From Agarophyton chilense (taxonomy: Eukaryota > Rhodophyta > Florideophyceae > Gracilariales > Gracilariaceae), in assembly GCA_030374765.1 (NCBI GenBank), contig JARGXX010000010.1, forward strand, positions 744,001 through 808,000: 64,000 bases of DNA, in the 5' to 3' direction. The notes under the pieces were generated by a model, which saw only the letters and a list, made by a program, of their open reading frames with translations, was not told the DNA's origin and did not search any database. The translations under genes were made by a program, and so were the position numbers. Numbering within the stretch: the first letter of the stretch is position 1; each line of letters opens with the position of its first letter. This document shows, piece after piece, positions 1 to 64,000 of the stretch.

Positions 1-502
1 AGAACCCCGTAAGACAGAAGGAATTAGAGGGAATATTCCCACAGGGCTTGCCGACCTTCTCTGGCCCCGTCTCCGTGAGCCCTGCTCTGCCCACGTGGAT
101 TCCATTATGGACATGTGACTCGCTACAGCGATCGCTGACCATACAGATTACCTCAAAATGCTAATCTTCCTCAAAGTCATGAAGTCTGAGCTATTCATAG
201 AGGCCTGCATTCAGGCCGTTAAAGGAGCAGTGACCAGCAAGTCAGGCAATGCGGTTCCTAGGACCACTCCGCAAGTCAACCATCCGTTTATCATAAGGCA
301 ACCCTCTAGCGAATCCCCAGGAATGGCGATATTCCCCGCCCCTCGCCGGGAACACCATCAGGAAATCCAATTGAAAGACAATCTAGGAGTAAAAGAGAGG
401 CTCCGCGTCTATAACAGAGACAGATTCCCCTTCCTAAAGGACAATATGAGGTACAGCGACCTCAGGGCTCCATCGGATCCGATAGAGAGATCGATCGTCT
501 AG

Positions 503-1950
503 GTCGCTATTCCGCTGAGAAGAAAAGAAGTAAACGTAGAAGAAAGGAGAACAGAAGAAGCAAAAGAAGCCACCATTCGGACACTAGTGACTCCGAATCG
601 GCCTCGACCGAAACGACCGACTCGGAAGTGGATGAGGCTGCCGTTCGAGGTCTCAGACCACTGACAACAACCAACGAACTTTTTCTCAATGTTCTAGACT
701 ACTGGAAGTACCGGATAGCCGACAGGTCTGCGAAATGTTCTGGTTCGGTGGCTCGCAAAGTCGCCAAATGGGCCAAACGGATGCAACTATCCATTACGGA
801 CAAGTTCTCGGGTTTCGATCCCATTGCTGTCCTTATGTTTCTAAGTTAGTTCCGTACGGCCTATGATCACAACGATGTCCACGAGGGCGCCGCTCTGTAC
901 CTTTTCCAATTCTTCTTTAGAGGAAAAGCGCACGACCGAGTGGTTACGAAGATATCTGGCAAAACTGACCCCGTGGATGCTGAAGACCGTGAGCTCCTCT
1001 GGTCATGCACTCAGGTTGTTCATTACCTCTTGGAAACTTACGCCACGGATGACGTTAAAATGGGCGTCCACCAGAAAGTGATATCCTTTAGGCAGAGCTC
1101 CAACATGACCGAATCGGCTTTCGCTGACGACATATGGACGAAAACTTACCGATGTGGAAACGTATTCTCCGAAGGATGACTTAAATGTCACTTCATCACG
1201 GGACTACTCCCTGCCATTCGGACACATAGCCGCAATTCCCACACGGAAAACCCACAATACTTCGTCCGAAGGCTCGTCTCCTATGACGAAGGTTGTGGCA
1301 AAACCTACAGGACTTCCAGGCGCAACGCTGATATATTCGGAGGACACGCAACTCCATTGCCTAAACCCAACGAAGCCCATTTGGTTAGCTCCACGGAATC
1401 GGACATAGATTCATCACTCCATTATGCCGACTCGGGAGGTGTCCTCGCGGTAAATTTCAGTGCTTCTCCGTCCGGTCCCCCATCATATACCTCCCAGGGA
1501 ACTACAGCAACCACTGGACCTCCCACAGCCAAGTATTCCCCCTTTCCGCCCGACAAGGACGTATTTGTTCGCTCCCCAAGGGCTTGCTTCCTCTGCCTTT
1601 CAATGGTCCAACCATGTGACTGCACGAGGTATCTGCCAGACGACGCACGAAAAAACCTCCTGGCCTTAAGGGAATAGAAATACCGGGTGCGGTGATCCGA
1701 AGGAATGATTAACAGGGCACAGCAACGAGACACAGGGACCCCTGGAAGCCCACGTTCTGCCACGCTTCCGGATACTGCGATCAAAGCCCCACACGTCCAC
1801 GCCATTGCAGACTTTACGGAAGACCCCGAAGAGGAATCTTATCCTTACGAAGAAACGGAAACCACATGGAAAAACTCTCAGAGGTTCGTCGCGAGGCAAA
1901 TCCTCCCTCTTCAAGTCCCTACCTCAACCAATTGGACGGCCATGAGCTAA
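503..1950 (+). pseudogene. Gag-like polyprotein remnant of element A
   Basis: One reading frame can be followed from about 503 to 1950, broken by in-frame stops at 847 (TAG), 1177 (TGA), 1675 (TAG), 1693 (TGA) and 1948 (TAA). It opens with a Lys/Arg-rich stretch and then a Ser/Asp/Glu-rich stretch (about 510-640), the same order as in the gag of element B (5400-5600). Near 1585-1640 there is a degraded zinc knuckle: the first two cysteines (C-x2-C at 1585 and 1594) are present, the rest is altered. Gag would form the particle and bind RNA; this copy cannot make a full protein. The assignment rests on order and resemblance to B. Confidence 0.6.
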
Positions 1951-2039
1951 GAAGCTCCTCACCTCCCAGTACAAACCACCCACAATGGGCCACTCAGGAT
2001 GAACCATAATTGCAACACAGTAACGACCCTGTCTGTATC

Positions 2040-2165
2040 CTCAGGAAAGAGAATTATAAAGTTCGAGTAATCGTGGGACTTCGTTCCAACAACTCTCGAG
2101 TGACCACAGCCGTATTGGACAGAGGCGCTGGTCCCAATTCGGTCCATCCTAAAATACGACACTCA
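2040..2165 (+). pseudogene. Retropepsin remnant of element A
   Basis: The translation around 2046-2150 resembles the protease start in element B (motif 'NYKV...VLDTGTGP'). In A the catalytic D-T-G has become D-R-G (Asp codon at 2118, Arg codon at 2121), so the active-site loop is broken. The frame differs by one step from the gag frame upstream. It ends soon after, consistent with the internal deletion of pol. Confidence 0.6.
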
Positions 2166-2319
2166 AGTCTCCACACCCCCTAAGGCAGTTCCCGAGTACT
2201 CGACTAGCCCCACGGACACGATGGTCGATTGCAACTACTATGACCCATCGCTCCCAACCGACTCGGATGGATTCGCCCCTCTGGACCACACTCTCCTTCC
2301 GGAGGATGAAAATCGACCG

Positions 2320-2475
2320 GAATATGTGATTCAGCGCATCATTTCCGCCGGTCGGGGAGAAGATGGAACTATGCGCTACAGCGTCCGTAGGTTCGGCTAG
2401 AAACCTGAGGAAGATACTTGGCAAGAGCCTCAAACCATTCCGGCTATTGTTATCGCCCGCTATTGGCGCAAAATC
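2320..2475 (+). pseudogene. Chromodomain remnant of element A
   Basis: Translation from 2320 gives a recognisable chromodomain: start 'EYVIQRII', the aromatic/basic middle strand 'RYSVRRFG', then 'KPEEDTWQEP' and a closing helix ending 'IARYWRKI'. This is the C-terminal integrase appendage of chromoviruses, thought to guide insertion by reading histone marks. One in-frame TAG (2398-2400) breaks it right after 'RRFG'. It is homologous in position and pattern to the chromodomain of element B at 11532-11688. Confidence 0.75.
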
Positions 2476-2963
2476 AGCCACTCGGAGCGCGGCCTTCAGG
2501 AGGGGGCAGCCATTGGTCAGAATAATCCCAAAACGCCTCTCAAACCGCCTCCCGACACGACGGTTCGCCGGAGCACGACGGTTTGTCGTAGCTCCCGCAT
2601 CAGGGAACAGGTTCAATCCTTCGGAGACACGTGAGGAAGACCCGAGACGCTCTCAAGATTGGACGGCGCCCCGGGGCACGCACGTTTGAGATACAAGAAC
2701 GACCTTGGGAAAGCACAAGCGTTAATTTATTTGACAACTAACAGAAGTAGAACAGCCCTCACCATGACCTCAAGGTTCGCGGAAGCGCTCGGAACACCAA
2801 CCGGACTCACTCGGGTGGGGCGGGGGTAACTCCGTCGTCTTCGTTGGCATCTGCAGGAGCGAAACAGAGACTAAGGTCACCCGAGTAGCCAACTGAACAA
2901 CGTGAACCGGCCCCAGCAAGCTGATCATGCTTCTTCGGCGGAGATTCACCTGAAAAATTATTG

Positions 2964-3431
2964 TCACCATCGGAAGCCTACCGGTCGCTCAAATTTAGCC
3001 CATACCGGGAATCCAAGTCTGCAGTAACCCTTTCGGGACATCATTTGTGCATTCTGCTGCAGGAAATTGACCATAGTTGTCTTCAGATCCCGGCCCTGTT
3101 GGACAACGGCGGCGGGGCGCGCCGAGTGACTCGCCCAGGAACAAGCTTTCCTCAGGACCGTTGCAATTCCCATCGAGACAGTAATACCAACGGTACGGCA
3201 GAATAGCATGAAGCACTGCCCGCGTATTTCGTCCGATGGTATGGTCATAGCTGTCCCCGGGGCGCTCCTATGTCCCTTGGTATTCCAAGGAGCTCCCGCT
3301 TGGTTGTTCAAAGCCATGGCGCTGCTGCCCACAGGCTGGTCCTCCGGGAAATAGATATAGGAACGAACGGAAGCGCCAAAGTCCGTAGGGAGACTAGCGT
3401 ATCCGACGGGCTCATAAAATGAGTTCGGCAT
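2964..3431 (-). CDS. Minus-strand ORF downstream of element A pol (unknown)
   Basis: A 155-residue minus-strand ORF with an ATG at 3431 lies just beyond the chromodomain of A, in the position where elements B and C also carry minus-strand reading frames. I recognise no family, and it does not clearly resemble the antisense frames of B or C. It may be a decayed element gene or a chance ORF. Confidence 0.2.
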   Translation of the reverse strand: MPNSFYEPVGYASLPTDFGASVRSYIYFPEDQPVGSSAMALNNQAGAPWNTKGHRSAPGTAMTIPSDEIRGQCFMLFCRTVGITVSMGIATVLRKACSWASHSARPAAVVQQGRDLKTTMVNFLQQNAQMMSRKGYCRLGFPVWAKFERPVGFRW

Positions 3432-3659
3432 CGCGCGCGACCAATGGAAAAGTACCACTATGGGAAGATGGGATGATGGAATTGACTCGAATGGAAGGCC
3501 AGACGTAAACCACGGTTGACGAAGCGCGTAGGGTCGCCAAAGGAAAAGCGGAGACTAAGAAAGGCCCCAATGACCGTCAGGGGAGAATAAGCCGAGGGAC
3601 TATCTAGCCAAGGCGCCACGAGGAATACGGCGGCGATGCACCTATGTCCAGTGTTCACG

Positions 3660-4774
3660 GCGCGCTTTAGTTTCAGTCCTTAGGCATTTTAATTGCCACC
3701 CCGGCGCCAACGTTCATCTCACACTTCGTATTACCCCCGCAAGTGATGACGACGCGACGTCCCGTCACGCCCAATGGTAATGGGAGCTATTAAGCGCTCA
3801 TGTTTCCTGGGTTAATCATGAGTCAATCTGGACTTCGCGGTGACGGTCGAATCCTAAGAAGAGAGATATGTGAAGGAGCAACGATAACAGTTGAAGTAGT
3901 ATTCTTCTACTGTCAGAATGCCGATGGAATTTTTTTTGTCTACTAGACACTTGGTAAGTATGATGATACTCATGAGTGAGTGCAACTGCTGGGATTAAGT
4001 TATGAAGCGGCATTCCGCAGATAGCCAGTGAGGTGGTATGTTACACGTGGGATCTCGGTCTGCAACGGCGCATCCGATTCGACGCTTTGTAGGGAAATAT
4101 CGGATGGGCAACGGCGTATTTAGTGGGTATCCACGTGGCAACCAAGCCTACCCTTCGTAGGCGGAAGCCCATTTAGAGCTAGTTATCCCGCACTGTAACG
4201 GGGTTGATTGCCTAACCAAGTTTATGTGTAGATATTATTATGTGCGCCGCTCACCACTGTGCCTAGTACTTAAGGCACAGAGGGGAGCGCCGACTCCAAA
4301 GTAAAGGAGACAACAACGGGTTCACAACTGACTTGTTCCTTGTTCAGGATTCCTTAACCCGAGATTTGGACGATCTACAACAAGTACTTGTCCGTTTCAT
4401 AGTACCAACCACCCTCACTGGCGAGTGGGCCCTTACAACCCCCATTCTAGCTCACTAGTGTTGTGCTCTACTACATCTTCCCCTTAGCCGAAAGCACCCA
4501 TTCGGCAGTCCCGAACACTGTCGCAGGTGTCTGCTCTCTCCATTAGAGCGGATACTATAAGGGGTCTTCCGACTCAGAAACAATATGGTTGGGTACTCCA
4601 AATAATTTGCACCTGGAACGTCGAATCGATACCGATATATAATTCGAGAGGAACACGATCTCGTGAACTATTTACAAACACGTCAAGCTATTACGGAGCT
4701 CCGTAGTTAACTAAGCTGTTGTAGTCAATTGAAGACCTCAACTATTTAGTTTGCGAACATTGGACTTGTTCGGA
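3660..4774. other. Non-coding stretch between elements A and B
   Basis: There is no convincing ORF here. It should hold the 3' end of A and the LTR/leader of B, since the gag of B opens at 4775. A TATA-like 'ctataagg' lies near 4553. I could not match it to a second LTR copy near 11.7-14 kb, so LTR limits are not given. Confidence 0.3.
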
Positions 4775-6565
4775 ATGCCAAAAAAGAAGACCCAGTCTAG
4801 TACTGACGCCCCGGGTCCTCCAGATCCACGTCCGCGACCGAGGCTCGCCTTATCTACAGAAGCCCGAAAGCGACTATTCTGTCAGGCTATGGCCCGCTCT
4901 TGTTCCGTAACCGATAAACGAGATCTCTCGGATGTATCCACGCCCGTGGAGTTGGCTATCGAACCAGCTATGGATGCAGATGGTTCCCATAATGAATCTA
5001 GAGACCAACAGGTCTTAAACTCTGCTGGAGAAAATGATTTACGCGCTCAGGCACTAAGTCTCAAATCTGAGTCAAACGCCTACCGTGAGCGAATCATTGG
5101 ATTGGAATCGCAGATGACGGTCATTACCGAATATTTCGAGCGCTTGCGCCGAGAATAAGGCGTACTCGCTCGTCGAGAAGAAAGGGACCCGATGTCCGCG
5201 GTTGTGAGAACCCTGCGAGAGGATTTGAACCAAGTAATGGAAATGTATAGTAATGGTCCGGAGGCTTTACCGGGCCTCACCGTTGACGTTGAGGAAATCC
5301 TCACTCGAGTTAACCCTCGCCTGGAACGCCTGGAGGCAGTAGTGAATGCGCAGACTACTGCTACCCCAGTCGTGAAAGACGAAAATGAAGTCCCGTTGAG
5401 GGAAGAGCGATCGAGGAGATCGAAGTCAAGACGTCGCAAGAAGCGAAGGTCCACGCCGGACAATTGTGATGATTCATCAGACTCAGAGGATGAGGACTCC
5501 AGTGCTGACGGGTCTGACTGGTCGAATACGTCCACTGACGATTCCAGTGATGATGATCATCGTAATTCCCGTTCTAGGAAGAGGAACAAGTGTTCTTGGC
5601 TATTAAGGGAGAATGGTCCTAAGTAAAAGCGTCTCAGGCCACATTTTTGTACGAATCCGTTGTATCGGAAAGTCCTGGACTAAAGGTACTATCGCATGAA
5701 GAGAGGAAGAAAGAAGCGATCGGGTCACGAAATCGCAAAGGATAAGGACAACATTGAGCGGTTGAATATTGGACTTAATGATCTAGTCTTTGATGGCAAA
5801 ACGCCCATTCTCGTTCCCGAGTTCCTTACTCGCTTCGGTGCCGAGGCGGACACCTTAAAAAGGAGTGAACCTCAAGCTTGGGTTTTATTACCACATTTCT
5901 TGACGGGTTTTGCGTATGGGCAATATCGCTCCGTTTGCGGATCCCTGACAGCTGACGAAGGAGGTGTAACATCCTGGCTGGAAGAAGGGCAGTACTTACT
6001 GCGAAGCAATGCAACATCGAACGCAATCTGACAGGCCATCCTTGATCTTCGTAATATGACCCAGAAACCAGGTGAGGAAGAAGCAGAGTATAGCTCGAGG
6101 CTTAACAAAATGGCCACGCGCTGTGGAAACGTTCACTCAACGGAGGATAAGATTACCTTGTTTATCGATGGGATCGATTCCAATATCAAATCTCAAGTGG
6201 CTCGATTTCGAGAGAAGCATGAAGGAACCCCATTTCTGGAGTTGGTTCAGTTTGCGCACGCTTGAGGTGATGGGGTAAGAGCTCGGGGAGTTACGCAGTA
6301 CACCACAACGCTTGGTGCATCCAAGGCAGAGGATAGACGCCAACAAGCCGCGAAACGCACTCGAAAGTTGTTCCACCTGGACTCTCCAGTGGACTTTCGA
6401 GAGTCGTCGTTTGTTCGACAGGATAACCCATCGCAGCATGATGCTATTCACCTTATGGATTATCGTCACTCATCGGTGCTCACAGAGAATCTTTCTCACT
6501 CAGAATCCAAGGAGGAAGAAGCTCTAATGGCTATGGAGGCCAGACGTCCAGTATCCCGTGCATAA
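4775..6565 (+). pseudogene. Gag of element B, interrupted by stops
   Basis: The start is taken as the ATG at 4775. The frame continues to 6565 through stops at 5156 (TAA), 5624 (TAA), 5681 (TAA), 6029 (TGA) and 6263 (TGA), without an evident frameshift. Features: a basic N-terminus, a likely coiled coil (about 5040-5160), a Lys/Arg-rich block (5400-5460), a long Asp/Ser acidic block (5460-5570), and a part (5760-6260) with the helical look of a capsid domain. It would package element RNA. Element A has the same basic-then-acidic order. Confidence 0.6.
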
Positions 6566-6659
6566 ATGAAACCCCCGGAGGAAGTATTCAAGAATCGAAA
6601 ACCTGGATGGGTTGACACGCGATTAGCGTTTTCAATCACAACCGATGTCGGCAGCACGC

Positions 6660-6790
6660 CGTGAAGCGTTAATATGCTACGTGTGCTATGACCGTCATCA
6701 TCTGTCTTCATAATGTACCCTTCCTGCAAAGGATTTAGTTCGCGTCCTCACAATTTACGAGACTCTCTCAGTGGAGGAAAGAACTCGAGT
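6660..6790 (+). pseudogene. CCHC zinc knuckle of element B
   Basis: In the frame one step from the rest of gag, positions 6675-6716 encode C-x2-C-x4-H-x4-C, the retroviral-type zinc knuckle of nucleocapsid, with a TAA inside the last spacer. The following residues (about 6720-6790) resemble the sequence after the knuckle in element A. The frame difference implies at least one indel on each side, since the protease returns to the gag frame. Confidence 0.6.
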
Positions 6791-7048
6791 GCCGGCTGCT
6801 ACCTACGGGAAGGTGACAGCATGGCTTATCTAGCATCCTGGATGTCAATCTGGAGATTCAGTAATTGAGAACACTGAAGCACCACAGGCTAGTCCGCAAG
6901 TTGGAAGCAACGCCCCAAGAGGGAACGACCCGTCTCAGTCGGGAAACTAATTGAGGGAAGTCCTAGGTGGTCGGCCCTATTCCATCGCGTAGAGCAGACC
7001 AGCGAGTACTCGACTCTTTGTTCCCGCACTTGGAGACCGAAGGTCCTG

Positions 7049-7756
7049 ATGAGGACTTATCATCTTCCGTCGAGCGGATTGAATCCGTCCGTTGGAAAGC
7101 GAGTACAGTTTTACTGTGAACTCAAACGTCCTTGGAGACATTATAATTGTCCGTCGAAACGGGAAAACTTTATTATGATAATGAAGAAGAGGAACTATAA
7201 AGTTTATGCCGACATCGGCTTGGACAAGGATTTATTGACCCGCCGCCTGACGGTTCTTGATACAGGTACTGGACCGACCTTTATTCGGATATCCGAACTA
7301 GGACCCACCAATCACGGACAAATTCGTTATGTTCCTTTGCCGGATATCCGAGAGGCTAATAGGAATACAGTGAGTACACTTGGAACAGTGAAGTTGCTCG
7401 TTCGACTCGGACACTTTTTAGTGAAGGTGAATTTTATTGTCTGCAAGTCACTGGCGACACCAGTTGTTCTGGGATGTGATTATTGTGACAGATTTGTCGA
7501 AGCAATCCGCCCTCGGAGTCGAATAGTCATGTTAGACGATGGCTCAACAGTGCCTATAGTGAGAAGACCACTACAAAGAGTTTCTACAGCTGCTCTACTT
7601 TCAACCTTAATGAAATACGAGTTGGTTCGTGGTCGTACATCACCAAAGATTCGTGTGTCAAAACCTACAGTGTTGAAGGCTGGATCCCAAGCATGGGTAC
7701 AAGTGATAACACAACGACACAGTCCAGTGGTAGTCCAGCCTAATACAGCTGTTTAA
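7049..7756 (+). pseudogene. Aspartic protease region of element B
   Basis: This 235-codon open stretch is in the same frame as gag and RT. The catalytic D-T-G is at residues 71-73 (Asp codon 7259), preceded by a hydrophobic strand 'RRLTVL'. The second conserved block 'VVLGCDYCDRF' follows about 70 residues later, as expected for a retropepsin flap and psi strand. The enzyme would cut the polyprotein. It ends in a TAA at 7754 before the RT part, so the polyprotein is broken. Confidence 0.75.
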
Positions 7757-8092
7757 GAGCATCGAGGAGTTCTCGCGGCGAATGGAATTGCCCAAGTTGA
7801 ACCAGACAAACACTTCTGAATACTCATTAGTAACTTTATCGATAACGATTATCGTTTACCGAAGAATCAGATCATTGCAGCTGCCCTGCTGCAGTTTATA
7901 GCAGTGGTCCCGACTCATGTCTCTACCGCAGAAGTGCTATGGTTTTCTGATGTGTCAGAAGAATCAACTAGCGCATGAGAAGGTCCCAAAGAGCAGGCGC
8001 AAACGACAGAAGAACAGAAGGACCCAGACAAGCTTGTCGAAGAACTAGTTCTCGAGCATGTTCCCGAAGGATGTAAGGAAAGAATCAAAGAA

Positions 8093-8848
8093 ATGCTGAA
8101 AAAGTATGCCTGTATGTGGCGTGGAAAACTAGGAGAGATCTCTGCCACCGAACATCATATTGATGTTATTCCGGGATCTCGTCCCATTTCTCAGCCACCT
8201 TACAGAGCAGGACCACCACCTCATGAGATCGAGGAGGAAAATGTTGCCAAGATGCTCGAAGCAGGAGTAATAGAAGCAGCACAATCTGCTTGGGCTTCAC
8301 CTGTTGTGATAGTCCCAAATCCTGATGGTTCTTTACGATTCTGTCGCGACTACCGGAAACTCAACGCATTTAGGATACGAGATACATATCCATTGCCTGT
8401 CATGGAAGAGTGTATAGATAGCTTAGGCGGTGCTAACGTGTCCACCACGCTTGACGCCATCACTGGCTATTGGCAGGTTCCTGTAGCCGAAAAAGATCAG
8501 GATAGGACTGCATTTGTGTCACATGCTGGACTATACCGTTTCAAGCGGATGCTCTTTGGACTTACCAATGCTCCGGCAACTTTCCAGCGCGCCCTGGACA
8601 TATTACTCTCGAATTATAAATGGAAACCATGTCAGGTCTATTTGGACGATGTCATTATCTTCTCTCAAGATATGGAAAGTCAAATGCGACATGTGGAGGA
8701 GATCCTTAAAGAGTTACAGACAGCAGGTATAACCTTGAAGTTCAAGAAATGTGAATGTTTCGCTAATACTGTGAAGTATTTTGGCCATATGATTAGACCT
8801 GGTGAGTTTGCAATTCATGAAGCTCAGACAGCGACAGTCCGCGAATAA
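8093..8848 (+). pseudogene. Reverse transcriptase core of element B
   Basis: This is an open 251-codon stretch in the gag frame. Textbook Ty3/gypsy RT motifs: 'FCRDYRKLN', 'TLDAITGYWQVPV', 'FGLTNAPATFQR', and the catalytic 'YLDDVIIFS' box, then the thumb-side 'FGHMI'. It copies element RNA into DNA. The frame ends at a TAA (8846) about where RNase H should begin, and RNase H continues one frame over, so there is a frameshift near 8830. This is the best preserved part of B. Confidence 0.85.
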
Positions 8849-8849
8849 T

Positions 8850-9425
8850 AACTACCGTCCACATAGACTCAATTGCAATCCTTCCTTGGATTATGTAACG
8901 TCTACAGACGATTCATACCGCACTTCTCGCACATTGCAGCGTAAAGGACAGCCTGTTAAGCTCGATGAATTCGGACCCCCCGAACGCGAAGCGTTCCAGA
9001 CTTTGAAGACAAAACTCCTCATAGCACCAATCTTGGAATTGCCCAAACCCAACCAACCCTATTCTTTGGATACCGACTGCAGTGAGCATCAGGTAGGGTG
9101 TGCCCTTTTTTAGACCCATCCGGACGGTCAGTGAAAACTAATCTGTTACTGGTCACGAACGCTGCAGATATGAATTAAACCGTATCATAAAAGAAATGCC
9201 TTGCGATAGTGTGGGCGCTGACTACTTCACGACCCTATCTCCAGTGAGAAACGTTTACCATCCATACGGATCATTCATCCCTACGTTGGTTATTATCAAT
9301 AACAGACCCTTCCTGGAGATTTACACGTTCACGCTTACGCCTATCTGAATTCGATTTCGAAGTTAAATATAAGAAGGGACTTGCTAACATACAAGCCGCC
9401 ACTTTATCGCGATTTAAAGCTTTAG
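8850..9425 (+). pseudogene. RNase H region of element B
   Basis: The start region resembles the RT-RNase H linker of gypsy elements ('EREAFQTLKTKL'), followed by 'YSLDTDCSEHQVGCALF', where the first catalytic Asp of RNase H is visible. Several stops and frame changes follow. The end is recognisable at 9330-9420 as 'LSEFDFEVKYKKGLAN...LSR', the usual close of the domain; the A-D before 'LSR' has become A-A. It would remove the RNA strand during reverse transcription. Confidence 0.65.
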
Positions 9426-9530
9426 GGAAACCCAAGGAGAAATCGATATCGATTTACCGTATTTCTCAATGCAGATGAACAAAGATGAAACTCAACTTTA
9501 AGATAAATAAAACGAAGGGGATTACTCCCA

Positions 9531-10430
9531 ATGGACCCTCTCATGGCAACTCATGGATCTGAACCTCCTGCTGAACTCGAGCTTATCTCAATCACTGAGC
9601 TCTTCAATGAGCAACTTACAGATAACTTCTGTACAGGGATACGCTCTCGTCTTGAGGGGGGGGGGGAGGATTTGCCCTTTTCGATCGATTCGCGAGGTAT
9701 ATTGCTCAGACATGTCGAGAAGCATGAACAGATCATGGTTCTGCACGCTTTGAAGAGTCGTGTACTCTACTTGGCCCATTATGCGAAGCTATCTGGACAC
9801 CCAGGAAGAACGAAGTTGTTTATGACCTAAAAAAGGGACAACTATTGGCCAACGTTGGCAATGGACTGCCATGCTACGGTGAAGCTATGTCGAACGTGTT
9901 CAATGAATCGCGTGAAATTCTATAAGAAGAGGAAAAATATGACCTTATCCCCGGCGGATGCGCCTCTACAATTCGTCAGAATCGACATACTTGGAGAGCT
10001 GAATCGTTCCAATCAAGGGAATGGCTACCTATTGGTAAGTACGCATTAATTCTCATAACTTTTACGGACTGTACCGTTGAAGAAGATAACCGCCTCGGTA
10101 ATAGCTCAGGCTTATATCAAACACTGTGTGTATGTGTACGGACCGCAGGAAGTTCTGCTATCAGATAATGGAAAAAAGCTTGTCGCCAAGTTCTTTCAGA
10201 ACGTATTCTGAATAACGGGCATCAAGAAAGTGTTTTTCGATGACCTACCATCCACAGCGTTAAGGTCAGGTCGAACGCTACAACCGTACGTTATTATCCG
10301 CTCTTCGGCATTACATCGTGGATCACCCGAAAGAGTGGGAAATGTACACAGACACACTCTATTATGCGTACAACACTCAAGTGAATACGTCTACAAAGAC
10401 GGCTCCTTTTGATCTTGTGATATCACGTAG
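9531..10430 (+). pseudogene. Integrase of element B
   Basis: The H-H-C-C zinc-binding N-terminus is visible at about 9770-9900 ('HYAKLSGHPG', then 'CRTC'), broken by a TAA at 9828. The core follows with 'FVRIDILGEL' (first catalytic Asp, about 9985) and 'LLSDNG' (second Asp, about 10160). The third catalytic residue region is scrambled by frameshifts near 10250-10400. The protein would insert the cDNA. It is non-functional as it stands. Confidence 0.7.
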
Positions 10431-10605
10431 CCTACCGTCACTACCTGCGAGGTTGGACGAAGTCGAGAAGGACTAACCGACACCGGCGAAGAACCATTTG
10501 AAGTGGAGAAACGACCTGCGGTTAAGGACAGAGCAAACGGATAGAGAATTGGCAAAAACGCAAGCGCGTTACAAACGAAATTCGGACGCCCGACGGTGAA
10601 GACAC

Positions 10606-10884
10606 TTGTCATATCTCCGGGTAGGAGGATACGCGTTTGTTCTCGTTGAACGCCCTGGAAAGCAGGATGGACCACGTCACAAATTGCTACCGGTAGCATC
10701 CGGACGTTTCAAGATAATTGAGCTCACCGATGGCACAATAGTTCTGCAGAAAGGAGAGCACGTTGAACGATATTCACGCGATCGTATTGAAACCGAACTA
10801 GACAACTCTGAACCCCAAGAAACTGAGAAAGAAAGCGCTCTTTATCAGCAGGAACGGGCCGCCTCCCGTGACACACGGCGCTGA
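10606..10884 (+). pseudogene. GPY/F-like integrase C-terminal module of element B
   Basis: This 92-codon open stretch has the look of the integrase C-terminal GPY/F region: 'GYAFVLVERPG', 'HKLLPVASGRFKII', then 'VERYSRDRIE'. It is in the third frame relative to integrase and chromodomain, so indels lie on both sides. The module binds DNA in intact elements. Confidence 0.5.
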
Positions 10885-11024
10885 CAGGGCTCAGGATCTC
10901 CCGCTGCGGGGCAGTATAGTGGCATTCTACGGCAATTCTCCGAAAAATCTGAATAAGCCCCGCGGCAAGAGCGAGCACTCTGGTACGACCACAGTACCTT
11001 AAGACAGGAAAGATATTTTCGAAT

Positions 11025-11700
11025 TTGGCCCATTTAGATCCGGTTCAGAAGCGGCTTCACACACGCTATTACCCGTTTACGCTGAATCGTCAAAGTGAAA
11101 CGCCACTCGCTGAGCGATTGCGATTGGCAGCCGACCAAAGAGAAGAGGGCGAGGATGAGGTTAGACCTCCATTAGTGGTGGATGCACCTCCGACCGAACC
11201 CTCCGTAAAGAAGCCCAGTTTGGCTCAGTACCCTACGAAGGACAGAAAGAACACACAAAGTGAAGAAAAACGGGTAACCGTAGACCCGACGACTATGCAG
11301 TCAGAAGCCGAGATCAGTGCTACAGTGGCAAAAAAATGCCCTCAGCTTTCCGAACGGACTACGCAGGTTCAACCTGAAGATATAGGTAGTTCCCAAGCGC
11401 TCTCTCGGGAGCTTCAAGGAAACGACAACGTTGTCACAGCTCGTCAATAGTCAACGCGTTCGTTTGTCAGAAGGTATAAGCCGGTGAACTGGAACCTCGC
11501 GCCATCCGCCGAAACGTTGGGAAATGCCCAGGAATACGTCAAAGATCGCATCATCCATCACGGCGAAGTCTAACACTCCCAAATACTACTGTATTGTATC
11601 CGTTGGTACAGTTTCCCTCCGGAAGTGCATACTTGGGAGTCCATAACCCATATCTTGCGCTCGCAGGTTGTGCGTTATCATCGTCGCATTTGACTAACAC
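11025..11700 (+). pseudogene. Linker and chromodomain of element B
   Basis: An acidic linker (11025-11450, 141 codons, no recognised domain) leads, after a TAG, into a chromodomain at 11532-11688. The chromodomain shows 'EYVKDRIIHHG', 'YCIRWYSFPPEVHTWES' and a closing 'VVRYHRR'. An in-frame TAA sits at 11571-11573. It keeps the aromatic-cage pattern expected for methyl-lysine reading. With element A this defines one chromovirus family in the window. Confidence 0.7.
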
Positions 11701-12076
11701 TCCCTGCGGAGATCGACACCGCAATATTAGGCTTTCTAGAGGCGATTTCGCGGAGCGACGGCTAGTCCCCTTTCCCTTCAGAAGAGGGATGTGAGAAAAG
11801 AAGACGAGAAGACTCGAGAGGAAGAAGAAGTACTTAGGGAAACGTCAAGTAACGGGAACAGAAGAATTTGGTCTATATTATCGCGTCAAGGGTGTTGACG
11901 ACATCTAAAGTCGGTCACAGAACCTACCCACTGGTATGATGATCCAGCATGGCGGTAAGCGCAGCACGATCGCTTTGCAGCTGTGATTCGGGGAAACCCG
12001 CCTCTAAGAAAAGTTGTCTCAACGGTGCCAAAAAGGTATCCTCCGCATCGCTCGTTTGTTGGGCGAACCTATGATA

Positions 12077-12706
12077 TTATCCCATCGACGGATTGAAACC
12101 CAACGTCGTAGCCGTTGGTGGCGAAGCACCCGTCACAGGCGCAGTACAGAATAGTTCAGGGTCATCCTCGAAATCGAGTTCGGCATCAGCACCTGGAGCT
12201 TCTGCATACTCCTGATCTGCAAACTTGGAAGGTGTGAACTCGTACACATATCCGGTAAGCTGATTTGAATGGAAAACCATAGTATTCGCACTAAGGTCAC
12301 GAGTCTGATCGGACGTGATTATCTGGCTGGTCCAAGGATTGTACCATACAAAATCTCCAGCATTAGCTATGCGTCCCGGCGAGTTATCTCGATGACGCAC
12401 CCTTGTGCTTCTAGCTGATTACTCCAATGAAACCCCGTCCCTGTCGATGCTGTCGATCAAGTCTACCAGGAGTAGGAATTCGCCATAATTGGCACATGAC
12501 CCCAACGAAAGGGAAAGATCGAGTTGTCTCGCACATCTCCGCGCTGTTGGCGACATGTACCAAACACGACAGGAATCGTAAGCATCCCAGAGGATATAAG
12601 CTGCCATCTTGGCGATGAACTCGGAGAACACGACCGTCCATTGTCCCAAGAACGGGTCGTTGATCAAACCGGAACCGATGTAGGTTATGGAAGGAGGAAG
12701 ATCCAT
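12077..12706 (-). pseudogene. Antisense reading frame 3' of element B, part 1
   Basis: On the minus strand a single frame runs from about 12706 to 12077 (about 210 codons) with one stop near 12417. It has ordinary protein-like composition (Trp, Tyr, mixed charges) and an acidic C-terminus, but I recognise no family. It lies beyond the chromodomain, where elements C and A also have minus-strand frames, so it may be the end of an element-borne antisense gene whose beginning is 13047-13537. Confidence 0.3.
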
Positions 12707-12962
12707 CGGACATCCACGAGGGCTCTTGATCTCAGCCTAGTGTTCTGGCAGCGCGACATATCGTCCGACGCGAGAATTCCGCCTACTTCGATCAATCTCG
12801 ATCATTTTGCATTGAACCAGGTACCTCAGGTACCCCAAGCGGGATCTCGTACGTCGTTCCCAACGAGGATAAACTCAATAAGGAATGTCTCTCTTGTGGC
12901 AGAAGCGAAAGTCCGAGCGGAGCAAGGCCCGGCGAAAGCAGAGTGCAGCGTCGCGTACATCG

Positions 12963-13085
12963 CGTAAGCTCCGCTATTCGTCGACGTCGACTTTGTATAA
13001 GGTCTCGATGTACGTGTATCTTTCGCCATTCGTCGACGTCGACTTTTTATAAGGTCTCGATGTACGTGTATCTTTCGCCATTCGT
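12963..13085. repeat. Tandem duplication of about 60 bp
   Basis: Two near-identical units each contain 'attcgtcgacgtcgac', then 'ataaggtctcgatgtacgtg' and 'tatctttcgcc'. They begin near 12975 and 13030. This is a simple two-copy tandem repeat that splits the antisense frame of element B. Confidence 0.75.
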
Positions 13086-13537
13086 GCGAGCCATCCAGGG
13101 ATCCAGATTCCAATCTCCAGTGAGACCGACCGTGCTAATGAAACGGTATAGACGCTGGTATATCAGCTTGGTAAACCGAATTCGAGCTGCGTCCATACTT
13201 TCATTGGTATACCACACAATCGCGATATCTGGAAAAGCACAGTGAGTAAGCCAATCTTGGCTGCGGATATCCGCATAAGGAATTCCATCTGGAATGTAAC
13301 CGCTGAAGACGTACCGTCTGAGCGACGTGTCATCGCGAAGAGAGACTTGGTCAAACCAGGGAGCCTGCGCGAAGAGGTCAGCATCGTCGAGATGGTCTCG
13401 TCCCACAAATTCCGCAGGATGTGGATAGCTGCGTTGAACCCGACGAGATGGCTGTAGAGCAACGCGTGCCCGTATAACCGGTCGGGACACCATTCATATG
13501 GCATCCGATATATCGGGGACCACGTCACTTCATTCAT
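13047..13537 (-). pseudogene. Antisense reading frame 3' of element B, part 2
   Basis: An ATG at 13537 opens a minus-strand frame that appears to shift near 13430 into a second frame that stays open to 13047. The two halves together look like one continuous globular protein with many aromatic and acidic residues. No family recognised. A tandem duplication of about 60 bp (12963-13084, repeated 'ttcgtcgacgtcgac') separates it from part 1. Function unknown; decayed. Confidence 0.3.
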
Positions 13538-13539
13538 GA

Positions 13540-14520
13540 GTAATATTAGTTTTTAGTATTTCAAACACCTTAGAAGGTATGTTATTTAAGTCTGTGCAGT
13601 AGTACCGTAGTGGACGGATGAACGTGCAAGGCTCGGGTTACACAGATGATACGTGTATGGACAAGGGTTGGGTTCCACTACTATAGTCTAGACGTGTAGT
13701 TCACTGTCTAGAATAGACTTAAGCGATGGCTTCACCGCCATCGCTACCACCAAGTAAATGGTAACCGAGTGCTTGGCTCTAGATAATGTCGCCTACGGGA
13801 GACTCCGTCTCTTAACGGGAGGGACCGCGACCGGTTTGGCTAATCTATCCCCTCGGGAAGCTCAGGCTTCACTGTACCATCGTTTTTGGTGTGTTTATTT
13901 CTTTTGTTGGTATTTATGTGTTTAGGTCAGTACACCGCCCCTCTATCGGGTTGTTTTAACCCGTGTTGGTTTCGCTTATCCAGTGCGGATACCCCTTTCA
14001 TAGGTCTGTACGCTTGGTCGTGCGTCCAATTTCGCCCTACAATTTCGCCCTACACTTTGTCGTTGATCGCCGAATATCCTTGTCCTTGGTCCCCCCTTTG
14101 GTTCTTCCCCTTTTCCTGGGTTCATCACCTTCGTGGGTATTGCCTGAACCACTGTGACATTACACCCACGCCTCTGTGGCACGAAGGCTCGTTCACTGAG
14201 TTATCCCTTTTCGCAAGAGCGGGACTCGGACACCTGAGAGGTATTTTCCCGTTTGGGATTTCTCTACACAAACGCCGGTTGCTTATAACGTCGATACCAA
14301 CTATGGAAACGACAGACTTACGGCTCAAATAGCTCAAACTATTCAAGTGATCCAAATTGCAACTGCTGGTGTCCGCAACGAAAGCCACTCCGAAAGTTGT
14401 TCATACTGGACTGTGAAGCACACCCGTCCCAAACCAAAATGAACCTCGCAATCCTCAGTCACTAACCGAGCCAGTCCATTTTCCCACAACCACCTCATCA
14501 CGTCTCCCTAGCTCGTCAGT
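13540..14520. other. Non-coding stretch between element B and the copia fragment
   Basis: No supported gene. One 148-codon plus-strand ORF (13886-14332) has no recognisable domain. The stretch probably holds the 3' end/LTR of element B and broken copia pol sequence, but no second LTR copy was matched. Confidence 0.25.
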
Positions 14521-14521
14521 C

Positions 14522-14857
14522 GTGCGTAACAATCTCCTGTCCATGCATTACATCGCTAAAAGGTACATGGTACTCTTTCGCCACAAAAAGGCTTTTATAA
14601 TACAGAACAAACGATTTTACTACTACATCGAAGGTCCGTCCTCATTCCTTATCCAGAACGATTACCAACAATCCCCCGACGATCTATGTCTTTTTGTTAA
14701 ATGGCACAAATCGGACCACCTCATCATCCTCTGTTTAAACAGCGATGAATTCCTGGTCGCATCAACAAAACAAATTCACATCGATGAACTATACACCAAA
14801 CTACAGACCAAGTATTCCACCAAACGACTTGTCCGCTCCATACTCCACCTTCGTCTG
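14522..14857 (+). pseudogene. Ty1/copia reverse transcriptase fragment, left of the inserted transposon
   Basis: The translation ends with a copia-type RT stretch: 'QQSPDDLCLFVK', then 'HLIILCLNSDEFLVAST' (the YVDD-like box is altered to NSDE) and 'LYTKLQTKYSTKRL'. The frame is cut exactly at 14857 by the terminal inverted repeat of the large DNA transposon. Beyond its right end (29514) the codons resume copia pol, so one copia element was split by the insertion. The 5' part of pol is not recognisable. Confidence 0.7.
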
Positions 14858-14874
14858 TGTTCTCGGAATGCTAG
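14858..14874 (+). repeat. Left terminal inverted repeat of the CACTA-type element
   Basis: 17-bp perfect inverted repeat with 29494-29510. It is followed by subterminal motifs: 'gctagataagtgtgctagat' at 14870-14889, 'gctagttttg' near 14890 and 'gcgctagttc' near 14941, matching motifs near the right end. Confidence 0.92.
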
Positions 14875-15088
14875 ATAAGTGTGCTAGATAGCTAGTTTTG
14901 TAAATAAAAAGCCAAAAAAAATCTAAGAATTTTGCAGATTGCGCTAGTTCGGCACCTGAAAAAAAAATTTTGGAAATAAGCACTCCATGCATCTTAGTGT
15001 TTTGACCACTTAATGCAGTTTAATCTTCATTTGCAGTTTACTGGTCACTTTTGACCGCTCTAGGTGGAGATCCATACCAAGCCAGTCG

Positions 15089-15758
15089 TCAGTACCTTCT
15101 ACTTCCGTACTGGCCCTTTTGCTTACTAGGCTCCAGCGTTCCACCGGGAGGGTATTTGATTTTGAAGAAGTCCACCACCGCATTCTCAACGTCGTCCACC
15201 TCCCCACTGTTCAAGTTCCTCACACCCGGCTGCCCCACCACACACACATTTTCACCCTTCTTCTCCACATCCTTACCAACCCTCCTCTTCTTCAGCCGAC
15301 TCTCTCCAACTCCTCCCCCTTTCCATTCCTCTCTCCCCTTCTTCATCCCAGCTGGCTCCCCGCGTCTCCCTGGCGTCACCGGCGACCCTTTCGCTCTCCC
15401 CCTCTCCTCTCCCACGTCCTTCAACACCTTCCGCGCACCCCAAATCTCCCCCACCCCTTCCATGTGCACTTCCAACACCTTCACACGCCTCTTCAGTTCC
15501 TCATTCGCCCTCCACAGCTTCCCCATCTCCAGCCCCATGGGGATCCGCTCGACATCGCCAACGCCCGCGAAAGCTATCGACAAGAGCCACCGCAAGCGCA
15601 AGTGCACTCACCTTAGTGCGGCCAGTAGTACTCGCAGCCTCCCATACAGCACCCCCCCTCGAAAATCCTCTCGCCCACCTCCGGCCTTTTATCTCCTTTT
15701 TTTGACCCGCTTTTCGCGCGCGCTCGCCCAATTTCAGTACCCTCGTACACCCTTGCAT
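15089..15758 (-). CDS. Two-exon coiled-coil protein of the transposon (unknown role)
   Basis: The minus strand has an ATG at 15758 opening 49 codons that end in a perfect splice donor, AAG|GTGAGT (intron starts at 15611). A matching acceptor GTCGAG| ends the intron at 15548, giving a 64-nt phase-0 intron and a 152-codon second exon ending at 15089, about 201 residues in all. Exon 2 begins with a probable coiled coil ('MGKLWRANEELKRRVKVLE') and continues highly basic, with a basic cluster 'RLKKRRVGKDVEKKG' that could be a nuclear signal. Being the gene nearest the left end it could be an accessory DNA-binding protein, as CACTA elements often encode a second protein; this is inference. Splicing is predicted, not shown. 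Confidence 0.5.
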
Positions 15759-16149
15759 CTACGCTCCGGATGCCCTTCACCCCACTCATTGCTCACTCAA
15801 ACACTCCCATCCATATTCCTACACCATTTATCATGTTCAGCGCTCCCTCACTACTCCCAATTTCATAGCCTTCTCATTTATAATAAATCACACTCATTCG
15901 TAACACAAACCGCCGATTACTCATAAGCCCTCTTTCCCGTTATGACTTCCATAACAACACACACTCCTACACTTTTAACACAATAAACACCATTCAATAT
16001 CATAAATCTAACCTCCTTCCCAAAAACCCCTAACACCCATTCCTCCATAACCATACTCCTTCTCTATTTAATCACATCTCCACACTCGCCACCCCCACCA
16101 CTTCTTCAATTCCAAGCACACTGCACTCCAAACACCTTTCGCAATCAAC

Positions 16150-16974
16150 ATGACCGACTCTCTCACTGCCATCCCTTGCACCTCCGACCCAGCCGTTATT
16201 GTCGGCAGAGGCCGAATCGGCACTTTGCTTCGCAACAACGGCACCCCACAAGATTCTTTTATCTCAACTCAAGAATTCATCTCCGCGCAATACATCCCCG
16301 ACGGCCCCATGTTCTTCTGCGGCAGAAATCATTCACTCGAAGACGTCATTCAATTCTGCACTTCCTCCCGCAGAGAGGATCTGGTCTTCCTTCGGAACGG
16401 AAACATTCTCCCTCTTCTTTCAACCTATGGGCTCCAAAACTGCACCAAAGCCGTTCTCTTCCTCGCCGTCCCCTCCCTTAACGCACCCCCCGAGGACGGT
16501 GTCACCCTCCTCAGTCCCCATTGTCTCACAACTGCCACCGGCAAATGGGCTCCCGCACTCGCCAATCGCCTTAGTACCGCAGGCCTCACTTGTCATGTCG
16601 TCGACCAGCCCTCCTTCTCTAAAGCTTACTACGAAAAACTCGTATGGATATCAGCTTTTAATCTCGTCGGCTCCTCTTATGGTTTTATCACAATGCACGA
16701 AGTTGCATTACAACACCGCACAGTCGTTTCAACCATAATGAAAGAGCTCCTAGCCATCGTCACATCCGAAACAGGAATCGCCTACAATACAACAGAAACA
16801 CTCCAAAAACTTCTGGCCCACGGAAAAACACTTACACAGTTCCCCACCTCGTTCTCAGACTTTTAGTTCCGGAACGTCTACTTCTACAACGTTTCTAACG
16901 CCCAAAAATCCATTGGAAACCGTGACCCCGCCCCTTTCCATACGAACTTATTGAACGTCCTCCTCAATGGGTAG
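16150..16974 (+). pseudogene. Ketopantoate-reductase-like NAD(P)-binding protein, one in-frame stop
   Basis: The ATG at 16150 starts a Rossmann fold with 'VIVGRGRIGTLL' (residues 17-28). Then come 'RREDLVFLRNGNILP' and a helical second domain with 'ATGKWAPALANRLSTAGL' and 'KLVWISAFNLVGSSYG'. This matches, as I recall it, a conserved plant/algal family of ketopantoate-reductase-like (ApbA/PanE-fold) proteins of uncertain substrate. A TAG at 16864-16866 ends the ORF at 238 residues, but the next 35 codons continue in frame with what looks like the family's C-terminus ('FRNVYFYNVS', 'GNRDPAPFHTNLL') up to a TAG at 16972. So the gene is nearly complete and broken by one nonsense codon, or read through. 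It is intronless, carried inside a transposon, and probably captured from a host. Confidence 0.65.
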
Positions 16975-17389
16975 TACTTCATTCATATACCCCTTCCAAT
17001 AAAAACAAGTCCTTTTTTCTAAAGCATATGTCCATCTCCTTCGCTGCCTCGATAAAGACTGCTATCCGCACGACACCACGTCAGAATATATGAAACGATA
17101 TTAAGAATTGCTTCGTACATCACAAATCATCACTACAACCACTCTTCATAAATCTACCAACTTTGCAATTAAGTCTGTACCCAATAACCGCTCCTACAGC
17201 CTATCAAAGGTTTTCATTCATAACAACTATTCATACTCCGCGACAGAGATACGGCAACAACCTAACAACTACTTTGATCACTACATATATATATCCACCG
17301 ATGACCACCCTACTTCATTGCGCTCAACATACTGTATCCAGTCCCTCACAAATACCTTTCTACACAACACTCTCCTCTCCTTCTCAAGC

Positions 17390-17731
17390 ATGCAGCGCTA
17401 CGAAGCACGTCTTTCCCTACCCCCTGGTTCTTCTGTCCAATGCTCAGCAGCTGTGGATATTCTTCCACAACGAACGGTTATCACCATCGACGAAGTCCTT
17501 CAAATCAAACTTCCAACCACCCAGAATGTGGTCGAAGTCAGAGGGTTCCAGAATCATATCACCAACGAGCTCATGGGCGAGATTCGTGACATTTGTACGA
17601 CCACCAGGAGGCTTCCCACTCGCAACTCCCTACAGCAGCAAGATACTCTGAAACAACTGTTCAAAGAGCGGTATCATATCGTTACCTATGTGCAGCGTAC
17701 AAGGAAGACTAGCAAACCGGAACGCCTTTAA
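17390..17731 (+). CDS. Small protein of the transposon, unknown
   Basis: An ORF is open from upstream, but the part before the ATG at 17390 is rich in Thr/Asn/Tyr and looks like untranslated sequence. From 17390 the 113 residues look like a folded domain ('MQRYEARLSLPPGSSVQC', 'RTVITIDEVLQIKL', 'VVEVRGFQNHITNELMG') followed by a basic tail. I do not recognise the family. The stop is followed 16 nt later by another long open stretch (17748-18575) lacking an ATG, so this may be the first exon(s) of one gene joined by a short intron. Confidence 0.35.
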   Translation: MQRYEARLSLPPGSSVQCSAAVDILPQRTVITIDEVLQIKLPTTQNVVEVRGFQNHITNELMGEIRDICTTTRRLPTRNSLQQQDTLKQLFKERYHIVTYVQRTRKTSKPERL

Positions 17732-17747
17732 TAAGATGTTCAGTTAG

Positions 17748-18575
17748 CAAACACTCTTCACATCGACCTTAACGTTCACAATCACACTAAATACACTCTT
17801 CGGAGTTATAGACCCAGCTCTGCAATATACGCTTCCATTCAGATTCAACTCTTTCCTTCGGTTCATTCTCATAACGCTATTGAGGTGTCCTATCCAAAGC
17901 CTGCTACACATTCTCATAATCGAAGGAGGCGTACAATGTATAAACGCGTTATACGGGTCTCTACAAACTACGCCGTTCAATCCAAACCAGCGATATACCT
18001 GGAAGAAACGAGCCTTTCTGGAATTCGGGATTCTACTCCTTACTCTACTCATCCCCCTCAACGCCATACTTTTCCTCGTTCACCGCTTCATTCCAGTCAG
18101 CGGTACCCTTTCATCAGACGTGAAGACAAATTGTATCGCCTTCTCCACAGGAGGGGCCGCAGTTGGCGCTTTGGCATATCTTCTCCAGCTTGTTTCTATA
18201 TCCTTCTTTCCAGAGTCTTATCTTAACACAAAGCTCACAATGAACCCGGAACCACGGAGAACCTCTTTTATGAACCTCGTGCTTGGCGCCCTCTCCCACT
18301 CTTTTCAACAGGCTTTATTCATATCCAGTCCGGCTGTAACCTTCCGACTACTCGGTATGAGGCTGTCGGCATGCACTTTCGCTGCACTCTCTTCAACCGC
18401 CTTCTCCACCTCTCCCATTGAGGGCCCTGGTGTTCCTATACTGCTTGGTAACACAGTGGATGTCGTAATCTTGATATCTTCGACAGTTGTCATTCACTAT
18501 GAGAAAGTGAAAGCAAGTGCTGCTCTCACGCGTTTCAATCCAGTTGTTCAGGAGTTTCTACTGAAAGAAGACTGA
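17748..18575 (+). CDS. Multi-pass membrane protein of the transposon, no start codon seen
   Basis: The frame is open from 17748 (after a TAG) to a TGA at 18573, 275 codons, with no ATG in the first half. It encodes several hydrophobic segments ('FGILLLTLLIPLNAILFLVH', 'GAAVGALAYLLQLVSISFF', 'VDVVILISSTVVIHY') separated by short polar loops. It therefore looks like a membrane protein with roughly five to six passes. The missing start, and the upstream ORF ending just before, suggest it is a 3' exon (a TAG/CAG acceptor lies at 17743-17747). Family not recognised; role in a transposon unknown. Confidence 0.4.
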   Translation, partial: QTLFTSTLTFTITLNTLFGVIDPALQYTLPFRFNSFLRFILITLLRCPIQSLLHILIIEGGVQCINALYGSLQTTPFNPNQRYTWKKRAFLEFGILLLTLLIPLNAILFLVHRFIPVSGTLSSDVKTNCIAFSTGGAAVGALAYLLQLVSISFFPESYLNTKLTMNPEPRRTSFMNLVLGALSHSFQQALFISSPAVTFRLLGMRLSACTFAALSSTAFSTSPIEGPGVPILLGNTVDVVILISSTVVIHYEKVKASAALTRFNPVVQEFLLKED

Positions 18576-18656
18576 TCACTATTACAAGAAAAGGGGACTA
18601 CTCCACATATTACCTCAAATTGTACTCTTTATTGTTCAATAGGTAACAGATACTAT

Positions 18657-18866
18657 CTAGTCGTCGTCGTCATCCATTATCATACCGCCGTCTTCATAGT
18701 CTCCATCTGTGTTAGCCGAGTTGAGACCCATCCCAGGTTCATCATCCTCTTCTTCATACTCCTCTTCCCCACTTTCAACAACTTCCATTTTATAATCTTC
18801 ATCCAACTCCTCAGAGGCCCTGGAGTCAGCACAGAGGAGACGCGTGTCATCATCGAGGTATCCCAT
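18657..18866 (-). CDS. Very acidic small protein or C-terminal exon, minus strand
   Basis: A minus-strand ATG at 18866 opens 69 residues ending at a TAG (18657), extremely rich in Asp and Glu with a 'MIMDDDDD' end. Acidic tails like this are common on histone-binding proteins. It faces away from the methyltransferase gene across the hairpin array, so the two could share a bidirectional promoter. It may be the last exon of a longer gene; no family is recognised. Confidence 0.3.
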   Translation of the reverse strand: MGYLDDDTRLLCADSRASEELDEDYKMEVVESGEEEYEEEDDEPGMGLNSANTDGDYEDGGMIMDDDDD

Positions 18867-19044
18867 GCGTATATACCTGCCGACACCATATCCTTCAGCA
18901 ACTCCGGCGGCTCCTCTGCTCCCTTGAAGGAGTACGGATAATTGGAGTTGATCCCCTCCTTAATTTCAGTCCTCCAGATGGCCACCAAGTCCTCTCACAA
19001 ATGGCCCGAATGGTGTCCCTACAACATGTTGGTGAATTGTCAAT

Positions 19045-19367
19045 TGTCGGCCGACAGGGGTGTGCTGCGACTTCATCGGTGGATGGATGAAGTCGCAGGG
19101 CACCCCTTTCGGCCGACAAATACGCCATAGCATCACGCATGATGCCTTTCTGAGATGTTGGTCGACTGTCGGCCGACAGAGGTGCGCTCCGACTTCATCG
19201 GGGGTCTCGATAGTCCCCGCGCACCTCTGTCGGCCAACAGAGTGCACCGTGTACACCTGAGCGTTCCAAAAATTACAAAATTATATGTATTATGTCGGCC
19301 GACAGAGGTGCGCGGGGACTTCATCGGGACCCCCGATGGAGTTGGAGCGCAGCTCTGACGGCCGACA
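19045..19367. repeat. Array of three large hairpins built on TGTCGGCCGACA
   Basis: The 12-bp perfect palindrome TGTCGGCCGACA occurs exactly at 19045, 19167 and 19293, with one-mismatch forms at 19107, 19228 and 19356. The six copies form three inverted pairs (starts 61-63 bp apart), repeated every 122-126 bp. The arms extend beyond the palindrome (for example 'CAGAGGTGCGC') and each unit contains 'gacttcatcgg'. The array fills the space between the divergent acidic ORF and the methyltransferase frame, so it may be a promoter/operator-like site or transposase/methyltransferase binding array. Confidence 0.9.
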
Positions 19368-19540
19368 GAATGCAACCAGGATAGCTGCAAAGTCGTTCCG
19401 CAACAACCGTTCTTCCGTGCGCGCTCCTCAATCGTACTCACAATCTTTCCGTACCCACCCGCACCCACCCGCACCCGCTGCTCTCTTTCACTCAGGCTCT
19501 CGTGACGACCGCCCGTGAGGTTGTTTGAACACGTACATAA

Positions 19541-21907
19541 ATGGCTCCAGAACCCACGAGAACTTCTTCATCGCCTGCGGCAGACACCTTCGAAATGCGT
19601 GAACTGTTTGGTACGGGGGATGAAGTTACCAGGGCGTGTCTGGATTTGCGTGATCGTTACGCATCAACGAGGCGGGAGGAAGATGAGCCGCGAAAAGTGG
19701 GGCACACTGCATTCATCGATTTCGCAATTGCCATTCGCCACATCCTACCGGAGACCGCGAAGTTTTTTTATACTCTCCTAGGTCCCGACCACACCATTTT
19801 CACAGAAGATGAGCTCCGAGTTGTAGGAATTAGGGGCTCGAACTGTCAGAATTATTTCTCGGCGAGGTTGCTGGATATAAGGAATGGGGACCCAAATAGG
19901 CGCGTGAGGGACTTTTGGAACGCGTACGAGGCGGTGGAGTTCAAGGGCATCCCGAAGAATGTCACTTTGACAGAGTTTTTCAAAGGTCTGGATACAACCC
20001 GAAAGAAGGCGAGAAAAAGCCGGGCTCCATTCGCGACCGACTTCCCGACAATGTTCCAGAGGTTGCTGTTCCTCATTTGTATTCAGTCGGTCTCTATGGA
20101 GAAGAGAAGAGTCTCCCGTAAGCGAAGAAAGCGGGACAGAACCTACGATACGCCATATTCGAAGGTGGCGATTTATGACAAACCAGTAGCTCAGCGTGTG
20201 GGCTTTGGTGTGCAGCTCGTCAATAACGCGTGGGACAGCTTCGCCCAGTATTTGGGATTCCCTGGCGCGGAATTCATGGTTTTTCCCTTTATCCATCTAC
20301 GATATTCTGATATGCAGTTCCAGGCAATCGGAAACAGAAGGGATGGGTTCTCTCACAAGGACATGGCCCAACGCCTCCTTCCTGGTAGAAACCGTACTTT
20401 ATTGGAGGAGGGTGTCGTCCCATAGGCGTGGAACCTGCTGGAGTACGTTGACACTCCACTTCGTATGTTGGCCAAAGAGTTTCTCGCTGACCTGCACAAA
20501 GTGGTGGTGAATGAGCAGCTTTACTCTATATCAGCTCCGGAAAGATGGGACGTTCTAAAACCGTTTACATACACTTTGCCTAGAGTGTTTGCGGAGAGAT
20601 TTGACTGCTTCTCGAACTCTCTTATCTCTACCATCTCGGAATACATATCGCCACTAAAGCTGCGAGGGAGTGTGGAGGTGGAAGTGGTGGCTGCGACAAA
20701 GGCGGAACCTACTATGGTTATGGAAGAAGACGAGATAGAAGTTGTACCCCCTGAGAAAGATTCGGAGGCTCCGGCGGTGGAGGGTGGAGAGGGAGTGGAG
20801 GGTGGGACCGGGAATGAGGAAGAGAACATGGGTGTTGGTCAGCATTCTTCCACAGCTGGACCAAGGTCGGTCGAATCTGAGTCGGTGGATATTCTGCCGC
20901 CTCACGACCTTACCTCTTTGGATGATATAATGTCTCTCCAAAAGTGCGAGTTGGAGATGAATAAGCACTGTCGAATCTACAATTGTACTTTCGAGAACCT
21001 GGTGGAGATTGACGAGACATTGCGCAGCAATGGGGTCTCTCCGATAGGGAAAGTGCAGTGGGTTCTCACGGACCCGCCGTATAATATACGTGCGAAGAAG
21101 AACAGGAAAAACAGCTGGTACGACGTTCTTAACCGGCAAGACATGGTGAAGACGGCGAAGCTCATCTCTAAACTTCTGCGTCCGGGAGGGCATTTCGTTA
21201 TATTCTGCGCGATTGAGCAGGTGAACGAATGGAAAGAAGTGTTGGGCCGAATTGGTGCAAAGGATGAGAATGAACAGAAGAGCAGGTCGTTTGTCGTGGA
21301 CAAGGTCCAGCTGCACTTCATTCGCTCTCAAGGCAATCCGATGCGTAATCCCGGACGTAGTTCGTGCTCCCTGTTTCCCGGAACAGAGTACGCCATTCAT
21401 GGAGTTCGCAGCGGGTTGTCCTACGCCGAACAACATGGCATGGTGAACTATGAGAACTTCAGCTATGTACCATCGCGACATCCGGGTTACCATAGCGTGA
21501 TTGACCAAGTGCCTCCCATGTCGAATGGTGAAACACTTCTATGGAGAAGGAAGAATGCCAAAGGAGCAGTTACGTATCAGAAAGTGCGGGCGGAACAGAA
21601 GTCACGCGCTTTGCTGAAGGAGCTCATCAGCAGGTTTTCTCAGCCGGGAGACATAGTGGTGGACCTCTTCGCCGGAACATTTTCAACGGCCATGGCATGC
21701 ATGGAACTGGAAAAGCACCGTCAGTTTCTAGGGTGTGAGCCAGATCCGCAGTGCTTTGCTCTTTCGAAGCACGCCGCTACAGTGAAATTTGGGTCATGCA
21801 TGCGGAACAACGAGACGGACATTCATATAACGCAAGATGTTCGGAACGCTGTGACTCGAGTGACATGCTTGTTTCCGGACGTCGTCATAAAGCGTTCGAA
21901 GTCCTGA
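19541..21907 (+). pseudogene. Beta-class DNA methyltransferase with long N-terminal region, one in-frame TAG
   Basis: The ATG at 19541 starts a 788-codon frame broken only by TAG at 20423-20425 (codon 295); the second ORF (ATG 20465) is in the same frame. The C-terminal half is a SAM-dependent DNA methyltransferase: motif IV 'LTDPPYN' (Asp at residue 511), 'LLRPGGHFVIFC', a target-recognition stretch, then motif I 'VVDLFAGTFSTAMA' (residue 708) and 'RQFLGCEPD'. The order IV-TRD-I is beta class; DPPY favours adenine-N6 (or cytosine-N4), not cytosine-C5. An acidic linker lies near residues 390-440. The N-terminal 290 residues are unrecognised. It ends with TGA (21905), 30 bp before the SET-domain ORF in the same frame. 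Either nonsense-inactivated or expressed in pieces from 20465, which alone contains all catalytic motifs. Confidence 0.75.
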
Positions 21908-21937
21908 AAAACACCTACCGGATTTCCCGAGCATCAG

Positions 21938-22672
21938 ATGTTTCCACCCCATATCGTGGATTTTCTCTCCTCCATGTGGCAGGATAAGAATATATCGGAG
22001 ATTAGGCGACGGCAGGCGCTGTATGAGTGGCCAAGAAGTTTTCAAGGAAAGATGTCACTGTTGGATTGGAATGCTATTCTGGCAGTGGAGGCGACAGTAT
22101 GTGGTTGTCGGATTGCAAAGTCGACTATAAGGCACCCAAATGGTGGAGTTGGTGTGTACACAACACGCCGGGTGATACAAGGTGAGTCTGTTTGTTACTT
22201 TTACGGGACTTTGGTGTACCATAATCTTTCAAAGCGGAAGGAAGTTCATAAGGCATATGGAGGGGGGCTATTGAAAGCGAGTGCTGATCGTTTTCGGCAG
22301 TACGCCATGGAGATAAGCGTCCGAGGGGAAGTGTTTCACAAGCTACCAGGAAGAATTAGTGGGGTGTCTCTTATTCCGGTGTGGATTGTCCCTGCTCCAT
22401 TTTGCTTGGGGGGAACAATTAACGACCCCAAGTATGTGGAAGGGGATAGGGACAGGGATGCAGTTGAAGACGGGTTAATGAGACGCCGAACTGCAAATGT
22501 TCGGGTCATCAGAACTCCGGGGACGGGGCGGACCCCATTTCAGTTGAGAGACTATAGATTGCTTTCTGTGCAAGCAATTCGAGATATAGAAATGGGAGAG
22601 GAGCTGTTCGCGGATTATGGGACAGAGTATATCTGGAGTATGAATAACACGCCAGTCATAGTAATCGATTAA
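21938..22672 (+). CDS. SET-domain protein (putative protein lysine methyltransferase)
   Basis: The ATG at 21938 gives 244 residues. SET hallmarks: an N-flank 'GGVGVYTTRRVIQGESVCYFYG' (SAM-binding strand), an insert, 'GGTINDPKY...TANVRVIR' at the place of the usual N-H-S/C...N motif, then 'DYRLLSVQAIRDIEMGEELFADYG' with the final catalytic Tyr. The N-H-x-C motif is divergent, as in SETD8-like and many protist SET proteins. The frame is identical to the methyltransferase upstream, separated only by a TGA and ten codons, so the two may once have been one fused protein. Likely target is a histone or other nuclear protein. Such a pair on a transposon could set local chromatin state; this is inference. 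Confidence 0.75.
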   Translation: MFPPHIVDFLSSMWQDKNISEIRRRQALYEWPRSFQGKMSLLDWNAILAVEATVCGCRIAKSTIRHPNGGVGVYTTRRVIQGESVCYFYGTLVYHNLSKRKEVHKAYGGGLLKASADRFRQYAMEISVRGEVFHKLPGRISGVSLIPVWIVPAPFCLGGTINDPKYVEGDRDRDAVEDGLMRRRTANVRVIRTPGTGRTPFQLRDYRLLSVQAIRDIEMGEELFADYGTEYIWSMNNTPVIVID

Positions 22673-22996
22673 AAGTGCATCGCTTTTGTTACTGTACTTC
22701 ATTGTAGTGTACCAGATATTGTGGGCTTTTACTATGTTTGTCGCTACATATAACGTCAAAGCGTGAGGTAGTACATATGCTAAAGGAAAGTCATGTACAC
22801 CGAAGGAGAATACTTTCCCAATATCTGGTGCGTTCGAGCGCATATTTAAAATATCTGAAAAGTTTGGGGGTTTTCTGAGAACACGAAAAGGGTGGAGGTA
22901 TATTTTTGGAAGCAGAATGTTTCGAAGCTTCTCTCCCATCCATCGCATTGCAACGCGTGGAAGACCATACCACGATCGCTCTCTCTCTCTTCAAAC

Positions 22997-24049
22997 ATGG
23001 CTCCGAGGCGCAAATCGAGAAGCGAGAACACTAGCGGGCGCGGCACAAAATCACGGCGGCATGGAGGGGATGCGGAGGGCGGAAGGGACAAGGGGCGTAG
23101 GCTCCAGGGCGCGAGTGGAGATAAGGGAGGCGTGCGCCTGAGAGGTAGATCAAGGCAAGATGGTGGGGAAGGAGAGGCGAGTGGGGGCAAAGGAAAGGCT
23201 GTTCGCGCAAAGGAGACGGTGACGGAGGAGAGTGCGGAGCAAATCACGTCGCGTACGGAGCAAATCACGTCGCCTACGGGAGAGATGGTGCGGAGCGGCG
23301 ATGGAAAACGGGATGGCGTGCGAAGCAACCGCACGCGGGTACCTAGAAGTGGATTGCGGGGGAGGGCGAGCAGAGCTCCAGGGAGGACAAGGAGAGGGGA
23401 TGCATCCGAGCGGACTCTAAGTGCTGTACTCACGTCTTCAGCTGATGTGGAGCCGGTAAATCCATGCTCTGCACCTGAAGGAGGTGAAGAGATTCCGAAT
23501 GAGAGGACGAAGGGGCGTAAGGAGGGAGAGAGAATGATCGGAGAACGTGGATCCCGCCGCAGAGGCGTTGAAGAAGCAGGGGCATCGTTTACGGGTATGA
23601 GGGAAGAGGACGGTGATGATGAGACACAGAAAGGGAGAATAGAGAGTAGCCGTGGTGGGGAGGGTAGAATAGGTGGACCCATTAGTGGTCTAATCGCGGG
23701 CGCAAGAGTCGTTCGAGAGAGAACAGAAGGAGAGAGTGTTGGTGTTACCGCGGGGGAACAGGCGGAAAGATGGGAGGGGGCGAACCTGGATTACGTGGAA
23801 GAAAGGAGAGAGCGTGCAAGGGAAGGAATGGGGAGTGTTCGAGTTACAGGAAGAAGAGCGATAGACGAAAGGGAAAGCAGAGAAGTGCATGTGAGTGAGG
23901 GGGGAGAAGGGGGTTTGCTGGAGGGAGAACACGTGGTTCAGGGGAGGAAGGCGATGGAAGAGCAGCAGTTCTTTCTCATCAGGGAGAAGATGTCGAGCGT
24001 TTGCCACCGAGGAGAGGGGTGGGTTTGGGAGTTGAAGGGTTTGAGTTGA
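22997..24049 (+). CDS. Arg/Gly/Glu-rich basic protein of the transposon
   Basis: An ATG in good context (tcaaacATGG) at 22997 starts 350 residues, 'MAPRRKSRSENTSGRG...', strongly rich in Arg, Gly, Glu and Lys with low hydrophobicity and thus probably disordered. RGR-type repeats suggest nucleic-acid binding. A short internal duplication ('EQITSRTEQITSPT') is present. The end overlaps another open frame (from 23899) that runs into the next ORF (24076), so the two may be one gene joined by a short intron or frameshift near 23990-24070. Family unknown. Confidence 0.4.
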   Translation: MAPRRKSRSENTSGRGTKSRRHGGDAEGGRDKGRRLQGASGDKGGVRLRGRSRQDGGEGEASGGKGKAVRAKETVTEESAEQITSRTEQITSPTGEMVRSGDGKRDGVRSNRTRVPRSGLRGRASRAPGRTRRGDASERTLSAVLTSSADVEPVNPCSAPEGGEEIPNERTKGRKEGERMIGERGSRRRGVEEAGASFTGMREEDGDDETQKGRIESSRGGEGRIGGPISGLIAGARVVRERTEGESVGVTAGEQAERWEGANLDYVEERRERAREGMGSVRVTGRRAIDERESREVHVSEGGEGGLLEGEHVVQGRKAMEEQQFFLIREKMSSVCHRGEGWVWELKGLS

Positions 24050-24075
24050 ACGCAAGGCGAAGGACGCCGGAAGGT

Positions 24076-25650
24076 ATGCGAGTAAGGAGAAACATTTTAT
24101 TCAGAAGGAATAATGACAACGGGGAGAATGCGAATTTAAATATCGTGGAGAACGCCGTCCGTGTAGTTGAAGATGAAGCAAATGATGATGACATAGGTTT
24201 GTTGCCGCGGTCGATGCTAATTGAGAAGATGACTGTGTTGAAGGGACAAATGGGACGTATGAAGGAAGACAGCTACAGTGTGATGGTAAGTTTGAAAATG
24301 ACCCAAACGGAGCTGGATCGGGCGAGGGAGGAAATGAAGCAGCAGAATGTGCTGATTGAGAGTTTGAGGGAGGCGTTGAAAGGTAGAATCGCTGGGGAAG
24401 GGAGGGGGGAGGGAGGCGTGAAGCGGCGACGAAAGTATGACATTGGAGTGCAGGAATGCTTTTATGGATTTGCACGTCGTGTGTATGATAGGATTCTTCA
24501 TTATGCAAAACTGGAGGCATCGGAACTTTGCTTCGACACCGAGAATGTGGGTCGAAGCTGGAAGAATAGAAGTGAGGCGGTTGGGGAGAGTAGGGAGGAA
24601 AGTATGTTTGTGGTGGGAGAGAAGGAAATGGTTCCGAGATGTCCAATTGAGGTTGCATATGAGATGAGACCGTATACGCCGTCGACAGAGGGCGGGAGCC
24701 ATTTGTTGTTGAAGCACGTGATAGAGACTGAGTTAATGGGAGATAAATGGGAGTCGATAACGGAAGCGGGGAGGAGAGAGGAGTGCGTGGAAAATGTAAG
24801 TGCGGATAGGTGCTTGAGACAGAGGATGAAGCAGACATTGAGCGATGTGGTTGGGGTGCGGAAGCGAGCAGCGCGTGATAAGCTGTTTTCCATGCTTGGA
24901 TATGATTTGATCGCAAAACGAGCTAAGGTGACTGAAGGGACGGAGCTTTGGGCGGAGTTGAAGAAGCAGATTGAGGAGGCGCAGGAGAAGTTGATGGGGT
25001 TGGGGGAAGATGGGAGAGGTAAGCTGTGTGCGTGGAGAACGAGGGCGATTGAAGATATTACTTATTCTGGATCGAAGGTGTCTGAGAACTTGGAGGACTT
25101 TGGTGAGGCAGATATGTATTTTCGAAATCAGGTGTCGTTGAAAGTGTTGGAGGAGTTTATGGGCTACGCGGTAGAGAGTCACAGATATGGAGAAAGGCAG
25201 TATGTGGATGGGACGGTGATGCATCTTGCGCGACTTGATGCATGGATTGGATGTGTGGTGACCACGATGGATAGAGACGTTGGGCGGGGAGGCCAAAGGC
25301 AACTTTTGTTCTCGACGCTGTTTGGTAGGTTTATGCCACTGGCTGTTGAGGACATATTGAGGGTTGCCTGGAACATGGTGAAGGATGAGTATGCTGAGGA
25401 GTTTGAGAATGATGGATTCTGTGGAGGGAATCGTAGAGATGTGAGTGGGAATAAGGAGAGAATCGCGACGGTTGGGCTATGGATACCGTCGAGAGAGAAA
25501 ATCTATCTGGCGATAAGGGAGGAGTTTTTCATGGAGAATCTCACGAGAAGACTTGGAGCGGTGTTAGATTGCTATATAGCGTCATGTGGACCAGAAGAAC
25601 CACGGTTCAAGCGCTTAGCGTTGGGGAGTAGGCAAGGAGTGGGAGAGTGA
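24076..25650 (+). CDS. Coiled-coil protein of the transposon (unknown, 524 residues)
   Basis: The first ATG in the frame is at 24076; the frame itself is open from 23899. Residues about 45-105 form a strong coiled coil ('LIEKMTVLKGQMGRMKED', 'ELDRAREEMKQQNVLIESL'). A basic cluster 'GGVKRRRKYD' follows, then a mostly helical globular region of about 400 residues. No known family was recognised. It lies tail to tail with the transposase (stops 25648 and 25738), so it is a good candidate for the second, DNA-binding protein that many CACTA elements need for excision; that role is inferred only. The ORF is intact. Confidence 0.55.
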   Translation: MRVRRNILFRRNNDNGENANLNIVENAVRVVEDEANDDDIGLLPRSMLIEKMTVLKGQMGRMKEDSYSVMVSLKMTQTELDRAREEMKQQNVLIESLREALKGRIAGEGRGEGGVKRRRKYDIGVQECFYGFARRVYDRILHYAKLEASELCFDTENVGRSWKNRSEAVGESREESMFVVGEKEMVPRCPIEVAYEMRPYTPSTEGGSHLLLKHVIETELMGDKWESITEAGRREECVENVSADRCLRQRMKQTLSDVVGVRKRAARDKLFSMLGYDLIAKRAKVTEGTELWAELKKQIEEAQEKLMGLGEDGRGKLCAWRTRAIEDITYSGSKVSENLEDFGEADMYFRNQVSLKVLEEFMGYAVESHRYGERQYVDGTVMHLARLDAWIGCVVTTMDRDVGRGGQRQLLFSTLFGRFMPLAVEDILRVAWNMVKDEYAEEFENDGFCGGNRRDVSGNKERIATVGLWIPSREKIYLAIREEFFMENLTRRLGAVLDCYIASCGPEEPRFKRLALGSRQGVGE

Positions 25651-25737
25651 TAAGGTACGGGGGGATAAGGGGGTAAGGAGGTGGAGCAAGATGGGGGTCG
25701 GCTATGGAAGAAAAGCAGCGGTGACTATTTTATTGGA

Positions 25738-28700
25738 TCATGTGCCTTGGGAGGTATTATTATGGGTGCCACCCAGTGGTGGTGTTGTGCCACCAGTGGT
25801 GGTGTTGGAGAAGTAGGGCTTGGCAGTTGGGTCTCGGTAGAATCTGTTGAGGTAAAATCGATGGAAGCGCCAGTGCAATCGAGGGGTGAAGGGGGGTGCG
25901 GGGTAGTTTTGGCGAAGAACATGAACGGGGCCGAGAATGGAAGAGGATGGTACGAGGCCGAACCAGGGGGAGACGTTGTCGGAGTTGGAATTGTTTGAGA
26001 TAGGAAGGGGGTGGGCGGTGTGGTTTTGTTCGTCGTCTGTTGCCCATCGGAGGCAGATGCAATTGAGAGAGACATCGAATTGATCCTGGGGTGGAACGAG
26101 TTCGAGGAAATGAACGAAGGCGAACTCGTTATGACTGGAAGGGGAAGAAGGGGTGGTGAAGCGAAGAAGAGAGTTGAGCTTGCAGACCCAGGCGGTGGGA
26201 GTGGGGTTGGAGAAGCTGGAACCGGCAACGAGGATGTGGGAGAACTTTGGGGTTTTAGAGGGACCGAAGGAGGGAGCAGCGAAGATACGTTGAATGAGTG
26301 GGAGAGGGGGATCTTTGACGGCGAGCTCGTTTCGAGTGGCGATGTAGTCGTCTAGGGTTGGGGTGAAGCCGCCGACGACGTATGCGGAATTGACGAATGT
26401 GAGACGGGTTTGGCGGAGAGTGGGGGAGTCCTGGTTGAGAGCTAGTGTTTCGAGTGTGAGTGTGACGAAGGAGGGGAGTGCGAGGGTTCCAATCTGTGAG
26501 ATGATGGCGATAGTGTCTGGGGAGAAGAGGTCCTGAAGGGAAGAGATTGTTGAGTGGGGGTTTGCTCGAAGGAATTTGTGAGCGGTGATGAGATCGGAAA
26601 AGGAGGTGTGCTTGCCATCACGGACGAAACCTGGTTTGCGGGCTTGGAAGGGAAGAGGAGGGGCATGGGAGAATGAGGTGACGGAAGGATCAGCGGAGAG
26701 AGAAATCCAATTGTTGACGGCATCCGAGCGTTCGATGGCACGGATGGTTTCGTTGTGCGCGGTGGGTCTGCGCTTGGAGGTTCGGGAGTAATGTGCTTTG
26801 AAGAGGGTATGGGCTTGTTCGAAGATGCCTGCATCGTTAAAGTGGAGACCCCCAAAGCGTCGAATGTCGTCTACGATGTGATCGAGGAGGTGGAATTTGA
26901 GGGTGCCAAGGTTGGAGGTATGGTATGGACCGAGAACATCGACAGCTCTGTGCTTGAAGGAATGGATTTGGGAGGCGAGTTTGGCAAGACGAGAAATGGT
27001 CCATTCGGGGACGGAGTTGTAGCACATGGAGGTGAGGAGGAGGTCTGTGTACTTGGAGTAGACGGTTGTGATGGGAGCGGAATTGGCTTCGTCACAGCAG
27101 CGGTCGAAGAAGACGCCGATGAAGGGGAAGACCATGTTGAGGGCGCGGTATTCTTTTGCTTCTAGCATGCCGCGGACGCCGTCAGTTGTGAAGAAGCCGT
27201 TGAGGGACTGCCCGCTTTCGGAAGTAGAGAAGTCGATGTGGAGGCCGGTAGCTGGGGAATGATTTTCGATGGCGGTGAGGATGAAGTTGGAGTACTTGAG
27301 GATGGAGGTGCGGACGGAGTGGAAGGAACGGCGGGAGTTTGTGGAGCTGATGGTGGTGAAGAGGTGTTCTGATCTGAGACGTTCGATGGCGGCGAGCTTG
27401 ATGAGTTTGGAAACGCCGAGGTGGAAGTTGTGGAGGGGTTCGAAGGGGAAGATGTTGTATGGGGTGAGGAGGGGGGTGATGTTGAAAAGGGGGTAAGACT
27501 CGAAGAGGGAGGGGTATTGTGCGAGGGAGAGGGAGCGGAGTGCTTGAAGAGCTTGTTCCTTGAAGTTGCGCGAGACTCTTGGCTTGCGGGCGAGGAGAGC
27601 TGCTTCGGAGTCCATGAGGAGGGAGAAGTGTTTGTTGCGGGCTGCAAGGGTGAGGGGAAGAGATCGAAGGGGATGGGCGTGAGAGTGTTGGTGGAGTTGT
27701 GAGCGAGGGACAGAGCATCTGTGGCAGGGGTGCTGGGGGCGGGTGCCGTAGGAGATGGCGAGAATATCCTTTGCCTCGGGAATTTCTGCGCAGTAGCTGG
27801 CGATGATGGGGTGGCATTGACGAAGAACGCCGTCTGCGTCGCGGAAGGGGAATCCGGGGAGGGCGGAAGAGAAGAGAGGTTGAAGGAGGGAGGAGATGGT
27901 CTGCTGTATGGGTTCTATTTTTGTTTGGCGGGGGATGGAGGAGGAATGAGTGATGATATCTGCATCTGGAGAAGGAGTGATTGGGGTGAAGGAGGTGGGA
28001 AGATAGCCGAGGAGTGTGAGATTTTCGGAGATGCATTTGCGGCGAAAGGAGTCGGAGAAGTTGAGAAGGGTGATGTGGAGGGGGTAGGAGGTGATGGAAG
28101 AAGATTTGAGAGAGGTAGAGGACTTGTCGGAGTAGATTTGGACGAGGCCGATGAAGGAGTCGATACCGGTGGAGTGAGGGAGATGCCAGACGATGTTATC
28201 TTTTGTGGACTGCATGATGGCGGTCTTGAGTGTGGGGACGACTTTTGAGCCGAGGGTGGCTGCCATGGGGTGTGCGAAGGCGGGGGAGCCGGAGGCGGAT
28301 GTTTGGGAGATGGGGTGAAAAACGGTGTTCTTGAAGTGTGCGAGGGCGAGCTGTTGTTTGAGGACATGGATTGCGTCTTTCTGGAAGAGGGTTGCGGAGA
28401 AGCGTTTGTGGGGATCGAAGATGGTGGAGGGGGCGAAACCAATGAACCTGATTCTCTGGTGGGAGAGGTCTGCCTGGAGCTCGAGGCATTGCTTTGGGGA
28501 GGAGACTGAGTTCCGGAATGTTGATTCGGAGAAGTGGGGATCATTAAGGAGAGTGATGAGTGCGTCAGCCTTTCGTTGTCCAAGCTTGGAGGCGATGGAG
28601 GAGATGTAGAGGACCATTTTCTCCAGGTGGGGGTTGTCGAGGGGGCGAGTGGAAGGAGGGAGGGGGGAGAGAGCGAGAGAGGAGGGGGAACCGAGAGGAG

Positions 28701-29001
28701 CAGTGGCGACGTGGATGGCGTCCTGGGTGTGGAGGGAGAGAGAGAGCTGGTCTTGGAGGTAGGAGTCATGGTGTGCGAGAGGGACGTTGTGGGAAGGGCG
28801 ATGTGAGGGAGGAGGATGAGGGGGGAGTTGTGAGGTGGACTTGTGGCGTTTTGTGCGGGGGGGGAAGTTGGGTTCATTTCCGCCAGGGGAGAGGAAGCGC
28901 TTGTTGGCGGAGAGGCGATGAGGGCACCTTCTCTGGTGCCGCTGGAGGGCGGGGATTTCTCGGGCGAAGAAGGAGCAACCGTTGAAGCAGCAGGAAGGCA
29001 T
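25738..29001 (-). CDS. CACTA/Plavaka-type transposase
   Basis: The ATG at 29001 gives 1,087 residues, uninterrupted. An N-terminal zinc finger C-x3-C-x12-H-x3-C (residues 5-26) is followed by a disordered Pro/Ser region. The catalytic domain shows 'VQIYSDKSSTS' (Asp 292), 'LLNFSDSFRRKCISENLTLLGYLP', 'GVLRQCHPIIASYCAEIPEAK' and 'HPCHRCSV'; at the place of the usual A-D-x-P-E this copy has A-E-I-P-E (Glu 406). Then come 'FPFEPLHNFHLGVSKLIK' (His 524) and a C-terminal 'FHLLDHIVDDIRRFGG' with 'EQAHTLFKAHY'. These match, as I know them, the Plavaka branch of CACTA transposases. The enzyme would cut the element at its terminal repeats. It lies at the right end pointing inward. Confidence 0.85.
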   Translation of the reverse strand: MPSCCFNGCSFFAREIPALQRHQRRCPHRLSANKRFLSPGGNEPNFPPRTKRHKSTSQLPPHPPPSHRPSHNVPLAHHDSYLQDQLSLSLHTQDAIHVATAPLGSPSSLALSPLPPSTRPLDNPHLEKMVLYISSIASKLGQRKADALITLLNDPHFSESTFRNSVSSPKQCLELQADLSHQRIRFIGFAPSTIFDPHKRFSATLFQKDAIHVLKQQLALAHFKNTVFHPISQTSASGSPAFAHPMAATLGSKVVPTLKTAIMQSTKDNIVWHLPHSTGIDSFIGLVQIYSDKSSTSLKSSSITSYPLHITLLNFSDSFRRKCISENLTLLGYLPTSFTPITPSPDADIITHSSSIPRQTKIEPIQQTISSLLQPLFSSALPGFPFRDADGVLRQCHPIIASYCAEIPEAKDILAISYGTRPQHPCHRCSVPRSQLHQHSHAHPLRSLPLTLAARNKHFSLLMDSEAALLARKPRVSRNFKEQALQALRSLSLAQYPSLFESYPLFNITPLLTPYNIFPFEPLHNFHLGVSKLIKLAAIERLRSEHLFTTISSTNSRRSFHSVRTSILKYSNFILTAIENHSPATGLHIDFSTSESGQSLNGFFTTDGVRGMLEAKEYRALNMVFPFIGVFFDRCCDEANSAPITTVYSKYTDLLLTSMCYNSVPEWTISRLAKLASQIHSFKHRAVDVLGPYHTSNLGTLKFHLLDHIVDDIRRFGGLHFNDAGIFEQAHTLFKAHYSRTSKRRPTAHNETIRAIERSDAVNNWISLSADPSVTSFSHAPPLPFQARKPGFVRDGKHTSFSDLITAHKFLRANPHSTISSLQDLFSPDTIAIISQIGTLALPSFVTLTLETLALNQDSPTLRQTRLTFVNSAYVVGGFTPTLDDYIATRNELAVKDPPLPLIQRIFAAPSFGPSKTPKFSHILVAGSSFSNPTPTAWVCKLNSLLRFTTPSSPSSHNEFAFVHFLELVPPQDQFDVSLNCICLRWATDDEQNHTAHPLPISNNSNSDNVSPWFGLVPSSSILGPVHVLRQNYPAPPFTPRLHWRFHRFYLNRFYRDPTAKPYFSNTTTGGTTPPLGGTHNNTSQGT

Positions 29002-29493
29002 GGTGGGTGGAGGAGAAGTGGTGGGAAAGAAGTTGGTAGGGGGCGTAGACGGAGAGAGAGTATGGCGCACACAGGGCACTTGACAGGGGAGGGCGGTGGA
29101 GAATAATATAGAATGCAAGGCACGTGAGGTCTGCCAGGTCGGGCTGCGATTCTATTGCGATTGATATGGATGGTACTAAATGTTCAATTTCTATTTTGAG
29201 GTCCATTTTGGGACCGGTTGTTTGTAGTAATCTGTCAATCTAGAGCGCACAAAGATTGAATCTTCTCCTGCACCACTTCTCTACTTTTACCTTTAGACTG
29301 CGGCGACAGAAAGATTCACGCTAGTTTTACATCCATCAAAACTAGAAAAACTGCAGATATGTGCTAGTTTTCCTTCCCATACAAACTAGCACTAATGAAC
29401 GAATGAAAATATTTTCGGAAATTAACACCTCCAAATTTGGATAAATTCACGGGTTTTTCAGTCATTTCAATTCGTCCTTTTTTGACCACTGAA

Positions 29494-29510
29494 CTAGCAT
29501 TCCGAGAACA
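29494..29510 (-). repeat. Right terminal inverted repeat of the CACTA-type element
   Basis: Reverse complement of 14858-14874. Subterminal motifs on the inner side (29319-29395) include 'cgctagttttac', 'aaaactag', 'gtgctagttttcc' and 'aaactagcac', i.e. repeated CTAGTTTT in both directions. The CTG target duplication follows at 29511-29513. Confidence 0.92.
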
Positions 29511-29513
29511 CTG

Positions 29514-30324
29514 ACGTTAGCTGGGAAATACGTTACAAGTCCGAAGGATTACTTGATAGCCAACCATCATACATCAAGAGGCCATCAGTCTCATCAATCT
29601 CGAAAACTGCAACGCACGGGCCAAGCCGCACTCGCCCCCACCCCCTCCTCAAACAATCGCTTCACGCGCCATGTGAAGAGAATGAGAACATCCCAGAATG
29701 CAACTACCTTTCTCGGCACCTAGTTGACATATTTAGATGCATAGCAAACTGTACAAGGCCAGACATTGCGTCCTCGTTGGCACAATTGGCGCGCGCACTA
29801 AACTGCACAACCATACGCCATCTTCGATTGGCAAAAAGACTCATACTGTACCTAAAAGGTACGAACGACTCCGAAATTTTCTATCCCTATGGCTCACGGC
29901 AGAAAGGTTACTAAACACAGTCACATACTCTGATGCAGACTATGCGTCAGACCAAAAAACACAAAAATCTGTAACTGGCCTTTTAGTAACGATCCTTAAT
30001 TCACACATAGCATGGTCATCAGCACAGAAATCTTTAATAGCACTGCCAACTGGAGAATCCAAAGAAATCGCTGCAACGGCCGCAGTCCAAACCACACAAT
30101 TCGTGAGGCGTTCACTACAATTCCTAAACATAGAGCCAGACCTTCTGTCAATCTGCTTCACCGACAACGAAGCCACTATATGCATAGAAGAAAACATAGT
30201 AAGCTCCAAACGCAGAAAACTTATCGATGCCAGACAACATTACCTTCGTGACCACCTCAACCGCAAAACAATATCTTTTGCGCACATACCTTCTTTTGAG
30301 AATATCGCTGATATGCTTACTTAG
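29514..30324 (+). pseudogene. Ty1/copia RT-RNase H fragment, right of the inserted transposon
   Basis: Copia pol continues here. At about 29660-29915, in one frame, the RT tail reads 'ECNYLSRHLV...CTRPDIASSLAQLARALN' and 'LILYLKGTNDSEIFYP'. After a frameshift near 29915 the RNase H domain is open to 30324 with 'VTYSDADYASDQKTQKSVTG' (first catalytic Asp), 'SAQKSLIALPTGESKEIAA' (Glu), 'CFTDNEATICIEEN' and 'IPSFENIADMLT'. The left part of the same gene is at 14522-14857. It has at least two frameshifts, so it was already decayed, or decayed after the insertion. Confidence 0.8.
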
Positions 30325-30412
30325 TCCCACCAAGACCAGTCCTCTTACCGCTCCGGTGCAAAATGAACATGATCGACCACGACCCGACGGGCGATACTCA
30401 GAATTGAGGAAG

Positions 30413-30650
30413 TGTTGACACAACGCCAGCCTTTGCACACATTCAACAAATTGTTCCCCTCCACCTTCCATCGATCCCAATAGTTGTTGTCATATGCCGC
30501 CAGCAGCACAACGTGGGACACGATCGCAACCAGCGGCCGGCGACCAGCCCCATTCACGCAGTGACTAGCTCCACTCATTCACACAATAAACATCCCCTCC
30601 ACGGGACTTTGTTGCTACATGACAGAACTGAACTTATCGATTGCCTCTGC
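30413..30650 (+). other. Possible 3' LTR of the copia element
   Basis: About 90 bp after the RNase H stop, a short purine run 'gaattgaggaag' is followed by TGTTGACA at 30413, like a polypurine tract next to an LTR start. An 'aataaa' lies near 30584. No 5' partner was found in the window, so the end is a guess. Confidence 0.25.
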
Positions 30651-30990
30651 ACTTGAGCAGTGATTCATCTCTGAGTTTGTGGTTGGTATTGTAGTTTGGC
30701 ATGCTTTCTATTTGTATAGGGTAGGATCCCAACTACAGCACTGGAGGTGCCAGGGGTCCCAGACCGTGAGCTACAGTGTTATTCAAGAGTAAAATGGGGG
30801 AGGGAGCCTAAACACGGGACACTTAGAATAGCATCCAGTACATGAATAGCTTCTCGTGGTCCAATAAAGTTCGTTTTAAGAACATGGAGAGGCCGCACGT
30901 CTCCTCTTTAAGATGCCAGAATATGAAACAAAACGCATTTCCAACCTGTGGGTCAGGCGGTAAGCACTATTTCGCCGTCGTTCACCGGGT

Positions 30991-31955
30991 TTTGTGGGCG
31001 CCATCTTCGCATGTGAAGCTATGGGCCAAACCTTACATTAAACATCGGCAGAAATAATCCTTTTCCGTTTAAGAATGGCCCAGATAGATGAATGAGATAT
31101 AATTATTCCCATATAAACTCCTTTTTCTTGATCTTTTTTAAACCAACTCAACCAAAAACGTAGGTCAGTAGTCACCAGAGATCAGACTCTTTCGCTTCTG
31201 GTCAGACACTTCGGATGTGTAACGATATTTTCAGCCTTCACAGTTTTACGTTAACCAGAAGTAGTTGTGTCCAATTCTTACAAGGCTTCTCGAGAAGAGG
31301 TAGTAAGAAAAAGATATGTTTTCACTCTATACCCGAAGCTGGATTTTTGCCGGAAAAGTCACGCGGCACCATTTGCCGCAGCTTCCCGTTCAGTACTAGA
31401 TCCCTGATCGCCACCAAGTCTATACGACCGTAACAGGCTTTTCACTTTGTGACGGCTTTCTACACAGACCCAATACCGTTGGTACGCACAGACCGTCTCC
31501 CGTCTACGCCGAGGGCCCTTCAACCGGGACGGGGGGTTGACGGGAGGTGCTCCGCCCTGCGGCTAACGCCTCACTGGACCTCTGTACTTTGGCAAACGCC
31601 TCAAAGATTTTTATAATGTATGGGGTTGCTTTTCTAGAGGCAGTCGCCTCACTGGTCCCCATGCGGCAGACGTTTTACGTTTTGATAAAGTTGAAAGGCT
31701 CGAAGCCAAAGGAGGCTCGAAGCCAAAGGAAAATATTGTATTAGGGTGTCAGTTATTGGTTGAGGTCATTCGGAGGAGGACTCGGAGACATCAGATCCCC
31801 TTTATAGAGATCTAGAACCTCTAAAACGGAGCTAAAATGCATTACTACTCGATAGTTACTACTATGTGCTTCTAGGTTACTCTAATGGCTGCTAGCAGCG
31901 TTTAAAGCAGCACACTAACCAATAAAATACAACAGCTATATTATTTTCTGTAATC
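30991..31955. repeat. Diverged ~0.95-kb dispersed repeat, copy 1
   Basis: It aligns by eye over its whole length with 34767-35697 in the same orientation. Shared landmarks are 'cacttcggatgtgt', 'atgctttcactctata'-like (here 'atgttttcactctata'), 'acgcagaccgtctccc'-like, 'ataGGGTTGCT'-like and an 'aataaaat' end. Similarity is roughly three quarters of positions. Both begin near TGTGGG. They could be old solo LTRs or a non-autonomous element. No coding sequence is supported. Confidence 0.75.
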
Positions 31956-32047
31956 TTCCATTACCGCTTTCGACGCCAGCAGTGAAATGCAAATTGCAGA
32001 TCATGATGGTACTCCATAAACGTGTGTCCCAGCGATGCTGGAGCACT

Positions 32048-33946
32048 CTACTCATTTTGGACCCCACAATTACCATCATCTTGCTCGCCGCCTTCAGGTT
32101 TTTCATTTTCGGAACCCCAATGAACGGCTTTCGAAAACAGGCTTGCCGAGTTCACGGCTGCTATAGCATCCATCTCCGGATGTTTTGCAATGCGACGCAG
32201 AGCCTTGGCGTAAATGAAATGTGTTCCAAGCACTAGGTATGGCATGCAATCATCGACATGCTTTTGACGGGGAAGGACAGATACTGAATACGCATTCCGC
32301 GCAATCGGCTCGAAGTACTTAAGCTGGGCACCCTCTTCAAACATTTCATGAAGCAAGCCTGACGTTACAAAATTTTCACCACATATGATTTTGTAAACCC
32401 CTGGTTTTTCGCTCGACATCTCTCGCACACGTTCAAAACGAGAGAACCCAGGCGCGTTCACCACATCAATGCAGTCTGGAATCTTCTTTTCGTCAGCAAA
32501 GCGGAAGAAGGAAGATTGTGCTTTGCCTACAACAACAGCTACATTTGAACACGAACTAGATGGAACAATCTCCTCTTCTGGTTCTTGTTCAGCTGTGGTG
32601 CTAGACTCCGGAGCTTCAACTATGGATTGTTCATTGGCTGCTTCATGGGCTGTTTCGGCATCGCGAACGTATCCAAGCATGCTTGATAAAGAATTTCCAA
32701 TTGGTGTATCAATCGTCATTTCTCCCTCCTTTGGCGATGCACACAGAACTACACCATCAAAAGACTCACTATTTCCTTCGGAATACGTTATGTTGTATTT
32801 TTTCGATTCTTCGTCGAAAACAATAGCTGTGACCGTGGTATCCAGCTTGATATCTACTGGCGTAGTGGCCTTTGCGGCGTTAATCAACGATGTACAGAGG
32901 GCGGCATTGTTCGGAGCAATTGTACAAAAGCGATTCTTGGCATCACTGTTCATCGGATCAGAGTCCAGCATAGAAAACTGCAAGGCTAGCGCATTAACCC
33001 GCTTCATTCCAGAACCAGTATACTCCTGAATCACGGTAGGGGCAATGTGACGGTCGACGTATTCACGCTTGTACTGAAATTGGGTGGTGTAATCCATAGC
33101 AGTACTACGCAAGTACGAGTCAAATTCAGCACGCCTCACGAGGGAACCAACAGATATAGAACAAGTAGCAACGTTTCTCGTGTTCATCCTGGAAATCATT
33201 TTGGTAAAGCCAACAACGCTCCCACGGGCAATAGCTGGTGTGATACCATACTTGAGTAAAAGCGTCAAAGTGGTTCCCCAGAAAGAATAGTTCTCCTGCC
33301 ACATTTTAACCACCTGTTTCGGAGAAAGTACAGCAAGCACCAGTAGAACCAGGCACTGAGCCATCAAAATGGCGCGGTTTATCTTTCCTGCCACCTTTGT
33401 TCTCAATTGTTCGGCCGAATATAGAAAGAAGGAAAACGCAACAGTACGCCAGATGTTGTTATTCAAAACACGGTATAGCACGTCAAAAAGTGACCATCCC
33501 GTATGTACAAGTGAATACTTATCATCGCCCCAATTCCATAATGCGTAGCTTCGAATAATTGATCGATAAGATCCAGAAGCCCATGGTTTCTTAACTACCG
33601 CTGCTTGCACATGACCACGTCGGGAAACAGTAGAACCGGGCATCGGTACTCGTCTATTGAAGACGGGAATAGTTCCACGTCCATCGTTAGCAGTGTCAAT
33701 CAGATCGTAAAGAAAGGTACCTTGAAGAATTGGAAGTGTAGCGTAAGACCCAACTTCTACGTTGAAATAATCATCAATCTGAACTGAACGCAGAGAGTTT
33801 CCACCTAATGCTGCTTGACGTTCTAGAATGGTGACAGAAAAATGGTCATCCGATGCGAAACTGCTCTTATCATGCTCTTCGACGAGTGCAAGATCTAGCG
33901 CTGTGGCACATCCAAGCAAGTTGCCCCCTATCACCGCAATCTTCAT
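32048..33946 (-). CDS. Prenylcysteine-oxidase-like FAD protein
   Basis: The first ATG of the frame is at 33946 (632 residues); earlier codons have no ATG. The N-terminus is an FAD-binding Rossmann motif ('MKIAVIGGNLLGCATALDLAL', with the glycine pattern slightly changed) and 'VTILERQAALGGN' for the second strand. The middle has 'APTVIQEYTGSG..VNALALQFSML', like the prenylcysteine lyase domain, and the C-terminus has 'NAYSVSVLPRQ' and 'YAKALRRIAKHPEMDAIAAVNSA', like the closing FAD contact of PCYOX1. That family oxidises the thioether of prenylcysteine in lysosomes or vacuoles. A hydrophobic segment near residues 185-210 could anchor it. It is intronless and intact, with codon use like a host gene, standing alone between two direct repeats. 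Confidence 0.6.
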   Translation of the reverse strand: MKIAVIGGNLLGCATALDLALVEEHDKSSFASDDHFSVTILERQAALGGNSLRSVQIDDYFNVEVGSYATLPILQGTFLYDLIDTANDGRGTIPVFNRRVPMPGSTVSRRGHVQAAVVKKPWASGSYRSIIRSYALWNWGDDKYSLVHTGWSLFDVLYRVLNNNIWRTVAFSFFLYSAEQLRTKVAGKINRAILMAQCLVLLVLAVLSPKQVVKMWQENYSFWGTTLTLLLKYGITPAIARGSVVGFTKMISRMNTRNVATCSISVGSLVRRAEFDSYLRSTAMDYTTQFQYKREYVDRHIAPTVIQEYTGSGMKRVNALALQFSMLDSDPMNSDAKNRFCTIAPNNAALCTSLINAAKATTPVDIKLDTTVTAIVFDEESKKYNITYSEGNSESFDGVVLCASPKEGEMTIDTPIGNSLSSMLGYVRDAETAHEAANEQSIVEAPESSTTAEQEPEEEIVPSSSCSNVAVVVGKAQSSFFRFADEKKIPDCIDVVNAPGFSRFERVREMSSEKPGVYKIICGENFVTSGLLHEMFEEGAQLKYFEPIARNAYSVSVLPRQKHVDDCMPYLVLGTHFIYAKALRRIAKHPEMDAIAAVNSASLFSKAVHWGSENEKPEGGEQDDGNCGVQNE

Positions 33947-34019
33947 GAGGTAAATCGACAAAGACAGATTCCAAAAGCCCTGCCTAAATCGGGAACTGGC
34001 TCTATAAATCTGGAACAAG

Positions 34020-34766
34020 GGTGTTTGAAATACGGTGGTGTGCAGTGTCGAGCTTATGGACGGGAGGGGGGGAAAGTTGGGAGAAAGGGGAAGGGAAAGG
34101 TGGGCAAGAAGGGTAGGCGACCCTCCTAAACAACTACTCAGACGTACCAGTTGTAGTTCACGTAGAGGGTGTTTTTGGGGGGTTGTCCAGGAGCGGGGTG
34201 GAAAACCCTTCTTTTCGACTTTTGCTGAAGAGGGTTTTTTGGCAACGGCAGAGCGCTTCCGGCTTTATTAGACTCCTCCGTGGCTACAGGTGTGGTGGTG
34301 ACGAAAAGGTAAGAGAGGTTGCTAGTGCTCTACTCCTTATCTATAGCTCACTCTAGTCTCCTGCTACCCTTTTCCAGCAATATTATTTGACTTGGAAGCC
34401 GAATAAATCTAAATGGAGTAGACTAAATTACTTTTCGTCTTCTTCCTTTTAAGCATAGCCGCAACTGGCTCCTGATTCGACAGGCGTCAACGTGTATAAA
34501 TGTGCTTGTGCTGCGTCTGAGCTCCCTTTTGAGATATGCGGAGGTGAAGTTGCTTCAAGGGCAGGTCGACAACACTTGCTTGTGTGTTCGTCGTTCTCGT
34601 GGAACGGAGAGAAAATCTCGGTTGACAGGGGTGGGGTTCCCAGATTTGAGAAATCTTAAAAAATAGGCCATATGAGGTGTATCAAAACTCGGTTTGCACT
34701 ATATGTGGAAGGCTTTCCACGGACTGATATCCTTAAGTATGGTCACTAACCTAGCCAACGTCATTA
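34020..34766. other. Upstream region of the prenylcysteine-oxidase-like gene
   Basis: No gene seen. Contains a G/A-rich run (34058-34115) about 110 bp upstream of the start codon, then mixed sequence up to repeat copy 2. Probably includes the promoter of the minus-strand gene. Confidence 0.25.
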
Positions 34767-35697
34767 CTGTGGGTGCCATCTTTGAGGGTGACGCTTTAAG
34801 CCAGACTTTACAGCAAACTTCGGCGAAAATTAGCCTTTTTCGTTACTGAATGGCCTAGATAGATGACATGAGATATAAGTATTTCCATATAAACTTCTCC
34901 TTCTTGATCTTCTTAAACCAACGCCACCAAAGATTTATGTCAATAGTCACAAAGGATTAGACACCCTGGCATGTGGTCAAACACTTCGGATGTGTGAAGA
35001 TTTGTTCAGCCTTCTCATTTCTACATTCACCAGAAGCAGGCGTGAACAATCCCTACACCTCTTCCCGGGGAGAGGTAATAACAAAGGGATATGCTTTCAC
35101 TCTATATCCAAATTAGGCTTTTGTAGGAAAGGTTACGTGGCACCACTTACATTAGTTTCCCGATCAGTGCTAAATCTCAGGTCCCCACAAGTTGTTTACG
35201 AACGGGAGAGACTTTTCACTACGTCGCGGCTTCATTTCCAGATTCACCACGGCTGGTACACGCAGACCGTCTCCCATCCACTCCGGAGGCGCTTTCACCG
35301 ATACAGTGGGCTGTCAGTGGGTGCCCCATCTATCGGCTAACGCTTCACTGGTCCCTTGCAATGCACCAAACGCCCCGAAGATTCTTTTTATGTATAGGGT
35401 TGCTCTTTTAGAGGCCGTCGCCTTTCTGTACACCAGGCAGCAGACGCCTCACCTCCTCATAAATTTAGATGGCTCCAATCCACACGAAAATGGTTATTTG
35501 GGAGTATAATGTTCATTGTGGTCGTCCAAGACATCAGAGCTCCTTTCAAAGGGATCTAAAACCCCAAAATGAGCTAAAACAGATTACTAGGCGACACTTA
35601 CTACTATGTGGTTCTAGAGTTCTCTAATCGCCGCCAGCAGCGTTTATAGCAGCACAATAACAAATAAAATTATGACAAATATGATTATTTTCGCTAA
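34767..35697. repeat. Diverged ~0.95-kb dispersed repeat, copy 2
   Basis: Partner of copy 1 (30991-31955), in direct orientation. Together the copies flank the prenylcysteine-oxidase-like gene at 32048-33946. Small indels and many substitutions show the duplication is old. Confidence 0.75.
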
Positions 35698-35699
35698 GG

Positions 35700-36650
35700 C
35701 GCCTTTTATTCGGCGCTAGCCATTGTATAGAAAGTGGAGACCTTGCTCGTACCTCCTACACGTGTGGTCCATCATTTTGGAATATTCTACACATTTCGCG
35801 ATTTTGCGACTCATACATATGATCCACATAAATATATGTTTTTTGCCGCTCTACAACCAGTGCTTCTTTTAACTCTTCTTTCTAGACTGTTTGACGGTAA
35901 TCAGCGTAAATTTTGTAGGCTATTGTACTACGTAGATTTTAACTATGATTTAGATTTAGAGAATGTGTAAGTCAGGCCAAAACCTCGATATATTTCTTTG
36001 AACAGTGGTTCCAAATAATTTGTTGAATAGAAGAGTTGTTCTACTGTAATTTTTTCGCCCTCATATTCTTTCATTCTATAACAACCGCAAAGACCTTTCG
36101 GTACTGTTCAGGAAAAGATAAAGTCCAATACCCGGTATACTCCGTGCTGTATGCCATCGCTTACGCCTAAATTCTTCAACCTCTTACAGTCACTGTAAAT
36201 TGAAACAGATTAAAAAAGCCGAGTGAACGCGAATGCATATGCCTCCCAAAAGAAGGAGCAAAAATACCGAGAATTTAATATACTTTTCTGTTAAAAAGCA
36301 AGAATGCTTTGGGCTTTCTCAGCAAGATCTGTTGGAGTATTCTTGCAAGAAAGAAGTCGCTCCATCATTTTGGGAACGTCCTCATAGACTTCGGCAGTAG
36401 GTTCGAGAGTATCTTCAGAATTTGTTAGGCCCTTCTCTCAGATAACCACATAAAAACCATCTGCATTCTTCTCCTACCTCGTAAGTCGGCTAAAGATCAT
36501 ACCGGTTTCGGAAGAAAGGACGTATGATAATACTGATTCCGTATCTTACGACGGATGGTGATAAAACTTCAGCGTAGTAACTAGAATGTCTTTTGATAGT
36601 CCGAATCTTCAATCTTAGACCGCAGATACAAATTGGTTGATTGTCTTGGT
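35700..36650. other. AT-rich stretch with no recognised feature
   Basis: Only short ORFs without domain signal. Nothing identifiable on either strand. Confidence 0.3.
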
Positions 36651-37019
36651 AATTTTCCGTGGACCGGACCATCGGAGTGTTCGGTTTTCAACTGCAAAAA
36701 ACCACCACGTACTAAGAGAACGAAATCGCCTTCTCCGAAATTTGGTGGTTGTAACGCAATGCGCTACTCGGGAGACCAGCCGCGGGCGGCGAGAGCTACA
36801 CACAGGCAGAGCCTGGAAAGCCAGGGTCGGCTATCTGGCCCTAGAGTCCGCAACGACTCAAGAGAGACGTCGTCTCACAGGCGAGGAGTGTCTACTAGGC
36901 ACAGACTCCTATCGTTCCACAGGAGCTCTTGGCGTCCGGAAGACGTGCTCGGAGTGGTGTCGATCCGACACGAACCGAAGTGATCGGCCTGGATATACGC
37001 CGCGTATGACGAGTAGCCG

Positions 37020-37310
37020 GGGCGAGCCTCGGGATTGTACCAGAGCCCGGACGAGCGCCACGACCCTAACGTCGGCAACGGCGCCCCAACCACTTCATCC
37101 AACGGGTGGCGATGGCAAAGCAGGGCAAGGCCTGAGATTATACCAGCGCTCAGACGAGAGCGTCTGCTTGGCTATGCCGACTGGCGCCACAAAGTGGTAA
37201 TCACTCACACCCAACGGGTGACGATAGCAAAGCAGGGCAAGCCCTGGGATTGAACCAGCGTCCAGACGAATGCGCCTGCCTGGCTTTACCAGCTGCACAT
37301 GGAAGTGATA
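37020..37310 (-). repeat. Tandem tRNA-derived SINE-like units (three copies)
   Basis: On the minus strand three units about 103-112 bp apart each carry a pol III box B-like T-arm: plus-strand 'gggattgtacc' (37031), 'gagattatacc' (37134) and 'gggattgaacc' (37246), the last being GGTTCAATCCC when reversed. Box A-like D-arm sequence is upstream ('TGGCGCCAGTCGG' in unit 2, 'GTGCAGCTGG' in unit 3). Unit 3 can fold an anticodon-like stem. The 'ccaacgggtg..gatagcaaagcagggcaa' parts are nearly identical in units 2 and 3. None has a full tRNA fold, so they are tRNA-derived repeats rather than tRNA genes. Confidence 0.55.
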
Positions 37311-37875
37311 CTCACTTATCCGAGGCTCCCGATCCACACCTCGGTATCCAACGGATACGGGTCTACAATCTGCTCGGGCAGTAGAACTGCCAGCGGTCCA
37401 ATAGACCGAGCGAAAGTGCAATGCGCCACGCGGCGACCGATGGCCGTGAGGGCAAGGACTGGACGGGGAATACCCGATAGGCTAAAACACGAGAGGTACC
37501 TCTGCAGCAGTTGATCAGACTGCTGCCTGTCTTGTCGGCGTCGACTGGGAACGAAGGTCTGATAACCCTATAGTCTCAAGACACGAACTAGTAGTTCGGA
37601 GGGCCCCCGCCCCCCCTTCAGGACTTAGCAGTTGGCCATTACGATAGATTACAACTAATAAATACAATTAAAAACTACAAGGTAACAGTGCAGAGCACTG
37701 TATGGTGCCAACCACACGAACTAGCTGCCGGCCATTGCCACACGTATGACACCTAGCGCCATGCACGGTATTTCATCCTGGCAGTATGCCAGCTATTACG
37801 GCGTCGTCACTGCTTAGTGTAAGGAGGTCGGAGGAGGATGGCTACTTGTCCTAAATAAGGGCCCGGCGCGTTGCG

Positions 37876-38560
37876 TCACAGTGGTTTCCCTGTATGGGCT
37901 TTATATCGGAAACATGCACGGTTCGCATTAACTGTATACGAAACTATCGGTTGTAGTTCAGCCAAATAGCTCTTGAGTGATGCAACGTTTAGGCTTTGCT
38001 CGAGCCTAGCCTCATTCACCGACATCGGTTTCATGACCAAAGATCTGTAGAGCATTGAGAAAGGTAGAGTAGGGTCTCGACCTATAAATTCGTTGATCGG
38101 AGAAACGTTACCTGTTTGTGGTGATGGTGCGTTCTTTAGCGCACTTTGAGCTAATGGTAACAAATCCGGCCACCCGGTAAACGACATCTGAAACTCCGAT
38201 ACGACGGAACAGAAAACTGAAATAAGTTCTCCACCTAGTCATTCTACTGCCCTTTACCTCCAAAGGCAGTTAGGTACCGTGAACTGATGCGGTACCTTGA
38301 GACATTTTGCTAAGAAAAGAAGGGTCTCATATTGGAAATGAGTTGGGCCATGCGACATTAGGTAGCGCAGAACAGTGAATGCGACATACCAGTTTAGAAT
38401 GGATTCCGCTTCATTTTGAACAGAAGTATTGAATAATGGAAAGAAAAAATGGTAGTCAGAATCGTCGTCCCTGAACATGAGCACATAATTGGCTCCATTC
38501 ACACTTGGTCCCAGCTCAATATAATCTAACTGTAGAAGATCATTTTGCTCAGTAACGTGA
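37876..38560 (-). pseudogene. Ty3/gypsy integrase fragment, element D
   Basis: Minus strand, one frame with an in-frame TAG at 38254. It starts with 'LLQLDYIELGPSVNGANYVLMFRDDDSDY' (core start with catalytic Asp), then 'ILNWYVAF', 'LMSHGPTHFQ' at the usual S-D-x-G-x-F site, where the second Asp is lost, and later 'WPDLLPLAQSALKNAPSPQTGNVSPINEFIGRDP', the post-core helix of this group. It belongs to a different gypsy group from A, B and C. RT is not seen; the upstream side abuts the pogo-like remnant. Confidence 0.6.
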
Positions 38561-38589
38561 ACTGTGGATTATATGCGCGGGAAAGCCGA

Positions 38590-39400
38590 CTAATACGATC
38601 CTATTTTCTTTGAAGAGCTGCAAAAAATTGAAGAACACATGCGCACCAAAACCGTCGAAAGAACGAACAATAATTCTCTTCTTACGTCGAAGCATTTCTG
38701 TTTCTTCCACAAATTTTTGACCCGAAGAGTAGAATTTCTTTGCGTCTACTCCCGAGTTTTCTCTGTAGACGAAGTACGAGTTTGGGGTTAAGAAAGTGGA
38801 AGGCGTTTCAATGGTTCCATCAGTTCTTTATCTGTATTTTTCCTGCTTTCCGTGAAGTACTGCGAGTGGACACCATGCTCTTTCATTGGCAGAGACAAAG
38901 GGCATAATTATAACGTGCTGGGCATTTGTAGATCATTTCAACCCGACATAATTGCTCCATCCACGTGAGTAGAAAAGAATTTTAGCCCCAGATCGCACTG
39001 CAGTTCTGGTCGATGATCCACTTTCGTTGATGTTAAATACTTGCTCAAGGAAAATAATTCTGTAGTCTTGGATTAATTGCCTCACCCTAGCGTAATGTTT
39101 TGCAAGGATGGTTGCAGACATTTCGAGTCGGAACGGCTTCTCAAATTGTAATATTCTCTTCAGATACACATCTTGGTGTCTTCGAAAAAAACGTTTCACA
39201 CTAATCCATTTCCTTGGCAATCATTAATGAATAAAAATTTTGTCCTACGTTTCTGCGAGAAATAATAGTCGAAGCGTTGAACGAGATCCTTGATAAAGTC
39301 TCTGGAGAGTGGCGTACTCTTGTGCAAAAAGCATAGGAATGATTGTTTGATAGCTGATTCTTTTCGGAGGTTAAATAGATTTTTTTGGTCTCTTCGCATT
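38590..39400 (-). pseudogene. Pogo/CENP-B-like (DDE_1) transposase remnant
   Basis: Minus-strand pieces in changing frames, in the order of a pogo-type transposase: 'PLSRDFIKDLVQRFDYYF' (about 39300), a W-x-x-RF..RH helix ('RKWISVKRFFRRHQDVY', about 39200), 'IFLEQVFNINESGSS' (catalytic N-x-D-E-S/T-G here N-I-N-E-S-G, Asp changed to Asn), and near 38600-38680 'DGFGAH' and 'GFPAHIIHSS', like the D-G-x-x-S-H and L-P-A-H-T-S-H motifs. Frameshifts and the lost Asp make it inactive. Confidence 0.45.
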
Positions 39401-39479
39401 TGTGTTTTGATTGTACGGCTGTGCCTTCACTGCAAAGAAAAGTACGAGACTTTGTCTATTCGCAAACACTTTAGAGTAA

Positions 39480-40140
39480 ATAATGTGACGGTTTGAAGCT
39501 CGGCTTATGATGTAGCGTACGCATCGCGAAGCACGTCTTCTTTGGGGGTAGAAAAGCGCTTGCACGGCACAGGGGCTACTGGTTGTAGGCTTTGATCAGA
39601 GTGTGCGCTTATGATTGTCCTGAGAACGTTTGAGGGCGAAAATGACGGACTCAGCATTTCAGAAGATGGTTGTCAAAGAAACAAAGCCCGCCAAATCTAT
39701 TGCCGCTGTCAGACTGTGAATCATATGAGCGAATTCTTTTGCTAGAATAGTTGGAAGTCCAGATCTTCTAAAATTTGAAAATGTTGACAAATTAAATGGT
39801 CAAAGCGACTCAAATTAGTCGTCTGACCCAGGTTAGGTGCTCCTGATGATAAAACGCGCCACAATGCCCACCCGTTCACACGTGATGTGCATTATCAAGG
39901 AACGGCTGGCGGCCGCCGCCGCCGGACGCCATGGAGGGTCAAGCCTGGATGGTCACAGAGCTTTCATCCACAGAAAACACCTGCGTCGTCGTCCCTGCCG
40001 TAATTGCCCATAAAAAATACATTGTCGTACCCTCAATTGCCAGGTCTTTGAGCAACTGCTCTGGGGAGCTGTAGTGTAATGCGTCCTTACAGAGGAGCCA
40101 GCGGCGCTCGGAAGTGGCAGCTTTGACACGCGGTGCGGCG
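39480..40140. other. Non-coding stretch left of the gene island
   Basis: No supported gene. Base composition changes from AT-rich to GC-rich near 39900, marking the edge of the host gene island. Confidence 0.3.
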
Positions 40141-40142
40141 CC

Positions 40143-40919
40143 ATGTGCGCATCACAAAGGCGCGAGATGGTGCCAACGACGGCGATGCCGAGGCCGATGT
40201 CTCCGTCGCCATCGCCGTCGCCAGCGTCATTGCCGTCAACGTCGGCGTCGGCGTCGGCGCCGCCGCCGCCGTCGCTTGCAGCGCGCCTACGCGAAGCCTG
40301 CCGCGTGACGCCCGTGGCGCCGCCGGCGCGCGCGAACGCGATTATCGTCTCCGCGTCCGACGACGACGCGGCTGCGCTGCGCGCTGCACTTCGGCCGCAC
40401 CCGACAACGGCGACCGCTCACCTTGCGGCACCCGGCGCTCCCCGTCTTTCCGCGCCCACATGGAGCGCTTCACACGCAAGTCATACGCTGCAGGCCTTCC
40501 GCGCCGCACAGTCGCCGCCGCCTCGCGCTCCTCCTTCGCCGCCGCCGCCGTCGTCGCCCGGGCTGCGCTCGTCGAGCGCGCCGGATGCGGTGGTGTGGGG
40601 CGCGCAGGAGGGCGCTGCGGCGGCCGCCGTCCTACGCGACGTACGTGCTTTACACGCGCGGCTGCACCGGCGCGCGCCGGCCGCACTGACGGCGCGCACC
40701 TTGAAGCCGGCCGCGGCTGCCGAGATGGCGCGCGCGCGAGTGGCCGCTGCCGCCGCTGTTGCCGTCATGAAAGACGCTGCGCCGCCTGCGCCGCGTCTCA
40801 CCAGCGTCGATGTGCCGGCTGATGTGCGCGCGCGCTTCCGTCGCGCGCCACCGCCGTCGTCGTCGCGCCGCGCCCGCCGCGTCAGCTTTGCGCCGGACAC
40901 CGTCTTTCACCACCGCTGA
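40143..40919 (+). CDS. Ala/Pro/Arg-rich protein with a C-terminal PP1-docking-like motif
   Basis: The ATG at 40143 gives 258 residues, very rich in Ala, Pro, Ser and Arg with strong GC third positions. Most is low complexity. Near the C-terminus 'RRARRVSFAPDTVF' contains R-V-S-F, the RVxF motif used to bind protein phosphatase 1, so it could be a PP1 regulator; this rests on one short motif. The stop lies 27 bp from the stop of the convergent zinc-finger gene. Other frames are also open here because of base composition, but this frame is the longest with an ATG and has the motif. Confidence 0.45.
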   Translation: MCASQRREMVPTTAMPRPMSPSPSPSPASLPSTSASASAPPPPSLAARLREACRVTPVAPPARANAIIVSASDDDAAALRAALRPHPTTATAHLAAPGAPRLSAPTWSASHASHTLQAFRAAQSPPPRAPPSPPPPSSPGLRSSSAPDAVVWGAQEGAAAAAVLRDVRALHARLHRRAPAALTARTLKPAAAAEMARARVAAAAAVAVMKDAAPPAPRLTSVDVPADVRARFRRAPPPSSSRRARRVSFAPDTVFHHR

Positions 40920-40946
40920 CTTGTTTATGCTAAACATACCCCTGTT

Positions 40947-42770
40947 TTACTGTTCTCGTTGCTGGTGCTGGTGCTGCAGCATAATCTTCTCCTTCTGCTG
41001 GATGCTAAAATCGTGGATCTGCTGGAACAGCTCGTCTCTCTCCACGCTAACGTCTACGCCGCCATATCGCGCACCGTCGCGCTCCGTTCTACCGCTGCTG
41101 CTGCGAAAGCCGGTCACGCCACCGCGAAACGGCAGCAGCGCTAACGGCCCCTTGGCGCTCACCGCCTCAAAGTCCTCGCCCTGGTCGAACATGTAGTACA
41201 GGTTCTCGCAGATGAGGTGCAGCGCCTTGTCTTGTTCGCTCTGCACGCTCATCCAGTGCTCGTCGCCTTGCACAAAGCGCGGCTCGCGCTTCCACAGCTT
41301 GGGCGGCACCGCGTCGGCCGACATGTATGCGCCCGTCTCGGCGCTGTAGTAGTGCGCGTTGCGCATTTGCTTGATGGCGGCGTTCATGTGCGACAGCGCG
41401 TCCTCGCGCACGCCCAGCGTGGGCGACAGCAGCATCTCCGCCAGAACCTTGAAGGCCAGCTGGTCCACATCGTCGCCCTTGTCGAACACAGCGCGCCGCA
41501 TCTCGAGCCACTCCGACATGGACATTTGCGCGTCCAGAAAGGACTGTGGCACGCGCTCGCCGTGCTTTCCCACCAGCAACGGGTTAAAGTGCTTAACGTA
41601 GGGGTCCCACGGGATGGGCTTCATTACCGGCTCCATCAGTCGCGCCGCGCTTGACGCAGGCGCTGTCGCTGGCGCAGGCGCTGGCGCTGAGGCTGGCACT
41701 GGGGCTGCTAGCGCTGGGGTTAGGGGGGTCGTCGCCGTCGGCGGCACACTGGCCTTGCGCGGCGAGATAGACTCGCCGCTGCGCAAGCGCGGCGAGAGCG
41801 GCGGCGCAGCAGACGTGGAGGCGGAGGCGGGTGGGGGTACAGGAGCGAGCGCGAGCGCGGGCTTGGGCTTGGGCCTGGGCGAGGGCGCGAGCGCGAGCGC
41901 AGGCTTGGGCCTGGACGCGAGCGCGAGCGCGGACTTGGGCCTGGGTGCGAGCGCGAGCGCGGGCTTGGGCGCGGGCGCGGGCGCAGGCGCGGGCGCGGGC
42001 GCAGGCGCGCTGTTTGGCACTCGCGGCGACGTGGGGGCGGCGAAGGCGGCAGGCGCAGCGACTGGCGGAGCGGGCGACGGGGCGGGCGGCGGGGCGGTCG
42101 GTGGTTTCGCAGCTGCAGGTGGCACAGGTGATGCAAGTGGTGCAGGTGCGACGGATGCGGATGCGGCGGACGGCGAGGGCGGCGGTGGCGACGCATCTCG
42201 GCGGCGGTCGGGAGGATCGCGGTCGAGGGTGATGCCCATCTCAGCGAGGGTGCGGCGGTCGCGTTGTTGGTACGGACGGTCGAGCTCCTGGTTGGCGGCT
42301 TGCAGACGCTGCTGCTGCAGCTTGGTGCGGTGGGCGCGGCCCTTGATGTGAATGTCCATGGACTTTGTGCAATACACGGTGACGCTACACAGCTCGCAAT
42401 AGATGGGCGTGGCCGGCTTCTTCGGCGACTTTGTATGCTTACGTTTGTTCCACTGCGGCTGCGCGTTGAAGTATCGTCCCGTGCGGCCGTTGACGTCGCG
42501 CGGCGCGCCCGCGCCCGCGCCCGCGGCGCCGCCTGCCAGCGTGGTAGGAGCGGCAGGAGCGGAGGCCGAGGCGGTGGCGGAGGCCGAGGCCGAGGCGGAG
42601 GCGGAGGGCTGCGAGGTAGAGGTGGCGGGGACGGTCGAAAGGAAGGGGGCAGCGGGCGCAACGGGGGGATGGTCGTAGTCCTCCCAGTTGATGTCGGGCA
42701 TCTCAACGTCGGGCGGAAGCGGGAGCAGGCCGACATGGTCGGCGTCGGGGGCGGCGCGCGACGACGCCAT
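40947..42770 (-). CDS. Matrin/U1-type C2H2 zinc-finger protein with Pro/Ala-rich linker
   Basis: The first ATG is at 42770 (607 residues). Residues 123-145 form C-x2-C-x12-H-x5-H ('YCELCSVTVYCTKSMDIHIKGRAH'), the spacing of U1/matrin/JAZ fingers that bind RNA or double-stranded RNA. Before it is a Ser/Ala-rich region, after it a long Pro/Ala/Lys linker made of degenerate 'PKPALALAPRP' repeats. The last ~200 residues look globular ('PWDPYVKHFNPLLVGKHGERVP', 'LAEMLLSPTLGVREDALSHMNAAI', 'HLICENLYYMFDQGEDF'), ending in a Gln/His-rich coil. No introns. Likely nuclear RNA-related; exact orthology not recognised. Confidence 0.65.
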   Translation of the reverse strand: MASSRAAPDADHVGLLPLPPDVEMPDINWEDYDHPPVAPAAPFLSTVPATSTSQPSASASASASATASASAPAAPTTLAGGAAGAGAGAPRDVNGRTGRYFNAQPQWNKRKHTKSPKKPATPIYCELCSVTVYCTKSMDIHIKGRAHRTKLQQQRLQAANQELDRPYQQRDRRTLAEMGITLDRDPPDRRRDASPPPPSPSAASASVAPAPLASPVPPAAAKPPTAPPPAPSPAPPVAAPAAFAAPTSPRVPNSAPAPAPAPAPAPAPKPALALAPRPKSALALASRPKPALALAPSPRPKPKPALALAPVPPPASASTSAAPPLSPRLRSGESISPRKASVPPTATTPLTPALAAPVPASAPAPAPATAPASSAARLMEPVMKPIPWDPYVKHFNPLLVGKHGERVPQSFLDAQMSMSEWLEMRRAVFDKGDDVDQLAFKVLAEMLLSPTLGVREDALSHMNAAIKQMRNAHYYSAETGAYMSADAVPPKLWKREPRFVQGDEHWMSVQSEQDKALHLICENLYYMFDQGEDFEAVSAKGPLALLPFRGGVTGFRSSSGRTERDGARYGGVDVSVERDELFQQIHDFSIQQKEKIMLQHQHQQREQ

Positions 42771-42985
42771 GCTCGACGGACGGCGACGCGATATGTACCG
42801 TCGTAACCCGACGGCGCTTTCGGCGTCGCGCGCGTGGAGCGCAAACGGCGAAGCGAAAGCGGCGAAGCGCAAGCGCGCGAAGCGCAAGCGGCGAATTGGG
42901 TGGTCAATTGACAGGTGTGAAAAGTAGTTGATTAATTGGTTGTTGGATGCTGTCGCAAAAAAGACACGCGCCGCTCTTAGCGCCG

Positions 42986-43477
42986 TTAGATCTGGCGTAC
43001 GCATCGCTCGATGAGCTGCTGCACCTCGTCGTCGTCTGCCACGTCGTCGCCCGCCGCCACGCCACCATCGCCGTCGCCATCGCCATCGCCATCGCCATCG
43101 CCGTCGCCATCGCCATCGCCACCGCCATTTCCACCGCCATTTCCACCTCCGCCCCGGCCGTCGTGGCCGACCGCGCAGCGCTGAAACGCAAAGCGGCGCT
43201 CAAGAAACGCCTCGACGGCCAGCACGCAGCGCTCCAGCGAGCGCACGCGGCGCTGCACGGCATCCAGTTGCGGCGGCAGCGCGTGCAAAAGTTGTGCGCG
43301 GCGTCGTCGACTACGACGCGCGCTGTCGCGGTTCTGCTGCTTGCGGATGGCACCCCTGAGCTGTTGCGGCGCACCGCGCGTGGACGTCGGAAGCGACGAC
43401 GACGGCGACGGCGACGGTGACGGAGTCGGCGGTGGCGGCGATGCTTGCTGCTGCGGCAGCGACGGCTGGGGTTGCAT
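42986..43477 (-). CDS. bZIP transcription factor 1
   Basis: The first ATG in frame is at 43477 (163 residues). The basic region 'LRGAIRKQQNRDSARRSRRRR' has the invariant N-x7-R (Asn 49, Arg 57), followed by a short zipper with hydrophobic heptads ('LPPQLDAVQRRVRSLERCVLAVEAFL'). The N-terminus is Pro/Ser-rich. After the zipper comes a Gly-Asp run encoded by a hexanucleotide microsatellite (about 43072-43140). It should bind DNA as a dimer. A second bZIP gene lies immediately upstream in the same orientation with a similar basic region, so this looks like a tandem pair. Confidence 0.8.
   Translation of the reverse strand: MQPQPSLPQQQASPPPPTPSPSPSPSSSLPTSTRGAPQQLRGAIRKQQNRDSARRSRRRRAQLLHALPPQLDAVQRRVRSLERCVLAVEAFLERRFAFQRCAVGHDGRGGGGNGGGNGGGDGDGDGDGDGDGDGDGDGGVAAGDDVADDDEVQQLIERCVRQI
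43072..43140. repeat. Hexanucleotide microsatellite (GCCATC-like) in bZIP 1
   Basis: Repeats of 'catcgc' and 'cgtcgc' type encode alternating Gly-Asp on the minus strand. The run is in frame, so length changes would alter only the acidic linker. Confidence 0.85.
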
Positions 43478-43827
43478 TCGATGCGCGGGGTGTGTCTCGC
43501 TGCGGTTTGGAGTGCGAGCCACATTGTTGACGGCGGCGTGCGAAGCTCAAGTAGCGGCGGCGCCGAGGGGCGCGCAAGGGCGCGCGAGCACGCGGGGGCG
43601 ACAATGACGGTCGAACCACGTGGGCACGAAGCGGTCATGTAAACGGCGTGCGCATGGTAGCGATCGCTACCAATTGCATGCGGCTTGACAAAAGCTCAAT
43701 ACGTGTTTTACGTCACAATTGGCGCGAGAGGCGCGCGTGCATCCCCAATGCCGCCGCGTCGAAAAGCGACCAAGTCGGCGCGCACGTTACACTGTATGTA
43801 ACTTACTATCTCACCCGTCATCTATCA

Positions 43828-44667
43828 CTACGCGTCACCATCGCCATCGCTCCTCCCTCGTGCCTCCAACAGACCGCGTAGCGCGCGGACACGCGCCTCC
43901 AACATGTCAATGCGACGTTGTTGCGTGCCAACCACCTCGTGAAAGCCGAGCACTTTTAGTTTGCGTCGTTCTCGAGAGCGTTGCGCCGAGGCCGAGTTCT
44001 GCCTCTTGCGGATGGCTCGTCGCAGGTGCGCCGGTGCTCCTTTGACCGATTTTGGCACCAATCGCTCTTCTTGTTGCTCTTGTTGCCACTGTTGTTTGCG
44101 TGTGATTGCGCGCACGCCCGTGTCAGCGCTTGGTGCGTCGCTTTCGCTGCCGTAGCTGCGCGCCGAGGCGCTTGCCGAGGCGCTTGCCGAGGCGCTCCAC
44201 ATGGCGTCCCTGGGTGCCAGATCGGTGCCCGCGGACGCGGCGCTGACAGGCTCGGCGCTGGCAACATGGGCGACGGAAAGCTCGCCGACGGCAAGTTCGC
44301 CGACGGCAAGCCCACCGACGGCAAGCCCACCGGCGGCAAGCCCACCGGCGGCAAGCCCACCGACGGCAAGCCCACCGACGGCAAGCTCACCGACGGCAAG
44401 CTCACCGACGGCAAGCTCACCGACGGCAACATCGGGCACGTCAAGCTCGCCGACGGAAAGCTGGGCGGTGGGCAGCTCGGGGCAAATGGCGTCAGCGCAA
44501 GAGGCATGGGTGCCCACGGCGGCCCGACGGCAGGGCGGCGGGGGCGCGCACTCCGTGTCCGGCCACGGCGCGTCCGGCCACAGCGCGTCCGGCCACATGG
44601 CGTCCGGCCCCAGCGGCGGAACGCACGGCGCGAGGAAGCGCAGTCCGTCGCGGCCGCACCTCAACAT
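43828..44667 (-). CDS. bZIP transcription factor 2
   Basis: The first ATG is at 44667 (279 residues). The bZIP domain is at the C-terminus: 'LRRAIRKRQNSASAQRSRERR' with N-x7-R (Asn 224), then heptads 'VLGFHEVVGTQQRRIDMLEARVRALRGLL'. The N-terminal half contains about ten copies of a five-residue 'AVGEL/AVGGL' unit encoded by a 15-bp minisatellite, and an S-A-S-A run. The shared 'LR.AIRK.QN' start with bZIP 1, and adjacency, suggest tandem duplication with later divergence. It ends, like bZIP 1, with Gly-Asp residues. Confidence 0.8.
   Translation of the reverse strand: MLRCGRDGLRFLAPCVPPLGPDAMWPDALWPDAPWPDTECAPPPPCRRAAVGTHASCADAICPELPTAQLSVGELDVPDVAVGELAVGELAVGELAVGGLAVGGLAAGGLAAGGLAVGGLAVGELAVGELSVAHVASAEPVSAASAGTDLAPRDAMWSASASASASASARSYGSESDAPSADTGVRAITRKQQWQQEQQEERLVPKSVKGAPAHLRRAIRKRQNSASAQRSRERRKLKVLGFHEVVGTQQRRIDMLEARVRALRGLLEARGRSDGDGDA
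44272..44430. repeat. 15-bp minisatellite in bZIP 2
   Basis: About ten head-to-tail copies of 'gacggcaagctcacc' and close variants. The 15-bp unit keeps the reading frame and encodes a pentapeptide repeat. Confidence 0.9.
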
Positions 44668-44789
44668 GACCACGAGCACGTAGAAGTTGCACGCTTGCGA
44701 CGCATGCGTCTCTGCGTATATATCGACGCGGCAAGCTCGCGAATAGCTCGTCTCCAAGGCGGGGACGGCGTGCAAGACGCTTTGCTGTA

Positions 44790-45530
44790 ATGGTTGTAAT
44801 GAATACAGTCAGCATATGCGTCAGAGTTGGATACAAGGAAGCGGGGGGAGGGGAGTGGGGGGGTTCGTCGGCACCACCGCCTTCTCTCTTTGCGGCACCG
44901 ATGAACACACGTCCCTCTCGCGCGTTTGTTCCCTTTTGTTCAGTGCTTCTTCATCGTCGCTGTCATGTGCCGTTGAAACTCGTGCAAGTAATCAACCAAT
45001 GGCACTGTACTATATGCAGTATGCTTTGCGCCACCAAATCACCACCAGTAGCCACCAATGGGCACCCAATTACCATCAAAGTGCCACCAAAGTGCCACCA
45101 ATGCCCCCCACTCAATAACGCCCCGTTTACAGCATTTGTCACACCCGAAACCACGCTGGCCCAATCTCATGCCAATCAGCCAATCAGCCAGCCGCGCATT
45201 CGCACCGCAAGCTCCCACTATCCACGAAGGTAGGAGGGCTAACCCTTAGATTGCTACCTTCGTAACATTGCTACCCTTCGGTAACTCCCCTCGAATCTGC
45301 GCCGCTGCTCTTTTTTAACCACTGATTTCATTCTTGTCAGCTTGACATAACTTGCTCTCGCGAAAGAAGCAGAAGGAAGGAATTGCTGAATTGCTAACCC
45401 ATACGCTGGATACAGGCCTTCTGTTTCTCTCATGCTCAAGCTCGTCGCCGTTTGCGACTGATACATCACAACAACACAGTCGCCGCGTCAGTAAGTGCCT
45501 CTACAGACCTTACCAACCACCTTCCCCTTT
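44790..45530. other. Intergenic region between bZIP 2 and the CLPTM1-family gene
   Basis: No supported gene. Contains a short internal repeat around 45040-45110 ('ccaccaatgggcacccaattaccatcaaagtgccaccaaagtgcc', here described by position). Confidence 0.3.
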
Positions 45531-45536
45531 TCGCCC

Positions 45537-47570
45537 TCAATCCTTCTTCTTCTCCTCCGCCCCCTTGCTCTCGCCCACAGATTCCGTCTCGCCCGTCTCG
45601 CCCGTCTCGCCCGTCCCGTCCTCGTCAAACTGCTGCCCAAACTCGTTCACTCGCTTCTTGTCAACCGGGTAGATCCACCGCTGGTACAGCACAATCAGGA
45701 ACACCACGTCGTCGCGGAAGCACGCCACCCGGTGCATCCACGGCATTTTGATGATGAACGAGAACAGGTCGTCAATCACCGTATTGAGAGTCTTATACAT
45801 CATCGCCTTCATCGGCATGTGCGCCACCGATTTAAGCTTGTAGTTGATAAAAATCTGCGGAAACATCATGATGAACCCAAATGCGTACACCGCCCCAACC
45901 AATGAGCTGATCACCCACGAATACCACGACTTGTGTTTTTCATACACCAGCGAATACACTGCGTACCCTATCACCAGCGGGTACATCAAGTATGAGAGGT
46001 ACTTCATTGCCTCTTCGTCGTATTCCTTTGTCTTCTTCGAGTAGCTCTCGCGGTCCGTCATCTCAAACCACGGCACTATTCCAAACAACTTGCGCTGTCC
46101 AGACCGTTCAAATTTGACAGCCTTGCCCAGCTTCCAGATCGCAATCGCCACGCCTACCCCGTTCCCAATCGTGATCATCCAAGACGTCTCGTTGTCCCAC
46201 AGGTACAAAAAGATAATCGCCTCCATCACGATTTTCCAAAGCATGCTCCTCACCGACACCCCCTCCATGCTCTTGATGTTCTTCCAGTGAGAAATGTCAT
46301 TCTTGAACGCAAGCATCTCTAAAACGCTGTGCGCAAGCGACACCACTATCGTCGTTCCCAGCAGCACCGGGTTTGTATCCGTGAAGATTTGCTTCGAGTT
46401 GTCTCGCTCCTCTTCCCTCATGGCGCCCATTGCAATTTGTTTGTCCCACATAGTCTCAAACTGCTTGTATATACACCACTTGGTCAATGATATCGGCGAG
46501 AACGTCGCTTCTATGGTCACCTGTTGCACGCTTTGGTTCATCGGGCGCAGCATGTGGCTCAGCAGCCAAAATTCATTCACGTCAAGTGGTGGGTAGTACT
46601 CACGACTTTCCGTGTCCACATTGAACATCAGCCCTGCCTTCGGCGGCAACTCGCTGAGGCGCAGCGCCCCCGGCGACGTGACGATCACGATGGGCATTTG
46701 CGGCTTCCATACCTGATCGTATCGTACTTGAGACGCTTCATTCTTTTCGCTCTCGCTCTCGCTCTCGCTCTCGCTCTCGCGCTCTATATTTTGTTGCTGT
46801 TGCGCTTCGTGTTGAGCGTCGTTGTTGTGAGCGAGCAAGTTCTTGCCCTCCTTCGACAGGTCGACTTTGCGCCACTGCACCAATTCATGCCGACAGTACA
46901 ACACGTTCTTTCGCACAAAAGCGTCCGTGAGCTCGTCGACAGGCATGTCAAACAAGGCGCCTTTGGTCACAAACACATGCGCATACCACGTAGAATTTTG
47001 CGAGTTGACACTGTGAGGCACGTGCAGTGTGACGTTCTTGGCCATGTAATTGTGCTGTTTGGTGGTGAGATCGAGCCGATCCGCGTGCCACACAGCGTGC
47101 TCCGCGGGCAGGGCAGCGGCTTCCTCGAAGGTCATACGATCGCGCAGGCTGACAAACACGCGAAATTGAAAGACGGTGCCTAGCGGCCAGGCTTGCTGTA
47201 ACGAAACCTCGAAGTAGCGCGGCACAGGGACGGTGGGCGCCCCGAAGAGCGCCATAAGCGGTGCGGCACCCGGCTCGACCATCTCGTGCAGCTGCTGTGG
47301 AGATAGGGACGTCTTCTCTGTGGGAGGCGTCTGTTGCTTGGGCTTGACATAGTATTGATACAAAAGATACATGAGAAGTAGTCGCATGACGAATTGCCGC
47401 ATCGCGGCCGCCGGTTGCGGCGGTGCCTCTGCTGTTGGTGTGGTTGTGGCGCCATCTGGTGGCTGCGCGCCGGTGGTGGTGGTGGTGGTGTGGGTGGTGG
47501 GCGCATCGCGCGAGGGCGCGCGGCGCCGACGCGCGGAGGACGGTGCAGCGCTGCTGGTCTCGGCCGCCAT
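45537..47570 (-). CDS. CLPTM1-family membrane protein
   Basis: The first ATG is at 47570 (677 residues, close to the family length). After a low-complexity N-terminus there is a membrane segment ('FVMRLLLMYLLYQYYV'). Then the long luminal CLPTM1 domain follows: 'WKPQMPIVIV', 'YYPPLDVNEFWLLSHMLRP', 'ATFSPISLTKW'. Several membrane passes follow, with the family's typical 'DTNPVLLGTTIVVSLAHSVLEMLAFKNDISHW', 'SYLMYPLVIGYAVYSL', 'FIMMFPQIFINYKLKSVAHMPM' and 'FRDDVVFLIVLYQRWIYPVD'. Relatives are linked to receptor trafficking and lipid scrambling in the ER. A Ser-Glu run near residue 240 comes from a hexanucleotide repeat (46745-46790). Intronless, intact. Confidence 0.93.
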   Translation of the reverse strand: MAAETSSAAPSSARRRRAPSRDAPTTHTTTTTTGAQPPDGATTTPTAEAPPQPAAAMRQFVMRLLLMYLLYQYYVKPKQQTPPTEKTSLSPQQLHEMVEPGAAPLMALFGAPTVPVPRYFEVSLQQAWPLGTVFQFRVFVSLRDRMTFEEAAALPAEHAVWHADRLDLTTKQHNYMAKNVTLHVPHSVNSQNSTWYAHVFVTKGALFDMPVDELTDAFVRKNVLYCRHELVQWRKVDLSKEGKNLLAHNNDAQHEAQQQQNIERESESESESESEKNEASQVRYDQVWKPQMPIVIVTSPGALRLSELPPKAGLMFNVDTESREYYPPLDVNEFWLLSHMLRPMNQSVQQVTIEATFSPISLTKWCIYKQFETMWDKQIAMGAMREEERDNSKQIFTDTNPVLLGTTIVVSLAHSVLEMLAFKNDISHWKNIKSMEGVSVRSMLWKIVMEAIIFLYLWDNETSWMITIGNGVGVAIAIWKLGKAVKFERSGQRKLFGIVPWFEMTDRESYSKKTKEYDEEAMKYLSYLMYPLVIGYAVYSLVYEKHKSWYSWVISSLVGAVYAFGFIMMFPQIFINYKLKSVAHMPMKAMMYKTLNTVIDDLFSFIIKMPWMHRVACFRDDVVFLIVLYQRWIYPVDKKRVNEFGQQFDEDGTGETGETGETESVGESKGAEEKKKD

Positions 47571-48003
47571 GTGGGGGCTGTGAGTGCGAGGAAGGCGGCG
47601 GGCGGCGGGCGGCGGGCGGGGTGGGAAGGGCGAGGGGAAAGCGCACTCAGTCGTACGCACAGCGAATCGGTATCTTTCGTTTTGCGGTTCACAACAGCAA
47701 CGGTGTGGTGCTCAAAGGTCTCAGCGTTACGCGCTCTGGCCACCGCGTGCCATTTCGATGGGTCGTTTCAAATTATCATTAGCTCAGGGGTGTTCTCCGA
47801 GTTGATGCAACTGCAAAATGTAAACAGGAAAATCTGAATCCACCAATAAAGCGTATCCACGTTTCCCCCAATAATTTCCGAATCATCCTTCTGTAAACGC
47901 TCAATACTGTGGACGCCATTTCTGCATGAGAAACGAAACGTCGTGGGTGGTGGTCACAAACCCTAAGCCAAAACCAGGCAAACCAACCAAAGTGCGATAG
48001 TAC

Positions 48004-48158
48004 TGTGGGCCACGTGTGGTGCACAGCGCACCACACGTGTCCCGGGAGATTAGATTATATAAACCCGGCGTCGCGAGCAGCGACGCCGGGTAAGGAGGAA
48101 GATAGGGAGAGAAAGAAAATAAAGAAAGGGGTACGCTTGCCCAAAAAACAAGCTTTCA
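48004..48158 (+). repeat. 5' LTR of element C
   Basis: 155 bp, TG...CA. It contains two perfect hairpins: 12-bp arms at 48011-48022/48028-48039 (CACGTGTGGTGC) and 11-bp arms at 48064-48074/48080-48090 (CCCGGCGTCGC). A TATA-like 'attatataaac' at 48054-48064 sits between them, so transcription would start in or just after the second hairpin. Confidence 0.95.
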
Positions 48159-48178
48159 TGGTACCGCATCCAAGGTTC
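48159..48178 (+). promoter_or_regulatory. Primer-binding site of element C
   Basis: TGGTACCGCATCC follows the LTR directly; TGG is complementary to the CCA end of a tRNA, as expected for minus-strand priming. Which tRNA is not known. Confidence 0.65.
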
Positions 48179-48190
48179 GAAGAAGTAACA

Positions 48191-49099
48191 ATGTCGTCGT
48201 CATCTAACGTTCCGCGTGTTGTTTTCACCGGTGATTCGTCGGCCGACGTCGGTCGCTTCTTTTTCGCATATGAGAATGTCGTCATGCGAGGGAAGTCTGA
48301 CGAAGAAATGGCTCTGCAGCTATTATGTCATCTGGAGGGAATCTCGTTTGATTTTTTCAACGAGAACTTCGCACGTGAAAGTTCCCTCACTGAAGAGTCC
48401 AAGTAGTACACGGTTGTAAAGTCGAAGCTTATGGCGAAGTTCATGAGGAAGACCCCGCCGGAGGAGGAAGTCCGCTTGGCAGTCGCTGCTAAGCTGGACT
48501 CGAAGGATGTGATGGGCTCCCTGGCCCATTTGCACTCGTTGTAAACCCGTGCAGGGTTCAAAGATAAGGCCTCATTTGGGCTGCTCCGCAATACCGTTGC
48601 GGACCTCCCGGATATGGCTCGTTTCGTCATGTACCGCTCTCCGAGCGACTACAAGTCGTTGAGGAAGGCCGTCCAGGGGTACGAGGTTGGCCGCAAGGCC
48701 TTTTCTGTCGACCGCGAAGAGCCCCATGTTGTTAAGGATATGAAGAGGGGGATTCTCTTAAGGCCCGGCGCTCGCTCTGGAACCGCTCAACAGTTGAAGA
48801 GCAAGGTCGGCCGGTTGGCGGGGCAGTTTGAGGAGCTTTCCCTCATCTTGAAAAAGAAGTTTGAAGTTTCTGCAGTTTCTTGAGACAAGGATTGGACGTG
48901 CAGTTATTGCCAGAAGCCAGGACATGGAGCAAACCGTTTCCCATCCAACCCCCATCGTGACACAAGTTGTACGCGTTGTGGCAAGATGGGCCACTCCAAG
49001 ACCACTTGCTGGTCGACGATAAAGAGAAAGGACACCCGTGCTGTCGGATTTGAGGGCGCTAGGTCCGAATCAACGGAAGAAATGAAGCTGAAGAAGTAA
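48191..49099 (+). pseudogene. Gag of element C, four in-frame stops
   Basis: The ATG at 48191 (another in-frame ATG lies at 48158) starts a gag-like region of about 300 codons with a helical capsid-like part. Two zinc knuckles lie near the end: a degenerate one ('CSYCQKPGHGANRF', about 48897) and a canonical C-x2-C-x4-H-x4-C ('CTRCGKMGHSKTTC', about 48966). Stops occur at 48404 (TAG), 48542 (TAA), 48881 (TGA) and 49097 (TAA), yet the frame is unchanged throughout and continues into protease. It would bind and package RNA if expressed. Confidence 0.8.
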
Positions 49100-52000
49100 G
49101 ATAGTGTTGATCATGTTGCAGTTGTGCAGGAAAGTACTGCAGAGGATGTCGTTGCCGCCGCGAAGAGGAATGCGGATGAGCAAGCACTCCCCAAACAGCC
49201 CCGCAGCAACGTGATGGACATTGACGCCTTGGTCAACCGCACCCCCATGGCCCCTCGCACTGTTGCGAGAGCTAAGGCGAAGAGGAAGGCCAAGAAAACG
49301 AGGAAGACGAAGAGTTCTTCCTATGGATTACAGGATCACGTTGGAAAATACAACGTTATGGCCGAGTTAGCGGCTGCCGCATCTGGATTGACGTTTGGGC
49401 AGTTGCTGCGTGGAGATTCAGAGGAGGCTAGGAAGCTCTTGAAGCGCCTTTTGTCAGGCAGAGTGCCGTTGACTCATGTTTCCGTTCTGCATGCCACCGA
49501 CCTTCCCCGTCGGTTGAAGGTGGTCGCCGTCAGGCTCTATGGAACAGAGGAAAACGCCCTCCTGGACTCTGGAGCAGTGCCCAATCTTCTCTCGTCACGA
49601 ATGTGTGAGCAGTTGACCATCCAACCTGCACCTACCACGAGGAGAGTGACAGTTGCAGATGGATCAGCCGCTAGTGTGTTGGGTTGTGTGAAGGACATTC
49701 CAGTCTCCTTCGGGAAGCTAGGAGTTCCTCTGGACTTCCTGATTGTTCAGAACACCCCATTCGATGTCATAATAGGGTGCCCGACGTTAGAAGCCTTGCA
49801 GGCACAGCTGGACTTCAGCCGTCAGCGGGTGAGTCTTTCTGTTGGCACCAAAGCAGTGTGGTTGCCCCTATACAATGAGCCTCCCATCGTCAATGGAGCT
49901 CACACAGATAGTGAGGACTTTACATCCCCAGAGCACTCGGGACCGGATGAGGTTCCGGTTGAGTCGTCTTCGTCCTCGTCGAGTTCGGGGGACGAATCGG
50001 ATGGCGAACCTGAATTGGTTCTTTCCATCATGAATAAGGAACAGTACGAGCCAGACTTGGAGTCGGTGATGGACGCAGTGGAGACCTCGAGTGAGGACGA
50101 GGAGAGTAGCCGATTGGCACTCCTAGCTTCGAAGCTGAAGCATCTTCCCCAAGAGGTTCAAGGGAGCCTGACCGTCACGCTCAAGGAGACTGACATCATA
50201 GCATGGGACATGAGTGACCTTCGAGCTGCTGATGTTCCAGTGGTGCACTCCTTTGAGTTGACCGATGATACACCTATCCATTCTAGAGCACGCAGGATGC
50301 CGCCGAAGTACAACGCAATCGTACAAAAAGAAGTGGATGAGTTGCTGGAAGCGGGTGTTATCACCCCGTGCAGTTCGGCCTGGTCCTTCCCCGTAGTCAT
50401 TGCGACGAAGAAGGATGGCAGACCAAGGTTCTGTGTCGACTACCGTTAGCTGAACCGAGTGATGAAGGCTGATCGTTGGACTCTCCCCAAGATCGAAGAG
50501 ATCTTCGACGATCTAGCTGGGGCGAAGATCTTCACGACGCTGGACTTGTACACAGGATACTGGCAAGTTCGGGTGTTGGAGAACTGCAAGGAGATGACAA
50601 CGTTCACTTGCCGTTACGGCACGTACAAGTTTGAGGTTATGCCCTTTGGGTTGATGAACGCTCCCTCGACGTTTCAGCGGATGATGGACGGAGTCCTACG
50701 CCGACTACCATACGCAATGGTGTACGTCGACGATGTCGTCATATTCTCAGATAACTTAGCGGATCATCTCCGTCATTGTCATGAGGTGTTCGAAAGGATT
50801 CATGCCGCGAACCTAAAGGTTAAGGTGACTAAGTGCAGCTTTGCTCAGTCTGAGATCAAGTTGCTGGGGCATGTGATCAACAAAGAAGGTATTCAGGTTG
50901 ACATAGGAAAGATAGCGGACATTGTTGACGCACCCGTACCGAGAACCACCACGGAGCTGAGAAGCTTTCTGGGATTGGCAGGCTACTATCGTCGCTTCAT
51001 CAAGAACTTTGCCGAAAGCTCGGCGACGTTACAGACCGCTACTTCTGTCAAGAAGAAGTTCCAGTGGACTCCGGAGATGCAGGTCGCCTTTGAAAACCTG
51101 AAGAGAAAGTTGACGACGCCGCCCGTTCTGGCGTTCCCCGACTTCGAAGCGCCCTTCGTCGTAAAGACCGACGCATCGTCGGTGGCTCTTGGAGTGGTGC
51201 TGGCTCAGAAGAAGGAGGACGGGAAGGTTCACCCCGTTCAGTATGCTTCCCGGACGATGACGGGAGCCGAGAGGAAGTACACTACATGCGAGAGAGAGGC
51301 TCTTGCGGTTGTGTTTGCCCTGAAGAAGTTTCGAGTGTATCTTCTGTCGGAGGTACCGTTCACAGTGATCACGGATCATCATGCGTTGCAGTACGCCTTT
51401 AAGAAGAAAGACCTTCATGGAAGGCTAGCCCGTTGGCTGAACCTACTGGCAGAATACGACTTCGAGGTCAAGTACCGCCCAGGTTCTGCCAATGCAGCCG
51501 CGGATTATCTCTCGAGGATCCCTACGACCAAGAGGGCGAATCCGCGGATAGAGGACGAGTTGTCCAGCGAGGTGGTCGCAACCATCTCGTGGGCCGACCC
51601 CAAACTGTCGGGGTTGGAGCCCTACTTGTTGAACGTTGCTCGGTTCCTCTCCGGAACGCGAGTGCAAGAAGAGGACCCCCGCATCCGACTGGCGATTCGC
51701 CGTAACGCGAAGTACTTCATGCTCTGGAACGATACATTATTCCGTAGAGAGCTTGATGGGCTTCGTGCGATACCGCCGAGGGACGCACGACCAAAGATAT
51801 TGAGCATGTTCCATGACGATATTGGACACTGGGACGTCGCAAGCACGAGGAAGTTCGTCCGCGACAGGTTTTGGTGGCCAGCAGTGTACCAAGACATTAC
51901 TGATTATGTCGGTGGTTGTGTAGGATGCCAAAGAGCGAGAAGACTCCCGACATATCGAACTAACCTGCGGGCACCGATCACGGGACTGTTCGAGACCTTT

Positions 52001-52822
52001 TCGATAGACTTTTCAGGGCCTCTGACGTCCTCGCGGGAAGGAAAAAGGTTCGCCACAATTGCAGTGGAGCACCTTACGGGATGGCCTATTGGATGGGCCA
52101 CCGAGATCTCCATTGCCGATACAGTGATAGACTTCGTGGGGAAGGAAATAATCCGCCCATTTGGCCCTCCGAAGACGATCGTTTCGGATAATGCAAATGC
52201 CTTCACGGCCAGAGCGGTTGCATCATTCATGAACAGATATGGGATTACGTGGAGGAAAGTCCTGCCGTATGCCCCCATGGCGAACGGTAGAGCCGAGAGG
52301 ATGGTTGGCACGATTAAGTTGGCCATCAAAAAGACAGTACTGCAAGCAAACCTGGACTGGGCAGAATGCCTGCCGCAAGTCCTGTAAGGATATCGACGCA
52401 GGAGCCGAGGAACGGTGCCGTCCCCGTTTGAGTTACTTTATGGTCTTCGTCCCCGGATGATTGCCAACGATACACTTGCTCTACTGCCTGAAGCAACGCC
52501 GAGCCAGAGGACGCTCGAGGTCCTGGGAACAGCTGGCGAGAGAGCAATCACGGTAGCGAAGGCCTACATTCCCCGCGAACTGAAGGGAAAGGTGAAGTAC
52601 TTCAACGTTGGTGATGAGGTTCTAGTCGCCCATGGGCCCGCGTTCAATAAGGTGAAGAAGTGGCCTACGTTCGAGTCGTACTATTACGGGCCTTGCCGTG
52701 TGATGAAGGCAGGTCAGCCTCGCTACGAGCTACAGTCGTCGACAGGTCGAGTCACTCGCAACGCTATTCATGCGAGGCGACTCGTCCTATACAAGAGGCC
52801 TCCAATGCATCTACGCATGTAG
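49100..52822 (+). pseudogene. Pol of element C (protease, RT, RNase H, integrase), two in-frame stops
   Basis: The frame continues from gag. Protease: 'ALLDSGAVPNLLS' (about 49558) and 'VIIGCPTLE'. RT: 'RFCVDYR', then a stop (TAG 50447) where K or Q is usual, 'LNRVMKADRWTLP', 'TLDLYTGYWQV', 'PFGLMNAPSTFQRMM', catalytic 'YVDDVVIFSD'. RNase H: 'FVVKTDASSVALGVVL', 'EREALAVVFAL', 'TDHHAL'. Integrase: H-H-C-C ('DDIGHWD', 'CVGC'), 'FSIDFSGPL', 'VSDNANAF', 'GRAERMVG', then a stop (TAA 52385) and a GPY/F-like end ('YYYGPCRVM'). All catalytic residues appear present, so only point nonsense changes keep it from being intact. Confidence 0.9.
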
Positions 52823-52904
52823 AGTACGAACATGGTATGCTGCGATGGTTAAGAGCATGGCGTCGCACCATGCCAGCCAGTGAATGGACAAGTGGACTTC
52901 TGAT

Positions 52905-53040
52905 GTAAGAGTGATGAAGAAGTGAAGAAGAAGAAGGAACGAAGAAGTGGAGCTGAAGAATAAGTGATGAAGGAGAGAAGAAGGAAAAGAAGATAAATGG
53001 ATGAGGAGGAATACAGGACTAAAGAAAGTGGACTTAGGTT
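52905..53040 (+). repeat. Long polypurine (GAA-rich) tract between pol and antisense ORF
   Basis: About 130 bp almost without C or T on the plus strand, made of gaag/agaag repeats. It lies between the stops of the convergent pol and antisense ORFs. Such a run could act as an extra plus-strand priming site or form triplex DNA; neither is shown. Confidence 0.6.
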
Positions 53041-53179
53041 CCATGTGAATGAGCTAACCTAAAGCGACAAGGCTTGAGCACAAACCCAAGAAAGAGGAAG
53101 GCGAGTTTTGTGACGCATAAGTGCCAGAAGCTTTACTAAACGCATAAAGCCGAGCAACGGCTGTTCTAAGAAGTGGTCT

Positions 53180-54523
53180 CTAGTGGCGCTGACGACCAGC
53201 CTTAAAGAGTTCGCGAACCTCGGCTATTCTGGTTTGTTCTCCTCCGCCTCCGCAAAGATTGAGATCTTTAGGGCAGAGACGAAGAGGATACTCCTCAGAG
53301 CTATCGAGTATCATGTCCTCCTCGAAGTTGACCCCGACAACGTGGTCAAGTTCGTTTCCAGTTCGGAGACGAACCACGTAGAGTCCGGTGAGAGTAGCCG
53401 CTTGGTACGTCGTGAACTCGTAGTAGGACCGCGGAACGCGACGCCTGTCCAGACCAAGCCCGAGGGCTTGCACGGCCCGGATGGTGGAGCAGATTGTAGG
53501 AAAGATGCCGCGGGATATTTGCAGCCCGTCGAGGACCATGTGCGCGACGTCGGAACCCCACGCTGAATCAGCAAGATTCGCGATTGCATGCACTAGGCAT
53601 CGCGGAGTGGAAGTATGGGGGAAAGTAATCGACCCACGCGAGTTATCGTAATAACGGCGAAGTCCGGAGAAGGAAGGCCGACTACCGGGAACGCTCACCC
53701 GCATAGCCACCCCAGGAAAACGGCGGAGGATGGCCAGCATGCGCGCACGCAAATGCGAATCTAACGTCGAAGGCCGCACTCTGTCGCTGTGAGGACGAGG
53801 AAGGGTTCCCTCAATCGCCTTTCCAGCACCGTCGCAGTCCGCCCCTGGAAGGATCTTACGAATGGAAGATAGAGCTTCGCAACTTTCCGGATAATCGAAA
53901 GAGATGGAAAAGGATCGTCTGTTAACACGATAGAAGTGCTCAGGACCACCATGAAAGTTGGGTGAAGCATAGAGGACTCCCTTCTTGAACCTGATACCTG
54001 CCAAGGTGTAGTTCGACCCATACATGAGGGAGTCGATTCTCCAGTTCGAAGCAGAAGAGTCGCGAGGTGCAGGATCCTGGCCCTTTTCGTGGGCTAAGAG
54101 ATCTTCGTGGAACTCACTATCCGTTGACGCCGACTCGGTGCCAGACGAAGAGGAACTTGAGGAAGATGAAGAGCAGGAAAAGGAACAAGACGAGAGAACG
54201 ATCTTCTTCGCAACGTGAGGGCGAGTCCGAGTTGGGCCAGGGCGCTGAGAGGATGCGCTGGCACGATGGGTGGTACGTGGTCGTATAGAACGATCACCGC
54301 TTCCTTGATCGAGAACCTCCTCATCATGGGGGGGGGAGGGACCAGAACGAGGAGAAACCAACACATGGCTTCCTTCCTTCCGGGTTCGCTTAAGCAATCG
54401 AGTATCCCCGGACGGAGCGCTCCTGAGATGTTCAGGCCTAGGAAGGTGTGGTGCGGAAGGTGCCGAAAGGCGAGCGGTTTCGTTGCGCTTTCGCCGCTGG
54501 TGCCGCCTAGCTAATTTTGACAT
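53180..54523 (-). CDS. Antisense ORF of element C, possible cysteine protease
   Basis: A minus-strand ATG at 54523 opens 447 codons without interruption, inside the LTRs and opposite to gag-pol. The N-terminal ~160 residues are basic and disordered with a long Ser run; residues 160-447 look globular. 'PRCLVHAIANLADSA' (Cys 309), 'ELDHVVGVNFEEDMILDSSEEYPL' (His 394, Asp 407) have the order and local pattern of papain-like or OTU-like cysteine peptidases (Cys at a helix start, His-x-hydrophobic, Asp after a strand). No specific family is recognised. While pol has collected stops, this ORF is clean. It might be transcribed from a promoter near the 3' LTR; that is inference. Confidence 0.65.
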   Translation of the reverse strand: MSKLARRHQRRKRNETARLSAPSAPHLPRPEHLRSAPSGDTRLLKRTRKEGSHVLVSPRSGPSPPHDEEVLDQGSGDRSIRPRTTHRASASSQRPGPTRTRPHVAKKIVLSSCSFSCSSSSSSSSSSGTESASTDSEFHEDLLAHEKGQDPAPRDSSASNWRIDSLMYGSNYTLAGIRFKKGVLYASPNFHGGPEHFYRVNRRSFSISFDYPESCEALSSIRKILPGADCDGAGKAIEGTLPRPHSDRVRPSTLDSHLRARMLAILRRFPGVAMRVSVPGSRPSFSGLRRYYDNSRGSITFPHTSTPRCLVHAIANLADSAWGSDVAHMVLDGLQISRGIFPTICSTIRAVQALGLGLDRRRVPRSYYEFTTYQAATLTGLYVVRLRTGNELDHVVGVNFEEDMILDSSEEYPLRLCPKDLNLCGGGGEQTRIAEVRELFKAGRQRH

Positions 54524-55071
54524 AGAACCCGAGGGCCCAGCCGGATGCGCGCCCGAAGAGGGCTGCCCTGCCCGACGTCTGCCACACGACGCCGCCCCTT
54601 CGCCTTCGAAGTCTTAAGCATCCGGGAGCCAGTCGCTGGCGCTAAGTGGGTGGCGGATATGAAGGGAACGCAGGGCAGAGGTTGTACAGTGCCACAAACG
54701 TAGGCGCACACGGAGGACCACAGCGGGAATCCACAATTTGCAGCGGCGGTAGAGGCGAACAAGCGCAAAAGATGTAGAAAGTCAGGGGAAGGTGGCGGCG
54801 CCGAAGACGGTAAGGATGCCGCGTCGGCCCAGAGGACGCAATCGTGGACGGAGAGATGGACAGAGAGGAGAGAGTCGCAGTGTTGGAGAGAAAGGGAGCG
54901 CACGAGTGTGTCCACACTGAACCTGCACGGAGTCACGCAAAATAAGCTGCGTAGGTTGCAGCTCACCCTTCAGCAAATCTGAAAGAAAAATCCCAAGAGG
55001 GTGAGCTGGTGAGCTACTGTACGCTGGCTTGCGACACGCGCCACGATGGCGCGTGTCTCAGTAGGGGAGCG
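54524..55071. other. Region between the antisense ORF and the 3' LTR of element C
   Basis: About 550 bp with no convincing gene on the plus strand; it would be the leader/promoter of the antisense ORF. Short minus-strand ORFs here are low complexity. Confidence 0.35.
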
Positions 55072-55226
55072 TGTGGGCCACGTGTGGTGCACAGCGCACC
55101 ACACGTGTCCCGGGAGATTAGATTATATAAACCCGGCGTCGCGAGCAGCGACGCCGGGTAAGGAGGAAGATAGGGAGAGAAAGAAAATAAAAAAAGGGGT
55201 ACGCTTGCCCAAAAAACAAGCTTTCA
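55072..55226 (+). repeat. 3' LTR of element C
   Basis: Identical to the 5' LTR except one base in the purine run ('ataaagaaagg' versus 'ataaaaaaagg'). Preceded by a short purine tract 'taggggagcg', a plausible polypurine tract, and followed by AGTAC. Confidence 0.95.
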
Positions 55227-55229
55227 AGT

Positions 55230-56592
55230 ACAGTGCGCGAAATCCAATTAAAGCCATCCCCCTTTTTGTTGATGCACTCCATTTCCCTCATGTTTCTCTC
55301 AACCTTCTCTCTAATAACGCTTAAAGAGAACAAATGAAACACTTTAGACGCCATAAATAAAACTTTTCTACTTATCTACACTGTCAATAACACTATGTAC
55401 AAAAAACACCCCCGAAATCTAATTGAAGTCCACTACAGTATTTTTTTTCTTTGAACAAACGCGCAGGTATTTTTAATAAAACAAAAGCTCTAACAACATT
55501 CTCCTCTACACTTCCTACAACTTCAAACTTCAAAAACATAAAAATGGTCCGTGGAAAACCTTTGACAGATTAAAAAAAGGTAAAGTACTTGCAGCTTCAT
55601 TTTATTGCTTTTCTCAAAGAAAGATTTTTCGAACCATTGGAATCTCTCGCACTGTGGTCCAAAACTTTCTCAAAGATCCCGAAAACTACAAAAAACGTTA
55701 TAAAGGCTCTAACAACAACAAAATGAGTTTGACCGCTAAAAGAGCTCTTCTTTGCTCTGCATCAAACTGACCTAGCTCCGCGAGAGAACTCCGTAAAGAT
55801 CTTTCTCTTTCGGTTTCTGTTGGGCGCATACAACAAGTGTTACGTGCTGATCCAAATTTAATCTATAATAAGATGAAAAAGTACCAACAATGACTAAAAT
55901 ACATAAAAAAAGGTTTATATGGGCTCGAGAGAAGATTACTTTTTCTATGAAGAAATGAGAGAAACCCATTTTTTTCCGAGGAAAAGAAAGTTAACCTAGA
56001 TGTACCAGATGGAGTTGCTCATTATTCGCATGACAATAGGAAGAAAGAGATTAGTTTTTCTAAGCAACAAAATGGAGTGGATTATGTGTTACTTTGGGGT
56101 GCCTGTTCTTACTATGGTTTAGGTAATCTGGTTGTTTGCGTCGGTAACATGGATTCTATGAAGTACTGCAAGGTGTTGCAGAAGGAATTGTTACCTTTTG
56201 AGGCCGAAATAATTGGAGAACGTTTTATTTACAGCAAGACAAGGCTTCTATACACCGTTCAGTGTATAATAAAAAATGGTTGGCTGATCATAATGTTAAT
56301 GTTTTACAGTGGCCAGCCAAGTCACCTGACTTGAACATTATGGAAAACGTTTGGGGGTTTTTAGCACGTCGCCACTACGCCAATCAGCGCCAATTCCAAG
56401 ATGTTGGAACTCCTTTTGGAATGTGTGATTGAATGTTGGAATAATTTGAGCGATGAGTTTATTAAATCACTTCACAGCTCTATACAAGAGCGCTGTATTC
56501 CACTGGTAGAGAAAAAGGGTGAAATGACTAAGTATTGAATGAAGTAAATGTGTGTCCTTGTTTTGGCCGTTATTTAGATTTCGCTATCTTGT
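55230..56592 (+). pseudogene. Tc1-type (DD34E) transposon remnant
   Basis: A transposase is readable in pieces on the plus strand. First a helix-turn-helix part (about 55580-55900) with 'IFRTIGISRTVVQNFLKDPENY'-like sequence, then 'EEKKVNLDVPDG' (first catalytic Asp replaced by Glu, about 55978), 'LLWGACSYYG', 'QQDKASIH' (second Asp, codon 56238) and '[16 protein letters not shown]' (Glu, codon 56343). Exactly 34 residues separate Asp and Glu, the Tc1 spacing. The left end 'CAGTGCGCGAAATCCAATTAAAG' begins after TA at the element C junction; a diverged inverted copy lies at about 56565-56591 and a direct copy near 55408. Stops and frameshifts make it inactive. Confidence 0.75.
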
Positions 56593-56599
56593 TCAGGAT

Positions 56600-57570
56600 T
56601 TTTCATAGTTCAGAAAACTGTGGGCTAGGTCTGGTTCTGCCAAGCTCTGAAACTAGTTTTTTAATGGTTTTCTAAGTACTGCTGTCGTACAATCACCTCT
56701 GGGGTCTGCTACTGTCTTGTCTCGGGAGCGTGGTGACGCTCAACCTTAGAAGGTAGGCGTGATAAACCTCGATGGTAACAGGGCACCGTGAAAACCCGCA
56801 GGGGCAAACGGCGAAGCAACTAGCCTATATCGTGTAGGTGAACCATGGTAGGCGTCGACGCGCGGTAAAACCTATGTGGTTTTTGAGAAACAATGAACCC
56901 AAAGGTGTATTTGTGAACCAAGTGGTGCCTGTCTTTATCAGACTAGGGTGGAGGAGGTGCAGTTCCCTATATGCAGTGTACTGCACTATCCAGTTCACCC
57001 GGGAGGTCCCAGCAAGGCACGGTCTCTGACCTAGTGTCAGAGATCTAGCCAGCACTGGCTACAGTGCCAGGTGGCCACTCCACTACTGTACTAAAATAAA
57101 TATAATTACAATTACAATTACTAACAATCCCTCAACCAGAAAGTACATGTCAACACTACACGTGGCTGAAAACAACTAGATGGTAGCTCGCCCGGAGCTG
57201 CGCAGCCGATGTTCCCTCGCATCCATCACCTACAAGGTCAGTGTAGTATATCGACAACCTCAAAGGTCAACCCTTCTGCCACTATACGATAACTGCCTGC
57301 GGTAAAAGTCACAGTTGCCGACTGTGTATGGCCGAAAGGAGGAATAGGGTGGTGGCTTTACCCATATTTCGTGCCATGTACCAGCCCGTAGAGCAACACA
57401 TACTGGAGGATTCCTTAAAACATAAATTAGTCCACGCGAAATAGTAGGCACATTTTACTTTAGTACGCGAAAAGACCACGGAAATGATATGTAGCTTTCT
57501 GCAAGTAGCCGTTTCATACACTTGCCAATTTTGAAACAAATTCTACGGGGAACAACTCTCTACTGACCGC
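56600..57570. other. Non-coding stretch right of the Tc1 remnant
   Basis: No supported gene. A run of 'aattaca' repeats lies at 57100-57122. A possible LTR-like or repeat fragment (56700-57060) could not be matched to a second copy. Confidence 0.25.
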
Positions 57571-57577
57571 TATAGAC

Positions 57578-57850
57578 ATGGTCTCTGTTTACCATCAACT
57601 TCTCATCACTCTCCAACATCGCCGGACAGTCACCCCACCGAGACTTCTTTTCAGGAATAGAATCTCTGATCCAGCCCGCCGCCACCGCGACCAGCGCATC
57701 ACACGAGCCGCTCTCCAATCACCATCACCATCAGCGTTTACGACCTTATTTGGGTCTGGGCAGGACCAGGCTCTTGTCACGCTTACCGGGCTGGATCATA
57801 GAAGTTTTCAGACCCTCTTGCTTTCGTTCGAAGAAGTATATTCCCTTTGC
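57578..57850 (+). pseudogene. Possible Harbinger/DDE_Tnp_4 transposase N-terminal fragment
   Basis: Plus-strand ATG at 57578. 'SPSAFTTLFGSGQDQALVTLTGLDHRSFQTLLLSFEEVY' resembles, from memory, the N-terminal part of Harbinger-like transposases of algae and oomycetes ('LFxSGxDxALITLTGLD'). After about 57850 the similarity ends in low-complexity sequence, so only a fragment remains. Confidence 0.4.
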
Positions 57851-58044
57851 GCCACGACCGCCCGTAGGCCGTCCCCCACGTCTGCGACTTCTATCGCGTC
57901 CGCTAGCGGGGACCCGATGTCCTCGATTGCGCCCATGCCCCGATCCTCGAGCCCCATGGCGCTCAAGGTCGCTCGTGGAATTGGGGCGGCGGAGAGAGTC
58001 GGTCGATCGGCGCTCGAGGCAGCAGTGACATGAGGGTCAGGTCC

Positions 58045-58521
58045 TCAGTAGCCTGCAGACGATGCTGCTGAAGCTGTGCCAATGGCTGATGCGGAGTGGT
58101 CGCGAGATTGGTTGTCTGAATCTGCATGGCTCGCAGTCGCCATGGTCCCTACGACCCCACTCAAGAGGGTTGACCATAGAAATTGCGGTAGCGCAAGGCG
58201 TGTTCGAAGTGTGCGCGCGGGGGGAAACTTGATGAAAGAGTGGTATGTGACGGTTGGCGCGCGCAGTTGCAAAGGGAAGGTTTGGGGAAGATTGCCGGTG
58301 GTGGCGACGGTGCGCGTCTTTGCGGAGCTCTCAAAGCGCGATTTATGGCGTGAGCGTGCGGGGGGAGGGGTTAAAGATGGATTTGTGGGAGCCCAGCTGA
58401 TAGCGAGTGGAGAAGCTGGGGTTGCCGCTGGGGACGGCGAAAACCCAAAAGGAGGATGCGGAATACTACAACCTAACACATTGAATTGGATGGTTTGAAA
58501 CAGGGATTTGTGCATACACAT
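58045..58521. other. Overlapping unsupported ORFs on both strands
   Basis: A minus-strand ORF (ATG 58521, 158 codons) and a plus-strand ORF (58076-58498) overlap fully. Neither has a recognisable domain, so the coding strand cannot be decided. It may be part of the same decayed element as the fragment at 57578. Confidence 0.2.
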
Positions 58522-59900
58522 ATGGTTCGAAATTTCACAAACTGTGTACGCACATTTTGCGTTTTTATGTTTTCAGGAGTCCTCCACTAACGTTGCTTAG
58601 TAGCCCGTACCAAAATACCACAGCAATAAAAACAAATCACCAGATTCCGAAGCAAGATCGGAACCTTAAATGTAGTGCAGCCTCAAAAGCCACAATAAAA
58701 TAGAATCGGAGCACAAGACAAACCAAAACAGATTAAAATACTTAGCGGTTGGGTTTAAGGAAAAACTAGGACAAAAGCCTGTAGAGTAGAAAGAATTGAA
58801 AAAAGATAGATAATAGATTTCAGATTAGAAACATTGACTGTGATGAGAAGTTGCGGTTGCCCAAGTAAATCTCAGCCATCAGAAGAAGAAAATGGTTTTT
58901 TTCCTTTTGGTCACAAACTACGAGAAGAAAAGTTTGTATATACGTTTGCATCACTCTTTTGTTCTTATTTGTTCTTGCTTTCTTATTCTGTTCCTTAAAA
59001 AAGGGTTTTTAGATTCAGTCCTGTCCTAGTTTCAAAGAAACAAAATAGTTCCGTTAAATAAGGCACCCGAAGCATAATTCTTGCGGCGTTTTCTTTGTAG
59101 TAGCACATGATCACATTAATTCTTGATGACGTAAGATAACTCTTTCCCTGGCTCACCCCAATGGACATGTCGAGCCATAATACCGTGCAATGATTGTTTC
59201 TCAGAGTCTTATCCTTAGGGTTTTCTTTTTTTTGTAACTTAGGGTCTCAAAACCTTATTAGATGCTTTCACAGACGGGGGACATCGTTCTTTTTCCTATT
59301 CTTCTGTGAGCGCTGAACGTTTCTCGAAGATTCGGAAAAGCTTTTAGTGTAAGGGCATCTACCTCTACATTTTGAGTTTCACCCTCTTAATCTACTTGGT
59401 TTGCGCACAAAGCGCTCTTTTCTCTTCTGGTTTGGAATATCTGCTCAATTACATTCACCATCGCGACAACAGACACTATCCGATAGTTGACGGACGATGC
59501 AATGGATCGGTCTGATGTGCCGGTCACCAAGCGTACAGCTTTGATTCAATTTGGAGCCAAAAAACAAACAAAAAAACTTCCAATTCGAGAAGAGGTGGGC
59601 TACATTTGAAAAGACGCTGATTGCATATTCGAAGTCATCCAGGCTTAGATCGATGTATTGGGGTTTATTTTCGGCCGCCTCGTGCGCGCGAAACGAATAG
59701 ACACTGGCGAAGCTGCGGATTTTTAGACTAATCTTCAGGAGCTCCCACCGTTATAATTTCGCCATCGTACAATAAAGGAGACGTTGTGAGCGATCGCTCG
59801 GGGACACCAAGTTGTCACTCGCGAGCCTTTTCTAGTCATTTATGATCCAAGGAGTTCTGTGCTCTCGGACTGCCTTGAATAGCGTTGCTAAACGTGCTTT
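58522..59900. other. AT-rich stretch with no gene seen
   Basis: Only short ORFs and A/T runs. Nothing recognisable. Confidence 0.35.
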
Positions 59901-59929
59901 TTCTCCACCACCGCTTCTCATAACTACTG

Positions 59930-60240
59930 AGTAAAATGCTCCTTCTTTCACGCAACGCTTCCTGCTGTGTCTTTTCTGCACAGCACGCTCCCTGCTATCC
60001 ATCTTGCGCTGTTGAGTCGGGTGTGGCAGAGTGTTGTTTGGCACGGCGACGCACGGTGCCCTTTGTCGGTGCGGTGGCGTGTTGCTGGGCACGGCGACGC
60101 GCCGAGCCCTGCTCCATGCAGCACGCACCACACTCTTTTAAATGGAAGGTCTCGGGAGATGTCGTATCTCCCGCGACCAAAAAAATCTTTTCCGTTCTGG
60201 GGCGGTGTCTCAACATGCGGGGGCACCCCCTGTAATCAGT
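59930..60240. repeat. GC-rich island with internal duplication and hairpin
   Basis: A sharp GC-rich block in AT-rich surroundings. It contains a ~50-bp partial duplication ('ggcacggcgacgc' at 60037 and 60088) and a hairpin with 13-bp arms and one mismatch ('ggtctcgggagat' / 'atctcccgcgacc', 60147-60177). It could be a solo LTR or short element; no copy was found in the window. Confidence 0.4.
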
Positions 60241-60249
60241 CTCCACAAA

Positions 60250-61560
60250 TACCTACATTAGTTTTTAAAAAATACCCAAGATGATAAATGTCCTCATATG
60301 TAAAACGCTATAACTTTGAGTAGAAATTAGTAGTCGCAATAAATTCGGTACCATTTCAACAACAACGCTCTCAGCATCTCAAATCACACGTTCTATAACA
60401 AGCACAAATCAACTGAAGATCCAAATTCAGCTTTAAGAAGCTATATAAATCGCTATAAACAACTTCACTGAGAAGATCTGTCATAAATCGTACCTGGAGC
60501 CCGACACGGTCTAATTCTACAAATTTGATGACCTGTCAAGTGAATTATCGATATCTCCAACCTTTTCAAATACACATTGGTTCTTTTTATTAAGTGTAAA
60601 ATACAGTTCGTTCGTGTCTTCCCCAAATTCATGATTTCAACAACTTTCATGAACTAGTATATATAAAATCATTAAAATCATATGTAACAACCAAAGTACA
60701 GAAAGTGCACTGCCGTTTTTGCTGAACAGGTACCTGCACACTCTGGTTACAGATATACTATTCCAGGAAAATAGTGGACAGCACTATCATATTACATGGC
60801 GTGATATGATATTTCTATTTTGGAGGAGAATTATCTAGATAGTTCCACAATTCGTTTTAGTCGGTTAGGAACAATACTCAAAAAGCGGTTTTAACGTCGA
60901 TCTGAGTTGTACAACGCCCACCAGAGCTGGGATTCAATTGTCGAGCGCATCTGAAGCTGTGCTACCGCCGGAGTAGAAAGACCGGTCAGGAAGAGTGCAA
61001 AGAAACAGAAGTCTAAGAAGATAGCTGCGGAGAATGTTGATAAGGATGAACAAAAATAAAAAGGTTTACGTTCAGCGCGGCGTTAAGGGGAAGCATGTGA
61101 AGCAGTGGGGGAAGTGGATAGGTTTCGAATAATTCAAGGCTAGTGTCTATACGACCACAGGCCTCATATGAGGCCAAAATTACAACATCGATAATTTTTG
61201 TAAACTGTGTCATTTCCTCAATTTTTTGTGCCTAGACATTTTCAACACTCTCTTCTTTTCTGGCGTCAACCTCAAAGATCATGAATGATCGTCCACAACC
61301 TATAAATAACCTCATCTTTACTCCATTCTTTCATAGTTTATCAAACAGGTCATCATCTATGAATCCCCAACGTGCATTGGGAAACAGAGTAAAAACCTGC
61401 GCGCGTCTCGTCACATCATAGAACAACTGTAAATGCTTCTTTGAAACGCAATGGAAGGCGAAACTGGTCAGCAGAAGTGCTACAAAAGTGGGCGCTGTTG
61501 TCAAAACTAATCGGGGACCCACTTTTGTCACTATAAACTTCGAGCTACTTGGTCCCGAAT
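60250..61560. other. AT-rich stretch left of the piggyBac-like remnant
   Basis: No gene seen. A possible minus-strand tRNA-derived remnant lies near 60909-60975 (box A-like 'TAGCACAGCTTC', T-arm-like 'TTGAATCCCAGC' after reversal). A perfect palindrome is at 61160-61175. Confidence 0.25.
61160..61175. repeat. Perfect 16-bp palindrome GGCCTCATATGAGGCC
   Basis: Near copies 'ggcctcatataaggcc' (63949) and 'ggcctcatgtgagcc' (63970) lie on the far side of the piggyBac-like gene, so these may be parts of that element's ends. Confidence 0.6.
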
Positions 61561-61572
61561 AAATATGCACTG

Positions 61573-63440
61573 TCAAACTTTTAGAATTCGAAAGACGGGG
61601 ATCATGTCACGGTTCAGAAAACTGCTCAAGAAGCCATCAATTCGAACGTGAAGATAGATGGTGCTTCTTTTACTAACGAAGTTTCGCACAATGAAGAGCA
61701 TCCTACTGTCACGGATGGCGATGACAGTCGCACAATAAACCCGTTGATCCCTCTTTCTGTGACAAACAGTGGCACACAAGACAGCGTTCTGGAAGTTCAT
61801 TCGACGAAATGGACCACGGAAAATGTATCATTGACTCTGAATGGTCCACATCAAATGCATCAATGGAAAGTCACGGAACCTGTTGGAGATTTCATCTCCG
61901 CCATTCATGCACATTCCGGACTCTCTCCATACGTTTTTTTCATGTGGATTTTTCCTGTAGCTCATTTGGAAAAAATAGTTCGTTCTACCAACAATCGTCT
62001 GGAAGAAAAAAAAAATAAAAATAACTACAGGAGGTGAAATTTTGAAGGTTTTCGGTTTAATGGTGTAAATGACTCGCTTTGAGATTTCAAATAGAATATC
62101 ACTTTGGTCTAAAGACACTTTATCTAAATATATTGAATCTCCGCAGCTCGGAAAGATCATGTCACGCAATCGGTTTGAACAAATATGGCAATTTATCGTT
62201 TTCATTGGCTCTGAAAACGATCAAAATTCAGAAGAATGCAGGTTGTCATGCGTTCCTGAGTTTTTGAAAGCTATAAATGACCATCGGAAAGCTTTCGTAA
62301 CTCCGTTACACACTTCGTGAGTGGTGTTGGTATAGACTGGGAGGGAACTGGATTGAAACTGAACTTCCACACTACACTGCTCTTGATAGAAAGGCTGAAA
62401 ACGGCTGTGAATTAAAAAAAGTGTATTGTGGAAGGAGTAGAGCTATTCTAAAAATATAAATCACGATGAGAGCTACGCAACCAGATGTATAGCCTTTTAA
62501 AGCGGAACATGCGCATGGAACAGCATTTTTCATGAGATTTGTTGAAAATTGGTTCGCAACTGATCGAATCGTTTGTGCCGATTCATAGTTTGCATCTGTT
62601 GAAACAGCCGAAGATATTTTAAAGAGGGGAATGCCTTTTATTGGGGTTGTAAGAACAGCCACCAGAAGGTTTCCTATGAAACATCTTTCCGGACTTACGA
62701 TGACGGCACGAGGCCAGCACAGGTCAATGGTCGCGAAACTGCCAGAATTGGATCGAAAGATGATATCTGTGCTGTAGGTGGACCGTGAGAGGAGATATTT
62801 CATCAGCACTTGTAGCAGTACCCAGTCAGGAACTTCCATTTCTCGTGAAAGATTGAGGACAACTGATGGAATAACGAAGAACATTCAGCTTTCTATTGTA
62901 ATTCCAGAGATTTACAAAGAGAGTACTATTCTTGCTGTTCAAGAATTGATAGGCATAGTAGGTCACATCAAGATTATTTGAATATGGAAAAGAAGATTGA
63001 AGGGAAGGAATGGTCTTTTAGATTGAATTCTTCTGTGCTTGCAATGTGCGTGGTTGATGCTTGGAATATTTAAAAGGGTGAATACGGAAACACATTGAAT
63101 CTTACACCGCATAATTTCTATTGTAATCTCGCAGACTGATAAATAGATATCAACTGGCATGCTATTCGAACTATGAAAAGAAAATGAAAGAAGGAAGACG
63201 ATTTAGAAAACCCATATATGGATGGGACCGGCATTCATTTAATAGAGACAAATCGAAAACGAAGGAAATTGGATGGTTCTTTGACGTATCAAACATATCA
63301 AGGACGATGCAAAGTCTGCGAATCTACTTACAAATAAAAATTTGTTTGTTCAGAATGCAAAAAGTACAATGATATAGGATGTTTGTATATGTCAGTGTGG
63401 AACCGGTCGTGATTGTTTTATAGATCATCTGCGTGACATT
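61573..63440 (+). pseudogene. piggyBac-like transposase remnant
   Basis: Plus-strand pieces in family order. About 61920-62010: 'LSPYVFFMWIFPVAHLEKIVRSTNNRL', like the N-terminal 'F..FF...L..I...TN'. About 62069-62220: 'LSKYIESPQLGKIMSRNRFEQIWQFIVF'. About 62550-62690: 'WFATDRIVCADS', a stop, 'FASVETAEDILKRGMPFIGVVRTATRRFP', with a catalytic Asp (codon 62580). About 63005-63060: 'SSVLAMCVVDAW'. About 63303-63365: a C-terminal zinc motif C-x2-C ... C-x2-C ('GRCKVCES', 'FVCSEC'). Many stops and frameshifts; inactive. TTAA target sites were not established. Confidence 0.6.
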
Positions 63441-63449
63441 CATCAAATT

Positions 63450-64000
63450 TTGAGCAACATTTAGTCAACAACATTGATGGTCGTGTGTCAACATGCGTTT
63501 TTAAGGCTTTGTAGAGACTTTTATCAAAAGAATAAAACAAAACTTCAAATTTTCTTAAGCTCCCTTCTTCATCAATCCGCGTTATTCAACTTGTTAGATA
63601 TATTTTGTTCTCTTACAAAACTATCCCTTTAGCAGAAGTCACCTTATTTTGTCTGCTGTTCAAGAGGACGCAAATGGGTTCTTTGACCATAATACTTTTT
63701 AGAATTAGTCGAGCTCCCGTTGGGGTTTTCGAGCTACACTAAAGTCAGCGAGGTCTGAACCCTGTGTTTATCAGTCCCCGAGCGGTCGTGAAACCACTGA
63801 GTTGCTGTTACTGAAGACATCTGTCTAAAAAATGTACTTAAAAGCAGAAGGAACATGGTTAGAGAATTAGTTACTTACTTAGAAAATAGAATAGGCCGCT
63901 GCAGAGTGCAAACCAGCGATTTTTACTAAGTTTTTGGAAAATAGAACTGGCCTCATATAAGGCCATGCTGGCCTCATGTGAGCCCAATCCGCCGGGCGTG
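63450..64000. other. Non-coding end of the window
   Basis: No gene. Contains the two palindrome-like copies at 63949-63964 and 63970-63984. Confidence 0.3.

Follow-up and report, generated by a model that had tools for sequence, protein, structure and literature searches.

Introduction

Transposons of several superfamilies are already recorded with a gene for one chromatin or DNA modifier. In the accessible text of Kojima (2025; PMC12730594), Plavaka, KDZ and other DNA transposons of fungi bear TET/JBP genes whose dioxygenase is proposed to resist silencing, and HarbingerS and MuDR transposons of Phytophthora bear a SET gene. The same text gives the termini of Plavaka elements as TGT..ACA (PlavakaA) or CATCA..TGATG (PlavakaB), and their target duplications as 2 bp (2 or 3 bp in PlavakaB). 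Plavaka giant repeats of Amoebidium carry tyrosine recombinases, according to the part of PMC11244446 available, and the available part of PMC8885841 describes N4CMT of bdelloid rotifers, a host-owned methyltransferase with a chromodomain, N4C activity and a motif other than DPPY. Red algae are not named in the accessible portion of a survey of eukaryotic 6mA (PMC12695648), and the accessible portion of PMC10538959 holds little about them; likewise, the available text of two Gracilaria genome papers mentions neither Plavaka nor methyltransferase (PMC10388701, PMC12502185).

Here we describe a mobile element lying in a window of 64,000 nucleotides, part of contig C10 of the Agarophyton chilense genome assembly (80 Mb, 135 contigs), and compare it with these systems.

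Element Boundaries and Classification

The features of the window copy are as follows, in window coordinates:

14852..29516, no strand: whole element, a degraded copy assigned to the Plavaka superfamily; ends and 2-bp duplication established from 15 copies
14852..14874, plus strand: left terminal inverted repeat (TIR) CGTCTGTGTTCTCGGAATGCTAG, 22/23 identical to the right end; target site duplication TT at 14850-14851
16150..16866, plus strand: small ORF of 238 aa (226 and 274 aa in the two full copies), with a Pfam match below cut-off only
18660..18994, minus strand: two remnants, located by tblastn, that cover residues 1178-1228 and 87-148 of a 1,228-aa gene product; the remainder is deleted in this copy
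19045..19367, no strand: remnant of an array, with six boxes resembling TGTCGGCCGACA, against 13 per copy in the two full copies (at most 2 mismatches)
19541..22672, plus strand: methyltransferase-SET (MTase-SET) gene, a single 1,043-aa ORF in intact copies; stop codons at 20423 (TAG) and 21905 (TGA) interrupt it in the window copy
21053..21766, plus strand: N6_N4_Mtase domain, residues 505-742, motif DPPYN
22145..22621, plus strand: SET domain, residues 869-1027; PF00856 at 8.2e-5 in an intact copy and 1.1e-5 in the window fragment
22997..25650, plus strand: third accessory ORF; one of the full copies has 884 aa, and a frame change splits the window version
25738..29001, minus strand: intact transposase of 1,087 aa, Pfam Plavaka PF18759; ORF checked
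29494..29516, minus strand: right TIR; target site duplication TT at 29517-29518

The initial annotation had proposed a CACTA/Plavaka-type transposon with an intact 1,087-residue transposase, 17-bp inverted ends and a CTG duplication. The transposase frame was confirmed over its whole length, and it matches the Pfam Plavaka family at 3.2e-19 (69.8 bits, cut-off 26.3), which upholds the Plavaka part of that proposal. Both flanks were read for 13 element copies and two compact derivatives, and in all 15 CTG stands on either side of the TGT...ACA repeat; being invariant, CTG is therefore not a site-specific duplication and belongs to the terminus, which rules it out as the target duplication. The 2 bp outside CGTCTG...CTGACG, in contrast, vary between sites and match in 12 of 15 cases (10 of the 13 copies and both derivatives), reading TT, TA, TT, CA, TA, TG, AG, TT, AT, TA, TA and CT. 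At 1/16 per copy, the chance of 12 such agreements among 15 is about 1.4e-12; the three non-matching pairs of flanks are TG/TT (C1), CA/CG (C2) and TA/CG (C71b). This variable duplication places the ends of the element at 14852 and 29516. The inverted ends thus stand while their extent is revised, with 22 of 23 bp identical in the window copy: the termini read CGTC[T/A]GTGTTCTCGGAATGCTAG, the outermost bases are CGTCTGTG..CACTGACG, and TGT..ACA starts 6 bp inside. Ends of the form CGTC..GACG with a 2-bp duplication do not fit the CACTA/EnSpm pattern of CAC..GTG with 3 bp, and the CACTA label was dropped.

The 2-bp duplication agrees with that of the Plavaka elements in the accessible text of PMC12730594, whereas the termini fit neither PlavakaA nor PlavakaB as given there and perhaps represent a third Plavaka terminal type. 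Judged by its transposase and not by its termini, the element is classed as a cut-and-paste DNA transposon of the Plavaka superfamily.

Copies in the Genome

Two complete copies, C10b (18,798 bp) and C92 (18,589 bp, both measured between the TGT..ACA points), put the full form at about 18.7 kb. The window copy is collinear with C10b minus about 4 kb, including nearly all of the 1,228-aa gene, and is degraded. The 884-aa product of the third accessory ORF gave nothing above cut-off in a Pfam search.

Genome-wide, the best 40 of 107 candidates were scored for the left end, where other copies show 95-97% identity, and the best 40 of 136 for the right end; 17 left-right pairs in the matches listed span 6.7 to 18.8 kb. 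Among the same matches, the methyltransferase lies within 14 kb, on the correct side and strand, at 25 of 40 left ends and 27 of 40 right ends, in agreement with the earlier suggestion that DNA and chromatin modifiers are repeated cargo. The methyltransferase protein itself has at least 91 matches in the genome (89 of 171 candidates scored): at least 68 belong to the transposon family and, once merged, represent at least 61 copies, whole or partial, and at least 23 form a second family at 42-43% identity. The initial annotation had also considered that the genes might have host orthologues at fixed loci, and none of these at least 91 matches looks like a single-copy host gene, all falling into the two repeated families. 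Nor do other copies consistently lack the methyltransferase and SET domains, although two compact derivatives of 4.5 and 4.3 kb do: these keep the ends, the array (17 and 13 boxes, respectively) and a 725-aa transposase frame, and carry no cargo genes, yet have been amplified. Three more intact MTase-SET copies share at least 99.9% identity with that of L010 across the ORF, and the spread is therefore recent.

The Methyltransferase-SET Protein

A DNA methyltransferase gene followed by a SET gene had been read from the window copy. Both domains are borne out there (N6_N4_Mtase at 2.9e-18, SET at 1.1e-5); their separation into two genes is ruled out, since in natural intact copies the methyltransferase, the SET domain and the preceding ORF form one continuous frame of 1,043 aa, consisting of an N-terminal region, a beta-class N6/N4 DNA methyltransferase of bacterial type and a SET domain. 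The stops in the window copy fall at codons 295 and 789. Thirty copies with the whole ORF, the best 30 matches, were fetched, and 12 of them contain no stop or frame change, one of the 12 having a 21-bp in-frame deletion.

The methyltransferase part shows the PF01555 match, the DPPY motif ahead of the AdoMet motif and the fold of a beta-class DNA aminomethyltransferase, and its nearest relatives of solved structure are N6-adenine methyltransferases of the CcrM/MboII type. The active site of SET domains comprises a tyrosine and an NHxC-type motif. This tyrosine is present in 16 of 21 homologues, lost in four and not covered in one, and the NHxC position reads ND..Y in most of the 21 rows. Alignment recovers the fusion in 19 homologues (612-1,095 aa, 24-49% identity), nearly all of which retain DPPY. 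No homologue was confirmed in IMG/VR, and prokaryote genomes yielded eight loci with distant methyltransferases only (seven at 22-27%, one short stretch at 49%).

Across the 30 fetched copies dN/dS is about 0.7 (singletons: 156 synonymous, 381 nonsynonymous), which indicates near-neutral drift after insertion, as expected for a transposon, and does not speak for function in this genome. A lower value of 0.43 for the methyltransferase part of the 12 intact copies rests on 25 changes only.

The ParB-Like Protein and the Palindrome Array

In copy L039 the 1,228-aa gene is intact (3990-7676) and divergent from the MTase-SET gene. The N-terminal part of its predicted structure conforms to the ParB_N fold of DNA-clamp proteins, while profile comparison alone gives a weak ParB similarity of E 0.0013 and 18% probability. 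Dioxygenases of the 2-oxoglutarate/Fe(II) type carry the signature HxD...H...R in a double-stranded beta-helix. Judged by its residues, the C-terminal part of the protein is probably such an enzyme; this part of the structure model has low confidence and no supporting Pfam or PDB sequence match, and Pfam Tet_JBP matches neither the protein nor its eight homologues. These eight were found with residues 745-1160 as query, whereas the whole-length query found none. One dioxygenase-type homologue (P0025) and one MTase-SET homologue (P0005) each occur on four contigs, the longest being 20,528 bp, and these matching contig counts and lengths suggest that the two lie on the same DNA.

The region separating the MTase-SET gene from the divergent 1,228-aa gene contains six near-perfect palindromes of 74-75 bp, flanked by boxes resembling TGTCGGCCGACA. 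As single-stranded DNA, each palindrome has a calculated folding energy of -34 to -44 kcal/mol (z -9 to -14). Copy C10b contains 12 boxes at no more than 1 mismatch against 0.03 expected, and upstream of the MTase-SET gene at least four boxes occur in 27 of 30 copies (at most 2 mismatches) and at least one in all 30. A 21-mer of the array occurs 267 times genome-wide, its reversed control not once. Of the 35 clusters formed by the first 100 listed places of this 21-mer, 16 lie no more than 4 kb from a methyltransferase copy and 27 no more than 13 kb from a Plavaka match (naive expectation 4%).

A Subtelomeric Sister Family

Contig C10 opens with a repeated unit of roughly 12 kb (6.46 kb seen, 99.9% identity). 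It includes an MTase-SET ORF (PF01555 2.1e-16, PF00856 1.3e-5) and a 1,796-aa ORF for a RecQ-like helicase (PF00270 6.9e-13, PF00271 7.7e-11; PDB RecQ 1e-20). Fungi possess telomere-linked helicases, to which this subtelomeric RecQ-like unit is similar. Among the matches listed for the second methyltransferase family, 21 of 23 face away from the nearer contig end (p about 3e-5). Telomere repeats of the AAACCCCTAAAA type were seen at two of the 11 contig starts read. One of these 21 matches sits almost mid-contig. In the protein tree the transposon protein (P0001) pairs with P0004 and the subtelomeric protein with P0005, each at 100/100; the two lineages split before their database relatives and are therefore both old, as is any capture between them.

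Host Context

The initial annotation had looked to fungal transposons for precedent. A profile search of the contigs gave 13 matches to phycobilisome linker genes, which are spread over several large contigs and a plastid-like contig and indicate a red alga and not a fungal setting; the plastid-like contig has ApcE-like frames 185,684 bp apart. A beta-tubulin gene of this genome, which reads without introns, points to a red alga as well. Searches of the genome for Zn_clus and for MT-A70 gave no match, the controls in both searches being silent as well, and no C5 methyltransferase (PF00145) was matched in a search where 10 of 14 controls, all prokaryote, were detected. The accessible text of PMC9861306 cites a DNMT3-like gene from a unicellular red alga, besides cytosine methylation in Gracilaria dura and Gracilariopsis, which calls for caution before the host is called methylation-free.

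Proposed Function

We favour, with a probability of roughly 0.45, the view that the Plavaka-superfamily transposon carries a self-contained chromatin-marking module with which it would mark itself, most plausibly for protection from silencing. The transposase would mobilise the element, and the MTase-SET protein would write N6-methyladenine (or N4-methylcytosine) on the DNA of the element and methylate lysines of its histones. The ParB-like part might bind or load at the palindrome array in a parS-like manner and so bring the oxidase to the element, where the dioxygenase could oxidise or remove a base mark at the array. The balance between writer and dioxygenase would then determine how strongly the shared promoter region and the transposase are expressed, so that the element might avoid silencing or over-transposing, as might, in trans, the deletion derivatives that keep the array. 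Such a division into cis and trans components would explain why cargo-free derivatives retain the array. The sequence is compatible with either sign of the mark, protection or self-limitation, and protection is our preferred inference.

With the opposite sign, the same anatomy could serve a self-limiting control, an unlikely alternative that nevertheless deserves weight. The MTase-SET protein would repress its own element through 6mA and histone methylation on array and promoter, the ParB-dioxygenase protein would act as anti-repressor, and the cargo would keep copy number down instead of helping the element to escape silencing by the host. The position of the array between two divergent genes suits such a switch, as does the abundance of the methyltransferase, of which there are at least 61 copies, whole or partial and in many cases decayed, whereas the spread of cargo-free derivatives argues against it.

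A wider reading joins the two repeated families and seems doubtful in its entirety: a complete sequence-addressed epigenetic system, in which a ParB-guided DNA oxidase and a fused DNA-plus-histone methyltransferase work with a parS-like array, might set the chromatin of transposons and subtelomeres. In this host, where the search for a C5 DNA methyltransferase gave no match, the MTase-SET family of the transposon and the chromosome ends may even be the main DNA-methylation writer.

It is improbable that the MTase-SET protein works chiefly at chromosome ends and reached the transposon by capture from the subtelomeric family, or that capture went the other way. The orientation of 21 of the 23 listed second-family matches away from the nearer contig end and the tandem 12-kb unit with its RecQ-like helicase are consistent with a role at chromosome ends, but the two lineages separated earlier than their database relatives (100/100), so that any capture is old, whichever way it went.

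Distinctly improbable, too, is passive cargo, in which a large element would have picked up genes without a role for it that are now decaying. Retention of the ORF in only 12 of 30 fetched copies, a dN/dS of about 0.7 and the compact derivatives without cargo all fit this account; against it, a fusion alignable in 19 homologues at 24-49% identity, with DPPY nearly always kept, has been preserved over long times, as is not expected of passive cargo, and it recurs in the second repeated family of the same genome and probably once more beside a dioxygenase-type gene elsewhere. That methylation ties transposition to DNA replication via hemimethylated sites, as Dam methylation does for bacterial Tn10, is the least probable account: the nearest solved relatives of the methyltransferase are of the CcrM/MboII type, some members of which are cell-cycle linked, but the fused SET domain and the dioxygenase-type protein would be left unexplained.

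Comparison with Known Systems

The favoured chromatin-marking module has its closest counterpart in the TET/JBP transposons, as described in the accessible text of PMC12730594: both are DNA transposons, some of the known ones have a Plavaka transposase, and a base-modifying dioxygenase, probable in our element, is carried. The dioxygenase-type protein of our element differs in having no Pfam TET/JBP match and a ParB-like fold, and the MTase-SET fusion, the red algal host and the ends set the element further apart. A gene with a SET domain, a putative histone methyltransferase in our case, is common to our element and to HarbingerS and MuDR of Phytophthora, which belong to other transposase superfamilies and for which that text mentions no fused DNA methyltransferase (PMC12730594). 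An MTase-SET fusion is likewise not described in the available part of the account of the Amoebidium giant repeats (PMC11244446). Unlike the rotifer N4CMT, a host gene as presented in the accessible text of PMC8885841, the methyltransferase here has DPPY, shares its protein with a SET domain and resides on a mobile element. Compared with bacterial ParB-parS partition systems, the ParB-like part is fused to a dioxygenase-type domain, and its binding to the array is predicted.

A literature text search, outside which most subscription journals and preprints lie, turned up no MTase-SET fusion combined with a ParB-like, dioxygenase-type partner, a palindrome array and a subtelomeric sister. Transposons with a single modifier (TET or SET) are already known, as is a rotifer that made a bacterial methyltransferase into an epigenetic writer, and what distinguishes the present element is the combination: in recently spread copies, a writer, a probable oxidase and a ParB-like fold are accompanied by a candidate cis site, and a single polypeptide unites DNA and histone methyltransferase domains. 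Should the element function as proposed, its module would amount to a portable, sequence-addressed chromatin system; it also permits a direct test of whether transposons import epigenetic marks into hosts without the usual ones.

Other genes in the window and elsewhere in the genome

Two retroelement stretches and two apparently host genes were identified in the window:
7979-8845, second, separate reverse transcriptase stretch (retroelement)
32051-34264, minus strand, prenylcysteine lyase-like gene, apparently host (match 5.9e-11)
45540-47711, minus strand, CLPTM1 family gene, apparently host (match 4.5e-115)
49100-52384, plus strand, retroelement genes for aspartyl protease, reverse transcriptase, RNase H and integrase

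Elsewhere, the beta-tubulin gene at locus L043 is readable without introns. On the plastid-like contig C39, ApcE-like frames lie 185,684 bp from each other, as would be seen if the sequence ran more than one full turn around a circular molecule.

DNA methyltransferases and the MTase-SET protein

The C5 DNA methyltransferase family gave no match across the whole genome in a search that detected 10 of 14 prokaryote controls, and MT-A70 likewise gave none across the whole genome, with the controls in that search equally silent. Residues 1-460 of the transposon's MTase-SET protein, its N-terminal region, have no Pfam match; they are helical and mostly well folded according to a structure prediction made on a homologue, and may represent a DNA-targeting domain.

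A tandem unit of approximately 12 kb in the subtelomeric region of contig C10 (positions 1-18500; L045, L077 and L046) contains an MTase-SET gene and, beside it, a 1,796-aa ORF that includes a RecQ-like helicase. Among the matches listed for the subtelomeric MTase-SET family, 21 of 23 rows are oriented away from the nearer contig end.

Compact transposon derivatives

Two compact derivatives, L094 (contig C3) and L095 (contig C16), are 4.3-4.5 kb in length and lack the cargo; both retain the transposon ends, 13-17 boxes of the palindrome array and a 725-aa transposase frame. An open frame of 725 aa occurs in five of the 123 Plavaka rows among the genome matches listed.
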